Shown here: piece by piece, positions 1 to 64,000 of the stretch
Numbering within the stretch: position 1 is the first letter of the stretch
Layout: the number at the start of each line of letters is the position of its first letter
Source of the DNA: Streptomyces spiramenti
GTDB lineage: Bacteria > Actinomycetota > Actinomycetes > Streptomycetales > Streptomycetaceae
Direction: 5' to 3'
Length of the DNA stretch: 64,000 nt
Assembly (NCBI RefSeq): GCF_012034385.1
Contig: NZ_JAAVJB010000002.1
Location: 1 to 64,000 of the forward strand
Position numbers and translations under genes: made by a program
The notes under the pieces: model-generated
Databases searched by the model: none
What the model saw: the letters and a program-made list of their open reading frames with translations, nothing else
Told to the model about the DNA's origin: nothing

Positions 1-2
1 GC

Positions 3-212
3 GCCGGCGTGCCGCGCGTGGGAAGCCCCCGCACACCGCAGCTTCCCGGCCGACCCGACCTGCCGCAACGCAGTCGACAGCAGCACCTCGTCCCCGAACT
101 GCGCACGGAGACCCCCGTGTTCGCCGCCGGCGGCGGGGAGACAGCGGTGCACGACCCGGGGCTGATGGCCGCGTTCCGCCGGGGCATCAGCCTCGCCGAG
201 CCCGACGCGTGA
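3..212 (+). CDS. cvnA: CvnA-type sensor histidine kinase, C-terminal end (partial)
   Basis: Only the last 69 or so codons are inside the window; the gene begins upstream. The visible tail, with a Leu-Pro-Gln-Arg-Ser-Arg-Gln segment and a low-complexity C-terminus, resembles the tail of the large membrane histidine kinases that open Streptomyces conservons. The identification rests mainly on context: it is followed immediately by roadblock, DUF742 and GTPase genes, the fixed cvnA-B-C-D order. The kinase domain itself cannot be seen, so activity cannot be judged. Confidence 0.65.
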   Translation, partial: AGVPRVGSPRTPQLPGRPDLPQRSRQQHLVPELRTETPVFAAGGGETAVHDPGLMAAFRRGISLAEPDA

Positions 213-319
213 GCGGACGTACCACCCCCCACCCCCACCCCGGCACCGGGCCGGGACCGCATCCGCGGCCCCCGCCGCCCGGACCGACGACCGGTCCACA
301 CGAGGAGACGAAGGAGACA

Positions 320-745
320 GTGGCGACGATGGTGACCGACGGCCCCGACGGCCGGCCAGCGGACCTCTCCTGGCTGCTGGCCGGCCTGCTGCAGCGGGTC
401 CCCCACGCGGACAGCGCGGTACTGCTCTCCAGCGACGGCCTGGTGAAGGCCGCGGACGGGCTGGGCAGCGACGCCGCCGACCACCTGGCCGCGCTCGCCT
501 CGGGCCTGTACTCGCTCGCGCGGAGCGCGGGCGTCCGCTTCGGCGACAGTGGCGAGGTCCGGCAGGTCGTGGTCGAACTCGACTCGACGCTGCTGTTCGT
601 CGCCACCGCCGGGCACGGCGCGGTGCTCGCCGTGCTGGCCGGCCGTGAAGCCGACGCCGCCGTCCTCGGCTACGAGATGGCGATGCTCGTCAAGAGCGCC
701 CGCCCGTCGCTGGCCACCCCGGACCGCCGGTCGGCAGGGCGGTGA
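320..745 (+). CDS. cvnB: Roadblock/LC7 domain protein, conservon component CvnB
   Basis: This is a roadblock/LC7-fold protein of about 141 residues. In conservons it is thought to act as a regulator or GAP-like partner of the CvnD GTPase at the membrane. The core runs from the DLSWLLAGLL helix through the SSDGL turn to the LVKSAR end, and the length fits the family. I chose GTG 320, which follows two purine-rich GGAG boxes; ATG 329 is an equally good alternative. A GTG at 209 overlapping the cvnA stop would add a proline-rich extension that is unlikely to be translated. The stop overlaps the cvnC start (GTGA). Confidence 0.85.
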   Translation: MATMVTDGPDGRPADLSWLLAGLLQRVPHADSAVLLSSDGLVKAADGLGSDAADHLAALASGLYSLARSAGVRFGDSGEVRQVVVELDSTLLFVATAGHGAVLAVLAGREADAAVLGYEMAMLVKSARPSLATPDRRSAGR

Positions 746-1122
746 GGGCGGCGGCGCGCGCGCCCGAACCCGTCCTCCTCGACGACGAGGCGGGTCGCCT
801 GATCCGCCCCTACACCGTCTGCGGGGGCAGGACCAGGCCGACCTCCGACTTCGACCTGCTCACGCTGGTACGCGCCACCGGTCGGGGCACCCACGGCTAC
901 CTCGACCCCGACCACGGCCGGGTTCTGCTGCTCTGCCGTGACGCGACCCCGGTCGCCGAGATCGCCGCACACGTGCGGCTGCCCGCGACGGTGACCAAGG
1001 TGCTCCTGTCCGACCTGGTCGAGTGCGGCGCGGTCACCGTGTCCGCACCGCCCGACCCCGACGTCGACCCCGACCGACACCTGCTGGAGGCGGTCCTGCA
1101 TGGACTCCGTACGCGGCTCTGA
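742..1122 (+). CDS. cvnC: DUF742 protein, conservon component CvnC
   Basis: This 126-residue protein has the DUF742 winged-helix-like fold: an RPYTVCGGRT segment near residue 25, then a helix pair ending in KVLLSDLVECGAV, which resembles a MarR-like recognition region. In conservons it sits between the roadblock and GTPase genes and is presumed to be part of a membrane-associated signalling complex. The GTG start overlaps the cvnB stop, and the 3' end overlaps the cvnD start by 23 bases, so translation is coupled. The protein's biochemical function is not established. Confidence 0.88.
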   Translation: MRAAARAPEPVLLDDEAGRLIRPYTVCGGRTRPTSDFDLLTLVRATGRGTHGYLDPDHGRVLLLCRDATPVAEIAAHVRLPATVTKVLLSDLVECGAVTVSAPPDPDVDPDRHLLEAVLHGLRTRL

Positions 1123-1729
1123 CGCCCCACCGCGACCCTTTCCCACCCCGCTGAAGATCCTGGTGGCCGGCGGCTTCGGCGCCGGCAAGACCACCCTGGT
1201 CGGGGCGGTCAGCGAGATCGAGCCGCTCTCCACGGAGGAGCTCCTCACCCAGGTGAGCGCGGGCACCGACAGCCTGGAGGGGGTGGAGGACAAACACACC
1301 ACCACCGTCGCCATGGACTTCGGCCGCATCACCCTCAACGAGCGCCACGTGCTGTACCTGTTCGGCACACCCGGCCAGGAGCGGTTCTGGTTCATGTGGG
1401 ACGAGCTCTGCGCCGGCGCGCTCGGTGCCGTCGTCGTCGCCGACACCCGACGACTCGCCGACTGCTTCCCGGCGGTCGACTTCTTCGAACGGCGGGACCT
1501 CGGCTTCGTCGTCGCCATCAACGAGTTCGACCAGGGCCACCGGTACAGCCCCGAGGAGATCCGGGCGGCGCTCGACCTCTCGCCGACGGTTCCCGTCATC
1601 AACTGCGACGCGCGGCTCTCCTCGTCCGGGACCTCGGTCCTCGTCACTCTCGTCAAGCACCTGATCGAGACAAGGAGCGACCATGAGGAGACGGTACGAC
1701 CCTTCGAGCCGTCTGCTGCTCACCCCTGA
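1100..1729 (+). CDS. cvnD: Conservon GTPase CvnD
   Basis: This 209-residue small GTP-binding protein has a P-loop GGFGAGKTT at about residues 24-32, a switch-II-like GTPGQERF at about 89-96, and NEFD in place of the usual NKxD at about 138. That substitution is usual in the CvnD family. It is the output switch of the conservon and partners CvnB. The start overlaps cvnC and the end overlaps the following GAF gene by 47 bases, so all four or five genes form one transcription unit. Confidence 0.92.
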   Translation: MDSVRGSDAPPRPFPTPLKILVAGGFGAGKTTLVGAVSEIEPLSTEELLTQVSAGTDSLEGVEDKHTTTVAMDFGRITLNERHVLYLFGTPGQERFWFMWDELCAGALGAVVVADTRRLADCFPAVDFFERRDLGFVVAINEFDQGHRYSPEEIRAALDLSPTVPVINCDARLSSSGTSVLVTLVKHLIETRSDHEETVRPFEPSAAHP

Positions 1730-2295
1730 CGACCCGCAGGCCGCGGACCGGGTCGGGCGGCTGGCGGAACTCGGCCTGGGACCGGGCGCACCGGGTGGCG
1801 CCACCACCTCGGCCGGGTGCGACGCCTTCGACGCGTTCGCCCGCCGGATGGCGACCGAGCTGTCGGCGCCCCTGGCGATGGTCAACTTCATCGACGAACG
1901 GCGGCAGTTCCTCGTCGGGCTCCACCCCACGGGTGGCGGCGGTCCCCCCGGCGGGCGCGGGGCGGCGGAGAGCGAACGCGACGTCCCGGGCCGGTCGCTG
2001 CCGCGCAGCCACGGCTACTGCCCGCACGTCGTGGTCCGCCGTGCTGCGCTGGTGCTGGAGGACGTCCTGGACTACCCGCGCTTCGCGGGGAACCCTGCCG
2101 TCGAGGAGCTGGGGATCCGGGCCTATCTGGGCGCCCCGCTCCTGGAGGCCGCGGGGCCGGCGCTGGGAACGGTGTGCGTCGCCGACGTCCGGCCGCGCCC
2201 CTGGGGCCGTGGTGGGCTGGAGACGATCAAGGAGTTCGCGGCGGAGCTGACCGCCCGCATCACCGCCCCGCGCGTCTGGGCCCAGGGCCCTGTCC

Positions 2296-4014
<1,719 letters not shown>

Positions 4015-4327
4015 CCTCGGATGCTCCAAATGTTCGAGTATCGGCGGCCGGTCCGCAGACGGGGACCGGGCGGTAGGCGTCCGCGTCGCGCGGGCCGGTG
4101 CGCGCGCGGTGCGGGGCGGCCGTGCTCCCGGGACGGGGCGGCGCCGCCCTCATCCTAACGATCCGGGAGAGGCGCCTCCCGCCGTTATCCGCAGGGTGGG
4201 CGCCACGGGGCACCACCGGCCGGGGCCGCGGGTGGCCGGAGGGTCGGCGCGCCCTCACCCGCGCCACAGGGCGCGGGGCGTCCCGCCTCGCATCCGGGGC
4301 CCCGCTTCTCCCCCCCCGGGACGGGCC

Positions 4328-6487
4328 TCAGACCGCTTCCGGCAGCCGCTCCGGCGGCCCGGGCCGCGCGTAGTACCAGCCCTGGGCCGAGTCGCACCCG
4401 AGCTCCCGGAGCCGCTCGGCCTGGTTGCAGGTCTCCACACCCTCCACCGTCACCGACAGCTCCAGGGCGTGCGCCAGCGAGACGATGCCCTCGACGATCT
4501 TCATGTCGACCGGGTCTGCCGGGTGCTGCTGCAGCCCCTCGCTGAACGACCGGTCCAGCTTCAGCGTGCTCACCGGCAGCCGCCGCAGGCTCGCCAGGTT
4601 GGAGTAGCCGGTTCCGAAGTCGTCCAGGGCGATCCCCACGCCGAGGTCGGCGAGCTGCCGCAGCGGCTTCAGCTCGTGGTCGTCGGCACGCACCATCGCC
4701 GACTCGGTGATCTCCAGGCAGAGCGAGCCCGGCGGCAGCCCGAACTCGTCCAGGACGGAGACGGTCTCTTCGACCAGGTCCGGGTGGTTGAGCTGCCGCG
4801 GCGAGAGGTTGACGTTCAGCCGCAGCGGCCGGGACCCGCCGATGCCCTGCACCTGCCACTCGCACGCCTGCCGCACCGCCTCCCGCAGGACCCACCGGCC
4901 CAGCGGAACGATCAGCCCGGTGTGCTCGGCGAGCGGGATGAACCGGTCCGGCCCCAGCACCCCGTGGCGGGGGTGGCTCCACCGCACCAGCGCCTCGGCG
5001 CCCTCCAGCGACCCGTCCTCCATCCGGATCAGCGGCTGGTACTCGATGAAGAACTCCGAGCCCTTCAGCGCGGCCGGCAGGTGGTGCGTGAGGTGGTGCC
5101 GACTGATCGCCCGTGCGTCGGAGTCCGGGTCGGCCAACGCGTACCGGTTCCCGCCGTCGGCCTTCGCCCGGTACATCGTGATGTCGGCGCTGCGGAGGAT
5201 CTCGTTGGCGTTGAGGTCCGCGGTAGGGCCCTCGACCACGCCGATGCTGGCGCGCACCATCAGCTCCCGGCCGTCGACCTCCACCGGGGCGGCCAACTCG
5301 TCCAGCAGCGCCTGCGCGAGGTCGGTCACCGCGTTGCGCGACGGCGGGTCCACGTAGAGCGCGACGAACTCGTCGCCGCCGATGCGTGCGATCAGCTGGC
5401 CCGGCTCGGTGGTGCACATGCTGAGCCGCTCGCCCACGGCGATCAGTAGCCGGTCCCCGACGGCGTGGCCGAGGCTGTCGTTGACCGCCTTGAACCCGTC
5501 CAGGTCCAGGTAGCACAGCCCGACCCGGCGCTTGCCGGAGGAGGGGGAGACCGCCTGCTCCAGCCGCTCGAAGAACATCGCCCGGTTGGGCAGCTCCGTC
5601 AGCGCGTCGTGCGTCGCCTGGTAGCGCAGCCGCAGATTGAGGAGCCGTCGCTCGGTGATGTCCTCCACCATGGCAAGCATGTACTGCGGGCGCTGGTCGG
5701 CGTCCCGCAGCAGCGACACGGTCAGGTTGGTCCACAGCGAGGTACCGTCCAGCCGCTGGTACGGCTTCTCCACCTGGTAGTGGTCCCGCTCGCCGCGCCG
5801 CAGCTCCGCCTGCATGCGCCACACCTCCGGACCGTCGTCCGGATGCGTCCAGTCCCCGATGTTGCTGGCCCGCACCTGGTGGCGGGCGATCCCCAGCATC
5901 CGGTTCATGGCGCGGTTGGTGTCCATGATGTGGCCGTCCATGTCGGCGATGCCGATCCCGACCGCCGCGTCCTCGAACACCGCCCGGAACCGCGTCTCGC
6001 TCTCGTGCAGCGCCCGCGCCACCGCCGCCTGGGCGGACAGCGTCGCGCGCGACAGCGCCTCCTGCTCACTGCGCGTGCGCTGCTGCAACGATGCGGCGTA
6101 ACCGGCCGCCATGGCGTGCTGGAGCCGGCCGCAGCGCACCCGGATCTCCTCGACGTCCAGTCCGCTGCCAGCGCCGCAGTACAGCGGCAGGTAGGCGTCG
6201 ATGATCCCGAGGATGCGCGGCAGCGCCTCGGCGGTCGTGCAGTGGGCGTCCACCAGTGCCTCGCCCACGTGCCGGCCCGCCTCGGGCGAGAAGTGCCGGG
6301 AGTGCAGAGCGTCCGTCAGTTGTTCGGTGAGGCTCACCAGGTGCGCCTCGAACTCGTCGCGCGTCATGGAGGTCGCGGTCTCCGGGTACACGGCGCGGCA
6401 CCAGATGCGGGCGAACCGCTGCGGTCCGTCGCCGTGGCGGCCGGTGTCCCCGCCGGCCGCCGGAGGTTCCTCCTGCGGGGGGTTCAC
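4328..6487 (-). CDS. PAS-GGDEF-EAL cyclic-di-GMP signalling protein
   Basis: This 719-residue cytoplasmic protein may both make and degrade cyclic di-GMP. An N-terminal helical region (1-150) precedes a PAS domain (about 165-285), a GGDEF domain with an intact IGGDEF signature at about 369-374, and an EAL domain with an intact EALVRW at about 498-503. Both active sites look complete. The architecture resembles the Streptomyces RmdA/CdgB-type proteins that control development, but I cannot assign an orthologue. The start overlaps the upstream methyltransferase stop by 4 bases, so the two are co-translated. Confidence 0.93.
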   Translation of the reverse strand: MNPPQEEPPAAGGDTGRHGDGPQRFARIWCRAVYPETATSMTRDEFEAHLVSLTEQLTDALHSRHFSPEAGRHVGEALVDAHCTTAEALPRILGIIDAYLPLYCGAGSGLDVEEIRVRCGRLQHAMAAGYAASLQQRTRSEQEALSRATLSAQAAVARALHESETRFRAVFEDAAVGIGIADMDGHIMDTNRAMNRMLGIARHQVRASNIGDWTHPDDGPEVWRMQAELRRGERDHYQVEKPYQRLDGTSLWTNLTVSLLRDADQRPQYMLAMVEDITERRLLNLRLRYQATHDALTELPNRAMFFERLEQAVSPSSGKRRVGLCYLDLDGFKAVNDSLGHAVGDRLLIAVGERLSMCTTEPGQLIARIGGDEFVALYVDPPSRNAVTDLAQALLDELAAPVEVDGRELMVRASIGVVEGPTADLNANEILRSADITMYRAKADGGNRYALADPDSDARAISRHHLTHHLPAALKGSEFFIEYQPLIRMEDGSLEGAEALVRWSHPRHGVLGPDRFIPLAEHTGLIVPLGRWVLREAVRQACEWQVQGIGGSRPLRLNVNLSPRQLNHPDLVEETVSVLDEFGLPPGSLCLEITESAMVRADDHELKPLRQLADLGVGIALDDFGTGYSNLASLRRLPVSTLKLDRSFSEGLQQHPADPVDMKIVEGIVSLAHALELSVTVEGVETCNQAERLRELGCDSAQGWYYARPGPPERLPEAV

Positions 6488-7296
6488 GCCTTGCGCCCTG
6501 CCCCCGCGAGCCCGGTGAACGCCGCCGGGTCCTCCTTGTCCACCGGGGTGTCCGGGCGCCAGTTCGGCAGCAGGACGACGCCCGGCTCCACGAGTTCGAA
6601 GCCGTCGAAGAGGGCCTCGATCTCGGAGCGGTCCCGCATCACGAAGGTCGACCCGCTCTTGCGGTAGACGTCCGTGACGGCGTCCCCCTGCTCGGAGGTG
6701 CGCGGCCCGCCATCGGTGGAGGCGTGGCTCAGGATCAGCATGCTGCCCGGAGCGAGCCGCTCGCGGTACTCGGCGATGATCTGCGCCGGCTTGTCCGACT
6801 CCTCGATGAAGTGCAGCAGCGCCACCAGCATCAGCGCCACCGGCCGGTCGAAGTCCAGCAGCCGGCGGGCCTCCGGGCTGTCGAGAACGGCACGCGGCGA
6901 GCGGAAGTCGGCGGCGACCACGCCCGTGCGCTCGTCACCGTCCAGCACCGCCTGGCTGTGGGCGACCGCGACCGGGTCGTTGTCCACGTAGACGACCCGG
7001 GCCTCGTCGCTGGCGGCCTGCGCGACCTCGTGGACGTTGCCGAAGGTGGGTATCCCGGAGCCGATGTCGAGGAACTGGGTGATGCCCTCCGAGACGGCGA
7101 AGCGCACGGTCCGCCGCATGAACGCCCGGTTGGCCTGCATGATCTTCGGCAGCCCCGGGAACGCGTCGACGGCCCGCCGGGCGGCGGCCCGGTCCACCTC
7201 GAAGTTGTGGGAGCCCCCGAGGTAGTAGTCGTACATGCGGGAGACACTCGGCACCGACAGGTCGACACCCTGGGGTGCCCACGCGGGTCGCTCCAT
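6484..7296 (-). CDS. DUF574-family SAM-dependent methyltransferase
   Basis: This 270-residue protein belongs to the actinobacterial S-adenosyl methyltransferase family PF04672. Diagnostic features are the YDYYLGGSHNF segment near the N-terminus, FLDIGSGIPT (SAM-binding motif I) at about residues 96-105, and VYVDNDPVAVAHS (motif II) at about 124-136. ATG 7296 follows CAGGAG by six bases. The family is heavily duplicated in Streptomyces and its substrates are mostly unknown. It overlaps the GGDEF-EAL gene and is the first gene of that pair. Confidence 0.92.
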   Translation of the reverse strand: MERPAWAPQGVDLSVPSVSRMYDYYLGGSHNFEVDRAAARRAVDAFPGLPKIMQANRAFMRRTVRFAVSEGITQFLDIGSGIPTFGNVHEVAQAASDEARVVYVDNDPVAVAHSQAVLDGDERTGVVAADFRSPRAVLDSPEARRLLDFDRPVALMLVALLHFIEESDKPAQIIAEYRERLAPGSMLILSHASTDGGPRTSEQGDAVTDVYRKSGSTFVMRDRSEIEALFDGFELVEPGVVLLPNWRPDTPVDKEDPAAFTGLAGAGRKA

Positions 7297-7581
7297 CAAC
7301 AGCTCCTGATCATCAGTGAATTGGCGGCGCTTGCCAGAGCGTACTGACCATACGGGAGCGGTGGGAAGGAAGTGGCCGACCGGAGGCGCGTGACAGCCGT
7401 GTTCCGGGCATCGAGCGGGCGTCGACGGCGCGCGCGCCCGGAGCCGCGCGGGCGGACCGCACCGAGGTCGGGCGCGCTCCGGGAGAAACCGGGCGCGGTG
7501 ACGCGCCGGGCAGCACCGCTCGTCGGGCCGCGCGCGCCGCCCGGACCCCGTTCTAGTCGTGAGGGGGTGCGGAAACCCCGC

Positions 7582-9376
<1,795 letters not shown>

Positions 9377-10603
9377 GTGACCACCGCCACCAGGACCACC
9401 CCGCTCGCCCGGCTGCGGTCCGCCGCCCTGGCGATGCGCCCGGCGTCCTTCGGGGCCGAACCCGGCGGGGAGCGTCTGGAACGGCTGCGGAACTCGCCGC
9501 ACTATCGCGAGGGGGGCTTCCACAACGAGCGCACCGTCTCCACCGTGCCGAGCGGCGACGGCACCCCCTCACTCCTGCGGGCCATGCTGCGCCGTGAGGA
9601 CCGCCGGCGCCGGCGCCCCGCAGGGGAGCTGCCGCTGCACCGCGCTCTCCCCTCGGAGCCGCCCGCCACCGGGCTGCGACTCACCTGGCTGGGCCACGCC
9701 ACCGTCCTCGTCGAGATCGACGGCCACCGCGTGCTGTTCGACCCCGTCTGGGGACGCCGCTGCTCGCCCTTCTCCTTCGCCGGGCCGGCGCGTGTCCACG
9801 CCGTACCGGTGGACCTCGCCGACCTCGGCGCCGTCGACGTCGTGGTCATCTCCCACGACCACTACGACCACCTCGACATGCCCACCGTGCGGGCCCTGGC
9901 CGCGAGCGGCGCGCGGTTCGCCGTGCCGCTGGGCGTCGGGGCGCACCTGGAGCACTGGGGCGTCCCGTCGGCGCGGATCACCGAGCTGGACTGGAACGAG
10001 TCCACCGCCGTCGGCGAGCTGACCCTCACCGCCACACCGGGCCAGCACTTCTGCGGCCGCGGGCTGCGCCGCCGGGCGCTGACCCTGTGGGCGTCCTGGG
10101 TGGTGGCGGGCCCGGAACACCGCGTCTTCCACAGCGGTGACACCGGCTACTTCCCCGGCTTCGCGCGCATCGGTGCCGAGCACGGCCCGTTCGACGCCAC
10201 CATGATGCAGATCGGCGCCTACAGCGACTACTGGCCCGACGTCCACATGACGCCGGAGGAAGGGCTGCGGGCCCACCGCGACCTCGACGGCGGAGTGCTC
10301 CTCCCCATCCACTGGGGCACCTTCAACCTGGCGCTCCACTCCTGGGACGAACCGGTGGAGCGTACCGTCGCCGCCGCACGGGCGACGGCGGTCCGCTGTG
10401 CCGTGCCCGTGCCCGGCGGGTCGTTCGAGCCCGGCGGGCAGCTGCCGACCGAGGCGTGGTGGCGGCCCCACGCCGTGGCGCGCCGTCCCGCGGAGCGCGG
10501 TGCGCGACCGGTCGGCGGCGACCACGCGGGCGGTGACGGCTCCGCGACCCCGGCCGGCCGGCTCGCGCCGGGGGAGACCACCGGGAGCGCGGCCTCCGGC
10601 TGA
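9377..10603 (+). CDS. Metallo-beta-lactamase-fold hydrolase (NAPE-PLD/UlaG-like)
   Basis: This 408-residue protein has a metallo-beta-lactamase fold with the metal-binding motif SHDHYDHLD at about residues 160-168, preceded by TWLGHATVLVEIDG and followed by HSGDTGY and LLPIHWGTF, which supply further ligands. The pattern matches the N-acyl-phosphatidylethanolamine phospholipase D/UlaG branch (Lactamase_B_2). The substrate is unknown. GTG 9377 follows GGGAGGCAC. The C-terminal 80 residues are low-complexity and probably disordered. Confidence 0.85.
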   Translation: MTTATRTTPLARLRSAALAMRPASFGAEPGGERLERLRNSPHYREGGFHNERTVSTVPSGDGTPSLLRAMLRREDRRRRRPAGELPLHRALPSEPPATGLRLTWLGHATVLVEIDGHRVLFDPVWGRRCSPFSFAGPARVHAVPVDLADLGAVDVVVISHDHYDHLDMPTVRALAASGARFAVPLGVGAHLEHWGVPSARITELDWNESTAVGELTLTATPGQHFCGRGLRRRALTLWASWVVAGPEHRVFHSGDTGYFPGFARIGAEHGPFDATMMQIGAYSDYWPDVHMTPEEGLRAHRDLDGGVLLPIHWGTFNLALHSWDEPVERTVAAARATAVRCAVPVPGGSFEPGGQLPTEAWWRPHAVARRPAERGARPVGGDHAGGDGSATPAGRLAPGETTGSAASG

Positions 10604-10642
10604 ACCCCGTGGGGACGGCCGGCGGGCCGGGGCCGCCGGTGG

Positions 10643-11569
10643 TCACTCCCCGCCGGTCCAGCCGTAGAAGCCCTGACCGCTCTTGCGGCCCAGCTCGCCG
10701 CGGGCCACCTTCTCGCGGAGCAGCCGCGGTGGGGCGAACCGCGGGCCGAGGGTGGCATGGAGGTGGTCGGCGATCGCGAGGCGTACGTCGAGGCCCACCA
10801 GGTCCGTGAGGCGCAGCGGCCCCATCGGGTGGCGGTAGCCGAGCGTCATCGCCCGGTCGATGGCATCGGCGTCCGCCACCCCTTCCTCGACCATGCGGAT
10901 CGCCTCCAGCCCCAGCGCCACCCCGAGGCGGCTGGACGCGAACCCCGGAGAGTCCCGGACGACCACGTCCGCCTTGCCCAGGGCGGCGGTCCAGGCCAGC
11001 GCCGCGTCCACCACGTCCGTCGCCGTGGCGTCCGTGGTGACCAGCTCCACCAGCGCCGATGCGGGCACCGGGTTGAAGAAGTGCATGCCCAGGAAGCGGT
11101 CGGGCCGCCGCAGCGCCGTCGCCAGCTCCGTCAACGACAGCGAGCTGGTGTTGGAGGCGAGCACCGCCCCGGGGCCCACCGCCGCCTCCGCCGCCGCGAG
11201 CAGCCGGGCCTTGAGCGCGGCGTCCTCCGGGACCGCTTCGACCACCAGCTCCGTCTCGGCGGGGAGTTCGGCGACCGCGGTGGTCGCCGACAGCCGTCCG
11301 GCCACGGCTTCGGGGTCCTCGTCGAGATGGCCGCGGTCGTGTGCCCGGCGCAGGCTCTCGCCGAGCGACGCCAGCGCCGCGGCGGCCCGGCCGCCGTCGC
11401 TCTCCACCAGGACGACCCGGGAACCGGCGGTCGCGAAGGACTGCGCGATGCCCGCGCCCATGCGTCCGCCCCCGATGACCGCGGCCACGCGGGGCGGGGC
11501 GGGCGGTGTCCCGCTGCCCTCCCCGGTGATGCCGGTGGTGGTGTCTGCGGGGGGTGGTCCCTGCGTCAT
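10643..11569 (-). CDS. 3-hydroxyacyl-CoA (3-hydroxybutyryl-CoA) dehydrogenase
   Basis: This 308-residue enzyme oxidises 3-hydroxyacyl-CoA with NAD+ in fatty-acid or PHB/butyryl-CoA metabolism. It has a Rossmann motif VIGGGRMGAGIAQ at about residues 30-42, the NTSSLS segment, the FFNPVP motif with its His (GMHFFNPVP), and the C-terminal dimerisation domain ending GRKSGQGFYGW. Length and domain order match the single-function FadB/PaaH-type dehydrogenase. ATG 11569 has GGAGCAGAG just upstream. Confidence 0.92.
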   Translation of the reverse strand: MTQGPPPADTTTGITGEGSGTPPAPPRVAAVIGGGRMGAGIAQSFATAGSRVVLVESDGGRAAAALASLGESLRRAHDRGHLDEDPEAVAGRLSATTAVAELPAETELVVEAVPEDAALKARLLAAAEAAVGPGAVLASNTSSLSLTELATALRRPDRFLGMHFFNPVPASALVELVTTDATATDVVDAALAWTAALGKADVVVRDSPGFASSRLGVALGLEAIRMVEEGVADADAIDRAMTLGYRHPMGPLRLTDLVGLDVRLAIADHLHATLGPRFAPPRLLREKVARGELGRKSGQGFYGWTGGE

Positions 11570-11818
11570 CTCTGCTCCGTCCGATCGGCGGTCCGTGCTC
11601 CGGGCCCACGCCGTCGGCCGTCGGCCCCGGACTGCGGGGCCGATCCTGCGGCGGGTACCCGGCGCCGACCCCGCCGGGCTGCCGAACACGGGCACGCACA
11701 CCGGCGGGATCCGCGGTGGCCCCAGCGTAGCGGCTGAACCGAATGTTCGGTCGGGTCCCGGGCGGGGGAGTTCCGGCGGACGGTCCAGGGACGGCGCGCG
11801 GGTCGGTAGGGTGCGGGC

Positions 11819-12628
11819 ATGGCCGCCGAGGACCGAACCCCCGCCGCAGCCGATCCCGCCCTCGCGACCTGGGACCGGCTCGCCGACGTCGGAACGTTCT
11901 TCGCCCTCCGCACCACACGCCCCCCGGCCGCCGCCGTCCCCCTCGCAGCCCTGTACGCCGGGGACCCCGACCCGTGGGAACGCCGCCTCGGCCACGTCGC
12001 GTCCCGACTCGGCACCGACGAACGCCGCGTCGCCGCCTCCCTCGCCCACCAGGGCCTCGCCTCGCGCCTGTGGTCCGTCGCCCTCGCAGCCACAGCCGTC
12101 CTCGGCACCGTCCCCCGACTGTCCCCTGATCGCCTGTACTGGCTCCCCGAGGGGAGCACGCCCGACGACCTCTGGACGACCGAGCAACTAGCCGCCCCCG
12201 AAGGTCGCGAGCGGATCCGGCCCCCGACCGGGAACCCGCCCCCGGCCGGTGCGCGGGTGCCGCAGCCATCCGCCGCCGACGCCGTCCACCGGGCCGTGCA
12301 CACCACCCATCTGGCTCCACTGGCGCGGACGCTACGCGCCCGCACCCCGGTCGCCCCGGCGCTGCTGCGCGGCAACTCGGCGTCCGCCCTGGCCGGAGCA
12401 GGCCGACAACTGATCGGCTGGGCGCGGCGCTCCGCCGCCCCGGAGGTGGCGGAGCGGGTCGCCGAACTCACCGCGACGTTGCTGCACCACCCGCAGGTCC
12501 GCCCGGAGTGGACGGAGACCGCCGGCGTTCTCCGGCGCCGCAGCTGCTGCCTGTACTACCGGGTCCCCGGCGGCGGGCTCTGCGGCGACTGCGTCCTCGA
12601 CAGTCCGCCCCGCACCGGCCGGGCGTGA
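11819..12628 (+). CDS. FhuF-like (2Fe-2S) ferric-siderophore reductase
   Basis: This 269-residue protein carries near its C-terminus the arrangement Cys-Cys-x10-Cys-x2-Cys (SCCLYYRVPGGGLCGDC), which is the [2Fe-2S] ligand set of FhuF-type siderophore-iron reductases. The remainder is the helical body seen in actinobacterial relatives. It probably releases iron from ferric siderophores in the cytoplasm. No siderophore uptake genes are adjacent, so the role is inferred from the motif alone. Confidence 0.8.
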   Translation: MAAEDRTPAAADPALATWDRLADVGTFFALRTTRPPAAAVPLAALYAGDPDPWERRLGHVASRLGTDERRVAASLAHQGLASRLWSVALAATAVLGTVPRLSPDRLYWLPEGSTPDDLWTTEQLAAPEGRERIRPPTGNPPPAGARVPQPSAADAVHRAVHTTHLAPLARTLRARTPVAPALLRGNSASALAGAGRQLIGWARRSAAPEVAERVAELTATLLHHPQVRPEWTETAGVLRRRSCCLYYRVPGGGLCGDCVLDSPPRTGRA

Positions 12629-12849
12629 CGCGGCGTCGGGGGAGCGGACCCGGGCCCGCGGCGCGCTCGTTCGGTGGCGCAGAACAGCCCGTTCCCGCGA
12701 CGCGACCGGCGGCGGTCCGCACCGGCTGCGCTAGTGTCACAGCGGTCCGCGCGCCCGGCTCCGGCCCCGCTCGCGGCCACCACATCCGGGGAGGGACACC
12801 GCGCACCGCACGCGAGTGACGCGTGGCGGCGCGGTAGGAGGGGCGGGCC

Positions 12850-13671
12850 ATGCGGACACCTCCGGAACAGGGGCGCGGTCAACGCCCCGCCGACCACGCG
12901 GCAGGGGGGACCCCGCAGCCGGGTCGGGTCCCCCCGCCGCAGGAGACTTCGGGCGGCGGCGGAGCCCGCGAGCCCCGACCGGTCGCCGACCCGGACGGGG
13001 CGGCGGCACCGGCCCCCACCGCGCTGCCTCGGCTCCACCGGGCGGTGCTCGTCTCCGCCACCGGCGCGGCGGCGCTCGCCGTGGCCCTGCACATGGGGGC
13101 CACTTTCCTGCACGTCGCACCGGAGAACGTGCTGCGCCAGGAGCACGGGCCCGCGATCCGCGGCTACCTCAACCCCGAGTTCCGGCAGGCGTGGAACCTC
13201 TTCGCGCCGGAACTGCCCACCACCGACGTCACCCTGCACGCGCGAGCGACCGTGCGCGACGCCACGGGGGAGGTGACCACCACGCCCTGGACCGACGTCT
13301 CCGCGCCCGACCTGGCCGAGCTCAGCTCCGGCCCACTGCCCAGCCGGGGCCGGCACCAGCTCCGCAAACTCTGGAACGACATCAGGGCGCTGGGAGCCGA
13401 GGACGGCCGGGTGACCGGTCATCGCGCCGACGACCTGCGGGCCGCCACGGCCCGGATCGCGCTGGACCGCATCGCGCTGCCCGACGGCGAGGTCGAGTCG
13501 ATCCAGTTCCGCACCGTCACCACCCCCATTCCGCCCCCGCCATGGGCCTCGGTACAACCCGGGGGTGAACCCGTCGTCTCGGAGCACGACTCGTGGCCGC
13601 TCCCCGTGGGCCGGACGTCGGACGCCGGAGAGAACCGCGGTTCCGCCCCGCAGCCGGAGGCGGGCCGATGA
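12850..13671 (+). CDS. DUF5819 membrane-anchored protein
   Basis: This 273-residue protein has a disordered proline- and glycine-rich N-terminal 60 residues, one transmembrane helix at about 63-85 (VLVSATGAAALAVALHMG), and an extracytoplasmic domain with the QAWNLFAPELP segment typical of DUF5819. The stop overlaps the start of the HTTM gene (ATGA). The two families co-occur in Streptomyces, which suggests a joint function, but that function is not known. Confidence 0.82.
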   Translation: MRTPPEQGRGQRPADHAAGGTPQPGRVPPPQETSGGGGAREPRPVADPDGAAAPAPTALPRLHRAVLVSATGAAALAVALHMGATFLHVAPENVLRQEHGPAIRGYLNPEFRQAWNLFAPELPTTDVTLHARATVRDATGEVTTTPWTDVSAPDLAELSSGPLPSRGRHQLRKLWNDIRALGAEDGRVTGHRADDLRAATARIALDRIALPDGEVESIQFRTVTTPIPPPPWASVQPGGEPVVSEHDSWPLPVGRTSDAGENRGSAPQPEAGR

Positions 13672-15010
13672 CCGATCACGAACGGGCCTCCGGCAGCGCT
13701 GAACGGGACGGCACCCCGAAAGACGGGGGCATCGCCGCCGCCGGGGCCGCCGAGCCCCCCGAAGCGGCGGGGGCCACCGGCCCCGCCGTCCCGTCCGGGC
13801 CCGTCACGACCGCCGCCGCTCCGCCGCCCGACCCGCCCGACGACGGCTTCAGCGGCGGCTGGACCGACCGCGCCACCCGCCTCCCGTACGCGACCCGACA
13901 GTCCGCCGTCGTCCGCATCGCGGTCGGGATGATCTGGCTCGCGATCCTGCTGCGCGAGTGGCCCAACCGCCACCACATCTGGGGCCCGGACGCGCCCTGG
14001 GCGCAGGACGCGGCGCGCCGCGCGGTCGCCGACAGCGGCGGTTTCACGTTCCTGACCTGGGTCGACGGCCTCTGGTGGTTCGAGCTCTGTTACCTCGCCG
14101 CCATCGGCGTCGCCGCCTGCGTCGTCGTCGGCTGGCGCGCCCGGGCGGCAACCGTGCTCCTCGCCCTCTCCGTCATGTCGTTCCAGCACCGCAACGACTT
14201 CGTGCTCAACGCGGGCGAGAACATCCTCCGGATCGCCGCCGTCTACCTCGTGCTGACCCGCTGCGCGCACGTCTGGTCGTTGGACGCACGCCGGGCGCGA
14301 CGGCACCGGTCAGCCCCGCACACAGCGACGGACGACCGCACCGCCGCCGCCGTCTGGATCGTGCTCGGCGGCCTGCTGACCGTCGCGGCCCTCACCGGCA
14401 ACCTCACGCCCGTCTGGACCGCGCTGCTGGGCGGCGTCTGGGCGGCGCACGGTGTCGCTGCCCGGCTGCGGTCGGCCGGCTCCCCCGCCACCGGCGAACT
14501 GGTGGAGCGGCTGAGCAACCTGCTGCACAACGCCGGTGTGCTGCTCCTGATGGCTCAGGTGTGCCTCGTGTACGCTGCCGCCGGCTGGTACAAGATCCAG
14601 GGCAGCGCCTGGCAGGACGGCACCGCCGTCTACTGGTCCCTGCACATCGGGTTCCTCCAGCCGTGGCCCGCGCTCACCGACCTCGTCACCGCCAACAGCG
14701 GCATCGTGCTGCTGCTGACCTACCTCACCGTCGCGGTGCAGGTCGCCTTTCCGTTCTGCCTGCTCAACCGGCAGGTCAAGAACGTGCTGCTCTGCGTCAT
14801 CGTCGCGGAACACCTCGGCATCGCCGTCCTCATGGGCCTGCCGTTCTTCTCGTTGGCGATGATCGCGGTCGACCTCGTCTTCCTCCCCACACTGTGGCTG
14901 CTGCACGTCGAGCGACTGGCCCGGTCCGGGCGCGAGTGCTGGTGGCCGCCGCGGCGCGGTGCACAGCCCCGTCTCCCGGGCGCACCCGCCCCCGGCCGTT
15001 CCGCGTCGAC

Positions 15011-15868
<858 letters not shown>

Positions 15869-16911
15869 CTGGCCGACGCTCACCTACGGCCAGGTCCACG
15901 GCATACACGCCCTCCCCGGGATGGAGCTGACCGGTGCCGACCCGCAGCGGCCCTCCTCGGCCGTCCTCGGCGAGTACTTCTCCGACTACGAGGACCGCTT
16001 CGACCTGCGGGTCCGGCGGCCCGTCCGCGTCCACGGCGTGCGTGACGACGGCGCGGGCCGACTCCTGGTGCAGAGCGACCACGGGACGTGGCGCACCCGG
16101 GCGCTCGTCAACGCCACCGGGACCTGGGAGAGCCCCTTCTGGCCGAACGCGGCCGGTAGAGCGGCGTTCCGGGGGAGGCAGCTCCACACCGCCGACTACC
16201 GCGGACCGGAAGCGATGGCCGACGCGCGCGTCGTGGTCGTCGGCGGCGGCACCTCCGCCGTGCAGCACCTGCTGGAGATCGCCGCCCGCGCCCGCGCCAC
16301 CACGTGGGTGACCCGCCGGCCGCCGGTCTTCCGCAGCACCGACTTCGACCCCGAGGAGGGGCGCCGGGCGGTCGCCCTCGTCGACCGCCGGGTCCGCGCC
16401 GGGCTGCCACCCCGCAGCGTCGTCTCGGTCACCGGCCTGCCGATGAACGAGGCGGTACGCCGTGGTCGGCAGGACGGCACGCTGGACCGGCTCCCGATGT
16501 TCGACCGGATCACCCCGGACGGCGTCACCTGGGCGGACGGGCGGTTCGTCCCGGCAGACGTGCTGCTGTGGGCCACCGGCTTCCGCCCCGTCGTGCGCCA
16601 CCTCGCGCCGCTCGGTCTCCGCGAGCCGGGAGGCGGCATCAGCATCGACGGCACCCGGGCCGTCCGTGACGCCCGGGTCCACCTGGTCGGCTACGGGCCC
16701 TCCGCCTCGACCATCGGCGCCAACCGCGCGGGGCGGACCGCAGCGCGGGAGATCGATGCGCTGCTCGGCGGTCGCGCTCCGGGACGGACGACAGCCCCGA
16801 CGCGACGGCCGGTGGCGGCCTGAGCCGACCCGGCCCGCGCACCGGGCGCGCGCGCCTCCGCACGGTCATCCCGTCCGGTCGTCCGGGGCGGTCCCGGACG
16901 AGGAGCCGACC

Positions 16912-17928
16912 TCACTCGTGCTTGGCCCGGCTCGGCTGCACGCGCTTCGGCTCCCCGGCCATCTTCGGGTGCTCGGGCGGGTAGGGGAGGTCACCGAGAC
17001 CGTGGTCCCGCGCATCCCGCTCCGCCTGCTCCAGCACCTGCTCCAGGCGCCCCGGGTCCTCCGCCATCACCGCGTGCACGTCGCCGACCGAGGCGAACCG
17101 CTTCCGCATCGTCATGATGTCGAAGTCTCCCGGCTCGACCCGCGAAACCTCGTCCCACCGCAGGGGAGCCGAGACCTGGGCGTGCGGGCCGGGCCGCACC
17201 GAGTAGGCACCGGCCATCGTCCGGTCCCGCGCCATCTGGTTGAAGTCCACGAAGATCCGCTCCCCGCGTTCCTCCTTCCACCACGACGTCGTCACCCGGT
17301 CCGGCTCGCGCCGCTCCAGCTCCCGACCGACCGTGATCACCGACCGCCGCACCTCCACGAACGACCAGTCGGCGACGATCGGAACGAAGACGTGCAACCC
17401 CCGCCCGCCGGAGGTCTTCGGCCATCCCTCCAACCCGAACTCCGCCAGCACCTCACGCAGGGTCAGCGCCACCCGGGCCGCGTCGGCGAACGCCGTCCCG
17501 GGCTGCGGGTCGAGGTCGATCCGCATCTCGTCGGGGTGGTCCGGTGCGTCCCGGCGCACCGGCCAGGGGTGGAACGTCAACGTGCCGAGGTTCGCCGCCC
17601 ACAGCACCGCCGCCGCGTCCTGCGGGCAGAACTCCTCGGCCGTCCGCCCGCTGGGGAACGTGACCTCCCCGGTGGGAATCCACTCCGGCAGGTTCCGCGG
17701 CGCCCGCTTCTGGTAGAAGGACTCGCCGTCGACCCCGTCGGGGAAGCGCTCCAACGTGGTCGGGCGCTCCCGCAGCGCGCGAGCCACGCCGTCGCCGACC
17801 GCGAGGTAGTACTCGACCACGTCCCGCTTGGTCCACCCGCGCTCCGGGAAGAACGGCTTGTCCGGGCTGGTGACCCGGACCGCACGGCCCCCGACCGTCA
17901 GCTCCAGGGGATCTCCGTAGCGCGCCAT
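16912..17928 (-). CDS. LigD-type NHEJ polymerase (primase-polymerase domain)
   Basis: This 338-residue stand-alone polymerase domain of the bacterial non-homologous end-joining system resembles LigD-Pol. Catalytic carboxylates appear in MRIDLDPQPG, with a GGRGLHVFVP segment and DFNQMARDRTM further on, all family hallmarks. It fills gaps and adds nucleotides during Ku-dependent end joining. It faces the ATP-dependent ligase gene divergently across 169 bp. Ku and the phosphoesterase domain are not in the window. Confidence 0.93.
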   Translation of the reverse strand: MARYGDPLELTVGGRAVRVTSPDKPFFPERGWTKRDVVEYYLAVGDGVARALRERPTTLERFPDGVDGESFYQKRAPRNLPEWIPTGEVTFPSGRTAEEFCPQDAAAVLWAANLGTLTFHPWPVRRDAPDHPDEMRIDLDPQPGTAFADAARVALTLREVLAEFGLEGWPKTSGGRGLHVFVPIVADWSFVEVRRSVITVGRELERREPDRVTTSWWKEERGERIFVDFNQMARDRTMAGAYSVRPGPHAQVSAPLRWDEVSRVEPGDFDIMTMRKRFASVGDVHAVMAEDPGRLEQVLEQAERDARDHGLGDLPYPPEHPKMAGEPKRVQPSRAKHE

Positions 17929-18097
17929 GGCCTAAACGGTAGACGCGCGCCCCCGCTGCCGCCTCCCGGCGACCCCGCAGCCCGGGCCGCCCGTGCCCGC
18001 CGGTTTCCCACCCGTGACCTGGCCACCCCCGGGCCGGCCTGCCGCAGGGCGGCGGCCGACGCGCGAGCCCGCCGCCGCACGCGCACAATCAGCCGGT

Positions 18098-19159
18098 ATG
18101 GACCTACCGGTGATGCCCCCCGTGCTTCCCATGCTCGCTCGCGCCGCCGACCGCATCCCCCTCGGCATGAGCTACGAGGCCAAGTGGGACGGATACCGGG
18201 CACTCGTCTTCCGCGACGGTGACGAGGTGGAGATCGGCAGCCGGACCGGCAAGTCCCTCGCCCGCTACTTCCCCGAACTGCTCCCCGCCCTGCGCGACAA
18301 CCTCCCCCGGCGCTGCGTCGCGGACGGCGAGATCGTCGTCGCACGCGACGGCCACCTCGACTTCGACGCCCTGCAGGAACGCATCCATCCGGCCGAGTCG
18401 AGAGTGCGACGGTTGGCCGCCGAGATCCCCGCCGCCTACATCGTGTTCGACCTGCTCGCCCTCGACGGGAGGTCCCTCCTGGCGGAACCCTTCCGCGAGC
18501 GCCGGGCCCTCCTCACGGAAGCCCTTCGGCAGACAGCCCCGCCCGTCCACCTGGCGCCCGCGACCGACGACCACCGACTGGCGCAGCGGTGGTTCGAGGA
18601 GTTCGAGGGCGCCGGTCTCGACGGCGTCGTCGCCAAGCGCCCCGACGCCCCGTACCGGCCGGGGGAGCGGACCATGGTGAAGATCAAGCACGAGCGGACC
18701 GCCGACTGCGTGGTGGCGGGGCTGCGGCTGCACAAGAGCGGCCCCGTGGTGGGGTCCCTGCTGCTCGGACTCCACGACGGCCGGGGCAGGCTCCAGCAGG
18801 TCGGGGCCTGCGGTGCCTTCCCGATGCGACGCCGCGCGGAACTGATGGACGAGCTGCGCCCCCTGCTCATGGACGACGACCCCACCGGCCACCCCTGGGC
18901 CGACTGGCGGAACGCCGACGCCCACACCGAGGACCGCATGCCGGGGACGCCCAACCGGTGGAGCGGCCAGAAGGACCCCAGCTGGCTGCCGCTCCGGCCC
19001 GAGCGGGTCTGCGAAGTGGCGTACGACCACCTCCAGGGCGACCGTTTCCGGCACACCGCCCAGTTCCGGCGCTGGCGTGACGACCGCACCCCGGAAAGCT
19101 GCACCTACGCCCAGCTCGACCGCCCCGTCGGTCCGGACCTGGGGGCTGTCCTCGGCTGA
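18098..19159 (+). CDS. ATP-dependent DNA ligase (LigC/LigD-ligase type)
   Basis: This 353-residue ligase has the adenylation motif EAKWDGYRAL (lysine in KWDG) at about residues 27-36, SRTG (motif Ia), DGEIV (motif III), LDGVVAKR (motif IV) and MVKIKH (motif V), followed by the OB-fold domain. It seals double-strand breaks with the divergent LigD-type polymerase. ATG 18098 is favoured because nothing resembling a ribosome-binding site is close and a CACAAT box sits just upstream, suggesting a leaderless or short-leader transcript. Confidence 0.92.
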   Translation: MDLPVMPPVLPMLARAADRIPLGMSYEAKWDGYRALVFRDGDEVEIGSRTGKSLARYFPELLPALRDNLPRRCVADGEIVVARDGHLDFDALQERIHPAESRVRRLAAEIPAAYIVFDLLALDGRSLLAEPFRERRALLTEALRQTAPPVHLAPATDDHRLAQRWFEEFEGAGLDGVVAKRPDAPYRPGERTMVKIKHERTADCVVAGLRLHKSGPVVGSLLLGLHDGRGRLQQVGACGAFPMRRRAELMDELRPLLMDDDPTGHPWADWRNADAHTEDRMPGTPNRWSGQKDPSWLPLRPERVCEVAYDHLQGDRFRHTAQFRRWRDDRTPESCTYAQLDRPVGPDLGAVLG

Positions 19160-19250
19160 AGCCGGGGTCGCGCCGCCGCGCCCGGCGCCCGTCGCTGCGC
19201 GGCCGTGCCGGGCTCTCCCCGTCATGACCGCCGAACCGTAGGGTTACGGC

Positions 19251-19655
19251 ATGAGCGACGGCGCGGATGCACGCAGCAGCGAACTGGAACGACTCGACAC
19301 CGGCAAGTACGTGCTGGTCACCACGTACCGCCGCGACGGCAGGACCGTGCCCACCCCGGTCTGGAAGGTCCGCGACGGCGACGCGCTCGGGGTGTGGACC
19401 AACGCCGGCTCCGGCAAGGTCAAACGCATCCGCAACCGCGGCGACGTCCTGCTCACCCCGTGCGACGTCCGCGGACGCCCCACGGGCGACGAGGTGCGCG
19501 GGTATGCGGAGCTGCTCGACGACGACGGCAACCGCCGGTACCGACGGCTGATCGCCCGCCGCTACCCGCTCGCGGGCCCGCTCGTCCTGCTCGGCAGCCG
19601 CCTCCGGTACGGCGTGCGAGGCACGGTCGGTATCCGCATCACCGTCGCCGACTGA
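19251..19655 (+). CDS. PPOX-class F420-dependent oxidoreductase
   Basis: This 134-residue split-barrel flavin/F420-binding protein has the YVLVTTYRRDGRTVPTPVW beginning and the SGKVKRIRNRGDVLLTPCD phosphate-binding region typical of the actinobacterial PPOX F420 family. The cofactor is inferred from family membership. A TAGGGT element about 8 bases before ATG 19251 and the lack of a Shine-Dalgarno sequence suggest a leaderless transcript. Confidence 0.87.
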   Translation: MSDGADARSSELERLDTGKYVLVTTYRRDGRTVPTPVWKVRDGDALGVWTNAGSGKVKRIRNRGDVLLTPCDVRGRPTGDEVRGYAELLDDDGNRRYRRLIARRYPLAGPLVLLGSRLRYGVRGTVGIRITVAD

Positions 19656-19671
19656 CAGCGCCCCCACCCAC

Positions 19672-19728
19672 TCCGGAGCCGGTCCGATGCCGGTCCGGAG
19701 CCGGTCCGGAGCCGGTCCGGAGCTGCGG
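19672..19728. repeat. Short tandem repeat of GGAGCCGGTCC
   Basis: Four to five imperfect 11-bp units of GGAGCCGGTCC lie between the oxidoreductase gene and tRNA-Pro. There is no obvious regulatory role; it may be a slippage-prone intergenic repeat. Confidence 0.75.
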
Positions 19729-19829
19729 ACGGGCACCCGAACATGCCCACGAGGGGCGTGCACGGGCCACCACTGAAGTGGGGTATTGTTCTTTGTGCAC
19801 GGAGCGCCGGGAGACCGGCGGGACGAGCA

Positions 19830-19906
<77 letters not shown>

Positions 19907-19912
19907 CAGCCG

Positions 19913-19955
19913 AAAGGCCTGTTGGACTGGAGAAGATCCAGCTCAACAGGCCTTT
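19913..19955. terminator. Bidirectional hairpin terminator between tRNA-Pro and int
   Basis: The arms AAAGGCCTGTTG and CAACAGGCCTTT, with a further inner CTGGA/TCCAG stem, form a long near-perfect hairpin flanked by A- and T-runs. It would stop transcription both from tRNA-Pro and from the leftward int operon. The same hairpin recurs at 62453-62495 beside the third att copy. Confidence 0.8.
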
Positions 19956-19973
19956 GGTCGTTTCTGCGACGGG

Positions 19974-21233
19974 TCAGGGAACGCTCCGCAGGTGGCCGCT
20001 GGCCGCCTGTCGTGGGACCACTGTGGGACCAGACGGGTCCGCGGCGCCGGGGGAGGCTCCCAGGAAGCCGCTCAGCGACTGGCCCGCCCGTTCGACCGCC
20101 CGCAGGTCGGGGTGGAGGTAGCGCTGTGTCGTGGTGAGTGAACCGTGCCCCGCGATCTTGCGCAGAACGTGCAGCGGGACGCCGGCATCAGCCATCCAGG
20201 TAAGACCGGTGTGCCGAAGATCGTGACGCCGCAGGAACTCGTAGCCAAGGCTCAGCACGACAGCGTCCCAGTGGGTGGCATCCCGGAGCACGGCCGTGGT
20301 GATACGGCCTCCGCGTGGTCCGGTGAAGATCCGAGCATCCGGTCGGCGACCGACAGCGGTGATCCGGCGCGACAGTATCGGGCGAATCTCCGGGATGATC
20401 GGAGCGACCCGGCGGCGCTTGCCCTTGGTCCCCTTGTCGATCAGGCCGCCGGGGCCGGGCGTGGTCTGCCGGCAAACGGTCCACAGCCAGGAGTCGGTAT
20501 CGATGTCGCGGACCCGGACGCCGGAGACCTCACCGATGCGGGCCGCGGTGCAGGCACTGAACTCCACGGCGTCGCCCCATCCGATGTACTCGCCAGCCGA
20601 GCGCGCCACCAGGGCGGAGGAGAGGCGCTGTAGGTCCGCCCAGTTGCGTAGAGCCAGCGAGCGCGGGTCGTCCAACTCGTCCTCAGCCTGCTTGTACTGC
20701 TGCTGCCAGCCGACGACCCGTGCGGGGTTCACGTCGATGAGCCCGTCCCGGACTGCCTGTTCCATCACCCGGACGAGTACAGCAAGGCTGTTCTTCACCG
20801 TCGAGCGGCTGTGACCGTCGGCAATCCAGGAGTGCACGGCACGGTCAACGATGCCGTTCGTCACGCCGGCAACCGCGATGTGCCCAAGCGTGGGCACCAC
20901 ACGCAGACGCCAGCCAGCCCGGTACGGGTCGAGGGTCTTCGCCTCCAACCCGCGCATGGCCAGGGGCCAGACTTCGGAGTCCTCAGCCCCGTACTCGGCC
21001 AACGTCATCGTCGCCGTGTCGGGCGTGACACCCCGGGCGGCGAGCCGACGCATGCGCTTGATCCAGTCCTCAGCGGCCTCTGGCGTCGGCAGCATCTCGG
21101 AGCGGGACAGGCGGCGACCCGACCGAGGGTCGAACCAGCGAACGCGTGCCCGATGCGGGTTGGGGCCGCCCGGCCGGTGCTCGATGTCGCCGGAGACTTT
21201 GACCCCGAGAGGTGGAAGCTGTGCCTTCGCCAT
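19974..21233 (-). CDS. int: Tyrosine site-specific integrase of E1
   Basis: This 419-residue tyrosine recombinase has an N-terminal arm-binding region, a SAM-like core-binding domain (about 95-190) and a catalytic domain with Arg in TAARIGEVSGVR, HDLRHT, GHGSLTTTQRY (His and nucleophilic Tyr) near residues 365-382. It integrates the element into tRNA-Pro at the att site 70 bp beyond its stop. Its ATG overlaps the xis stop by one base (TGATG). Its C-terminus is closely similar to the integrase remnant at 62514-62745. Confidence 0.96.
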   Translation of the reverse strand: MAKAQLPPLGVKVSGDIEHRPGGPNPHRARVRWFDPRSGRRLSRSEMLPTPEAAEDWIKRMRRLAARGVTPDTATMTLAEYGAEDSEVWPLAMRGLEAKTLDPYRAGWRLRVVPTLGHIAVAGVTNGIVDRAVHSWIADGHSRSTVKNSLAVLVRVMEQAVRDGLIDVNPARVVGWQQQYKQAEDELDDPRSLALRNWADLQRLSSALVARSAGEYIGWGDAVEFSACTAARIGEVSGVRVRDIDTDSWLWTVCRQTTPGPGGLIDKGTKGKRRRVAPIIPEIRPILSRRITAVGRRPDARIFTGPRGGRITTAVLRDATHWDAVVLSLGYEFLRRHDLRHTGLTWMADAGVPLHVLRKIAGHGSLTTTQRYLHPDLRAVERAGQSLSGFLGASPGAADPSGPTVVPRQAASGHLRSVP

Positions 21234-21520
21234 CAGGCCGCCTCCGCCGGGTCCACACGGCGGGACTCAAGCCACCGCTGAACGTCAGGAACGCTGTACA
21301 TCGTGACTCGCGAGGTCAAACGAACGAAGGGCGGACCCTGCACAGGCTGGGAGGTGCGCCAGCGACGAAGGGTGGAGGCGTCGACCCCGAGCAGTGCGGC
21401 TACCTCGTCGGTCGTGTACCAACCGTCGTGCAACAGGTCGACGGGACGAGGTCCGGGCGATGCCGGGGCTCCAGCGCGGAGCAGGTGCGCGAGGTGATGG
21501 AGCGTCACAAGCTGAGTCAC
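21233..21520 (-). CDS. xis: Excisionase (Xis) with MerR-like HTH
   Basis: This 95-residue protein has a winged-helix DNA-binding motif YTTDEVAALLGVDASTLRRWR in its middle and a DVQRWLESRR end, as in AICE excisionases. It would bind the att arms to direct excision with Int. It is coupled by overlap to both rep (ATGA) and int (TGATG). The function is inferred from its fold and place in the int-xis-rep order. Confidence 0.88.
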   Translation of the reverse strand: MTQLVTLHHLAHLLRAGAPASPGPRPVDLLHDGWYTTDEVAALLGVDASTLRRWRTSQPVQGPPFVRLTSRVTMYSVPDVQRWLESRRVDPAEAA

Positions 21521-22902
21521 GATGGGTCCCCTTGGGCGTCGTGGAGTGCTTCGTAGGCGGTTTCGCGGTTGGTGCGGATGGCGTCGGCGATGGTGGCGGC
21601 GAGCCAGGATTCGCCGGGGGAGTGGCCGTGTCCGGCGTAGGTCCAGTCGGCGAGGGTGAGGGTGGTGGGGTCGGGTCCGGTGTCGGGGTCGAGGCCGAGG
21701 GAGGCGCGTTCTTGGGCGGCGCGGTAGTCGGCACGTGTCTGGCGGAGGGCGCCGAGGGTGGTGGAGTAGGCGCGGGATTTGGTGGAGAAGTGGCCGCGGA
21801 AGCCGAGCATGTGGGCCCAGTCCCAGAGGCGGCGTTCGGGGTAGTGGGGGTCGAGGTCTTTGCAGGCGGTGATGAGGCGGCGGGTGTGGTCGGGGACGGC
21901 CTGTCGGTCGAGTTCGGCGATCTCACCGATGCGGCGGTCGAGCCCTCCGGCGGTTTCTGCGGCCTTGGTGGCGTACTTGGCGACGTAGGCGGCGACGGCC
22001 TGTTCGGTGAGCTGCGTGCCGGCGCCGAGGGCAGTAATGGGGCGTATGTCGAGCTGCTGTCCCCAGCGCAGCGTTCGGGCGGAGTGGGGGCCGCTGCGGG
22101 GGGCGGTGATGGCGGTGTAGGTGTGGTGGGCGGCGGCGCGGATGGCGTCGGTGAGCAGGGCGACGCTGGCCCAGTGCGGGGGCGGGGTGTCGGCTCCCTC
22201 GGGTCCGTCGAGGCGGATAACGGCGTGGAAGTGGATCGCGCCGCGCTTTTGGAACTCAGCGACCTTTCCGAAGGAGAGCCGGGCGGTGTCGGCGAGTTCG
22301 CGTTGCGTGATGCCGGCACGGGCGGCGACCTCGCGGCGGAGGCGATTGGTGAAGCGCCGCCACAGGTCCCCGGCGTGGTTGTTGAACAGCACGGCGGCGG
22401 CGTAGTCGTAGGTGTCGGGGTTGAGCGGGGTACCGAGCGTGGCGGCGTCTGCGGGGTGGTGGGTGCCGCAGCGGCAGGGGCCGGTGTCGGGGCGGTTGTG
22501 GACGGGGCCGAAGGAGGGTGCGGTGAGAGTGGCGAAGACCCGGGGGTGTTCCCGCACGGTGAGCGGGACGTTCTTCGTCGGGTCGCCGGTGAGTCCGGCG
22601 CGGATGAGGTGGAAGGTGTCTCCGGCGTAGGTGCGGGCGCAGGAGGGGCAACGGGTGGCGCGGCGGTTGCCGCAGGCGATGCGGAGCCTGCCGCCGGGTT
22701 CGTCGCGGGTGGAGTAGTGATGGAGGGTGGCGCCGGTGATCCGGTCCTTGGTGAGGGTGAAGCCGCGCAGGTGGATGGGGTCGGCACATCCTCCGGTGCG
22801 GTGAACCTGCTGTTCCCAGCGGCGGTAGTCCGGCTGCCCGGTCACCCTCAGCGCGTCAGCGAGGGTGACCGGGCAGGGGCCCGCCGCGGTGGCGGTGTGC
22901 AT
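21517..22902 (-). CDS. RepSA-like replication initiator
   Basis: This 461-residue protein resembles the rolling-circle initiator of pSAM2. A Cys-rich region with CPSC and CRCG pairs lies near residues 80-150, and the HUH-type metal motif GAIHFHAVIRLDG at about 220-232. It would nick the double-strand origin once the element has excised. It overlaps xis downstream and the methyltransferase gene upstream, in the conserved AICE order. Confidence 0.88.
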   Translation of the reverse strand: MHTATAAGPCPVTLADALRVTGQPDYRRWEQQVHRTGGCADPIHLRGFTLTKDRITGATLHHYSTRDEPGGRLRIACGNRRATRCPSCARTYAGDTFHLIRAGLTGDPTKNVPLTVREHPRVFATLTAPSFGPVHNRPDTGPCRCGTHHPADAATLGTPLNPDTYDYAAAVLFNNHAGDLWRRFTNRLRREVAARAGITQRELADTARLSFGKVAEFQKRGAIHFHAVIRLDGPEGADTPPPHWASVALLTDAIRAAAHHTYTAITAPRSGPHSARTLRWGQQLDIRPITALGAGTQLTEQAVAAYVAKYATKAAETAGGLDRRIGEIAELDRQAVPDHTRRLITACKDLDPHYPERRLWDWAHMLGFRGHFSTKSRAYSTTLGALRQTRADYRAAQERASLGLDPDTGPDPTTLTLADWTYAGHGHSPGESWLAATIADAIRTNRETAYEALHDAQGDPS

Positions 22903-23978
22903 CAGGCCGCCACCTTCCGCAGCGCGGTCGGCACGATCGTGCCGGTGGCTGCTGCCGCGACAGCGGCGGCGACCGGGGGCGGGACGGCGTTGCCTATCTG
23001 TTCGAACTGCTTGGTGCGTGAACCGTGCCAGGGGTAGTCGGCGGGGAAGCCCTGGAGGAGGGCCGCTTCGGCGACGGACAGCCGGCGAACCTTGTGGCCG
23101 TGTTCGTCGTGCCAGGAGACATCTTTGAGGCTATGGCCGAATAGCAGGGTGGGCGCCGGCGAGTCCAACACCCGGCGCGTGGCGCGCTTCTGATTCCCGA
23201 CCCGCAGTGTCCAGGAGCGCGCCCGGCCGGTGAGTGCCCAGGAGGGGCCGCCGGTGGGGAAACGGGTGCCGCCGGTGGTGTGGTGGCCCCGGGTGATGAT
23301 GTCTCCGGTCGGGCAGCCGATCGCGTCCCGCATGGAGACCCAAGGGAGGCGCCCGGGGCCGAAGAGCGTCGGTGGGGTGCCCGCGCGGTGGTGAGTGGGT
23401 TCGGGCGGCAGCGCCGAGCGGTCGAGGGAGGCGATGAGGAAGCAGCGTTTGCGTGTCTGGGGTAGTCCGTGATCGGCGGCGTTGAGGATGCCCGTCCATG
23501 TCGAGTAGCCGACCGAGCCCAGGCGGCGTGCGGTGTGCTGGAAGAGCGGCAGTGCGGCGGGCACCTGTTCCAACGCGATCCAACGGGGGCGCCGGGCGAG
23601 GCTGTAGCGCAGTGGTTCGACGACCAGGAGCGAGCGGGGGTCGGCGCACCGGGCCCGCATCTCTGCCCGGGTGTCGCGGCCGGCGGCGAGATCGGAGAGC
23701 GCGGCGTGGCAGAGGGGCATGTCGTCGGCGCCCGCGCGGAGGCCGGCGGTGCTGAATGTCTGGCAGGGTGGCGAGGCGATCAACCCTTCGGTCGCGGGGA
23801 GGTCCCGGGGGTCGAGTGCGGCGACATCGGAGGGTTCGGTCGCGTGTCCTGCGGCGGTCCGGGTCGCCAGCGCTGCACGGTCGATCTCCACGCCAAGGTC
23901 ACGCAGGCCAAGGGACCGTAGACCGTGGGACCAGCCACCGGGGCCGGCGAAGAGGTCGAGGACATCGAAGGTGGTCAT
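22902..23978 (-). CDS. C5-cytosine DNA methyltransferase
   Basis: This 358-residue enzyme has the ordered motifs of m5C methyltransferases: DLFAGPGGWS (motif I), SPPCQTFS with the catalytic Cys (IV) at about residues 69-76, EQVP in place of ENVP (VI), QTRKR (VIII), and QGFP plus GNAVPP (IX-X). No restriction endonuclease is adjacent, so it is probably an orphan methyltransferase protecting the element's DNA from host restriction. ATG 23978 overlaps the upstream small gene by 4 bases, and its stop overlaps rep by one base. Confidence 0.93.
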   Translation of the reverse strand: MTTFDVLDLFAGPGGWSHGLRSLGLRDLGVEIDRAALATRTAAGHATEPSDVAALDPRDLPATEGLIASPPCQTFSTAGLRAGADDMPLCHAALSDLAAGRDTRAEMRARCADPRSLLVVEPLRYSLARRPRWIALEQVPAALPLFQHTARRLGSVGYSTWTGILNAADHGLPQTRKRCFLIASLDRSALPPEPTHHRAGTPPTLFGPGRLPWVSMRDAIGCPTGDIITRGHHTTGGTRFPTGGPSWALTGRARSWTLRVGNQKRATRRVLDSPAPTLLFGHSLKDVSWHDEHGHKVRRLSVAEAALLQGFPADYPWHGSRTKQFEQIGNAVPPPVAAAVAAAATGTIVPTALRKVAA

Positions 23979-24157
23979 GCCGCCTCCCCATCGAGACCGG
24001 GGCGCACCGGGTGGGCGTTGAGCCAGTTCTCGGCGCAGACCTTGTGGACGGGGGTGCCGTTGTCGGAGCGGAGCGGGGTCGAGGCGCCGCACAGGACGCA
24101 GGGCTTGTCGCCGCTGTGGTCGTAGTGCTTAGCCGCGCGCCAGTTCAGGAGGGTCAT
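23975..24157 (-). CDS. Small zinc-binding-like protein of E1
   Basis: This 60-residue basic protein has a CVLCG pair and an HKVC pair, consistent with a small zinc-binding fold. It overlaps the methyltransferase gene by 4 bases and the next upstream gene by 3 bases, so it is clearly in the operon. The function is unknown; comparable small proteins are common between rep and tra in AICEs. Confidence 0.7.
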   Translation of the reverse strand: MTLLNWRAAKHYDHSGDKPCVLCGASTPLRSDNGTPVHKVCAENWLNAHPVRPGLDGEAA

Positions 24158-24330
24158 CGGGTGGCCGCCTGGGCCGCTCGCGGGGCGGTGGTGCCGGTGC
24201 CGTGGCAGGTGCCGCAGTGGACGGGCAGGGTGGTACGGGTGCCGTCGGGGGCGCGGGTGCCGGTGGTGATGTGGGCGGTGGCGTGTCCGTCGCAGCCGTT
24301 GCAGACGCGGCCGGTGGTGTGGGGCATCAT
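24154..24330 (-). CDS. Small double-CxxC protein of E1
   Basis: This 58-residue frame (start ATG 24330 or 24327) has CNGC near residue 10 and CGTC near residue 39, followed by a Thr/Ala-rich tail. The spacing resembles a zinc ribbon or DnaJ-type CxxCxGxG knuckle. It is supported by coupling: its TGA overlaps the next ATG. The function is unknown. Confidence 0.65.
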   Translation of the reverse strand: MMPHTTGRVCNGCDGHATAHITTGTRAPDGTRTTLPVHCGTCHGTGTTAPRAAQAATR

Positions 24331-24427
24331 GGGATTTCCCTTTCGCTGGGCTTCGGTCTGGTGTGGGAGGAGCCCCGGGGCGGCGGATGCTTGGCGGTAT
24401 CGGTGCCGCCCCGGGGTTTTGCGCTGT

Positions 24428-24958
24428 TCAGGGGCGTCGGGTGTGGCCCTTGGCCGCGTACATGGCCTGGTCGGCGGCGGACAGGGCGTCGCTGAGGGTG
24501 GGGACCGGCAGCTCTGCGGCGTGGCTGGTGCCGATGGAGGCGGTCACGGGGATGAGGGCGCCGTTGTGGGGGACGGGCCGGTTCAGCAGCCGCGCGAGGT
24601 CGTCCAGACGGCCCGCGGTTGCGTCGGTGGTGATGGCGGTGAACTCGTCGCCACCGATTCGGCCGGCAAGTCCGGTGCGGTGGCACCAGGCGGCGAGCCG
24701 CTGGGCGGTCGCGGTCAGGGCGGCGTCTCCGGCGGGGTGGCCGTAGGTGTCGTTGAGCTGCTTGAAGTGGTCGAGGTCGACCAGGAGGACCGCGGCGCCG
24801 GGCTGGTTCAGGAGGCGTTCGGCGCGGGCGGACCAGCCGCTACGGGTGTGCAGCCCGGTGAGGGGGTCGCGGCGGGCGGTCCGCAGGCGGTGGGTGAGCC
24901 ATCCGCTGTGGAGGAGCCAGCCGGAGAAGGCGAGCGCGGTGAAGGCGTAGGAGTACAC
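24428..24958 (-). CDS. Membrane-anchored GGDEF-domain protein of E1
   Basis: This 176-residue protein has an N-terminal hydrophobic helix (about residues 4-20) and a compact GGDEF domain: DPLTGLHTRSG at 31-41, VDLDHFKQLNDTYGH, and an intact GRIGGDEFTAI near residue 100. It looks catalytically competent for cyclic-di-GMP synthesis. AAGGAG precedes the GTG start at 24958. Its place in the conjugation gene block suggests the element modulates host cyclic-di-GMP, a developmental signal in Streptomyces; that link is inference. Confidence 0.88.
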   Translation of the reverse strand: MYSYAFTALAFSGWLLHSGWLTHRLRTARRDPLTGLHTRSGWSARAERLLNQPGAAVLLVDLDHFKQLNDTYGHPAGDAALTATAQRLAAWCHRTGLAGRIGGDEFTAITTDATAGRLDDLARLLNRPVPHNGALIPVTASIGTSHAAELPVPTLSDALSAADQAMYAAKGHTRRP

Positions 24959-25046
24959 GTTTCTCCTTGTCGCAGAGCGCGAGTGAGGTGGGGAGGATGC
25001 GGGGCGCCGGATGGGTGGCGGTATCGGTGGCGCCGGGTGTCGAGGG

Positions 25047-25286
25047 TCAGCGGCGGCGGTTGCGGCGCTTGCTGCCGGGGACGGCCGGGAGGTTGTCGTA
25101 TCCGGCGCGGCCGTGGTCGAAGGAGTCGCGGTCGGTGTCGGTCATGCCGTTGTCGGCGAGGGTGCGGTTGATCTCGCGGACCTTGCGGCGGTCGCCGTGG
25201 CGCTTGGCGATGGCGAACTCGCGGCCCAGTTCGGCCATCTCCGGGTTGGAGGGGCCGTTGTCGGTGTTCTTGCGGAAGAAGCCCAT
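25047..25286 (-). CDS. Small charged hypothetical protein of E1
   Basis: This 79-residue hydrophilic protein is rich in Arg, Asp and Gly, with FFRKNT at its start and KRRNRRR at its end. I do not recognise a domain. GAAAGGAACC lies just upstream of ATG 25286. Its position between the GGDEF and spd genes and its basic C-terminus fit a small nucleic-acid-associated AICE protein. Confidence 0.6.
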   Translation of the reverse strand: MGFFRKNTDNGPSNPEMAELGREFAIAKRHGDRRKVREINRTLADNGMTDTDRDSFDHGRAGYDNLPAVPGSKRRNRRR

Positions 25287-25300
25287 GGGGTCGGTTCCTT

Positions 25301-25615
25301 TCAGCGCTGGTTGCGGTGGTGGTCGGTGTTCGGCTGCTGGGTGGTGAGGGTGCGGGCGGTGATGGCCAGGGCGAGGGCGATGACGGCGAGGGAACCGGCG
25401 ACGATCGCCACGGCCAGCAGGAGGGAGGTGAGGATGACGCCGACCGCGACGACCAGGACCGTTCCGCCGACGGTGATGGCGAGGATGCCGCCGGTGGAGA
25501 TCTGGATCTGCGGGCGGCCGATCGGCGCCGGGGGAACGGCGGGGTGGTCGCAGCCGCAGATCTGGCCGTGGTGGATGGCGTCGGGGAGCCGCGGGGTTCG
25601 GTCGTGGTGAGTCAT
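25301..25615 (-). CDS. Two-helix membrane protein of the spd region
   Basis: This 104-residue protein has a His/Pro-rich N-terminal half and two adjacent transmembrane helices at about residues 43-90 (ILAITVGGTVLVVAVGVIL, LLAVAIVAGSLAVIALALAIT). Small membrane proteins upstream of traB in AICEs are usually spread (spd) factors needed for intramycelial plasmid movement. ATG 25615 is chosen because the frame further upstream lies antisense to the DUF2637 gene and is not coding. Confidence 0.68.
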   Translation of the reverse strand: MTHHDRTPRLPDAIHHGQICGCDHPAVPPAPIGRPQIQISTGGILAITVGGTVLVVAVGVILTSLLLAVAIVAGSLAVIALALAITARTLTTQQPNTDHHRNQR

Positions 25616-25635
25616 CGAAGACGCTCCGGTGGGTG

Positions 25636-25821
25636 TCAGCGGGCGGTGCACTTGTGGTGTCGTGCGGCGAGGTCGGCGGCGTCCTCGGTGTCGAAGGTCG
25701 CGGACCAGCCGCAGGCGTTGGCGGTGCAGGAGGCGAGGTAGCCGCGCTTGTTGGTGCGGCGGTTGACTCCGGTGGCGATCTCCACGGGGCCGATCGAGCG
25801 CAGGCGGCGGAAGGCGGTCAT
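25636..25821 (-). CDS. Mobile element transfer protein (SpdA-like)
   Basis: This 61-residue protein begins TAFRRLRSIGPVEIAT and carries CTANACGW and HHKC cysteines and histidines suggesting a small zinc-binding fold. The beginning is characteristic of proteins annotated as mobile element transfer proteins in Streptomyces AICEs. It lies in the spd block. The molecular role is not established. Confidence 0.75.
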   Translation of the reverse strand: MTAFRRLRSIGPVEIATGVNRRTNKRGYLASCTANACGWSATFDTEDAADLAARHHKCTAR

Positions 25822-25833
25822 GAGGTTCTCCTG

Positions 25834-26550
25834 TCAGGTGAGTTGGGCGGTGATGGCGTGGATCATCGGTGCGGGCAGGTTCAGCCGGGCCGAGAGCGTG
25901 TCGGGATCGATCGAGGTGCCGGTGGTCTGCCGGTGGGAGTCGGCGATCTGCTGGGCGTGAGCTACCAGGCCGGGCGGGACGCTCACCGCCGGAGCCGGAG
26001 CCGGAGCCGGATCGGGTTCGGGGGTGGTGTCCGGGGGCGGCGGGGCCGGTTCGGGTTCGGTGTGGTTGGCCGCGGTGAGTTCGGGCCGGGGGTCGGTCGG
26101 TTGGGCCGGGGTTTCTGCCGGCAGTTGCTCGACTTCGATGGGCGGGGTGTCCTCGGTTGCCTCGGGTCGGGCCGGGGTGTGGGCGAGGAGGGTTCCGCCG
26201 AAGAAGGCGAGCGCTGGCCATCCGGCGACGAGGATCGACAGCCACTGGGGCACGTCGTCCAGGTTGATCATTCCGGCGGTGCCGATGTTGGCGCCGAGCG
26301 ATGCCGCGAGGGCGATGACGAACCACAGCCAGGGCAGAGCGGCCGAGTGGCCCGCTTCGCGCTGGATGTGAATGCGGCGCCAAGCGGCGACTAGCAGGAG
26401 GTCAACGGAGATGGGGTAGGCCCAGGCTTTCCAGCCGGTCTGTCCGGCTGCCTCGGCGATCTCGTGGAGGTGGGCGAAGGACAGCGCACCGGCGATGACG
26501 GCTTGGATCAATACGGCGTCGATCCGGGCCAGGTACTCGCGCACGGCCAT
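25834..26550 (-). CDS. DUF2637 spread protein (SpdB-like)
   Basis: This 238-residue membrane protein has several N-terminal transmembrane segments with the LIQAVIAGALSFAHLHEIA and YPISVDLLLVAAWR segments typical of DUF2637 (SpdB2). A proline-rich linker follows (about 125-190), then a C-terminal segment resembling a small HTH (about 195-238). It is thought to help spread the element across septa together with TraB. AAGGAGAG precedes ATG 26550 closely. Confidence 0.86.
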   Translation of the reverse strand: MAVREYLARIDAVLIQAVIAGALSFAHLHEIAEAAGQTGWKAWAYPISVDLLLVAAWRRIHIQREAGHSAALPWLWFVIALAASLGANIGTAGMINLDDVPQWLSILVAGWPALAFFGGTLLAHTPARPEATEDTPPIEVEQLPAETPAQPTDPRPELTAANHTEPEPAPPPPDTTPEPDPAPAPAPAVSVPPGLVAHAQQIADSHRQTTGTSIDPDTLSARLNLPAPMIHAITAQLT

Positions 26551-26582
26551 CTCTCCTTCCGTTGTGCGGCGGTTGGGCGGGG

Positions 26583-26759
26583 TCAGGTGGGGTTGCCGGT
26601 GCCGAGGCAGGACAGGCACAGCGAGGTCTGCTCGCCGACCTTCCGGCGGGACCGGCCGACCAGGACGGTCGTGGTGACGGTGCCGTCCTTGCAGTCGCCG
26701 CAGTTGTGCTGGGTCGTGTCGTTCGGCGGGGGCGCGGGCGGGTTCTTCTTGCGGGGCAT
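26583..26759 (-). CDS. Small CxxC...CxxC protein of E1
   Basis: This 58-residue protein starts with a basic, proline-rich stretch and has CGDC and CLSC pairs separated by about 25 residues, a zinc-ribbon arrangement. It lies between spdB and traB. It is the third small Cys-pair protein in the element. The function is unknown. Confidence 0.65.
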   Translation of the reverse strand: MPRKKNPPAPPPNDTTQHNCGDCKDGTVTTTVLVGRSRRKVGEQTSLCLSCLGTGNPT

Positions 26760-26833
26760 GGCGGGCCTCTTTTCGTCATGGGAGGGGTAGGGAGGCGGCC
26801 CATGGCGGGGCCGGAGCGTTCGAAGAGGAGGGG

Positions 26834-28186
26834 TTACGCGGGGGTGGCCGCGGGCCGCATCGGTGCCTTGTTCAGGGAGACCGAGGGCGAGGGCTGCCAA
26901 GCGGCGATCTCGTTGATGCGGGGTGTGGCCGCGGCGTGCTCGGCGCAGGCGCTGACCGCTTCGCGCATCGTGGTGTGCGGGGTGCGGATCAGGGACCAGC
27001 CACCGGCAGCGGTCGCGGCGACGGCGACCCCGGGCCGGTCCGGGGAGATGCGGACAGCCGCAGCAACAGCATCAGGGGCGGCGTCGGAGAGCGCCATCTT
27101 CGCGGTGCCCTCATCGTTGACGCGGTGCACGGTCCGGGCGGAGAGCTGAGCGCGCAGCATCGTAATGCCGGAGCCAAGATCGGCGCCGAAGCGCTGCCCG
27201 CACACCTCCAAGTAGATGCCCGCGGCGCGGCCGAGCTGAGCCAGCCGAACCAGAGCGGTGATGATCGCATCGCGGCGCTTCTCCTCGGCTTTCGAGGCGA
27301 CCAGGGCCAGTTCGGCGACCTCATCCACGATCACCACCACCGGAGTCGGCCGCAGCCCTGCGGGCAGACCCCAGATATCGGAAGTGATCTCAGCCGCCGC
27401 GGTGTCGGCGCTGATGCGCTGCTCGCGCCGGATGAGCTGGTAGACCGCCTCCATCCGCTCCAGCAACCCGTTCAACAGGCCAAGAGCGTCCTCGGGAGTG
27501 GAGACCAAGGCGGACAGGCGGGGCGCGTAGGGGGCAAGTTCGACGCCTTCCTTGCAGTCGATCCCGACCAGAGCGACCGGCAGCGGCGCGAGGAGCTTGA
27601 CCAGGCGCCGCTGGTAGACCGACTTCCCCGACTGCGTCGCGCCGATCGTCAGCGCGTGAGGGATACGGCGGTAGTCCCGCCAATGCGTCGAGCCGTCCTC
27701 GACCACCGCGACAGGCAGCCGCAGACCATCCCCAGAGGTGCCGGCAACCTCGCTCATCCGGACTCGGGCCAGCACATCGAACCCGGTCATCCGCAACTCC
27801 ACCAGCCCCGCCCGCACTTCCCGGCAGGTCACCTGCTGCATCGCGAAAGAGTGCCGCAACCGATCAGCGGCCGACCGGAAGTCGTAGGCATCCTGCCCCG
27901 GCAGCAACCGGACCCGAACCACCAGCCCCGTCGAAGTGACCCGTAACCGGACCAGCCGAGGAACCCGCGGAGAGGGAAGAGGCCGATGTACCCACCGGGC
28001 CACCGCCAGCCGCATCCGCGAGGGGTCTTCCACCAGCCCGCACGCGTCCATCACCGACGACCACCGACGCAGCACCCGCACCACCGCCAGCACCCACCCG
28101 ACGGTGAGCCACCACCACGCCGGACGCACCCACCGCAGGGCAACCAGCGCGGCAACCAGGACCAGGACGAGCACCAAGCCGAGCAC
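26834..28186 (-). CDS. traB: TraB/TraSA FtsK-like conjugative DNA translocase
   Basis: This 450-residue protein has N-terminal membrane helices (about 1-40) and an FtsK/SpoIIIE motor with Walker A GATQSGKS at about 182-189 and Walker B VVVIVDEVAEL near 290. It is the single protein needed for double-stranded DNA transfer in Streptomyces conjugation, forming a hexameric pore. GTG 28186 begins 3 bases after the upstream gene stops. A C-terminal DNA-recognition helix of the usual kind is expected but cannot be assigned by eye. Confidence 0.93.
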   Translation of the reverse strand: MLGLVLVLVLVAALVALRWVRPAWWWLTVGWVLAVVRVLRRWSSVMDACGLVEDPSRMRLAVARWVHRPLPSPRVPRLVRLRVTSTGLVVRVRLLPGQDAYDFRSAADRLRHSFAMQQVTCREVRAGLVELRMTGFDVLARVRMSEVAGTSGDGLRLPVAVVEDGSTHWRDYRRIPHALTIGATQSGKSVYQRRLVKLLAPLPVALVGIDCKEGVELAPYAPRLSALVSTPEDALGLLNGLLERMEAVYQLIRREQRISADTAAAEITSDIWGLPAGLRPTPVVVIVDEVAELALVASKAEEKRRDAIITALVRLAQLGRAAGIYLEVCGQRFGADLGSGITMLRAQLSARTVHRVNDEGTAKMALSDAAPDAVAAAVRISPDRPGVAVAATAAGGWSLIRTPHTTMREAVSACAEHAAATPRINEIAAWQPSPSVSLNKAPMRPAATPA

Positions 28187-28189
28187 GAC

Positions 28190-28519
28190 TCACACAGCCT
28201 GCGTGATCGCAACGGCCCGGAACGCGATCCCGTGGCGCTTCTGGCCGTTGAACTCGTTCTCCCACGGCCGCGCGATCAACCCCGTCAGCGACACCCGAGC
28301 ACCCGAGTCCAGCTCACCCGAGACCCCCGTCTCCGGGACCGTGACGGTCACCAGTTCCGCGTTCCCGTCCCGGACGAACAGCACGTCCGCCGTCATCAGC
28401 TTCGCGTTCGTCTCACGATCCAGAGCGATCTCACCCGTCTGCCGGTTCGCGATCTTGATCTGCGGCGCCTGGGCCAGCACGACCATCGCGCCGCTGGTGT
28501 CCACCGGGATCTGACGCAT
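28190..28519 (-). CDS. Pra-like/SCO3933-family regulatory protein
   Basis: This 109-residue protein begins RQIPVDTSG and has the RPWENEFNGQKRHGIAFRA C-terminal motif of the AICE regulators known as Pra (plasmid replication, integration and excision activator) or SCO3933 family. In pSAM2, Pra switches on rep-xis-int and is repressed by KorSA. ATG 28519 follows GAGGAGACAGCT. Two palindromic operator-like sequences lie immediately upstream, supporting the same logic here. Confidence 0.8.
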   Translation of the reverse strand: MRQIPVDTSGAMVVLAQAPQIKIANRQTGEIALDRETNAKLMTADVLFVRDGNAELVTVTVPETGVSGELDSGARVSLTGLIARPWENEFNGQKRHGIAFRAVAITQAV

Positions 28520-28545
28520 AGCTGTCTCCTCAGTTGTGTGCACGA

Positions 28546-28565
28546 GCACTCATGTGCATGAGTGC
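28546..28565. promoter_or_regulatory. Operator-like palindrome 1 upstream of pra-type gene
   Basis: The 20-bp sequence GCACTCATGTGCATGAGTGC has 9-bp perfect arms around a TG centre. It lies 27 bp before the pra-type start and shares ACTCATG/CATGAGT arms with the next palindrome. A GntR-family dimer such as the nearby KorSA-like protein is the likely ligand. Confidence 0.75.
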
Positions 28566-28581
28566 TGATTCGAGAGTGCCC

Positions 28582-28599
28582 GACTCATGTACATGAGTC
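28582..28599. promoter_or_regulatory. Operator-like palindrome 2 (perfect)
   Basis: GACTCATGTACATGAGTC is a perfect 18-bp palindrome in the promoter region of the leftward pra-traB-spd transcription unit. It is spaced 36 bp centre to centre from palindrome 1. A matching half-site (TACATGAGT, 29458-29466) lies between the korSA-like and NUDIX genes, suggesting autoregulation and control of the divergent gene. Confidence 0.78.
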
Positions 28600-28650
28600 A
28601 AGTCCTCTCGTTGAAGGGAGACTTGCGGCTTTGGCCGAAGCGGCAGCGGC

Positions 28651-29430
28651 TCAGTCCTCGGCGGGCACGATGTAGTCGAGAGACCACAGGTCAGCGGCCA
28701 TGACGGTGTCGCACACCTCGACCGCCTGCCCTTCCTCGGTCTTCGCAACTCGGGTCAGGTGCAGGATCGGGGCGCCGGGGCTGAGCTTGAGTCGTCCACG
28801 CTCTTCTTTGCTGGCGAGACGGGCGCGCACGGTCTCATGAAACGAGCCGAGGGTGTGGCCGTGGTCTTCAAGGCGCGCATAGATGCCGCCGCCGCCGGGG
28901 TTGTCCTGGTGCATCTCCGGGATGTCGCTTACGACGTCCCATGGCAGGTAAGAGGTCGCTTCCTCCGTTGGGGTGCCATCCCGGAAGTAGAGGCGCCGGC
29001 GGACGAGTACCGCCGAGGCGGGGGAGAGGTCGAGCAGTTCAGCCACGGAGTCAGGTGCTGGCATCCTGCCCACATGCAGCACCTCCACCGAGGAGGACGA
29101 GCCCATCTGCTCGCTCTCGGCGAGGAAGGCCGCCTTGCCTGCCTTGCGATGCGACCGGCGGAAGCGGTCCGCGGCCTTGCGCTGGTGGGTGGGGCGTCGC
29201 TTGACGAACGTCCCCTTGCCGTGGTGTGTCTCCGCGAGGTCGAGCGACCTTAGCTCTGCGACGGCGCGGCGAGTGGTTCCTGCGACGACGCCGTACCGCT
29301 TCATGAGCTCTGACTCACTCGGCAGCTTGTCGCCAGCGCTCAGGGTGCCGGTCCGAATCTGTTCCGCCAGGTCGTCGGCGATCTGCAAGTAGACCGGCTT
29401 GCCCGAGTCCCGCGTGCTGGGGGTCCCCAT
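28651..29430 (-). CDS. KorSA-like GntR/UTRA transcriptional repressor
   Basis: This 259-residue protein has an N-terminal GntR winged helix (PVYLQIADDLAEQIRTGTLSAGDKLPSE, about 12-40, to GKGTFVKRRP) and a C-terminal UTRA ligand-binding domain with DVVSDIPEMH and LTRVAKTEEGQAVEVCDTV. In pSAM2 the equivalent KorSA holds the element in its integrated state by repressing pra. The palindromes at 28546, 28582 and the half-site at 29458 are the probable operators. The gene diverges from NUDIX. Confidence 0.9.
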   Translation of the reverse strand: MGTPSTRDSGKPVYLQIADDLAEQIRTGTLSAGDKLPSESELMKRYGVVAGTTRRAVAELRSLDLAETHHGKGTFVKRRPTHQRKAADRFRRSHRKAGKAAFLAESEQMGSSSSVEVLHVGRMPAPDSVAELLDLSPASAVLVRRRLYFRDGTPTEEATSYLPWDVVSDIPEMHQDNPGGGGIYARLEDHGHTLGSFHETVRARLASKEERGRLKLSPGAPILHLTRVAKTEEGQAVEVCDTVMAADLWSLDYIVPAED

Positions 29431-29459
29431 TGAGTTCGACTCCTTCTATGCTCCTCTAC

Positions 29460-29912
29460 ATGAGTAACAGCCGCCCATCAACGAGGTCAACGCCGCTCCA
29501 CTCCGTATCGGTCGCCGGTGCAGTCGTACGGGAGGACGGGCGAGTCCTCGTGATCCGGCGCGCCGACAACGGAACGTGGGAGCCTCCGGGAGGCGTGCTC
29601 GAAGTGGACGAGTCCCCGGAGGCCGGGGTGGCACGCGAAGTCTGGGAAGAGACCGGCATCCGGGTCGAGGTCGAGCAGCTCTCGGGCGTCTACAAGAACA
29701 TGAAGCGCGGCGTCGTCGCCCTGGTCTTCCGCTGTAGTCCCGCAGGGGGAAGCGAGACGTTGAGCGACGAGTCAACAGCCGTCGAGTGGCTGACGGCTGA
29801 CGAGGTCTCGCAGCGCATGTCCGAGGCCTACGCAGTCCGGGTACTCGATGCCTTGCGCGAAGACGGCCCGCACGTCCGGAACCATGACGGAGTTCGCCTC
29901 GTAGCTGCCTGA
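29460..29912 (+). CDS. NUDIX hydrolase of E1
   Basis: This 150-residue protein has the NUDIX box GGVLEVDESPEAGVAREVWEETGI: all key Gly, Glu and the REVWEE residues are present. ATG 29460 is chosen, although ATG 29448 is in frame. It would hydrolyse a nucleoside diphosphate linked to another moiety. NUDIX genes beside korSA are a regular AICE feature and in pSAM2-type elements are linked to transfer control. The operator half-site overlaps its start region. Confidence 0.88.
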   Translation: MSNSRPSTRSTPLHSVSVAGAVVREDGRVLVIRRADNGTWEPPGGVLEVDESPEAGVAREVWEETGIRVEVEQLSGVYKNMKRGVVALVFRCSPAGGSETLSDESTAVEWLTADEVSQRMSEAYAVRVLDALREDGPHVRNHDGVRLVAA

Positions 29913-30116
29913 CGGCGAAGCCGGTTGGCCACGCGGTACAAGTTTCCCTACTTCATCAAGGCTCGCTCCGCTCGCTGCGCGGCCCGGCTCCCCCGGGCCG
30001 CCGCTCCTGTCTCCGCCCCGCTCCGGCCCGGTCCGCCGGCCGCGCGGGTGCGGCGGCGCGGTGGTGGGGAACGTGGGTGGCTGGGGCGGTCGGCTCCAGG
30101 GCTTTAGGCAGCCACC

Positions 30117-30223
30117 ATGGGGCGAGCCTCGAAGATCATGGCCCAAGATCGGGCTATTGCGGGCAGGTCCAAGGACTGCCCGATTCGCGGACCAGCTTAA
30201 AGGGCCATGATCACTCGCCCCAT
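30117..30223. repeat. Nested inverted repeats (candidate cis-acting transfer or replication locus)
   Basis: In the 510-bp gene-free stretch 29913-30424 the outer arms ATGGGGCGAG (30117-30126) and CTCGCCCCAT (30214-30223), and next arms GATCATGGCCC (30134-30144) and GGGCCATGATC (30202-30212), enclose an inner hairpin CGGGCAGGTCC-AA-GGACTGCCCG (30160-30182). The whole can fold into one long cruciform. AICEs need a double-strand or single-strand origin and a transfer locus (clt). The rest of the gap shows only GC-rich sequence with no gene. Confidence 0.7.
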
Positions 30224-30424
30224 GGCAGCTCCCGCCCAAAGCCCCTCCGCCGACCTATCGCGGAGCAGCAACGGGATACTTTGGCGATTCCGTTGCGCCA
30301 GTTAGCAGGACCGCTGTGCGGCGAGCGTGAGGACGGAATTGCGCTCCCCTGACCATCGATTGCACGTCGAAGCAGGTAAAGAAGGAAAGGAGGAGGTAGT
30401 TGAGTGAGGTCTTAATCTGGATCA

Positions 30425-31477
30425 TCAATTGATTAGCAGCTCCGGGATGTCTCTGAGTCGGCTCGTCACCTGCGTTCGAAATTTCTTGTCCAGTTTAGCG
30501 ACTTTGAAGAGATGGCACCATTGGCGTTCGGTCACTACGATATCGGCGTAGGGAATCGCGACGGCTAGTGCGGCTAGGTCGATGTGGTCGTGCTGCTGCC
30601 AGGGCCACTGTGTGTTGCGGTGTTTGAGGCGGCGAGCCTCGAAGACTGTGGCAGATGCGGGCATGGCGCGCAGAAATCCCTTAACCGCTACGGGGCCTCC
30701 CATCTCGATCAGTTTTCCGTAAATTAGATTTGAATCTATGTCAAACTCTGTAGCTACCTCGTGGAGGCTCTCGGAAATCTCCGTGATCTCTTGTGCGGCG
30801 ATCAGGTCATCGAGACGCTTCTTATATTCGGGGTTGGCGGCTAGGTGCTCCGAGAGGGCTCTCTCTTGGTGTGCGAATGAGTCGCCGATGCGGTGCTGGC
30901 CCCGCGTCTCCCAGTCTTCGTAGATCATGGGGTCGTTTTCGTTCCCCGCCAGGGACCACCACTCGTATGCATCGTCAGGCAAGGCGCGAGCCTTGTCGAT
31001 CAGCTTCAAAAGATCGGGTTCTGGATCGAGTTCTTCTCCTTCTTGAACCGTATCGGAAGCAATATTACTCACGAGTCGCAAGCGGCCAGTCGGTGACGCA
31101 AAAGCGTGGTTTACGCCCCGGCCGAGGACTCTTTCCGTGGTCGGTCGAGCATCTTCGTGGCTGATTGGCATGTCGAGGTACTCGGAAAGAGCAAGTTCGA
31201 TTTCCCAGCGCCTTACGTGCTGAATTGGTGCCATGGACTGAAATCCTGAGAGTGTGCGCATTAGTCGCGCTAGGGCGTGCCGTGATTTCCAGTCTGATCG
31301 ATGCCATGTTTCGAGATAGTGGGCGGCTGAGATTGGGACTACTGCAGCTCCTGATTCTACGGCTCGATGGAGGGACCTGCTTGCGGACAAGGTGGGTGAA
31401 TCGGTGCCGTCGCTTTCGGCTTTGAGTAATTCGACCCATTTGTTTTGGTCAAGATAAACGATCTTCCTCGGTGTCAC
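30425..31477 (-). CDS. PIN-like domain protein, cargo of E1
   Basis: This 350-residue protein has acidic-residue signatures of a PIN-like nuclease: IVYLDQNKWVELL at residues 6-18, and HIDLAALAVAIPYADIVVTERQW at about 300-322, separated by a long helical insert. The DNA is visibly less GC-rich than its neighbours and uses A/T-ending codons, so it was acquired separately. It sits alone beside the right att site, the usual cargo position. RNase or toxin/defence activity is inference; no antitoxin partner is evident. Confidence 0.65.
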   Translation of the reverse strand: MTPRKIVYLDQNKWVELLKAESDGTDSPTLSASRSLHRAVESGAAVVPISAAHYLETWHRSDWKSRHALARLMRTLSGFQSMAPIQHVRRWEIELALSEYLDMPISHEDARPTTERVLGRGVNHAFASPTGRLRLVSNIASDTVQEGEELDPEPDLLKLIDKARALPDDAYEWWSLAGNENDPMIYEDWETRGQHRIGDSFAHQERALSEHLAANPEYKKRLDDLIAAQEITEISESLHEVATEFDIDSNLIYGKLIEMGGPVAVKGFLRAMPASATVFEARRLKHRNTQWPWQQHDHIDLAALAVAIPYADIVVTERQWCHLFKVAKLDKKFRTQVTSRLRDIPELLIN

Positions 31478-31873
31478 GAGGAGAGTCTGTCATGGGGTCT
31501 CGTGGCGCGGGCGGAGATCGGTTAGTCAGTAGTCGAGAGAGTCTCTCAGTGAGGGTACTGATTGAGTCAGGAAAGATGCATATCTGCTGATATGCGGGTT
31601 TCGGTATATTTTGAGCCACTGGGGTCTGCCGGTTGACGGATTGGCATCGGGTTCTGTCGTGCTGCGAAGTGTTCCGAGCCGATCGCTAGTCAGCGGCGGA
31701 CGCCTTGACGGGCAAGTGAGAGTCTGGCTATGAGGCCTGTCAGGAGGGGAACCGCGCCTTGGGACCAGCTTGGGACCACACGCTGTGCGCGCTGCCGAAC
31801 ATCTGCAGCTCGTAGGAACGGTGCGTGGTCGGCTACGCGCTGTCCGGCCTGCGACAAGGTCATCCCTAACGAT
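31478..31873. other. Gene-free, lower-GC stretch at the right end of E1
   Basis: These 396 bp contain no convincing open frame on either strand. The first 200 bp share the lower GC of the PIN-like gene. I see no repeats or RNA gene. It is presumably the attP arm region used by the integrase. Confidence 0.6.
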
Positions 31874-31918
31874 CTGGGGGTCAAGGGGTCGCAGGTTCAA
31901 ATCCTGTCGTCCCGACAG
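31874..31918 (+). other. Attachment site 2 (junction E1/E2)
   Basis: This is an identical 45-bp copy of the tRNA-Pro 3' end. The 5' half of the tRNA is absent, so it is an att duplicate rather than a tRNA gene. It ends E1 and begins E2, whose own integrase lies 115 bp to the right. Confidence 0.92.
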
Positions 31919-31941
31919 GAGCGCAAGGCTCCATCGCAGGT

Positions 31942-31977
31942 CAGGGCCCTGTTTCACTCATGTGAGACGGGGCCCTG
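31942..31977. terminator. Hairpin terminator between att2 and int2
   Basis: The arms CAGGGCCC and GGGCCCTG, with an inner TTCAC/GTGAG stem, form a hairpin followed on the plus strand by TTTTGTG. It is placed like the terminator in E1 and could end the leftward int2 transcript or incoming transcription. Confidence 0.65.
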
Positions 31978-32032
31978 TTTTGTGTTTCAGGGCTACCTCT
32001 CACAACTTCTCACATTCGTCCGCGGTGCCGCC

Positions 32033-33247
32033 TCAGGCCTGGTCGAACACGGCATTGAGCCGGTCCACCGCGGGTTGGAGGTGCTGTACGTCCGGGTGTA
32101 CGTAGACCCGTTTGGTAAAGGACAGATCGCTGTGTCCGGCCCAGGCGGAGACCACGACGTCCGGTACCCCCGAGGCGGCCAGCCAGGTGAGGACGGCGTG
32201 GCGGGCGTCGTAGGGGCGGACCCGCCGTACTCCGGAGGTCTCCATGAGGCGGTAGCAGCGGCGTCGAAGCCAGTCGGTCTTCACCGCCCCGCCGAGCTCG
32301 TCGACCACGACGCGACCGCTGGCGGAGTATGCCTCGCCAGCCGCGAGCCGCTCCTCCGCCTGCTGGGTACGGAAGCTGCCCAGGGCCTCGGTGACAACGC
32401 GGGGGAGGAGCAGCCTTCGCCGTCCCGCCGCTGTCTTCGGAGCCTTCTCGACCACGATGCGTTCGACGTTGGTCCGGGTCATCGCTACCTGCAGCGTCCC
32501 GGCCTTGAGATCCACGTCCTGCCAGCGAAGGCCACATACCTCGGCCGGGCGCAGGCCGAGGAGCAGGAGCAGCATCGGAGCGTGCAGGCGGTCCCCGGCG
32601 ATGTACCGCAGGAAGGGGAGTGCTTCCTCCTCCGTCCACGGTTTCCGCTCGGCCTTCGCCTCCAGCGCGGCGTCGCGTGCCTTCCGGGGGATGGTGACGT
32701 ACTGCGCGACGTTCCGGGGCACGAGCTGGCGGCGCACCGCCATGTTCAGCGCTGCACGGAGCCGGCCCAGAGTCAACCGGACCGACCGGACTCCGAGGCC
32801 GGTGCCGGGCTTTCCTCCCCGCACCCGGCCACTGGTCAGCATCCAGTCGACCAGGCCCTCGACGTCCTGCTCGGTGAGCGCCTGCAGAGCCTTGTCACCG
32901 AGGTGGGTCCGCACCGGCCGCAGGGCATCCTCGTAGTTCGCGGCAGTCGCTGCCTCGACTTCGCGAACGGCGCTGGTGAGCCAGGTGTCGAGCCACTCGT
33001 CCACCGTCAGCTTGGTCGGTGCGACGAAGGTGCTTTGGTGAACCTGGTGCCGGATACGCGAAAGCTCGGTGACCGCCTGCTTCTTCGTGTCGAAGGTGCG
33101 CGTCAGCTGCTTCCGCTTGCCGTCCTCGCTAGTGCCGACATCCACCACCAGGCGATAACGAGTGCGACCGTCCTTGTGGAGCACTTTCCGTATCGGATCC
33201 TTCAAGAGAACTTCCCTTCCGCTACTGGTCACCGCCCTGCGCGGCAC
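32033..33247 (-). CDS. int: Tyrosine site-specific integrase of E2
   Basis: This 404-residue tyrosine recombinase has an N-terminal AP2-like arm-binding domain (VLHKDGRTRYRLVVDVG), a SAM-like core domain (about 80-180) and a catalytic domain with Arg in LGLRPAEVCGLRW, YDARHAVLTW (Tyr replaces the usual first His), and AGHSDLSFTKRVYVHP (His and Tyr). It is clearly different from the E1 integrase yet lies beside the same att sequence, so it probably uses the same tRNA target. Confidence 0.93.
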   Translation of the reverse strand: MPRRAVTSSGREVLLKDPIRKVLHKDGRTRYRLVVDVGTSEDGKRKQLTRTFDTKKQAVTELSRIRHQVHQSTFVAPTKLTVDEWLDTWLTSAVREVEAATAANYEDALRPVRTHLGDKALQALTEQDVEGLVDWMLTSGRVRGGKPGTGLGVRSVRLTLGRLRAALNMAVRRQLVPRNVAQYVTIPRKARDAALEAKAERKPWTEEEALPFLRYIAGDRLHAPMLLLLLGLRPAEVCGLRWQDVDLKAGTLQVAMTRTNVERIVVEKAPKTAAGRRRLLLPRVVTEALGSFRTQQAEERLAAGEAYSASGRVVVDELGGAVKTDWLRRRCYRLMETSGVRRVRPYDARHAVLTWLAASGVPDVVVSAWAGHSDLSFTKRVYVHPDVQHLQPAVDRLNAVFDQA

Positions 33248-33830
33248 CGCGGAACGTTAGCCCGATGATGCGGCCGTACCCAGCGGGGAGTGGCAAGTTC
33301 GCTCGCAGCAGACGCGGTGGTCTCAGTAATTGCTCGCCTGCGGATGGCCTCAGGAGGGGCGAGACCCCCTTGGAGGGTGCAGGCGATGGATTTCTCTGAT
33401 GACACCTCGGGCGAGGGAGTGACGGCGGGCGCCGGCTGAGCCCCAGATGTTGGGGCTGTCTTCGTGGGACGGTTCCGATGCGTGGACAGGGCCCGAGCCC
33501 TCCTGGCTCAGGCGCGTAGATAAGTGGCGGTCGCTGTTGGCCAGCGGCCCCGGGGCCAGTTACGGTGATCGTGTCCCGCCATTCTTTGACGGCTGAGGGC
33601 CGGTGTGAGTCATGCCGCGGCCCCGTCGGTATGGCGTTTCGGGCTTCCGTGGGCGACCTCTACGCTCCGACTCTCTCCTCGGTGCTGCCCCTTCTCGCAG
33701 CGGCTCCTGATCATCTGGAGCGCTCTTCGGCTGCAATCTCCCCGCCAGCAGTGTTCGTGCCGGTGCTCGACCCCGCTTCGGCGGTGGGAGCGCCCTTCAA
33801 GAGGTCGACTATGCGGAGGAGTTGGTGATC
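33248..33830. other. Intergenic region before the MFS gene
   Basis: I see no supported gene in these 580 bp. An 87-codon frame at 33565-33828 lacks codon bias and recognisable motifs. The region must hold the promoters of int2 (leftward) and the MFS gene (rightward). GGAGGAG at 33815-33821 is the MFS ribosome-binding site. Confidence 0.5.
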
Positions 33831-35249
33831 GTGGGCAAGAGTGTGGCCCTCGGAGACGGCGTCGGGGAGGGGGCGACGTCACCGGTCGCATCTCGCCGAT
33901 GGGCGCTCCTGGCCATGTGCGTGGGCGTCTTCTGCATCCAGCTCGACGCGTTCGGGCTGAATCTCGCACTGCCGCAGATTGGGCGCGACCTGCATGCGGG
34001 CGGAGACGGTCTCCAGTGGGTGATCAGCGCGTACCTGTTGTCGACCGGCACATTGATGCTGGGGGCAGGACGGCTCGGGGACCTCTTCGGGCGGCGAAGG
34101 CTCCTGATCGCGGGGCTTGTCCTGTTCGGCGCCTCCTCCCTGGTCTGCGCACTCGCCCCGACCCTCCCCGTTCTCGTGAGCGCCCGGGTGGTGCAGGGCG
34201 CCGGCGCAGCGATGATCATGCCGGTGGGGTTGTCCCTGCTGACCAACGTCTACCCGGCCGACCTACGGGGCCGTGCTATCGGCTTGGCCCTCGGGATCGG
34301 CGGGATCGCCACCGCGAGCGGCCCCTTCGTCGGTGGCGCCCTGACCGAGCTGGTGTCCTGGCGAGCCGTGTTCTGGCTGAACATCCCACTCGCTGTCCTT
34401 GGCGTGCTCTGTGCCTCCCGTACCGCTGAGAGCTTTGACGGGGGGGCGCCGCGCAGCGTCGATTGGCGTGGCCTTGTCGGCGCTACGGCCGCGCTCGCCG
34501 TGCTCTGTGTGGTCATCGACCGCGGACCGGGCTGGCCGTGGCCCGCCGCCTTGGCCGGCGCCGCCGTGGTGGTAGTCCTGCTGATTCTCTTCGTGCGGCG
34601 AGAGCGGGTCGCAGCCAATCCGCTAGTGGAGCTCAGCCTGTTCCGCAACGGACCGTACATGGCGCTCACCCTGGCCGGCGCCGCGGCCAACACCGCCACG
34701 GTGATGTTCTTGTTCGTCGTACCCCTGACCCTCCAGGGGCAGTGGGATCTCTCGGTAGCCCTGGCGGGCACCGCGTTTCTCCTCCCCGCGGTGGCAATGG
34801 CGATCGCCGGACCACTCGCCGGTCGAGTGCCGCAACGCGCGGCAGTACGGATGATGGCGGGCTGCCTGGGCGGGGGAGCGCTGGTTCTGGTGTGCCTCAC
34901 CCAGGCCCCCTCACTCACCGCATACCTGGCCGTCGCCACCGTCGGCGGTGCTGTGCTCGGAGTGGCGAACTCGTTGACACTCATCGCCACCCAAGCAGTG
35001 ATCCGGCCCGAACGGGCCGGGGAGGCGTCAGGGGTCACCAAGACGATTATCACCGTGGCCGCTGGCCTCGGCGTCGGGCTGGCCGGCGCCGTCACCGACC
35101 AAGAACGCGGCGTGGGCTCCGAAGCGGCAACGGCCACGGCACTATTGCTCACCGCGTTCGGTGCACTGGCAGCGAGCGCGGTCCTCGCCGTGTGGATGAG
35201 GCGCCGGGAAAGTGCGGCGCGGGCCGCTTCGCAGAGATCGGAGGGGTGA
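33831..35249 (+). CDS. MFS drug/proton antiporter (DHA2-like)
   Basis: This 472-residue integral membrane protein has 12-14 helices, the LDAFGLNLALPQIGRDL motif in helix 1, GRLGDLFGRRR (motif A) after helix 2, and the helix-4 and helix-5 motifs ARVVQGAGAAMIMPV and GIGGIATASGPFVGG (motif C) of the DHA2 multidrug family. GTG 33831 is placed 9 bases after GGAGGAG. It probably exports a toxic compound. No regulator gene is adjacent. Confidence 0.9.
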   Translation: MGKSVALGDGVGEGATSPVASRRWALLAMCVGVFCIQLDAFGLNLALPQIGRDLHAGGDGLQWVISAYLLSTGTLMLGAGRLGDLFGRRRLLIAGLVLFGASSLVCALAPTLPVLVSARVVQGAGAAMIMPVGLSLLTNVYPADLRGRAIGLALGIGGIATASGPFVGGALTELVSWRAVFWLNIPLAVLGVLCASRTAESFDGGAPRSVDWRGLVGATAALAVLCVVIDRGPGWPWPAALAGAAVVVVLLILFVRRERVAANPLVELSLFRNGPYMALTLAGAAANTATVMFLFVVPLTLQGQWDLSVALAGTAFLLPAVAMAIAGPLAGRVPQRAAVRMMAGCLGGGALVLVCLTQAPSLTAYLAVATVGGAVLGVANSLTLIATQAVIRPERAGEASGVTKTIITVAAGLGVGLAGAVTDQERGVGSEAATATALLLTAFGALAASAVLAVWMRRRESAARAASQRSEG

Positions 35250-35280
35250 CTGTCTTCTCGGGCGGGGCTTCGGCGTAGTT

Positions 35281-35530
35281 CGACCGTCTCCCTTTTGGTC
35301 TGTCGAGGCCGAGGAGGGTGAGGGAGCGCACCTGGTAGCGGGCTGTGCGGGGGAGCCCGGAGGAGAGGTTGCGGATTCCGGCGATGCGGAGGGCGTCGAT
35401 GGCGAGGTTCCGGTGGGCGGCCGTGGCCCGGGGCGCGTTGCCGGTTCCCAGGGGGAGGCGTCCTTCCCGAACGTCACGTTTTCTCTGGGGCGCGGGGACT
35501 GGATTGTCCAGTGCCCGTGGATCAGAGCGG
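35281..35530 (-). pseudogene. 3' remnant of an ISAs1/IS4-like transposase
   Basis: Two frames on the minus strand carry pieces of an ISAs1-type transposase C-terminus: HGHWTIQSPRPRENVTFGKD in one and TGNAPRATAAHRNLAIDALRIAG...LTLLGL in the other. They are joined by a frameshift near 35480. The N-terminal two thirds are missing. It marks an old insertion in the decayed left part of E2. Confidence 0.7.
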
Positions 35531-35699
35531 CGGAGCGGGGTCGGGACGGCTGGCTCGGCGGGCGTTCGGGCGGCATCTGGCGGAGGCAACACGTTGGCGG
35601 GATGCGGTCCGGAAGCCGGTGCAGTTGAAGAGAGCGGCCGCGGAGGTGAGGCGCAGCCGCTTGGCAAAGCGGGCGTAGCCGGCCTGACCCTGGGGCAGT

Positions 35700-36178
35700 G
35701 AGCGCCCAGTAAGTTTCAGGTGGTTGCTGGTAGTGCGGTATACCTCGACCGACTCGGGGTCGGTGGGGTGGAGCCGGGTGCGTGTCGCCTCGATGGTGAA
35801 CGTGTCGCTGCCGGTGGCGAACTACATCAACATGAACGGTCCGTCCATGCCCGTGTGCGCGCCGGCGCTCAGCGGTAGGACCTGGATCGTGGTGTTCGGA
35901 TCGCCCCTCAGCCGGTCTATGAGGTGCTCGACCTGGGCCTTGGCGACGGCCCGGCCGCCGACCTCCTGTCGCAGCAGTCCTTCGGGGATCACGGACCATA
36001 TCTTCAGGGGCGGTTGGCGCTCGGTCATGGCCTGGTGATGCTCGGCACGCATGGCGATGAAGCGCTCGATGTCGTCGGCGGTGGACCAGGCCCGGCTGCC
36101 TTCGACGATCGCCCGCTCGTCGGCGGGGACCTGGAACAGGCGTACGGCCCGGGCCAGTACATCACCAGCCATCTCGAC
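35700..36178 (-). pseudogene. Decayed DUF5753 (Scr1-family) HTH regulator
   Basis: The minus strand encodes a DUF5753 domain, visible as LARAVRLFQVPADE, IERFIAMRAEHHQAM, EGLLRQEVGG, VLPLSAGAHTGMDGPF. It then meets an in-frame TAG at 35822-35824 and continues in the same frame with further domain-like sequence (SDTFTIEATRTRLHPTDPES). The N-terminal XRE HTH is missing. It is a truncated and interrupted regulator gene. Confidence 0.7.
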
Positions 36179-36453
36179 GGCATTGCCCCCGGCCCGCTTG
36201 CCTGGCCCCGCCAGATCGCCGGCATCAGCGTCGTCATCGCCCAGGCCGACACCGGAGGCGGCTTCTGGGTCTCCTCCAGTGACCGGCTCTGGCCCCGCCA
36301 GGCCACGGCCGCGGCGACCAACGGCTACGCGGAAGGCATGTGGCTGGCCCACGACCGCGCTGACAACTCCGCCGCCTCGGCACCCTGCCGGTCGCCACCG
36401 GGCGGTGCGCGAAGTTCATCAGCTCGCTCGCCGCCGAAGAACCGAGTAGCTGA
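36170..36453 (+). pseudogene. Remnant of an unidentified gene
   Basis: A plus-strand frame reads WPRQIAGISVVIAQADTGGG and LWPRQATAAATNGYAEGMWL, then shifts frame near 36385 into LGTLPVATGRCAKFISSLAA before a TAG. Codon bias and composition look protein-like but I do not recognise the family. The frameshift and missing start make it a remnant. Confidence 0.4.
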
Positions 36454-36459
36454 CGCCCC

Positions 36460-36549
36460 GTGCTCGTGGCCCTGGAAGGATTACCCGGCGCCGGCAAGAG
36501 CACCCTGCGAGACCGACTCCTCGCCTACGTCCGGCTGCGACCACCGTGA
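36460..36549 (+). pseudogene. Truncated P-loop kinase fragment
   Basis: A 29-codon frame starting GTG 36460 reads VALEGLPGAGKSTLRDRLL, a thymidylate-kinase-like P-loop, then stops at 36547. Only the Walker A region survives. It follows the preceding remnant closely, suggesting both came from one small operon. Confidence 0.6.
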
Positions 36550-36995
36550 CGATCGAAGCCGCCGTCGGGGCTTGCCCCGTTTTCACGACCACTCCGTCGA
36601 GGGGCGCCGCGACAGTACGACGAGACGAGAATACCGATCATTTCTGATCGTGCCCGGCCGTCAAGTGTCCGAGGTCGTGGCCACTAGCGCCCGAATCCGC
36701 ACCACCTCAGGCAGTGAAGTCCCTTATGTCGGGGGAGTCGCCAGTCACACTATTGAAAACGGAAGCCATGGTTCCGTTTTCATGGTTTGGAAAGCGCGAG
36801 CGCGGTGGGTTAGCTTCGGGCCAACGCAGAGAGGACCCCGAACGGCAATTCGAGGCCCCCGCGCTCTCTGCGATCCGGTTCCATCTCTATCCATCTCATC
36901 GAGAGGCACATCGCGTGAAGAACGCACGCCGCCTGCTGCTCAAGGCGTTTCCGGCGCATCGCGAAAGTATCATCTCGCCCCCGCCATAGATTGAC
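36550..36995. other. Gene-free stretch in decayed region
   Basis: I see no supported gene in these 446 bp. A 12-bp inverted repeat of GAAAACGGAAGCCATGG-like sequence (36757-36785) is the only noticeable structure. Composition is mixed and lower in GC than the neighbours. Confidence 0.4.
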
Positions 36996-37154
36996 GTGGG
37001 CACGTGGTCCGCACTCGCCGTGCAGGCCCACTGGACGCCGATCATGGCGACGGTCGTTGTGCTGTCCGGCACGGACAGCCTCGTCTGGGCGCTGGTCCCC
37101 CTCGCGCTCGCCGATCGCAGCGTCATCGCCTATCTGCGGGTTCGCCGCCGCTGA
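36996..37154 (+). CDS. Small hydrophobic protein, possible fragment
   Basis: This 52-codon frame from GTG 36996 encodes a mostly hydrophobic peptide with MATVVVLSGTDSLVWALVPLAL, likely one membrane segment, ending YLRVRRR. The codon bias is good but the family is not recognised and there is no clear ribosome-binding site. It may be the C-terminal piece of a membrane protein. Confidence 0.35.
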   Translation: MGTWSALAVQAHWTPIMATVVVLSGTDSLVWALVPLALADRSVIAYLRVRRR

Positions 37155-37266
37155 CGCGCATATGGGGTGCTGGCAGGCGCAGCCTGCCTGTCGGCATCCC
37201 GCTCGAAGCACCGTGAGCGCGCATCCCTCTCTGTGTTCGAAGAGTTTCAGGGAGTAACTGTGGTGG

Positions 37267-37590
37267 ATGAAGTGCCTGGCGGATACGACTACCGCCGACG
37301 CAGGTTCGTCCCTCCACCGGGACCACATCGTCCTGCACGAGATCGGGCACATCCTTCATGGCCATGTCGGCAGCGACGCCACCGGTCCCGGCGCCAACCT
37401 CGATGCCCTGTTCACCGGGATCGACCCGGCGACGGTCCGCGGCGTCCTGGGTCGGGCAAGCTTCAGCAATCACCAGGAACGGGAGGCCGAGGAGTTCGCC
37501 ACTCGCGTTGCACGCCGTGCCCTGCTGCCGCCGCTGAAGCGAAAAGATCCCGAACTTGCCCGAATCGACACGGCGCTGCGTGGGGAGTGA
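37267..37590 (+). CDS. ImmA/IrrE-type metallopeptidase, N-terminally truncated
   Basis: This 107-residue protein carries HIVLHEIGHILHGH, the HExxH zinc motif of ImmA/IrrE (ParH-like) proteases, at about residues 20-33, and a helical tail with EREAEEFATRVARRALL. Intact relatives beside MAB_1171c-type genes are longer, and a stop codon lies just upstream in frame (37255), so the N-terminus appears lost. Such proteins usually cleave or cooperate with XRE regulators. It is six bases from the next gene. Confidence 0.65.
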   Translation: MKCLADTTTADAGSSLHRDHIVLHEIGHILHGHVGSDATGPGANLDALFTGIDPATVRGVLGRASFSNHQEREAEEFATRVARRALLPPLKRKDPELARIDTALRGE

Positions 37591-37596
37591 ATCCCG

Positions 37597-38799
37597 GTGA
37601 GCACCGTTGAGTTGACCATCACGACTCTTTTGTGGATCAGTGCGACGTGGCGGATGGCCAAGGATCACCGCCCCGGTCGTAGTCGGGCGCTCTCGTGGGC
37701 GTTCTCCGGGCTGGCTGTGATGATGACGTTGCGGCTTCCCCTCGGAGGCGTCCTTGATCGGGCGACCGGAATTGAGGACCTCTCATACCTCTTGAAACAC
37801 CTCTTCGGTGGCGTTCTGGCCGCGGCCGCGGTATCAGCCTTCCTGCGTGAGGTCGCGGGTCCAGGTCAAGCCAGACGGTCGAGAGGGGTGACGTGGTACG
37901 CACTCCCGGCTTCGACCGCGGTGGCGATGGCGGCGCTGTTCTTCGCAAAACTTCAGCCGTACAGGACCTCGGTCATCTACCAGGACACCGCTGCCCACCT
38001 GGCTCTCCTGGGATATACGGTGATTTTCCTCGGATACCTCAGCTACGTGCTGATCGCCGGCATGCGTGTGTGCTGGCGTTGGGGTCGTGCATCCGGGAAC
38101 GGCGTGCTCGGCTGGGGCCTGCGTCTGGTCGGGATCGGCTTGGCTGCCGGGGTCGGCTATGCAGTGGTGCGGGTCGCGGTTCTGACGGCTCAGTTGGTCG
38201 GCGAAGGCATACTGCCTCGGAACCAGGAGGACGTACTGGCCACAGGCCTTCTTCTCGCAGCCCTTCTGCTGATCATCAGCGGCACCTCGCTGCCGCTTCT
38301 CGACAAGGCGGGTGCGTGGCGCCGGAACCGGTTGGCGTTGCTGCGCTTGCGTCCCCTGTGGCGCGAGCTCACCGACGCGGTCCCTGCGGTTCGCCTCCAC
38401 TCCCTGCGGCACCCCGTCGTCGAGCGGTTGGACCCGCGGTGCCCCGGTGAGAGGCTGTACCGGCGAACCATGGAGATTCGCGACGCCAGTCTTGTTCTCA
38501 ACGACTACGCCTCACCGTGCATTCGGCGATCTGCTTACGCACATGTCACCGCCGCGGGCCTGATCGGAACACAGGCTGAGACCGCCGCCGAAGCCTGCCG
38601 GCTCGCATCGGCCCGTGCCGCGTGTCTGCGCGGTGATATCGGTCAGCCCCAACCAAATGAACCGTCCGGCGGCGGGCGCGATCTTCCCAGCGAAAGCCGC
38701 GCCCTCGAACAGCTGTCCGCTGCGTACTTCTCCGATCTCACCCACGACTTCCTTGCCGCCTCGGCCGACGCTGAGACCCGCGCTCCGGAGCCACCATGA
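37597..38799 (+). CDS. MAB_1171c-family multi-pass membrane protein
   Basis: This 400-residue protein has about seven N-terminal membrane helices (first ELTITTLLWISATWRMA; last VLATGLLLAALLLIISGTSL) and a cytoplasmic C-terminal domain with LRPLWRELTDAVPAVRL and YRRTMEIRDASLVLNDY, the signature of the MAB_1171c putative transporter family (DUF6545). GTG 37597 follows GGGGAGTGAATCCC. These genes regularly follow ImmA/IrrE-like proteases and XRE regulators in actinobacteria. The function is unknown. Confidence 0.82.
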   Translation: MSTVELTITTLLWISATWRMAKDHRPGRSRALSWAFSGLAVMMTLRLPLGGVLDRATGIEDLSYLLKHLFGGVLAAAAVSAFLREVAGPGQARRSRGVTWYALPASTAVAMAALFFAKLQPYRTSVIYQDTAAHLALLGYTVIFLGYLSYVLIAGMRVCWRWGRASGNGVLGWGLRLVGIGLAAGVGYAVVRVAVLTAQLVGEGILPRNQEDVLATGLLLAALLLIISGTSLPLLDKAGAWRRNRLALLRLRPLWRELTDAVPAVRLHSLRHPVVERLDPRCPGERLYRRTMEIRDASLVLNDYASPCIRRSAYAHVTAAGLIGTQAETAAEACRLASARAACLRGDIGQPQPNEPSGGGRDLPSESRALEQLSAAYFSDLTHDFLAASADAETRAPEPP

Positions 38800-39416
38800 G
38801 CAACTTCTCGGCCCCACCCCCACCGACGTACGCACAAGCATCTTCCCGGGTTCGTGCGGCGAAGATCATCACAGACGTCTTGGCCCCCGCGCACCTCGTG
38901 ATCTGCCTGCTGCTTCTCGTCGGATGGCACAGCACGCCCGGAAACAGCGGACTCGGGTGGGGGCTGATAGCAGCGCTCTTCTGCGGCGTCGTACCTGCAT
39001 GTTTCGTGCATCTCGCCGTCCGTAGCGGGCGCGTGACAGACAAACACATCCGCGTCCGAAGGCAACGCCTGGTGCCCCTTGCGGCAAGCGTGCTGTCGGT
39101 GACATCCGGAGTCGTGCTGCTCCTTGCAACAGGCGCCCCCGTCGATGTCACGGCGCTGGTTGTCGCCATGCTCACAGGCTTGGCCTGCACCCTCGCGGTC
39201 ACCGTCCGGTGGCAGATCTCCGTTCACAACGCCGTGGCCGGCGGCTCGGTCATGATCCTCGTGCTGGTGTTCGGCGCGCCTGCGCTCCCGGCAGTTCTCC
39301 TCGTGCCGCTCGTCGGATGGTCGCGCCGCGTCCTCAAGGCACACACTGTCGCCCAGCTCCTATGCGGCACTGCGCTAGGAGCGGTGTCCGCCTTGGTCTT
39401 CATCCTGCTCCGTTGA
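38796..39416 (+). CDS. PAP2-like membrane protein
   Basis: This 206-residue protein has about five membrane helices and the phosphatase-like segments KHIRVRRQR, WQISVHNAVAGG and GWSRRVLKAHTVAQLLCG, which parallel the C1-C3 motifs of PAP2 lipid phosphatases (SVH and WSR...H). The ATG overlaps the MAB_1171c-type stop (ATGA), so the two are coupled. Catalytic competence is uncertain because motif C1 is weak. Confidence 0.62.
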   Translation: MSNFSAPPPPTYAQASSRVRAAKIITDVLAPAHLVICLLLLVGWHSTPGNSGLGWGLIAALFCGVVPACFVHLAVRSGRVTDKHIRVRRQRLVPLAASVLSVTSGVVLLLATGAPVDVTALVVAMLTGLACTLAVTVRWQISVHNAVAGGSVMILVLVFGAPALPAVLLVPLVGWSRRVLKAHTVAQLLCGTALGAVSALVFILLR

Positions 39417-39696
39417 CAGGCGCCCTGGCGCCTGTCGCCCGGCCCTGCTGCAAACCATTCCGCTGGACTCGCCCGGGGCCGGCCGAGTTCACTGGACTGT
39501 GATGGGGCCGAGGCGCTCCGAGATGACCCCACTACCCCGGACGGTCCCCACCGGTGCGCTCGCGTCGAGGAATGGCATGGCCCCGGCGGTGGACATCTCC
39601 GCCGCCGGGGCATCGGCCGTGCCGCCTGTCGCACTCGTGCCGCAGGCCACCTTGCGGAGACCGCCCCCGCCCCGTCATCACGGAGATCAGCGCATC
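39417..39696. other. Trailer side of CRISPR array 1
   Basis: These 280 bp lie between the PAP2-like gene and the oldest repeat of array 1. No gene or further degenerate repeat is visible. Confidence 0.5.
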
Positions 39697-40391
39697 ATCG
39701 CGATCTTCGACCACCCCGGAGGGCGGTCGCCACACCGTCTTCGACCCCGAGCGCGGGCTCACCGCGCACGAGTTGCGATCCTCGACCACCCCGGAGGGCG
39801 GTCGCCACGACGCCGCCCGGGACAGCTGCGACTCGATGCTGGACGAGTTGCGATCCTCGACCACCCCGGAGGGCGGTCGCCACCCGGGACCCCCTGCGAC
39901 GGCCGATCTTTCACAACTGTTGCGATCCTCGACCACCCCGGAGGGCGGTCGCCACCCGGGACCCCCTGCGACGGCCGATCTTTCACAACTGTTGCGATCC
40001 TCGACCAACCCGGAGGGCAGTCGCCACCGGGCGTGGGTGGCGACGATCGCCCCGGCGACGACGTTGCGATCCTCGACCACCCCGGAGGGCGGTCGCCACC
40101 CGACACGCCAGAGGGCCACGTCCAGCACCACATCGTTGCGATCCTCGACCACCCCGGAGGGCGGTCGCCACGTGCTTCCTCCGGAGGATGTTGCACTGGT
40201 CCCGGTAGTTGCGATCCTCGACCACCCCGGAGGGCGGTCGCCACCGGGGCGACGCCGTACCGGGCGAAGCCGCGCGGCGTGTTGCGATCCTCGACCACCC
40301 CGGAGGGCGGTCGCCACACTTGGTGTGCCCCCTCATGTGCTCCAAGGCCGCCGCGTTGCGATCCTCGACCACCCCGGAGGGCGGTCGCCAC
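39697..40391 (-). CRISPR. CRISPR array 1 (type I-C repeats, 10 repeats, 9 spacers)
   Basis: Ten 37-bp repeats start at 39697, 39772, 39847, 39919, 39991, 40063, 40135, 40208, 40281 and 40355; spacers are 35-38 bp. In the crRNA sense (minus strand) the repeat begins GTGGCGACCGCCCTCC and ends GGTCGAGGATCGCAAC. The leader is on the right (towards cas3) and the leftmost repeat (39697-39733) is degenerate, as expected for the oldest end. Spacers 39884-39918 and 39956-39990 are identical. Repeat 39991 carries two substitutions. Confidence 0.97.
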
Positions 40392-40520
40392 GTGCCTGAC
40401 CTGCGGTTTCGCCCTGACGTGCCGCCCTGGAAGCGAGCCGACTCCGGGAGATATCGGTCATTGCTGGCATTCTGCTTCGGTGTGATCCGAGTGTCGTGTG
40501 TGCGCTTGTGGTTCCGAAGC
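40392..40520 (-). promoter_or_regulatory. Leader of CRISPR array 1
   Basis: Read on the minus strand, a 53-bp block (40468-40520) matches the array 2 leader block (48766-48818) at 47 of 53 positions and is bounded by GCTTCGG and CCGAAGC inverted arms. It ends 76 bp before the first repeat. A second shared motif, ACCGCAGGTCAG, lies 4 bp from the repeat. It should carry the array promoter and the spacer-integration signal. The remaining 174 bp up to cas3 must hold the cas promoter. Confidence 0.85.
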
Positions 40521-40694
40521 GCGGCGGTGTGGGTGTTGCCTTGGTCAGTCTGGCATGCCGGGCAGCCTGAGGGCCGCGAGATTGTGCGGGCTCTTTACCT
40601 GATGAGTGGCCTGTTTCGTGCGATTTTCGCCGTGTGCGGCATGTGTGTCAGTGGCGTGCTTTACGGTGTGCGCGTCTGAGGGAGTGGAGTCTGT

Positions 40695-42980
40695 ATGGGT
40701 GACAGGGCGTTGCATGCGCACAGTGTCAATGGGGCCGGAGTCCGCCATGAGTTGGCGGCGCATCTGCGGGGTTCGGCGGCGCTGGCGCGGCGGTTTGGTG
40801 AGGTGTTTGGTGCTGGTGAGGCTGCGGCGTACCTGGCTCTCGTGCACGACGTTGGTAAGGGCACGTGCGTGTGGCAGGAAGGCCTGGTCCGGGCGGAGGC
40901 GTGCAATGAGCGTGTCGGCGTGCCTCACAAGAGCGCGGGCGCGTTGCTGGCGTCGCGGTTCGTCGGGAGGTCCTTTGCTGCGCTGGTCGATGGCCACCAT
41001 GGCGGCCTTCCTGACCGGAATCGGGTGCGGGATGTGTTGAGGGCTCTGACTACCGGCGGGCCGGAAGCGGTCACGGCGGGGGAGGCGACCGCCGCGGTGC
41101 AGCAGCTGGTCCCGGAAATCGTCCCGGCTACCAAAGTGGCCTTACCCGCATGGGCGTGCCGTCCTGGGGGCGGTGACGGTGCGTTGATGCTGGAGATGCT
41201 GTCGCGGATGCTGTTCAGCACTCTTGTCGACGCGGATTTCCTCGACACAGCGGCTCACTTCGCTGACCGTGCGCCGTCGGTTCGAGCTGACGCGGATATG
41301 GAGGCGCTGCGGAAGCGGTTTGAGGTACGGCGTGAGGGGTTTGTTGCGGGGCGCAGTGGTGGTTCGGTGGACGGGGTGCGTGAGGAGATCTATCAGCAGG
41401 TCGTTGCAGCGGGGGCGGGGGCGCCGGGGATGCATGTGCTGCACGTTCCGACGGGCGGCGGTAAGACGTTGGCGTCGGCGGGGTTTGCGTTGCGGCATGC
41501 GGCAGAGCATGGGCTGCGGCGGGTGGTGGTGGCGGTGCCGTTCATCAGCGTGACGGAGCAGAACGCGCAGGTGTATCGCGAGATGCTGGATCCGCTGGAG
41601 GGGGAGGTGGGGGAGCGGGTGGTGCTGGAGCACCACAGCTCGGCTGACCTGGACGGCGGTGGTGCGGCGCGGTGGGCGCGGTTGGCCGCGGAGAACTGGG
41701 ATGCGCCGGTGGTGGTGACGACGACGGTGCAGCTGTTCCAGTCGTTGTTCGATCGGCTGCCGTCGGCGATGCGGAAGCTGCACCGTTTGGCGGGCTCGGT
41801 CATCGTGCTGGACGAGGTACAGGCGTTGCCCGACCGGTTGCTGGCTCCGATTCTGAGTGCGTTGCGGTCGCTGGTTGATCATTTCGGTGCCACGGTGGTG
41901 TTCGCGTCGGCGACGCAGCCAGAGTTCTGGAGCCTTCGGGAGTTGGCGGGGACATCTCGGTTGGAGATGGTCCAGGACGTCGAGGAACTGTTCGAGCGGC
42001 TGCGGAGGGTGGAGTACGTCTGGCGGCTCGAGGAGGGGCTGACGTGGGATGTGCTGGCGGGCGACATCCTTCAGGAGCCGGAGCGTCAGGTCCTGGCGGT
42101 GGTCAACACCACGGTTGATGCGGCGCGGCTGCACCGAGCGGTGAGCGAGGCGGTGGCTGACGATCCCGGAGTCGGTTCAGCGGGCGGCGTCGAGGGCGGG
42201 CTGCTGTTGGTGTTGCACCTGTCCACGCGGATGACGGCCGGCCACCGACGAGAGGTGATCGCCCAGGTGAAGAAGCGCCTGCTCGAGGGGCTGCCCACCG
42301 TAGTGGTGTCGACGTCGCTGATCGAGGCCGGGGTGGATCTGGACTTCCCGTGTGTGTACCGGGCGATGGCGCCGGCGGAGTCGCTGCAGCAGGCAGCCGG
42401 TCGCAGCAACCGCGAGGGCAGACGGGACCGAGGTCGCGTGGTCATCGTGAGGCCTGCTGACGGTGGTGCCCCCCAGGACAAGGCGTACGTGGCAGCGTGC
42501 GACGCCACGGGTATGTTCTTCGGCCCGGATCTCAGCGACCCGGATGACTTGGCTGCGTTGACCCGCTACTACCAGGACCGGTACAGCGCCCAGGGATCCG
42601 ACGGTCACGCGTTCGGGGAGCCCATCCAGGCCCTGCGCCGGAATCTGGACTTCCCCAAGGTCGCCGAGGCCTTTCAAATGATCGAGACGGATCACACTAC
42701 CCCGGTCGTGTACCTGCGGGACAGCGTGGACGACGCCGACCGTGAACGCACCCGGCAGGACATCGATCGGCTGCGTCGTGGTCTGCCGTGCGGCCCGGGC
42801 GCACTGCGCCGCCTCCAGCCGCACACCGCGTCGCTGCCCCGGCACGAGGCGGCGGCGGCCGTGGATGCGGGGTTGGCAAGCCCCATCACAGGCGACCTCG
42901 TCGAGTGGCTCGGCCACTACGACGAACACCGCGGCCTAGACCGCGACCAACCCGAGGACCGCCACCAGTACCTCGTGTGA
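40695..42980 (+). CDS. cas3: Cas3 helicase-nuclease, type I-C
   Basis: This 761-residue protein is the target-degrading enzyme recruited by Cascade. The N-terminal HD nuclease has His18, His51-Asp52 (LVHDVGKG), and HKS/GHHGG at about 78-104. The superfamily 2 helicase follows with Walker A PTGGGKT at 252-258, DEVQ box at 373-376, SAT (ASATQPEF) at about 404, and GRSNREGR (motif VI). The fused HD-helicase order is the standard I-C form. GGGAGTGGAG precedes ATG 40695. It is the first gene of the operon, 142 bp ahead of cas5. Confidence 0.97.
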   Translation: MGDRALHAHSVNGAGVRHELAAHLRGSAALARRFGEVFGAGEAAAYLALVHDVGKGTCVWQEGLVRAEACNERVGVPHKSAGALLASRFVGRSFAALVDGHHGGLPDRNRVRDVLRALTTGGPEAVTAGEATAAVQQLVPEIVPATKVALPAWACRPGGGDGALMLEMLSRMLFSTLVDADFLDTAAHFADRAPSVRADADMEALRKRFEVRREGFVAGRSGGSVDGVREEIYQQVVAAGAGAPGMHVLHVPTGGGKTLASAGFALRHAAEHGLRRVVVAVPFISVTEQNAQVYREMLDPLEGEVGERVVLEHHSSADLDGGGAARWARLAAENWDAPVVVTTTVQLFQSLFDRLPSAMRKLHRLAGSVIVLDEVQALPDRLLAPILSALRSLVDHFGATVVFASATQPEFWSLRELAGTSRLEMVQDVEELFERLRRVEYVWRLEEGLTWDVLAGDILQEPERQVLAVVNTTVDAARLHRAVSEAVADDPGVGSAGGVEGGLLLVLHLSTRMTAGHRREVIAQVKKRLLEGLPTVVVSTSLIEAGVDLDFPCVYRAMAPAESLQQAAGRSNREGRRDRGRVVIVRPADGGAPQDKAYVAACDATGMFFGPDLSDPDDLAALTRYYQDRYSAQGSDGHAFGEPIQALRRNLDFPKVAEAFQMIETDHTTPVVYLRDSVDDADRERTRQDIDRLRRGLPCGPGALRRLQPHTASLPRHEAAAAVDAGLASPITGDLVEWLGHYDEHRGLDRDQPEDRHQYLV

Positions 42981-43122
42981 CCTCTCGCCGACCCGGCCTG
43001 GACGCTGCGGCTGTCTCCGCAGGCGCTCCAGTGCGTCGGCGGGGTCTGTGCGGACGGACTGGTGAACCGTTCTCGGAGCCGAACCTCGCCCCTGTTGTAC
43101 TGACCGAATCCTTGGAGGACCT

Positions 43123-43941
43123 ATGCCTGACACGACCGTCGGAGCTCGACGGCAGGCACGTGGCAATGACGGCTGGGCGTTTCCAGATCTGGTGGTGGAG
43201 GCGTGGGGTGACCTCGCATGCTTCACTCGTCCGGAGCTGAAGTCGGAGCGGGTCAGCTACCAGCTGATGACGCCGTCGGCGGCCAACGGGCTGCTGCAGG
43301 CGATCTTCTGGAAGCCGCAGTTCCAGTACGTGGTGCGGCGGATCGAGGTGTTGCGGCCGGTGCAGTGGCATTTGATCCGGCGCAACGAGGTCCGGTCGGT
43401 GACCTCGCTGGCCGGAGTGAAAGCGATGGCGAAGGACCGGGCACAGCGCTACGACGTCGAGGCCGACCGCGACCAGCGCTCCACGATGGCGCTGACGGAT
43501 GTCTGGTACCGGATTCACGCCCAGGTCGTGGTCGACAGGGCCGCCAAGGCCGGCGGTAACGGGTTCCCGCCGGCGTCGGAGGAGAAGTACCGCGAGCAGC
43601 TGCGGCGGCGGGTGGAGCGTGGTGCGTGTTTCTCGCAGCCGTTCTTCGGCTGTCGGGAGTTCACTGCGTCATTCGGCCCCGCCGGCTCTGGTGAGAAGGC
43701 GCTGCGGGGTCGGTGTGTGGGGGAGGGGACAGGCCTCAGTGGGGTGGCGCCGGAGGGGTGGACGGAGGAGTTGGGGTTGATGCTCCACTCCATCGAGTAC
43801 CCGGCCGGTGGTGGTGAGCGGTACCGGTGGTTCAGGGCCCAGGTGGTGAACGGGGCGCTGGATGTGCCGCGGGAGCCGTTGCCTCAGGAGGCTGTTGCCA
43901 TGCCGCAGGGCCCGTGGCGCGCTGACGGCGCGGAGGTGTGA
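43123..43941 (+). CDS. cas5c: Cas5c (Cas5d) crRNA-processing endoribonuclease
   Basis: This 272-residue RAMP protein contains the family segment GDLACFTRPELKSERVSYQLMTPSAANGLLQAIFWKP at about 29-65. In type I-C, Cas5 replaces Cas6: it cuts each repeat at the 3' base of its hairpin and stays bound to the 11-nt 5' handle. The repeats here leave exactly 11 nt (AGGATCGCAAC) after the stem. GGAGGACCT lies just before ATG 43123. The stop is three bases before cas8c. Confidence 0.95.
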   Translation: MPDTTVGARRQARGNDGWAFPDLVVEAWGDLACFTRPELKSERVSYQLMTPSAANGLLQAIFWKPQFQYVVRRIEVLRPVQWHLIRRNEVRSVTSLAGVKAMAKDRAQRYDVEADRDQRSTMALTDVWYRIHAQVVVDRAAKAGGNGFPPASEEKYREQLRRRVERGACFSQPFFGCREFTASFGPAGSGEKALRGRCVGEGTGLSGVAPEGWTEELGLMLHSIEYPAGGGERYRWFRAQVVNGALDVPREPLPQEAVAMPQGPWRADGAEV

Positions 43942-43944
43942 GGC

Positions 43945-45759
43945 GTGCTGCTGCAGAAGCTCAACGAGTTTGCTTCCCGTTCCGCGTCGGAGCTGCCAGC
44001 TGAGTACTACCGGGCGAAGACGATTCACTGGGTGCTGCGGATCGCGGAGGACGGCCTCAGCGCGGTGGTGCAGGGCGAAGGGCCGCTTCCTCCCGGGCAG
44101 GCCTTGGTGGAGCAGGTTCCACATGTGCAACGGTCGGGCACCAGGGTCCCGCCCTACCTGCTGGTCGACTCCGCGGAGTTCGTGCTTCAGGTCCCGAAGG
44201 CGGCGAGCGAGAAAGCGTTCAGTGAGGCCGGCCGGCGGCACCAGGCATGGCGAGAGCTGGCTCTGGCCTGGGCCAACCAGCGGCACGACGAGCCGGCGGC
44301 CGTAGCACTGCGCACCTACCTGACGGACCCCTCCGTATCTCGTGCGGTGGCGCCGGAGAAGGCCACGGCCAAGGACGTCGTCGCGGTGCGGGTCGGGCCG
44401 CAGTGGCTGCACACGCTGCCGTCCGTCCAGGCTCACTGGGCCAAAGAGGTGCGGCTACGGAAGAGCGACCGGACCGAACGTGCCGGCCTGTGCCTGGTGT
44501 GCGGCACGCGTGCTCCGCTGCTGTCGACGATCCCCGAGCCGATCAAGAAGGGCGCGGTACCCACGGCCGGCGGGAGCAACGAGGGCCAGCTGATCTCCAT
44601 CAACGCCGCAGCTCAAGGCCGGCAGGGCACCACGCAACTGGTGAACACCCCGATTTGCCACACCTGCGGCGGGCGGGCCATGGCCAGCCTCAACCACCTC
44701 CTCGGATCCGACCGGCACAGCCGCCGCTTCCGCGATCACGGCGCGCTGGTGTGGTGGACCCGCCACGGCTTGAACGACAACACGTTCGAAGCACTCCTCA
44801 ATGACGATGTCGACGAAGGCAGAATCACGGACCTGCTGAACAGCCTTCAGAAGAACCCGGGCCCGTTGGCCGTGGAAGACCTGGACAGCGATGCGTTCTA
44901 CGGCCTGACACTCGGCCTGAACAACGCCCGCATCGTCGTCCGCGACTGGATCGACGTCGCCATCCCCACCCTCAACGCCACCCTCGGCGCCTGGTACCAG
45001 CAACACGGTGTCCACGACGGATGGACCGGCCGCACCCACTGGATGCCGATCTGGCGACTCGCCCTGGCCTGCGGCCGCTTCAACGGCGACCGGTACGTCA
45101 AAGACAGCGCCCCCCGCGGTCTGGACCACGCCTTCCTCCACGCAGCGCTGCGGGGCATCCCCCTTCCCGCACGCATCCTTCCGCTGGTGCTGCAGCGCAT
45201 CCAAGCAGACTGCCACGTCGACCACCCTCGAGCAGCCCTGCTGCGCCTGATCCTCAACCGACCCTTCAACCGCGATGGGACCCCTGTGACCACGACCGGA
45301 AAGCCGGACCAGAGCTGCGACGAGAAGCTCGACGAGAACAGCACCGACCCCGTCTACACCGCGGGCCGGATGTTCTACGTGCTGGAGGAGGTGCAGCGGC
45401 TCGCGCTGCACAACCTGAACACCTCGCTTCGGGACAAGCACTTCCGCACGGCGATGATCGCGCCACGCACCACGTTCACACAGCTGACGGCCGGCTCTCT
45501 CGCCCACTTCAAGCGGCTCTCGCGTGACAACCCCGGTGCTGGCGTCGCGCTGATGAACCGGCTGACCGAGCTGCAGTCCAGGTTGGTTCGGCCGTTGCCC
45601 CAGCACCTCACCCCGCTGGAGCAGGCCCGCTTCGTCCTGGGCTACTTCCACCAGCGCCAGTCCGCGATCGAAGCCGCCGCCGCGGCCAAGCAGAAGAAGA
45701 ACGACAAGAGAGACGGCCAGGCGCCCAACGGGGACACCCCGCTCACCACAGACCCGTGA
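43945..45759 (+). CDS. cas8c: Cas8c (Csd1) large Cascade subunit
   Basis: This 604-residue protein is the I-C large subunit that recognises the PAM. Family features are the LNEFASRS start with AKTIHWVLRI, and a zinc-finger-like pair CLVCGTRAP ... CHTCGGRAMAS at about 180-245. The C-terminal helical domain, from which an internal start often gives Cas11, runs from about residue 480. The GTG 43945 start follows cas5c with a three-base gap. The terminal 30 residues are Lys/Ala-rich and probably disordered. Confidence 0.95.
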   Translation: MLLQKLNEFASRSASELPAEYYRAKTIHWVLRIAEDGLSAVVQGEGPLPPGQALVEQVPHVQRSGTRVPPYLLVDSAEFVLQVPKAASEKAFSEAGRRHQAWRELALAWANQRHDEPAAVALRTYLTDPSVSRAVAPEKATAKDVVAVRVGPQWLHTLPSVQAHWAKEVRLRKSDRTERAGLCLVCGTRAPLLSTIPEPIKKGAVPTAGGSNEGQLISINAAAQGRQGTTQLVNTPICHTCGGRAMASLNHLLGSDRHSRRFRDHGALVWWTRHGLNDNTFEALLNDDVDEGRITDLLNSLQKNPGPLAVEDLDSDAFYGLTLGLNNARIVVRDWIDVAIPTLNATLGAWYQQHGVHDGWTGRTHWMPIWRLALACGRFNGDRYVKDSAPRGLDHAFLHAALRGIPLPARILPLVLQRIQADCHVDHPRAALLRLILNRPFNRDGTPVTTTGKPDQSCDEKLDENSTDPVYTAGRMFYVLEEVQRLALHNLNTSLRDKHFRTAMIAPRTTFTQLTAGSLAHFKRLSRDNPGAGVALMNRLTELQSRLVRPLPQHLTPLEQARFVLGYFHQRQSAIEAAAAAKQKKNDKRDGQAPNGDTPLTTDP

Positions 45760-45826
45760 GCCCCCCCACCGCTCAGAACTGCCCCGCCACCTCCCCGCCC
45801 CCGACGAACAGAGGACCTGCACCACC

Positions 45827-46771
45827 ATGACCACCGCCAACGCTCACCTCGACCCCACCCGCAAGCACGACTTCGTGTTCCTCATCGAAGCCGTCGACTC
45901 CAACCCCAACGGTGACCCCGACAACGGCGGCATCCCTCGAACCGACCCCGTCACCGGCCAGGGTCTGATCACCGACGTCGCCATCAAGCGCAAGATCCGC
46001 AACGCCGTCGCCATGATCAACGACTACGAAGAGACTCCCGGCAACCACATCTACGTCGAAGCAGGCGTCGCCCTCAACGCCCAGCACGAACGCGCCTACA
46101 CCGACGGTGCCGCCACCGACACCAAGAGTGCCCAGGCCTGGATGTGCCGCAACTTCTTCGACGTCCGCATGTTCGGCGCTGTCATGACCACCGGTAAGAG
46201 GGACAGGTGGGCCGGCCGCGTCCAAGGTCCCGTCCAGATCGGGTTCGCCCGCTCTATCGACCCCGTCACCCCCTTCGATATCGGCATCACCCGCCTCACC
46301 CCCACCCGGCAGGAAGACGTCGACGCCTGGAACAAGCCCGAGCCCGACAGCAAGGACAAGGGCGAGAAGAAGAAGACAAAGGAAAACACGGGCAAGGAGA
46401 CCGAAATGGGCTCCAAGCACATCGTGCCCTACGGCCTCTACAAGGGCACCGGTCACTTCAGTGCGCCCCTCGCCAAGAAGACCGGCGTCACCACCGACGA
46501 TCTCGCCACCTTCTGGCGCGCCTTCACCCTCATGTTCGAACACGACCGCGCCGCCGCCCGCGCCGGCCTCGCGCTGCGCGGACTCCACATCTTCACCCAC
46601 GACGACGCCTTCGGCCGCGCACCCGCTCACGAACTCGCCGACCTCATCGAGATCACCGGCCGCGCCGACGCCACCGCCCGCAGCCTCGACGACTACAAGC
46701 TCACCACCCCGGCCACCCTCCCCCCTGGTATCACCCTCACCACCCTCCTCCCTCAGACCCAGCCGGCGTGA
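45827..46771 (+). CDS. cas7c: Cas7c (Csd2) Cascade backbone subunit
   Basis: This 314-residue RAMP protein begins with the diagnostic FLIEAVDSNPNGDPDNGGIPRTDP segment (about 18-41) and later has KHIVPYGLYKGTGHFSAPLA. Six or seven copies coat the crRNA in Cascade. A charged Lys/Glu insert lies at about 170-190. It is separated from cas8c by 67 bp; its stop overlaps the cas4 start. Confidence 0.96.
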   Translation: MTTANAHLDPTRKHDFVFLIEAVDSNPNGDPDNGGIPRTDPVTGQGLITDVAIKRKIRNAVAMINDYEETPGNHIYVEAGVALNAQHERAYTDGAATDTKSAQAWMCRNFFDVRMFGAVMTTGKRDRWAGRVQGPVQIGFARSIDPVTPFDIGITRLTPTRQEDVDAWNKPEPDSKDKGEKKKTKENTGKETEMGSKHIVPYGLYKGTGHFSAPLAKKTGVTTDDLATFWRAFTLMFEHDRAAARAGLALRGLHIFTHDDAFGRAPAHELADLIEITGRADATARSLDDYKLTTPATLPPGITLTTLLPQTQPA

Positions 46772-47430
46772 CCACCACGACCGGCCAGGGCGGAGAGGGG
46801 CCCCTTCCCCAGGTGCCCCTCTCCGCTCTGGAGCACTACGCCTACTGCCCCCGCCAAAGCGGCCTCATCCTCCTGGAAGACGCCTTTGAGGACGACGCCT
46901 CCACCGTCCGCGGCACCCTTCTCCACCAACGCGTCGACACCCCAGGGAACCGGGGCCGTGGCACCATCCGCACCCTCCACCGCCTCCCCGTCTACCACGA
47001 CGCACTCGGCCTCTACGGCTACTGCGACACCGTCGAACTCCACGCGAGCGGCCGAGTCCTCCCCGTAGAGCACAAGTCTGGCCGCTACCTCCCAGGCGGC
47101 CCCGCCGACCTGCAAACAGCAGGCCAAGCACTGTGCCTGGAGGCCATGTTCAACACGACCATCCAACGCGCCGCCGTCTACTCCGCAGCAGACCGCCGCC
47201 GCCACACCATCACCATCGACCAGCCACTACGCGACCGCGTAGCCGACCTCACCCACGAAATCCGCGACATGCTCACCACCAGTGCCCTCCCCACCCCCGT
47301 CGCCGACAACCGCTGCCGACGCTGCTCCATGGCCACCTCCTGCATGCCCCGCGTCCTCACCGGTACAGACCGCTTCCAGCGCGCTCTCCACGACCTCTAC
47401 CACCCCGACCCACCGGCGGAACAGGAATGA
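46768..47430 (+). CDS. cas4: Cas4 RecB-like exonuclease
   Basis: This 220-residue adaptation nuclease trims prespacers and helps select the PAM-proximal end. It has a Cys in YAYCPRQ, a RecB-type active site (HQRVDT, YCDTVEL, VEHKSGR with E-x-K), and the C-terminal Cys set CRRCSMATSC completing a 4Fe-4S cluster. GTG 46768 overlaps the cas7c stop by 4 bases and its stop overlaps cas1 by 4 bases. Confidence 0.95.
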   Translation: MTTTTGQGGEGPLPQVPLSALEHYAYCPRQSGLILLEDAFEDDASTVRGTLLHQRVDTPGNRGRGTIRTLHRLPVYHDALGLYGYCDTVELHASGRVLPVEHKSGRYLPGGPADLQTAGQALCLEAMFNTTIQRAAVYSAADRRRHTITIDQPLRDRVADLTHEIRDMLTTSALPTPVADNRCRRCSMATSCMPRVLTGTDRFQRALHDLYHPDPPAEQE

Positions 47431-48461
47431 CCACCGAACTCCTCAACACCCTCTACGTCCAAACCCAAGGCATCGAACTCCGCCTTGAAGAAGACTCTGT
47501 CCGTATCCGGCACCCCGATCAACCCGGTCGACGCATCCTCCCGCTACGTCGAGTCAACGCCATCGTCGTCTACGGCCACGTCACCCTCTCCACCGAACTT
47601 CTCACTCGATGCGCCCAAGACGGCCGAACCGTCACCTGGATGAGCCGCACCGGTCGATACCTCGGCCGCCTCGACGGTGCGGTTCGAGGCAACGTCCTGC
47701 TCCGACACGCACAACACCAGGCACACGACGACACCGAAACCCGCGTGGCGATCGCCCGCCAGGTCGTCGCAGCCAAAGTTCGCAACAGCCGATGGATCAT
47801 CCTCCGCGCGGCACGTGACGCAACCCCCACGCCACAGACCGCCATGCGCGCCAGAGCGAACGAGCTCGCACAAGCACTCACAAAAATCCCCGACGCAGCC
47901 GACATCGACGCCCTCATGGGCTACGAGGGCAACGCCGCGCGACTCCACTTCGAAGCACTCCGCCACGCGCTGCGCCCCGACGACGGGATCCCTCCCTTCG
48001 AACGTCGCGAACGGCGCCCACCTACAGACCCCGTGAACGCCGCCCTGTCCTTCACCTACGGACTGCTTCGCAGCCTGGTCCACGGCGCCACCGAACAGGT
48101 CGGCCTCGACCCCTACGTCGGCTACCTGCACGGCATCCGCCCCGGCAAGCCCTCGCTTGCCCTGGACCTGATGGAGGAGTTCCGCGCTCCGCTGGCAGAC
48201 CGGCTGGTTCTCAGCCTGTTCAACCGCCGCCAACTGCGTGCCGAGCACTTCGACGCTTTGCCCGGAGGCGCTGTCAACCTCACCGACGACGGCCGCACTG
48301 TCCTCTTTCAGGCCTGGCAAGAACTCAGGGATAAACCTGCCACCCACACCTTGGCCGGCCGCGACGTCCCCACCGGGTTGCTGCCCACTATGCAAGCCCG
48401 TCTCGTCGCCCGCCACCTCCGCGGAGACCTACCCGCCTACCTGCCCTGGACGGCCACCTGA
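47427..48461 (+). CDS. cas1: Cas1 integrase, type I-C
   Basis: This 344-residue protein is the metal-dependent integrase that inserts spacers. The conserved residues are Glu167 (GYEGNAARLHF), His235 (GYLHGIRPGKPS) and Glu250 (LDLMEEFRAP), all intact. The length is typical for I-C Cas1. It overlaps cas4 by 4 bases and cas2 by 1 base, so the adaptation module is translated as a unit. Confidence 0.97.
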   Translation: MTTELLNTLYVQTQGIELRLEEDSVRIRHPDQPGRRILPLRRVNAIVVYGHVTLSTELLTRCAQDGRTVTWMSRTGRYLGRLDGAVRGNVLLRHAQHQAHDDTETRVAIARQVVAAKVRNSRWIILRAARDATPTPQTAMRARANELAQALTKIPDAADIDALMGYEGNAARLHFEALRHALRPDDGIPPFERRERRPPTDPVNAALSFTYGLLRSLVHGATEQVGLDPYVGYLHGIRPGKPSLALDLMEEFRAPLADRLVLSLFNRRQLRAEHFDALPGGAVNLTDDGRTVLFQAWQELRDKPATHTLAGRDVPTGLLPTMQARLVARHLRGDLPAYLPWTAT

Positions 48462-48751
48462 TGGACCTCCTGCTCACCTACGACGTCGACACCACCACCC
48501 CCGAGGGCGCCCGTCGCCTCCGACGCGTCGCGAAGCTCTGTGAAGGCTACGGCCTACGCGTCCAGAAGTCCGTCTTCGAGATCGTCGCCGACGAAGCCGG
48601 CCTCCTGCGCCTCCTGGCCAGCATGGACGCCACCATCGACGCGGACTCCGACAGCATCCGGATCTACCGTCTGCCCCACAACGGCCTCACCTCAGTCGAG
48701 ACCCGCGGCATCGCCCAGCTACAGTCACACCGTGACGACTTGGTCGTCTGA
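48461..48751 (+). CDS. cas2: Cas2, type I-C
   Basis: This 96-residue ferredoxin-like protein starts DLLLTYDVDTTTPEGARRLRR and has the YGLRVQKSVFEIVAD strand typical of Cas2. It forms the dimeric core of the Cas1-Cas2 integration complex. It is the last gene of the operon; the leader of array 2 starts at once after its stop. Confidence 0.96.
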   Translation: MDLLLTYDVDTTTPEGARRLRRVAKLCEGYGLRVQKSVFEIVADEAGLLRLLASMDATIDADSDSIRIYRLPHNGLTSVETRGIAQLQSHRDDLVV

Positions 48752-48895
48752 CCACCCCCAGACCAGCTTCGGAACCCCAAGTGGACACACGACACGCGGA
48801 TCGCACCGAAGCGGAATGTCGGGATTAACGGGAATGCCCCTGCAGAGTGCGAGTCGCCGCCGGCACCGTACAGACAACACCGCAGGTCAGATACT
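48752..48895 (+). promoter_or_regulatory. Leader of CRISPR array 2
   Basis: This 144-bp leader lies between cas2 and the first repeat. It contains the conserved 53-bp block (48766-48818) shared with leader 1, flanked by GCTTCGG and CCGAAGC, 77 bp from the first repeat. ACCGCAGGTCAG (48879-48890) lies 5 bp from it. The orientation agrees with the degenerate repeats being at the far right end. Confidence 0.87.
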
Positions 48896-51800
48896 GTGGC
48901 GACCGTCCTCCGGGGCGGTCGAGGATCGCAACCACGAGGTCGACCGCATCTGCCGCCGCCGGACCCGCACGTGGCGACCGTCCTCCGGGGCGGTCGAGGA
49001 TCGCAACCTCAAGGCACACGGCCACCCGCCCTGGAGCGACAGTGGCGACCGTCCTCCGGGGCGGTCGAGGATCGCAACCGGTCATGGGGTTGTCGCGGTC
49101 AGATGGGACGTAGGGGGTGGCGACCGTCCTCCGGGGCGGTCGAGGATCGCAACCATGCGCCGCCCTCCCGCCTGTCGGCGCCGTCGCCCCGTGGCGACCG
49201 TCCTCCGGGGCGGTCGAGGATCGCAACCTCACGACGATTCGTGTCTCCAAGCTCTCCACCACGGTGGCGACCGTCCTCCGGGGCGGTCGAGGATCGCAAC
49301 GCGGCGCAGAGGACGGGGCGCTGGAACATGCCGAGTGTGGCGACCGTCCTCCGGGGCGGTCGAGGATCGCAACGCGGGGAGTCTCAGACAGGTGCGTCAC
49401 GTACTCCGTGTGGCGACCGTCCTCCGGGGCGGTCGAGGATCGCAACCGCCCGGCGTGATGGCCTACGGGATCGACGTCGGGGGTGGCGACCGTCCTCCGG
49501 GGCGGTCGAGGATCGCAACCGCTCGCCAGACGCGCATGCGGGTCAGTCGGCCGCCGCGTGGCGACCGTCCTCCGGGGCGGTCGAGGATCGCAACTTCATC
49601 GAGCTGAGCGAGTGCACCGACGAGCAGGGCGTGGCGACCGTCCTCCGGGGCGGTCGAGGATCGCAACCAAATTTCCGACCGCCCGCGAGGCGGTCGGGGC
49701 GCGCGTGGCGACCGTCCTCCGGGGCGGTCGAGGATCGCAACTTGGTGGCGGTCAACCTGCACGATCCTCGCGACGGGTGGCGACCGTCCTCCGGGGCGGT
49801 CGAGGATCGCAACCAGGAGGCCGGCAACCGCACCGATGAGATGTACCACCGGTGGCGACCGTCCTCCGGGGCGGTCGAGGATCGCAACCGCTGCGAGCGG
49901 GACGTGGGGGAGCTGCGCACCGTCGTGGCGACCGTCCTCCGGGGCGGTCGAGGATCGCAACGCGTACGCGGTCCGGCGGTCCGCGCTCCACTCCGATGGT
50001 GGCGACCGTCCTCCGGGGCGGTCGAGGATCGCAACGATGCCATCCGTGCCGAGTCGCTGAAGGAGCGGCAGGGTGGCGACCGTCCTCCGGGGCGGTCGAG
50101 GATCGCAACGGCGAGACGGTCGCGGGCGGTGTCATCGAGCGGTGGTGGCGACCGTCCTCCGGGGCGGTCGAGGATCGCAACCGTAGAGGTTCAGGTTCAG
50201 GAAGTGGGTGGTTGTAGTGGCGACCGTCCTCCGGGGCGGTCGAGGATCGCAACGGCCATCACCTCGCGGCCGCCCACCATGCGGTGCAGGTGGCGACCGT
50301 CCTCCGGGGCGGTCGAGGATCGCAACCCGCAGATCGCAGGGCCCTGCCACGTGGGCAGCGCACGTGGCGACCGTCCTCCGGGGCGGTCGAGGATCGCAAC
50401 TACGGGCCTGGCGAAGCCCGGTTCGACGCGCACGGCGTGGCGACCGTCCTCCGGGGCGGTCGAGGATCGCAACCGGGTGATCAGGGTGTCGGGGTGATCG
50501 GGGCCGAGCGTGGCGACCGTCCTCCGGGGCGGTCGAGGATCGCAACTTCACGGCGTGTCCTCTCTCTACGTCGGGACGGCGGGTGGCGACCGTCCTCCGG
50601 GGCGGTCGAGGATCGCAACTTCACGGCGTGTCCTCTCTCTACGTCGGGACGGCGGGTGGCGACCGTCCTCCGGGGCGGTCGAGGATCGCAACCCCCGGGC
50701 GGTCCGCGTGTGCGTGCGGCTGGTCACGTGGCGACCGTCCTCCGGGGCGGCCGAGGATCGCAACCTGAACCCCTTCCGTGGGTTGCCGGCGCCGCCCGCG
50801 TGGCGACCGTCCTCCGGGGCGGTCGAGGATCGCAACCACCACGACCAGGACCAAGAGCAGCAAGGGCGGCGTGGCGACCGTCCTCCGGGGCGGTCGAGGA
50901 TCGCAACGGGGCGCGTCCCTTCGGGCGGCACCCGCCGACGGTGGTGGCGACCGTCCTCCGGGGCGGTCGAGGATCGCAACGGGCGCCCGGCCATGTCCAG
51001 CAGGTGGCGCAGCGTGGCGACCGTCCTCCGGGGCGGTCGAGGATCGCAACTCCGTTGGCCAGGATCTCGGCGTAGACGGCCGCTAGTGGCGACCGTCCTC
51101 CGGGGCGGTCCAGGATCGCAACTCCGATCCGAGACCACGTCGCCCCCGAGATCCGGGGTGGCGACCGTCCTCCGGGGCGGTCGAGGATCGCAACGACGGC
51201 ACCCGGAGAAGCTTCGGGGCCTCACCCCGGGTGGCGACCGTCCTCCGGGGCGGTCGAGGATCGCAACCGGACCATCGGGTCGGGGAGGGTGTCGGACGTG
51301 ACCCGGGTGGCGACCGTCCTCCGGGGCGGTCGAGGATCGCAACTCGTCCTCGGCCGCGCGCCGCGCCAGGGCGGCGGTGGTGGCGACCGTCCTCCGGGGC
51401 GGTCGAGGATCGCAACCGCTCGCACGGGTCGCCGATCTCGCTGGGCCCGATGTGGCGACCGTCCTCCGGGGCGGTCGAGGATCGCAACGAGTGAGCCAAG
51501 TTGACCTGCACCTACGAAGGTACATGGTGGCGACCGTCCTCCGGGGCGGTCGAGGATCGCAACATCGCCCACTGGGCGACGGCTGCGACGGCGAGCGCCG
51601 CGTGGCGACCGTCCTCCGGGGCGGTCGAGGATCGCAACTGCGGGGCGTAGGCGTCGCGGTGCTCGGGCGCTCCGTGTGGCGACCGTCCTCCGGGGCGGTC
51701 GAGGATCGCAACCTCCCGCTGCACGAATGGGTGGGGCTGGGGCCAGCGGGTGGCGACCGTCCTCCGGGGCGGTCGAGGATCGCAACGTCGAGTGCTGGAG

Positions 51801-53032
51801 GAAGGAGATCGGGAACGTCGTAAGTGGCGACCGTCCTCCGGGGCGGTCGAGGATCGCAACCCCCGACCCCACCACCACCGCCTGGTGGTGGGGCCGGGGT
51901 GGCGACCGTCCTCCGGGGCGGTCGAGGATCGCAACTGGGCCGCCGTGAACGGCGCCGCCGCCGCTGAGGCCGTGGCGACCGTCCTCCGGGGCGGTCGAGG
52001 ATCGCAACGCGACGGCGGCGGCGCTGCCGGCGAGCAGACCCGCGTGGCGACCGTCCTCCGGGGGCGGTCGAGGATCGCAACAACGTCTCGCCGCCCTGTC
52101 CGCGCCTCCGCGCCGGGGTGGCGACCGTCCTCCGGGGCGGTCGAGGATCGCAACCGATCTGGTACGACCGACCACGACGCATCCTGTACATGTGGCGACC
52201 GTCCTCCGGGGCGGTCGAGGGTCGCAACCCCGTCGATGTCGACCGCGTCCACCTCGGTCACCGGTGGCGACCGTCCTCCGGGGCGGTCGAGGATCGCAAC
52301 CCGACCGCGACGAGGACCCCGATCCCGCTGACGTTGTGGCGACCGTCCTCCGGGGCGGTCGAGGATCGCAACTTCTCCGTCCCGGTGGGGACCATGAGCA
52401 TCTGGAACGGTGGCGACCGTCCTCCGGGGCGGTCGAGGATCGCAACCGGCGCGAAGTCGCCCGGCTGAAGGGCAAGATGCCAGGTGTGGCGACCGTCCTC
52501 CGGGGCGGTCGAGGATCGCAACCTCTCAGCCGATGAAATCGACCTAGAGTCATGGGTGTGGCGACCGTCCTCCGGGGCGGTCGAGGATCGCAACCAGCCG
52601 TCGGCGTCGTAGCTCGTGTCGTCCTCGATGGTGGCGACCGTCCTCCGGGGCGGTCGAGGATCGCAACGTGATCAACCGGGTCTACAACGACGGCATCCGC
52701 AAGGTGGCGACCGTCCTCCGGGGCGGTCGAGGATCGCAACGAGTTGCCAGCGGTGGCGTTGCGGCAGCACGCGATGTGGCGACCGTCCTCCGGGGCGGTC
52801 GAGGATCGCAACTCCCGACCCACCACCAGGCGGTGGTGTGCCCGGAGAGTGGCGACCGTGCCCCGGGGCGGTCGAGGATCGCAACCAGGAGAAGGTCGGC
52901 GCCTGGCTGCACCGCCGCTCCGGTGGCAACCGTCCTTCGGGACGGTCGAGGATCGCAACCATGATTTCATCTGCTGTCGCCACGGCGCGTCCCGCGTGGC
53001 GACCGTCCTTCGGGGCGGTCGAGGATCGCAAT
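48896..53032 (+). CRISPR. CRISPR array 2 (type I-C repeats, about 57 repeats)
   Basis: By hand count there are 57 repeats of 37 bp beginning GTGGCGACCGTCCTCC and ending CGGTCGAGGATCGCAAC, separated by spacers of about 34-39 bp. Most repeats are identical. Variants occur at 50728, 51086, 52044 (one extra G) and 52192, and the last three (52849, 52923, 52996) are degenerate, marking the leader-distal end. Spacers 50547-50582 and 50620-50655 are identical. The repeat folds into a 9-bp stem closed by a UCCG loop. Confidence 0.98.
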
Positions 53033-53069
53033 GTCTTCGGAGCCGCCCTCGGCGACGTCCTGCGACCAG

Positions 53070-53086
53070 GTGGCGACCGTTCTTTT
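53070..53086 (+). repeat. Truncated terminal CRISPR repeat
   Basis: GTGGCGACCGTTCTTTT preserves only the first 11-12 bases of the repeat, at normal spacing (37 bp) after the last full repeat. It is the eroded oldest end of array 2. Confidence 0.75.
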
Positions 53087-53215
53087 GGCTGGCGACGGTC
53101 TGTCCGCCGCAGTTGCGCAGCGCGCCGTTCCCCTACCGGCTTATCAGTTGACGGGCTCGGCGGCGTGGGCCGGAGCAGCGTTCGCCGCTGAGTGGGCCCC
53201 GCGACCGTTCGGCCT

Positions 53216-53246
53216 AGCCGGTCGGCGGACATCTCGCCGACCGGCT
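53216..53246. terminator. Strong inverted repeat downstream of array 2
   Basis: The arms AGCCGGTCGGCG and CGCCGACCGGCT are perfectly complementary over 12 bp with a 7-base loop. It lies 130 bp past the last repeat and could end the pre-crRNA transcript. There is no U-run, so it may be rho-assisted or simply a structural repeat. Confidence 0.45.
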
Positions 53247-53363
53247 CCTGCCGCGCGTGGTGCTGCTGACCGTGGCGCTGATACGGGTGCTGGCGATGGC
53301 CGGAGGAGTCATCGCGCTTGCCTCTGGCGCAGGCGTAGCAGTGGCCTTGGCCATCGCGGGTCA

Positions 53364-53420
53364 TCGAATATCCCAAGCGGGGCTTCGCCATCGAACAGGA
53401 TGTCTCCGACGACGTACGCA
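53364..53420 (+). pseudogene. Inverted fragment of a ydcF-like gene 3' end
   Basis: About 55 bp encoding EYPKRGFAIEQDVSDDVR on the plus strand match the C-terminal coding region of the intact ydcF-like gene (54108-54160, minus strand) with few changes. It is a small relic copy in opposite orientation, so the two form a distant inverted repeat. Confidence 0.7.
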
Positions 53421-53571
53421 CGCCAAGGCAAAACTCGGCTGCCGCGCCCAGGTTCTGCGTACCGTTGTCCACCCGTCTCGCGGGCGCCGACCACGTCTCG
53501 CGCGCTACTGCGCCGGTCTGCCAGCCTCGGCCAGCAGGCAGCCCGCTGCCGCTGGCCGGGGCCGTCTGGTG

Positions 53572-53925
53572 ATCAACAGGACGGACATCGAGCGCCGCGG
53601 CCGGGGGCAGGTCGTCCGCGTGATCGTCGACGACCACGCACTCGTGGCCCGTCGAGTCCAGCCTCTCGAGGGAGCGCTGGTAGATGAGCGGAGACGGTTT
53701 CCGTACACCTTCGAGTTCCGACAGGATGACGAGCGCGTCGAAGAAGCCGTCGCACATGCCCAGCTCCTCGTACGGGTTGTACGGCTCGACGCCGAACGAG
53801 TTGCTGAGCAAAGCCAACTTGATCTCAGCCGCACGCGCCCGCCGAGCGGCGGCGACGATGGGCGGCCCCGACCGGAGGTTGGCCAGGGCGCGCCGCATCA
53901 GGCCCGGGGTGCGCGTGGTAAGCAC
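53572..53925 (-). pseudogene. HAD-superfamily hydrolase fragment
   Basis: The minus strand encodes KLALLSNSFGVEPYNPYEELG, KPSPLIYQRSLERL and CVVVDDHADDLPPA, which are motifs II-IV of a HAD phosphatase. The motif I DxD region at the N-terminus is absent and the frame runs into unrelated sequence at the 3' side. It is truncated at both ends and cannot be active. Confidence 0.72.
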
Positions 53926-54044
53926 GCCGCCGAAGTTGAGGATCAGGCCCCGCTAGGTAGCTGGCAATGCGGCCTCCTGGGGACTCGTGTAACGAGAGCG
54001 GGAGGAGGAGCGGAGCGGCTGCGGGGCGAGGAGGGTGTAGGGGG

Positions 54045-54713
54045 TCAAGGAGTGATGAGGCGGCTGGTGAAGCCGTCGCGGATCATGGACTCGTACGCGT
54101 GGCGTACGTCGTCGGGGACATCCTGTTCGATGGCGAAGCCTCGCTTGGGATATTCGAGGATTCGCTGGAGGTCGCCGACGAGCATGTCGATCACCAGCTT
54201 CTCGTCACCGATGCTTTTGACGTAGTGGTCGAGCTCCATGGGCTCCGAGGTGCAGATCGCCTCCACCCCGGGCCACAGCTTGCGTGCCGCGGCGAAGGAA
54301 CGGCGCTCCAGATAGGGCTTGGATACCAGAAGCACGGCGGACGGCGTGACGCCGGCGGAGGCCAGGGCTGCGCGGGAGAACGTGATGTTCTGGCCGGTGT
54401 TCGAAGCCTTCGGCTCCAGCACGATCGACGCCTCCGGGACGCCGAGGTCGATCGCGTGCTCGCGGTAGTGCACAGCCTCCCCGCGGGGAAAGCGGGCCTT
54501 GGTGGTGGGGCTGTTGCCGCCGGTGAAGACCAGCACCGGGAAGAGCCCGGAGCGGTAGAGACTGGCGGCGAACGAGGCCACGCCGAGGTCGTGCCTTCCC
54601 AGGCCGATCGCTGCATCGACGGGGCGCACTTCGTGGTGCATCTGGTGGTAGTCCCACACCGCCCTGGCCCGATGCCACTGGTCGTCGGTAATGGGTCGGT
54701 TGCTATTGCGCAC
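54045..54713 (-). CDS. YdcF/ElyC-family protein (DUF218)
   Basis: This protein of about 222 residues has the DUF218 fold: AIGLGRHD near the start, GLFPVLVFTGG, the acidic/arginine site EAVHYREHAIDLGVPEASIVLEPKASNTGQN (about 85-115) and VLLVSKPYLERRS. Relatives act in envelope or vancomycin-related functions in E. coli, but soluble actinobacterial members are uncharacterised. GTG 54713 follows GGGGA by six bases; GTG 54731 is an alternative. It looks intact amid fragments. Confidence 0.83.
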   Translation of the reverse strand: MRNSNRPITDDQWHRARAVWDYHQMHHEVRPVDAAIGLGRHDLGVASFAASLYRSGLFPVLVFTGGNSPTTKARFPRGEAVHYREHAIDLGVPEASIVLEPKASNTGQNITFSRAALASAGVTPSAVLLVSKPYLERRSFAAARKLWPGVEAICTSEPMELDHYVKSIGDEKLVIDMLVGDLQRILEYPKRGFAIEQDVPDDVRHAYESMIRDGFTSRLITP

Positions 54714-54742
54714 GCTGTGTCCCCTGGTCACCGTCGCTGCTG

Positions 54743-55123
54743 TCAGCTCGTCCCACTGCTGCCGACCATGATGCTCCTGATACTGCGCAGCTGGTGCACG
54801 AGGCCGTACCGCTCCGCTCTGGCCGCGGCTTTGTCGAGAGCGACGAAACCGTCGTCCCTGGTTGCTGGGTCGGACAGCAGGATGTGGCCATGCGCTGTGT
54901 CCAGGCGGACGCGCTGCATCGGGGAGTCGGCGTTGCCGCTGTCGCGGGCGATGGCGATGAAGCGCAGGGCGGCGGTGAGGTCTCCGGCCCCACGACGGGC
55001 GAGGGCGATTTTCTGATGGGCGACTGACCAGTCCTCGGGTTCGGTCAGGATTTCGAACTCGCGGGTGGCGGCTTTCATGACCCGGGTCGCGTAGTCGTGC
55101 TGCCCGTCCTTGCTCAGCGCCAT
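54743..55123 (-). CDS. C-terminal part of a TPR-type regulator
   Basis: This 126-residue helical protein has HQKIALARRGAGDLTAALRFIAIARDS, resembling the TPR-like tail of Streptomyces XRE/TPR regulators that often precede ydcF-like genes. No HTH domain is present upstream in any frame, so it is either a fragment or a stand-alone tail. The next gene to the left, 30 bp away, is ydcF-like. Confidence 0.5.
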   Translation of the reverse strand: MALSKDGQHDYATRVMKAATREFEILTEPEDWSVAHQKIALARRGAGDLTAALRFIAIARDSGNADSPMQRVRLDTAHGHILLSDPATRDDGFVALDKAAARAERYGLVHQLRSIRSIMVGSSGTS

Positions 55124-55228
55124 CCGCAGACCGGGGCCGGAGGGCGCCGTCGGCGCTGGGAGGTAGAGGGCACCCTGCTCACCTGACGGTGGCCGTCCTC
55201 TTCGGGCGCCGAGGGCACCGCGCTCGGG

Positions 55229-55495
55229 CTATGCGCATAGGTCAGGGTCAGTGCTCACGGCAGTGCCGCTGTCGATGCTGAGAACGCGGAGCAGGTCCGC
55301 GGTGATCACGCGGTAGGCGCTGCCGAGCCGCAGCACCTTCACGGGGTACTGGTCACGCTTGGCCAGGGCGTAGCCGGTGCTGCGGCCGATCGCCAGCGCT
55401 CGGTTCGCGGTATCGAGGCTAATCACGACGGGCAGGGCGAGCAGCTCGTCGCGGGTCATGCCGGTGGAGGGAGCGGGGTGTCCGAAGGTGGTCAT
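55229..55495 (-). CDS. Helix-turn-helix (excisionase-like) DNA-binding protein
   Basis: This 88-residue protein has VISLDTANRALAIGRSTGYALAKRDQYPVKVLRLGSAYRVITADLLRVL, a compact winged-helix of the excisionase/helix-turn-helix 17 type. A similar protein is encoded at 60227-60535. It diverges from the XRE gene at 55587 across 91 bp. The target is unknown; it could be the excision factor for E2, but distance from int2 argues against this. Confidence 0.72.
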   Translation of the reverse strand: MTTFGHPAPSTGMTRDELLALPVVISLDTANRALAIGRSTGYALAKRDQYPVKVLRLGSAYRVITADLLRVLSIDSGTAVSTDPDLCA

Positions 55496-55573
55496 AGTCG
55501 CTCTCCGATCGTGTGGGGCCTCAGCTGACGGAGAACAGCTATCACGGATATGGCAGCATCACATTCTTGGTGC

Positions 55574-55588
55574 ATGAATTGCATTCAT
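55574..55588. promoter_or_regulatory. Operator-like palindrome over the XRE start codon
   Basis: ATGAATTGCATTCAT has perfect 6-bp arms around TGC and overlaps the first bases of ATG 55587. An XRE protein binding here would block its own translation start or promoter. Confidence 0.5.
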
Positions 55589-56116
55589 GGCAAATGATGA
55601 GTGGTCCACCCAGCTCACCACACGGGTGGCCGAGCAGGTCCGCGAAGCCCGCAGGGTTGCCAGCCTCACGGTGGCACAGACCGCCGACGCCTGCGCCGCC
55701 CTCGGCGTTCCCGTACAGAAAACGACGATCACGAACCTGGAGACCGGCCGCCGGACCTCGGTCGATCTCGCCGAGTTCCTAGTGCTGGCCAAAGCTTTGG
55801 AAGTGCCGCCGATCGCGCTGTTGTTCCCTCTCGGCGCTACGGCGACCGTCGAGGTGCTCCCGGGCAGCCTGTGTCCACCTGGGAGGCGCTGGCCTGGTTC
55901 ACCGGAGAAGCACGCGCGGACCGGGCTGCCGCCGAGAGCAGTCCCCAGCGGGTGCTCGACACCTTCCGCGCCCACAGCGACGCAGTGGCCGCCGCCTCCG
56001 TCTCCGCCCGTCTGGCGAAGGACCGGCGCCGCGCTGCCATCCCGTCCAGGATGCTTCCCGTCGCGCTGCTGGAAGCCGACCGTTTTGTACATGCCCCGGT
56101 GCTCCGGCAGTGGTGA
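55587..56116 (+). pseudogene. XRE-family regulator with a frameshift
   Basis: The first 90 codons encode an XRE HTH (VAEQVREARRVASLTVAQTADACAALGVPVQKTTITNLETGRR). Near 55860 the coding bias switches to the +2 frame, which continues with VSTWEALAWFTGEARADRAAAESSPQRVLDTFRAHSDAVA and ends at 56116. A single frameshift therefore splits the gene, unless sequencing error or programmed shifting explains it. Confidence 0.7.
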
Positions 56117-56146
56117 CCGTCCTCCGAGGCGGTTGAGGATCGCAAC
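56110..56146 (+). repeat. Orphan type I-C CRISPR repeat
   Basis: A single 37-bp unit matches the array 2 repeat at 34 of 37 positions (changes at repeat positions 5, 18 and 25). It lies 3 kb beyond the array with no neighbouring repeat, immediately before the cas6e remnant. It is a relic of a larger or separate array. Confidence 0.85.
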
Positions 56147-56164
56147 CCGGTGTCCACCCAGGGG

Positions 56165-56273
56165 AGGCCAGACGTCCGCCGTGACCTTCGAAGGCCACCT
56201 CCGCATCACCGACCCGGCGCACTTCACCATGCGCCTGCTCAACGGCATCGGCCCACAGAAGGCATACGGCTGA
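56165..56273 (+). pseudogene. cas6e: 3' remnant of type I-E cas6e (casE)
   Basis: The frame ending at 56273 reads SAVTFEGHLRITDPAHF then LLNGIGPQKAYG, matching the C-terminal region of Cas6e, where a VTFEG...DP strand and a GIGxxKA(Y/F)G glycine-rich loop precede the end. The final residues and at least 80% of the protein are missing. Followed by cas1e and cas2e remnants in the canonical order. Confidence 0.68.
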
Positions 56274-56323
56274 GGCCTTCTGTCTGACCCTCGCCTCGCT
56301 GCCCGCCCGAAACACCCACAGCC

Positions 56324-56760
56324 ATGGCTGACATCTGGTGGAAGGTTCACCCACACGACCTGCACCGCATCGTCGACCGTGTGTCCGGCGTCTAAGTCGA
56401 ACGCAGCCACCTCGACCGCGAGGACAACACCGTCGTCAAGGTCGGTGACGCGTTCGCTGCCGGCGACCACCTCAACCGGCTCCTGTCGGCCGCCAACGGC
56501 ATCTGCCACGCCGTCATCGTGGGCCTCGGCGCCGGCCCAGGGCTCGGCGTCGTACACACCGGATCGGCGATCTCCTTCAGACTCGACATCGCCGACCTCT
56601 ACAAGGCTGAATACACCATTCCTCTCGCCTTCTACCTGGCAGCCAACGGCCTCACCGAGGAACGCGACGTACGCCTTGGCCTACGCGACAGAATCGCCGA
56701 GACCAAACTCCTTTCGCGTGTCGTCCAGGACGTCAAGGTCCTCCTGACGCCAGCAGGCAC
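56324..56760 (+). pseudogene. cas1e: Decayed type I-E cas1e
   Basis: ATG 56324 starts WWKVHPHDLHRIVDRVSGV, then an in-frame TAA at 56393-56395 where a Tyr is expected, then VERSHLDREDNTVVKV. An internal deletion joins this to LLSAANGICHAVIVGLGAGPG, VVHTGSAISFRLDIADLYKAE and YTIPLAFYLAANGLTEE, the conserved C-terminal core of Cas1e. Both the nonsense codon and the deletion make it non-functional. It is distinct from the intact I-C cas1. Confidence 0.8.
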
Positions 56761-56916
56761 CGACTACGAAGCCCCGGAGACCAGCGAACTCTGCGACGAA
56801 CGCAGGGACTCTGTCTCCGCTGGTGTCAACTGGGCCACCCACCCCATGGGCCCGCCCACCACCCGGGCAGGCTTGGGGAACAGCACTTCGCCAGCCCCGG
56901 CACCGGACCAACCTTG

Positions 56917-57003
56917 CTGACCGTCACCGTCCTTATCGCAGCCCCGGAGGGCCTCCGCTGCCACGTCACACATTGGATGTTCGAAGTCAACCCCGGAGTC
57001 TAG
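56917..57003 (+). pseudogene. cas2e: Decayed type I-E cas2e
   Basis: The 28 codons TVTVLIAAPEGLRCHVTHW then MFEVNPGV match the beginning of Cas2e, but the initiating ATG is replaced by CTG and a TAG stops the frame at 57001 where Phe/Tyr is usual. The remainder is lost to an IS fragment that abuts it at 57000. Confidence 0.75.
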
Positions 57004-57281
57004 GCCTTGCAGTCGTTGCGGTTGCCGGGTAGCGGTCGGCCGACGGCGGACTTGGAGATGCCGAACAACGGGGCTACGGCAGGATGAGGTTGGTCCGCCA
57101 GTAGGCGGCGACCAGGCAGCACCCGGTCCTCCAACGGCAAGCTCCACGGCCGGCCCCTGCGCACCGGGTCCGCCCCTTCGCGTCGCAGCGCGGTGACCAG
57201 CTTGCCGAACTGCCGCGGGCTCAGCCCGGCGAACGGGGCTATCCAGGACGCCTCCGACGCCGTGATCACACCAGCCACCAC
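57000..57281 (-). pseudogene. IS5-family transposase N-terminal remnant
   Basis: The frame reads GLSPRQFGKLVTALRREGADPVRRGRPWSLPLEDRVL and then LFGISKSAVGRPLPG, the N-terminal HTH region of IS5/Tnp4-type transposases, with a disrupted centre. The DDE catalytic domain is absent. Its insertion appears to have truncated cas2e. Confidence 0.75.
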
Positions 57282-57586
57282 AAGATCATCTCACTGCTGA
57301 CCTGCACTACGGGACAGGCCTTAGACGGGACAACCGTCAGGCACCTTCACCCGCGCGCCGCTCCGAGATCCGCGATCTGCTGGTCTGGCTCCTGCTCCTC
57401 GGATCCTACGGCGTGGCCGAGGCGATCACCAGTCCGACCGAACTGAACCTCCGGCTTCGCCGCACTTCCGGCCCGCGGGAGGTGCGACGGACACGCCGAA
57501 TGTGCGCTGTTGCGCGCCCCTGCGTGCGTCCGGCGCACCGGACGGAAGCGCTCGCCGCCGAGAAGACCGAGTGCTGTGCTGTGCTG
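57282..57586. other. Gap before the Crp/Fnr gene
   Basis: The reading frame of the Crp/Fnr gene stays open upstream through this 305-bp stretch. The encoded peptide lacks family similarity and has many Arg/Cys, so I regard it as non-coding. No promoter is identified with confidence. Confidence 0.4.
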
Positions 57587-58309
57587 ATGATGCACGGCTC
57601 ACTCTCCTACGGTCGCGTGGCCTTCCTCGACACGTTGCCGTCCGAAGCACGCGCCGCCTTTAACCGGCTCGGCACTCCGCGTTGCTACTCAGCGGGGGAT
57701 GTACTTATCTACGAGGGCGACCACGCACAGGAGCTGGTGGTCCTGCACGTGGGACTGGTGAAGGTGACCGCCCGGCTGGACCGGGACCGGGAGTCCCTCG
57801 TGGACATCAGGGTCGCTGGGGACATCGTGGGCGAGGTGGCTGCGATGGGCGTGGGGCCGCGATCAGCCACGGTCACCGCCTGTGGTGAAGTGGCCGCCAC
57901 CGTCGTCCCGAGGCGTGAACTGGAGTCCTTTCTACTCGCCCACCCCGAGATATCGCTGTCGCTCATGAGGATGGTCTGTGGTCGGCTGCGTCGATCCGAC
58001 CGCCTGCGGCTTGAGTTCGGCGGGTACCCGGTCCCTGTCCGGCTGGCACGCGTACTCCTCGAGCTGGCCGCCACCTACGGGCAGCGTGAACGGAATTCAC
58101 TGCGTATCGATGTGGCCCTGTCGCAGCCCGAGTTCGCCGCCCTCACCGGTGCTGGAACACGCAGCGTGCAGAAAGCACTTGCGCGGCTGAGACAGAAGAG
58201 AATCATCACCACCGACAACCGGCGGACCTATGTGCGGGACCTGGACGGGCTGCACGAGACAGCCCTCCTTGGGGCACGTAATGGGTCCACGCCAAGAAAG
58301 CCGCACTAA
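57587..58309 (+). CDS. Crp/Fnr-family cyclic-nucleotide-type regulator
   Basis: This 240-residue protein has an N-terminal cNMP-binding beta-barrel (RCYSAGDVLIYEGDHAQELVVLHVGLVKV, DIVGEVAAMGVGPRSATVTA) and a C-terminal Crp winged helix with LSQPEFAALTGAGTRSVQKALARLRQKRII. The phosphate-binding cassette reads GEVAAMGVGPRSATV, close to the GE-L-x5-RSA pattern of cNMP binders. ATG 57587 or 57590 is the likely start. Its stop lies inside a strong terminator, and a cyclase-like gene follows at once, suggesting sensor and signal source side by side. Confidence 0.88.
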   Translation: MMHGSLSYGRVAFLDTLPSEARAAFNRLGTPRCYSAGDVLIYEGDHAQELVVLHVGLVKVTARLDRDRESLVDIRVAGDIVGEVAAMGVGPRSATVTACGEVAATVVPRRELESFLLAHPEISLSLMRMVCGRLRRSDRLRLEFGGYPVPVRLARVLLELAATYGQRERNSLRIDVALSQPEFAALTGAGTRSVQKALARLRQKRIITTDNRRTYVRDLDGLHETALLGARNGSTPRKPH

Positions 58310-58324
58310 TGCGGCTTTCTTGGC
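58291..58324. terminator. Perfect hairpin terminator enclosing the Crp stop codon
   Basis: The arms GCCAAGAAAGCCGCA and TGCGGCTTTCTTGGC are perfectly complementary over 15 bp around the loop CTAA, which contains part of the TAA stop. It should end the Crp/Fnr transcript and separates it from the cyclase operon. Confidence 0.85.
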
Positions 58325-58393
58325 CGTCCTCGCCCCTTCCGCTCACAGTTGGCGTGTACCACACCCAACACGCCTGGAAGGTGGAGTTTTGTC

Positions 58394-59206
58394 ATGAAAG
58401 AGATCCCTCCTCTCCGGTCTTCGGCCTGCAGACCGCATCGCCGGCTGTGCCTGGCCGTAGACGTGGAGCAGTACAGCCGTCTCGACACTCGGACACAGTC
58501 GGCTGTCCAATCCGAGCTGGTACGGATGCTGGACGAGGCGGCGGCGGTGGCCGGACTGGACCGGTCGGCGTGGATACGTCAGCCCCAGGGCGACCTGGAG
58601 TTCGCTGTACTTCCCGAGGACACACCGGAGGACGCCGTGCTGGGTCCCCTCGTCCATCATCTCGCGGTCCGTCTCTGGGACCGCAACGCCCGCCCCGCTG
58701 CCCAGCGGGTCAGGCTGCGGATGGCCTTGGACACCGGCGTGGCCGTGGACGCCGCCCTCGGCCACGCCGGCCCGGCGCCGGTCGCCGTGGCACGCTACGT
58801 CAACGCGCCCCAGCTCAGAGCCCTACTCGCTACCCTCACCGCGGCGGACCTCGCCGTGATCGTGTCGGACCGGCTGTACCAGGACGTCGTGCGGGCCGGG
58901 TGGCCGGACCTCGACCCCGCCCAGTACACGCGGGTCCATATACGGGTGAAGGAGTTCGGCGGATACGGCTGGGTCCGCGTACCGGGCCACGCGCCCGACG
59001 ATGTCCGGTCGGCCGTCGCAGAGGCGCCGGAGCCCAAGCCCGAGCCCGAGCCCTCACGGGACCCCGGTGACCCGAGCCGGACGCCCTTGTCCCAGCACGT
59101 CAACCAGGGCGCAGCCGTCGGTCGGGACGTCGTCGGCGGCCTCACTATCGGCGCTGTCGGCCTGCCTGTGCCCCCTCCGTCGGCTGGGTCCGGGCCAACC
59201 CGGTGA
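58394..59206 (+). CDS. Class III nucleotidyl-cyclase-like protein with C-terminal signalling motif
   Basis: This 270-residue protein has a cyclase homology domain at about 17-195: CLAVDVEQYSRL with Asp23, QPQGDLEFAVLPE with Asp67, LRMALDTGVAV and PVAVARYVNAPQ follow the class III cyclase strand-helix order, and both putative metal-binding Asp are kept. A proline/glutamate linker (205-225) leads to a short Gly/Val-rich motif HVNQGAAVGRDVVGGLTIG at 235-253. It may make a cyclic mononucleotide or be a non-catalytic relative. AAGGTGGAG precedes ATG 58394; it heads a coupled operon. Confidence 0.68.
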   Translation: MKEIPPLRSSACRPHRRLCLAVDVEQYSRLDTRTQSAVQSELVRMLDEAAAVAGLDRSAWIRQPQGDLEFAVLPEDTPEDAVLGPLVHHLAVRLWDRNARPAAQRVRLRMALDTGVAVDAALGHAGPAPVAVARYVNAPQLRALLATLTAADLAVIVSDRLYQDVVRAGWPDLDPAQYTRVHIRVKEFGGYGWVRVPGHAPDDVRSAVAEAPEPKPEPEPSRDPGDPSRTPLSQHVNQGAAVGRDVVGGLTIGAVGLPVPPPSAGSGPTR

Positions 59207-59490
59207 CGGCCCCTTACCCGGCCCCGCTCTGGCAGGAGCGGGGCGACAGCCAGTGGGCGGACTATGGGGTGAACATCGGCCACGCCGTGTATGGCGACGT
59301 TCACTTCCACCCGCCCGCCTCGTCCGCCGCACGGTCGCGGCGCCGGAACGGCACGGCGCGCTCGGCTCGCATGGCGCGGCACGCGGCTGTGCGATCGGCC
59401 CTGACCGAGCTCGCGCGCGTCTGCGATCGGGCCGCCGCCGCCCTTGCCTACTTCCGGCCCGATAGGGCCGGAAAGGAGAAGAAGACATGA
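59203..59490 (+). CDS. Small protein of the cyclase operon
   Basis: This 95-residue protein contains YGVNIGHAVYGDVHFHP (about 24-40), which parallels the Asn-x-Gly...Gly-x-Val pattern at the end of the preceding cyclase-like protein. A basic Arg/Ala-rich helical half follows. The GTG start overlaps the cyclase stop (GTGA), and its stop overlaps the next gene's ATG. I recognise no named domain; shared short motifs may mediate assembly between the two. Confidence 0.6.
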   Translation: MTAPYPAPLWQERGDSQWADYGVNIGHAVYGDVHFHPPASSAARSRRRNGTARSARMARHAAVRSALTELARVCDRAAAALAYFRPDRAGKEKKT

Positions 59491-60230
59491 CATTAACCGG
59501 ATCAGGTGGCGTCTTCGCCCTGATCGACCGGGGTGTTCCCGGACTGCCCGGTGGCAAGCAGCCGTCCCTCACAGTGCACGTAGACTCCCGCACCCTCCAG
59601 CTCTCCCCGGAGGAGAGCAGGAGGGTGCTCTACGGTTCGCGGAGGGACGCGGCGCTGGGCGCGGCGGTATGGCAGCAGGCCGTCACCGATGCCCGGCGGG
59701 AGCCGCGGGACGGCGACGGCACTGGACGGCTGTTCGTCGTGTGGCTGGCCCTGCCCGGGCTGTACCGAAACCTCCACCGGATCCTGCGTCGCTGGCGGTG
59801 GCTCGGCCGGGCAGACCTGGAGGCGGAGGCCGTCCTGGTTGTGCTTGCCGCCCTCGACGCGGCAGCCCCGGCTGGCCCCGACACGGGCGGCCGCCTGATC
59901 AAGGAGGCGGTGAACGGGATGTGGGCTTACGCGAAGCGCGTCACGAGGGAGACCTCCGTGGTCGACATCGATGCCTTCGCCGAGACTCGCAACGCCGCCG
60001 TCCCACCGGAGGAAGGGCCCCGTCCGTCCGAGGGATGGGAAGTGCACATCACACCCCCGCCCCGCCGCGAGGGCCTGTACGCCACGCTCCGCTTCGCCGA
60101 GCCGCGCCCCCGGGAAGGCTGCCCGCGGACCGGCAGCCACCTGCCCGACCTGGTGTTCCGGGCCCGCCGCCACGAGGACGCCGACCTCATCGGCACGCTG
60201 GTCCTGCGCCCGGCAGGAGCCCGGCGGTGA
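59487..60230 (+). CDS. Hypothetical protein of the cyclase operon
   Basis: This 247-residue protein has a central Arg/Trp/Leu-rich helical stretch LYRNLHRILRRWRWLGRADLEAEAVLVVLAALDAA (about 90-125) reminiscent of proteins paired with excisionase-type HTH genes in Streptomyces islands. It ends in a beta-rich region (LPDLVFRARRHEDADLIGTLVL). It overlaps its neighbours on both sides by four bases, so it is an integral operon member. The family and function are unknown to me. Confidence 0.62.
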   Translation: MTLTGSGGVFALIDRGVPGLPGGKQPSLTVHVDSRTLQLSPEESRRVLYGSRRDAALGAAVWQQAVTDARREPRDGDGTGRLFVVWLALPGLYRNLHRILRRWRWLGRADLEAEAVLVVLAALDAAAPAGPDTGGRLIKEAVNGMWAYAKRVTRETSVVDIDAFAETRNAAVPPEEGPRPSEGWEVHITPPPRREGLYATLRFAEPRPREGCPRTGSHLPDLVFRARRHEDADLIGTLVLRPAGARR

Positions 60231-60535
60231 GCGGCCGGTCCAGCCTGCCGCTCGGTTTCGCGGAGGCTCTCGACCTACCCCTGAGCGTTGACCTGCGTAC
60301 AGCCGCCCGCGCCTTCGGTATCTGCCCCGCGACGGCGTACAAGCTGATCCGCCTCGGCGCCTTCCCGTGTCCTGTGCTGAGGGTCGGTGGACGCTACCGC
60401 ATCCCCACCGCCTACCTGTTACGCGCCCTCGGCATCGAGGAGCGGCCGGTGTACGCCGTCCCCCCGGCGGACGATGCAGCGCTCGCAGTCCAATCCGACG
60501 ACATCCACGCTCACGCATCGGAGGTTCTCGCGTGA
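60227..60535 (+). CDS. Excisionase-type HTH protein of the cyclase operon
   Basis: This 102-residue protein has SVDLRTAARAFGICPATAYKLIRLGAFPCPVLRVGGRYRIPTAYLLRALGI, a MerR/excisionase winged helix closely parallel to the protein at 55229-55495. GTG 60227 overlaps the previous stop and its stop overlaps the next start. It may regulate the operon or recruit its products to DNA. Confidence 0.75.
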   Translation: MSGRSSLPLGFAEALDLPLSVDLRTAARAFGICPATAYKLIRLGAFPCPVLRVGGRYRIPTAYLLRALGIEERPVYAVPPADDAALAVQSDDIHAHASEVLA

Positions 60536-61668
60536 TCATGTCACAGTTGCTCCGACAAGAGTCCGACCAGCTCCGGAGTTGTTTCGTTATCGGCCCCATC
60601 GGGGACCCACATGCCGCGCACGGCAGTCCCGAGCGCGAGGCGTACGAGCACCACCTCGGCATCTTCGAGCAGGTGATCGCCCCCGCTTGCGAGAAGTACG
60701 GCATCACCGCGGTGCGAGCTGATGGCATCGCGAACGCCGGTGACATCAACGAGCAGATCTGCCGGCACGTCGTCGAGTCCGAGCTGGTCGTCGCGGACGT
60801 CAGTGGCGGCAACTCCAACGTGATGTACGAGTTGGGGCTGCGGCACATTACCGGCAAGCCGACGATCCATATCGGGGAGGCAGGACAGCTGCCCTTCGAT
60901 ATCGCGTCGATCAGGACAATCCGCTATCAGCGGGCGCGCAGCCATCTGGCCGGAGCGCGCAAGGAGATCGAGAGCGCTCTGGAAGCCGGACTTCGGGACG
61001 GCTTTGAACTTCTCACACCGGCACGGGTGCTGCGTGGACTGCAGACCAGTGACGGACCGGCCCCTGCTCCCGAAGCCAGCAACGACGGGAACGGTGAGGA
61101 GGAGGACACACCGGGGCTGCTCGATGACTTCGCGGTGATCGACGACGGGTTGGACGAGATGGCCGCCGACATGGAAGCGATCACGAAAACGATCGAGACG
61201 ATCGGAGTGTTGACCGAGCAGTGCGGCACCGAGATGCTCGATCTGACCCAGGCGAACGTGCCCATGAGCGCGCGGCTTGCCGCCATCGCCCGGTACTCGG
61301 AGACGATCAGCGCGCCCACGGGCGAACTGAACGCTTTCGCGGCCGCGTTCGCGGAACGGATGATGACCCTTGACAGTGGTGTACGGGCTGCGCTGGGGCT
61401 CATCGAGATGACGCCGCCTGAGAACCGGGGTGAGGGTGGGGAGGAGTTCCTCGAGCAACTGATATCTCTGGATGAGGCCGCGCAGGATGGTCTGGCGCAG
61501 ATCAGCTCCTTCGGCGCCTCGGCTGGCGCCATGGTCCGCCTGAGCCGGCACCTCCGGAAGCCAGCGAAGGAGATCTCCGCCGCAGTGAAGCAACTTACCT
61601 CCGCCATCACGAGGATGGGGGAGTGGGCGGCCAAGGCCCGTGCGCTGGCGGGCGGCGACGCTGCATGA
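60532..61668 (+). CDS. Nucleoside-deoxyribosyltransferase/TIR-like effector candidate
   Basis: This 378-residue protein has an N-terminal Rossmann-like domain with SCFVIGPIGDP (about 16-26), ADGIANAGDINEQICRHVVESELVVADVSGGNSNVMYELGLRH (about 63-105) and GKPTIH. The N-x-x-x-YE signature with Glu100 is the catalytic-type residue of the nucleoside 2-deoxyribosyltransferase/TIR-like glycosidase group. A long helical C-terminal region (about 190-378) follows. It overlaps the HTH gene by four bases. NAD- or nucleotide-cleaving effector activity is inferred. Confidence 0.68.
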   Translation: MIMSQLLRQESDQLRSCFVIGPIGDPHAAHGSPEREAYEHHLGIFEQVIAPACEKYGITAVRADGIANAGDINEQICRHVVESELVVADVSGGNSNVMYELGLRHITGKPTIHIGEAGQLPFDIASIRTIRYQRARSHLAGARKEIESALEAGLRDGFELLTPARVLRGLQTSDGPAPAPEASNDGNGEEEDTPGLLDDFAVIDDGLDEMAADMEAITKTIETIGVLTEQCGTEMLDLTQANVPMSARLAAIARYSETISAPTGELNAFAAAFAERMMTLDSGVRAALGLIEMTPPENRGEGGEEFLEQLISLDEAAQDGLAQISSFGASAGAMVRLSRHLRKPAKEISAAVKQLTSAITRMGEWAAKARALAGGDAA

Positions 61669-61853
61669 CCCCGTGCTCTCAGGGCCCTCTCACGGGCGGT
61701 GTGTCACAGGGGGGGGAACATGCTGGGCGGTGGATAGGGCGCCCTGAACTGTGCGCTCGGGATCACGGGTATGCGTCACCTTGTGTTCGCCCCTTGCCTC
61801 GGAGGGAGGCCTCCACTCGGCGGCGTGCACCTCATCGGGCACGGCTGTGCGTA
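61669..61853. other. Gap between effector gene and orphan repeat
   Basis: No gene is supported in these 185 bp. No clear terminator is seen after the effector gene except the hybrid repeat hairpin itself. Confidence 0.4.
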
Positions 61854-61894
61854 GCGATCCTCGACCGTCCTCCGGGGCGGTCGAGAATCGCAAC
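61854..61894. repeat. Orphan hybrid CRISPR repeat
   Basis: From 61862 to 61894 the sequence equals repeat positions 5-37 with one change. To the left, GCGATCCTCGACC (61854-61866) is the reverse complement of the repeat's own 3' end. The result is a hairpin with 14-bp arms, as if two oppositely oriented repeats had recombined head to head. Confidence 0.78.
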
Positions 61895-61974
61895 CAGCGC
61901 ACGGCCCGGACCGCGAAAAGGGGTGCCGGCCGGCGAGCCCGACGGTCGTGCCCTCGGCCGGTGCTGCGGCGGAC

Positions 61975-62150
61975 GCACCACTAAGACCGTCAAACGGCGC
62001 AACACCGTCGAACGGTGCATCAATCGATTGAAGCTGTGGCGCGGCATCGCCACCCGCTACGAGAAGATCGCGACCATGCACCGGCAGGACTCGCCATCGC
62101 GGCCACCTTCCCCTGGTCCGCCCGCCGATTCAAACGAGACTGCCTCGTCG
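61975..62150 (+). pseudogene. IS5-family transposase C-terminal remnant
   Basis: The frame reads KTVKRRNTVERCINRLKLWRGIATRYEKIA, the conserved C-terminal part of IS5/IS1182-like DDE transposases (the final catalytic Glu in ERCINRLK), followed by a frameshift into LAIAATFPWSARRFKRD-like sequence. Only this end remains. Confidence 0.72.
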
Positions 62151-62401
62151 CCCCCGGGGAGATCGGCAGGCCTGCGGCATCACCCCCATTATCGCCTCGC
62201 GCCGGCGGGTCATCGCTTCGCCTGGAACATGTCGACGCACCCGTGAAGCTGCGCGAGAGCCGAAGAGGAGTAACTGCCTCTCACGGGTCTCTCACGGACT
62301 GTCTGTCACGGCCAGCGAGCTGCCGGACTGAGAGGCGGACGTGGCGGCCCTGACCTGCTTGTTGCGGACTGGCAGGTATGCGACGACCTGTGGTTCGCCC
62401 A

Positions 62402-62446
62402 CTGGGGGTCAAGGGGTCGCAGGTTCAAATCCTGTCGTCCCGACAG
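62402..62446 (+). other. Attachment site 3 (right end of E2 / left end of a third element)
   Basis: This is a third identical copy of the 45-bp tRNA-Pro 3' end. Identity with site 1 continues for about 100 bp to the right, through the terminator hairpin and into the integrase 3' end, so the sequence to the right derives from an element closely related to E1. Confidence 0.92.
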
Positions 62447-62452
62447 CAGTCG

Positions 62453-62495
62453 AAAGGCCTGTTGGACTGGAGAAGATCCAGCTCAACAGGCCTTT
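62453..62495. terminator. Hairpin terminator next to att site 3
   Basis: The same AAAGGCCTGTTG/CAACAGGCCTTT hairpin as at 19913-19955, at the same distance from the att core. Confidence 0.8.
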
Positions 62496-62513
62496 GGTCG
62501 TTTCTGCGACGGC

Positions 62514-62745
62514 TCAGGGAACGCTCCGCAGGTGGCCGCCGGGCGCCCGCCGTGGGACCACTGTGGGACCAGCCGGGCCAGTGCCGGACCCGGAACCCCC
62601 GAGAAGCCGCTCAGCGACCGCCCCGCACGTTCGACCGCCCGCATGTCCGGGTGGAGGTAACGCTGCGTCGTGGTCAGCGAACCGTGTCCCGCGATCCTGC
62701 GCAGAACGTGGAGCGGGACGCCGGCGTCAGCCGCCCGAGTCAGGT
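62514..62745 (-). pseudogene. C-terminal remnant of an E1-type integrase
   Basis: The minus strand encodes GVPLHVLRRIAGHGSLTTTQRYLHPDMRAVERAG, nearly identical to the E1 integrase C-terminus including the catalytic His and Tyr. A frameshift follows near 62590, since the E1-like ending GHLRSVP and its stop at 62514 are in another frame. Everything upstream of the AADAGVPLH segment is gone, replaced by another gene's 3' end at 62745. Confidence 0.85.
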
Positions 62746-63278
62746 CAGCAGCCGGGACCGGTCGAGGTGGACAGTGTGAGCGCCAGGGCGGCCTGGCGAA
62801 CTTCGACCTCCCACCTGCGGACATCGATTCCGACGGAGTACCTGATGCAGCATCCGCAGGACGGGAACAGTGCCACCAGCGCGTCCTCCTCAGCAGTGTC
62901 GGTCTGCACGTCCCCCCAGTCGTAGATCGCAAGCTCCGCGGGAGAGACGTTCTCGGACACGAGTCGCGCGGCCATCCGGCGCAGGGCGTGACGTCGCGCC
63001 AGGCCCTGCGCCGGTGGTGTGACCGCGGCTTCGGAGAGCGCGTGTTCAAACGCGTCGCGAGTGTCGCGGGGGTCGGCAGTGCGGGGCCACCCGGCGAGGT
63101 CGCACAGGCCGGGGGTGTCGATGCCGGCTGCCACTGCCTCGGCGGCGATCATCGGTAGATCTTCGGGGCGAAGTTCACCAGCACGCAGGCGGCAGGCCGC
63201 TTCGCGCAGGGCGCTGAGCCCGCTCCTCTGTGGGGCGGGTGCCGGTGTCGCGCCCTCCGCGGCGGGCCGCTGGGACAT
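62745..63278 (-). CDS. Hypothetical protein, 3' end at the integrase remnant
   Basis: This 177-residue acidic, helical protein has LREAACRLRAGELRPEDLPMIAAEAVAAGIDTPGLCDLAGWPR and a FEHALSEAAV segment, a pattern I have seen only in uncharacterised Streptomyces proteins. GGGAGAG lies 7 bases before ATG 63278. Its last residues (STSTGPGC) run into the integrase remnant, so the original C-terminus may be altered by the junction. Confidence 0.65.
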   Translation of the reverse strand: MSQRPAAEGATPAPAPQRSGLSALREAACRLRAGELRPEDLPMIAAEAVAAGIDTPGLCDLAGWPRTADPRDTRDAFEHALSEAAVTPPAQGLARRHALRRMAARLVSENVSPAELAIYDWGDVQTDTAEEDALVALFPSCGCCIRYSVGIDVRRWEVEVRQAALALTLSTSTGPGC

Positions 63279-63543
63279 GTCAGGACTCTCCCTCGCTCAG
63301 GTGGTCGTGGTGTGGTGCGCGGCGCTGGGCGCCTGTTCGGTGGTGGTCGAGCACGCTATCGCGACGTCGGGAGCGGGTGGTGTGTTCGAGTGCTCGGCGC
63401 CGAGCCCGCCGGCGGCAAGGCCGGTGGGTCGGCGGCGGCTCAGTCGGCTGGCCGCAATCACCGGCAGGTTCGGGTGGAAGCCGTAGGGGCCGCACCGCGG
63501 CGGGAGCCGGGGCGTGGCCCCTACGGCTCCTCACCGACCGGGC
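63279..63543. other. Intergenic stretch
   Basis: A 69-codon plus-strand frame from 63277 starts inside the opposite gene's start codon and has no ribosome-binding site. I see no other gene. The region should contain the promoter for the leftward hypothetical gene. Confidence 0.4.
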
Positions 63544-64000
63544 TCACTTGCTGGTGAGGGTCCAGTTGCCGCCTTCGTTGGTGCCGGAGTCGCCGAGGGC
63601 GGTCCACCGGGTGTCGTCGGGGCCGAGGGCCGCGTGGAGATAGGCGGCGATCGTGTCGGCGACGAACGTGACCCGGGCCGGGTTCTCGTCGGTGGTCTCG
63701 GCGACCGCCTCCCCGGCGATGCCGCCCATGGTGTGCTCGGCTTCGGCGATGGTGAGCAGACTCTTGGGTGCCGGGGCGAGGTGGTAGGCGTCGGTGAACC
63801 ACTCCGGCCCCCGGGTGGAGAGCTGCGACTGGTCCTTGCCGCCCGAGATGATCAGGGCCGGGGTGGTCATGGTGGAGAAATCCGGCCGCATGAAGGGCAG
63901 GTGCTCCGCCGTGAACGGGGTCAGGGTGTCCCCGGTCCCGGCTGCCGTGATCAGTGCGCCGGCCGACACCCCGGGGTGGGAGAAGTCCTCGCCGGGAAGG
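63544..64000 (-). CDS. Alpha/beta-fold hydrolase, C-terminal part (5' end beyond window)
   Basis: The last 151 codons are visible; the frame remains open to the window edge with GEDFSHPGV before SAGALITAAGTGDTLTPFT. The segment ALIISGGKDQSQLSTRG carries the acid-loop Asp region, and EAEHTMGGI the catalytic His (EHTMGG) of a serine alpha/beta hydrolase. The nucleophile elbow lies outside the window. The substrate is unknown. Confidence 0.82.
   Translation of the reverse strand, partial: LPGEDFSHPGVSAGALITAAGTGDTLTPFTAEHLPFMRPDFSTMTTPALIISGGKDQSQLSTRGPEWFTDAYHLAPAPKSLLTIAEAEHTMGGIAGEAVAETTDENPARVTFVADTIAAYLHAALGPDDTRWTALGDSGTNEGGNWTLTSK

Follow-up and report, generated by a model that had tools for sequence, protein, structure and literature searches.

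The window, the whole 64,000-nucleotide stretch of Streptomyces spiramenti DNA analysed here, contains an island at 19861–62444 whose ends are marked by a perfect 44-bp repeat of a tRNA-Pro 3′ end. At 62401–62444 the final 44 bp of the tRNA are repeated with zero mismatches, and 19861–20193 and 62401–62732 share 90% identity. From these repeats and its integrase, RepSA, and FtsK-like genes, the region 19830–62444 is probably a pSAM2-type integrative element with a type I-C CRISPR-Cas system as cargo; pSAM2 itself uses a tRNA-Pro. Its main features upstream of the remnant described below are:

19830–19904, tRNA-Pro
19974–21233, island integrase
21517–22902, island RepSA initiator
26834–28186, island FtsK-like transfer gene
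39697–40391, minus strand, I-C array of 10 repeats
40695–48751, plus strand, complete I-C gene set (cas3, cas5c, cas8c, cas7c, cas4, cas1, cas2), assigned with profile models
48896–53032, plus strand, I-C array of 56 ungapped repeats and one with an indel

The best model for the I-C cas7 was one common to I-B and I-C. The predicted activity of this I-C locus would follow from its intact genes and conserved repeats. The repeat with the indel lies near 52044–52081, and each array has an identical neighbouring spacer pair (50547–50655 and 39884–39990). The I-C cas DNA of the window was found in 0 of 15 other genomes searched. Just past the att-like repeat, at 62445–63278, frames resemble a tyrosine integrase C-terminus by eye, which suggests a further tandem element; of these frames, 62745–63278 was searched and had no Pfam match.

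Broken cas6e, cas1e, and cas2e sequences

Near the right end of the island, 56179–57001 has homology to Cas6e, Cas1e, and Cas2e in the order of the operon, and is on this basis the remnant of a type I-E operon. The features of this part of the window are:

55587–56109, plus strand, broken HTH regulator gene (HTH_31, E = 1.8e-5, under cut-off)
56110–56146, plus strand, first stray degenerate I-C repeat (34/37 bases match)
56147–56178, plus strand, about 32 nt between the stray repeat and the cas6e homology (no match >18 nt in the loci compared)
56179–56315, plus strand, remnant of the cas6e 3′ end (PF08798 match and 86.9% DNA identity to S. bohaiensis)
56324–56894, plus strand, cas1e remnant (TIGR03638; residues 1–38 and ~165 to the C-terminus)
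56917–57000, plus strand, remnant of the cas2e 5′ end (first 28 residues; start codon lost, remainder missing)
57002–57324, minus strand, truncated IS5-family fragment (94–98% identity to a copy on contig C474 of the same genome)
61858–61894, plus strand, second stray I-C repeat (last 33 nt with one mismatch)

Profile searches. The original prediction had placed terminal parts of Cas6e, Cas1e, and Cas2e here, in canonical order and next to an I-C locus, and both profile matches and colinear DNA bear it out, as do the complete I-C gene set and two large arrays. The remnant pieces entered the profile searches separately and the stop codon was not read through. The translated search that had been proposed as a check scored well beyond chance for the Cas6e C-terminus with PF08798 (E = 1.9e-10, 41.8 bits, cut-off 25) and for the Cas1e sequence after the stop with TIGR03638 (E = 9.1e-30, 103.8 bits, profile positions 165–268 of 269; the whole-protein cut-off of 215.6 was not reached). 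The Cas2e N-terminus fell slightly below the cut-off of 24.7 for PF09707 (E = 4.3e-5, 24.0 bits), and the Cas6e C-terminus matched TIGR01907 below its cut-off of 45.2 (E = 4.2e-5, 24 bits). The Cas1e sequence after the stop had no Pfam match at E ≤ 1, the 23-aa Cas1e N-terminus alone matched no family in NCBIfam or Pfam, and the Cas2e N-terminus had no NCBIfam match.

DNA match. Streptomyces bohaiensis 11A07 (L033, NZ_JAAVJC010000002.1) has an open type I-E operon whose 3′ end (cas6e-cas1e-cas2e) is colinear with the remnant, with 86.9% DNA identity at 56179–56438 and 83.5% at 56431–57001. This relative, of the kind proposed for comparison, keeps all three genes open and has an array of 28-nt repeats next to them. 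The remnant had been called an adaptation module, but it is the tail of the operon, the last three genes that stand before the array in S. bohaiensis, and one of them, cas6e, is the crRNA-processing gene. The window has only these broken ends of the I-E operon genes. Among 392 genus genomes, 157 match 56100–57020 somewhere (E ≤ 0.001), many of the matches being short, and the best match outside the S. spiramenti genome is genome G135. The S. bohaiensis genome matched only the I-E part and the IS part of 53050–64000 at E ≤ 1e-20, plus three short stretches near att and beyond. When the sequences flanking the I-E locus of S. bohaiensis were searched against the S. spiramenti genome, without a positive control, one gave a single 129-base match and the other none.

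Decay. In the cas6e remnant an in-frame TGA stands at 56271 and 4 nt are inserted at 56279–56282; the remnant overlaps the cas1e start in the same way as the two genes overlap in S. bohaiensis. Positions 56324–56437 align with residues 1–38 of the S. bohaiensis Cas1e at 87%. Comparison with S. bohaiensis confirmed the predicted TAA in cas1e (56393–56395), the internal deletion, and the loss of the cas2e start. The internal deletion, at 56436/56437, removes 393 bp (385–393 by alignment, given an 8-nt overlap between the blastn pieces), and cas1e also has a 12-nt deletion plus deletions of 1, 22, and 1 nt near its end. A 133-aa frame with Cas1e C-terminal sequence is still open at 56519–56920, and an expressed Cas1e fragment from it is possible. 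The cas2e remnant aligns with residues 1–28 of the S. bohaiensis Cas2e at 75%. Since all three genes are truncated and disrupted, the remnant cannot yield a working Cas6e, Cas1e, or Cas2e.

Relaxed constraint. Over 271 codons, the remnant and S. bohaiensis differ by 44 nonsynonymous and 34 synonymous changes and 2 stops; in four intact cas1e pairs the nonsynonymous/synonymous counts were 48/76, 55/107, 56/160, and 54/111. Changes polarised with seven outgroup sequences fell at codon positions 1/2/3 as 10/6/10 on the remnant side vs 3/0/6 on the S. bohaiensis side. Read from these substitution patterns, constraint is relaxed on the remnant side. In cas1e alone, third positions differ most (39/197, vs 16/198 first and 11/198 second positions), so some of the divergence is older than the decay.

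Lineage of the remnant and the resident I-E operon

Contig C461 of the same genome carries a complete I-E operon (cas3, cse1, cse2, cas7, cas5, cas6e, cas1e, cas2e), with about 40 repeat copies in 3.1 kb beside it. Each of its genes has an I-E or Cas3 model over the cut-off; for cas3 these were the domain models cas3_core and cas3_HD, while the whole-protein model PRK09694 was under. The remnant shares 47.6% Cas1e identity with this operon over 103 residues. A tree of 45 chosen loci, the remnant, and the genome's own copy (in the annotated frame) paired the remnant with S. bohaiensis (97/87), with branch lengths of 0.22 for the remnant vs 0 for S. bohaiensis, and a constraint placing the remnant with the genome's own intact Cas1e was rejected (p-AU 0.0007). 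This tree was built on 109 columns, its branches are long, and its bootstrap had not settled; an earlier version omitted locus L116 for its shortness, together with rows that duplicated another sequence. Cas1e identity, repeat sequence, and tree together rule out the remnant as a copy of the C461 operon, and no near-copy of the broken I-E stretch was found elsewhere in the genome. With the C461 operon intact and the remnant placed apart from it in the tree, I-E persists in this genome and the remnant comes from another lineage.

A check for I-E repeats of 28–29 bp had also been proposed. It found an array of the C461 operon's own, but no repeat of the S. bohaiensis type in the window or the genome (≤3 mismatches, this repeat type only). 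We also compared 63 I-C spacers, leaving out the two beside the indel-bearing repeat, with the array-masked window and the compared loci for a sign of I-C aimed at I-E, and found no near-full-length match. The best was 21/36 bases in the flank of locus L038, and a separate 15-base match to contig C461 (L002) is of a size expected by chance. The I-C gene set of the island and the separate I-E gene set of C461 would, we infer, make up the working immunity of the cell.

Edges of the remnant and the stray I-C repeats

Left edge. The HTH gene has a frameshift near 55860 and ends early at the stray I-C repeat at 56110. Full-length homologues are present in loci L132 and L135, and in genomes G330 and G333 the homologue is longer and is followed by a frame that resembles a tyrosine recombinase by eye.

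Right edge. The cas2e homology stops at 57001 and the IS fragment starts directly after it, inside the transposase gene. The fragment has an internal deletion and keeps one end, 57324, that is common to the C474 and S. bohaiensis copies; its identity to the C474 copy, which has an open 256-aa DDE transposase frame, is 97.9% at 57002–57048 and 94.2% at 57037–57324. The TAG at 57001 is present as predicted, but because the cas2e homology ends where the IS fragment begins, the codon at 57001–57003 is a product of the junction and not a point mutation in a decaying cas2e. About 3.2 kb downstream of the S. bohaiensis cas2e, and in the same orientation, lies a piece of this IS; the element may thus have been part of the older locus and predate the decay.

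Beyond the IS fragment, a module at 57338–61650 is syntenic in genomes G001, G121, and G332 and is found in pieces in G143, where the same 44 bp of tRNA 3′ end adjoin it. Positions 57413–61668 encode a Crp-like regulator, a nucleotide cyclase-like protein (by eye, no Pfam match over cut-off), an uncharacterised protein, and a protein that matches a PADLOC TIR-effector model (E = 2.7e-11). The set is a possible cyclic-nucleotide defence module.

Stray repeats. The orphan I-C repeat predicted to precede the remnants was found at 56110–56146, about 32 nt before the cas6e homology; its three mismatches compare with 13 for the best match in 20 mononucleotide shuffles of 53101–64000 (plus strand only). 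The flank of the second stray repeat, at 61858, extends the palindrome. Predicted hairpins had z values of −5.3 for the second stray repeat, −0.9 for the first, and −3.0 for the array repeat, and the predicted fold of the first is −12.7 vs −20.3 kcal/mol for the array repeat. Both are repeat mimics outside an array on a mobile element, and they are missing from six related stretches (L132, L133, L134, L135, L137, L138). A simple sigma-70 scan of 55850–57100, around the first stray repeat, gave no promoter-like site, and Rfam gave no match within 53000–64000 at gathering scores. In viruses, a 19-nt core of the stray repeat was present in 4 contigs and the 37-nt repeat in none (≤13 mismatches), so these matches were put down to chance.

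Origin of the remnant and comparison with known systems

Taken together, the locus very probably holds the decayed tail of an I-E operon of the S. bohaiensis lineage, brought in by a putative lateral transfer or rearrangement, cut by deletions at both edges, and now inert. In this account, lateral transfer or rearrangement is the most likely way in which the tail reached the island. The junctions suggest that the 5′ part of the operon was lost to a deletion ending near the stray I-C repeat, and that the rest of cas2e and the array were lost to a deletion ending inside the nearby IS5-family element. The remnant is most likely without present function.

The block at 56147–61857 could instead have entered or recombined with the I-C array, leaving the stray repeats at 56110 and 61858 as array leftovers. 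Both stray repeats have the orientation of the main array, between them lie the I-E tail, the IS fragment, and the Crp/TIR-like module, and there is a precedent in S. avermitilis, where part of one report describes an array split by transposase genes (PMC4762764). However, a single repeat is left on each side, the second covers only 33 nt and its flank is altered, and the middle module is without such repeats in the pieces of G001, G121, G332, and G143. We regard this origin as unlikely.

The original prediction held that I-E was replaced by I-C. Under replacement in place, a working I-E system on the island or its ancestor would have decayed after I-C arrived and took over. The I-E debris does lie 3.1 kb from the end of an I-C array within the same tRNA-bounded island, and the decay sits on the remnant's own branch. 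Several findings make this improbable: the complete I-E operon still on C461, the lack of any S. bohaiensis-type repeat, and the junction of both remnant edges with unrelated debris. The I-C cas DNA was in none of the 15 other genomes searched, so no finding orders the arrival of the debris and of I-C. With a different intact I-E operon elsewhere in the genome, the remnant looks like ordinary debris and is not proof of replacement. The island may once have harboured an I-E system, as had also been suggested, but capture of a fragment explains the remnant equally well.

The stray repeats might also be solitary repeat units acting on the neighbouring I-C system in the manner of RNA anti-CRISPRs. 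They are lone repeats of the co-resident subtype on a mobile element, the predicted hairpin of the second is very stable, and part of one report shows that solitary repeats carried by mobile elements can work as RNA anti-CRISPRs, against I-C among other subtypes (PMC10651486). Yet here the repeats share an island with the I-C system, are absent from the six related stretches, and have no promoter-like site in the scanned region, and the predicted fold of the first is less stable than that of an array repeat. This reading is very improbable, as is its extension in which the same units serve both as decoys or a built-in brake on I-C and as the recombination endpoints that trapped the I-E tail; relics of array rearrangement are the likelier explanation of the repeats. 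That the remnant is a chance similarity or a misassembly or misjoin is scarcely credible: the genome is a draft of 474 contigs, but chance is ruled out by a colinear 84–87% DNA match across three genes, and a misjoin is opposed by substitutions and indels spread along the match and by the lack of a near-copy elsewhere in the genome.

As the decayed tail of an S. bohaiensis-lineage operon, the locus is a clean case of cas-operon decay, datable against a close intact relative and lying beside an apparently complete second subtype. The decay is marked by stops, indels, an internal deletion, and IS-linked loss. It is also a warning that local debris is a poor guide to subtype replacement in a genome that retains the first subtype at another place.

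A literature search found no publication on this locus, which does not prove it unpublished. pSAM2-type elements have been surveyed, and part of that survey reports CRISPR-Cas components on a T4SS-type ICE of Frankia (PMC3218068); streptomycete I-E variants that lack cas1 and cas2 are covered in part of a review (PMC12231136). The stray repeats resemble the units described in part of PMC10651486 as lone subtype repeats on a mobile element, and are unlike them in that no promoter was seen, they are absent from six stretches, and their island is shared with I-C. The C461 operon is of the same subtype as the remnant and has eight genes, but differs in Cas1e (47.6% identity over 103 residues), in its repeat, and in its place in the tree.

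I-E adaptation genes are broken with IS112-family (IS5-like) elements on two Streptomyces plasmids too, the linear plasmid of S. albidoflavus NBC_01331 (L116, NZ_CP108380.1) and that of Streptomyces sp. FR-008 (L117, NZ_CP009803.1). They were the two records in which the match covered an annotated IS112-family element, among the 20 listed of 192 matching plasmid records, and the breaks are in cas1e near codon 224 in one and in cas2e after codon 14 in the other. Both plasmids still have most effector genes annotated and an IS with an annotated transposase, whereas the window has the operon tail and an IS fragment only. The NBC_01331 plasmid also has a lone I-C-like repeat at 15318, with 7/37 bases mismatched. 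S. bohaiensis 11A07 has the same cas6e-cas1e-cas2e order as the remnant at 84–87% DNA identity, but its genes are open and followed by an array of 28-nt repeats, whereas those of the window are broken with no such repeat left.
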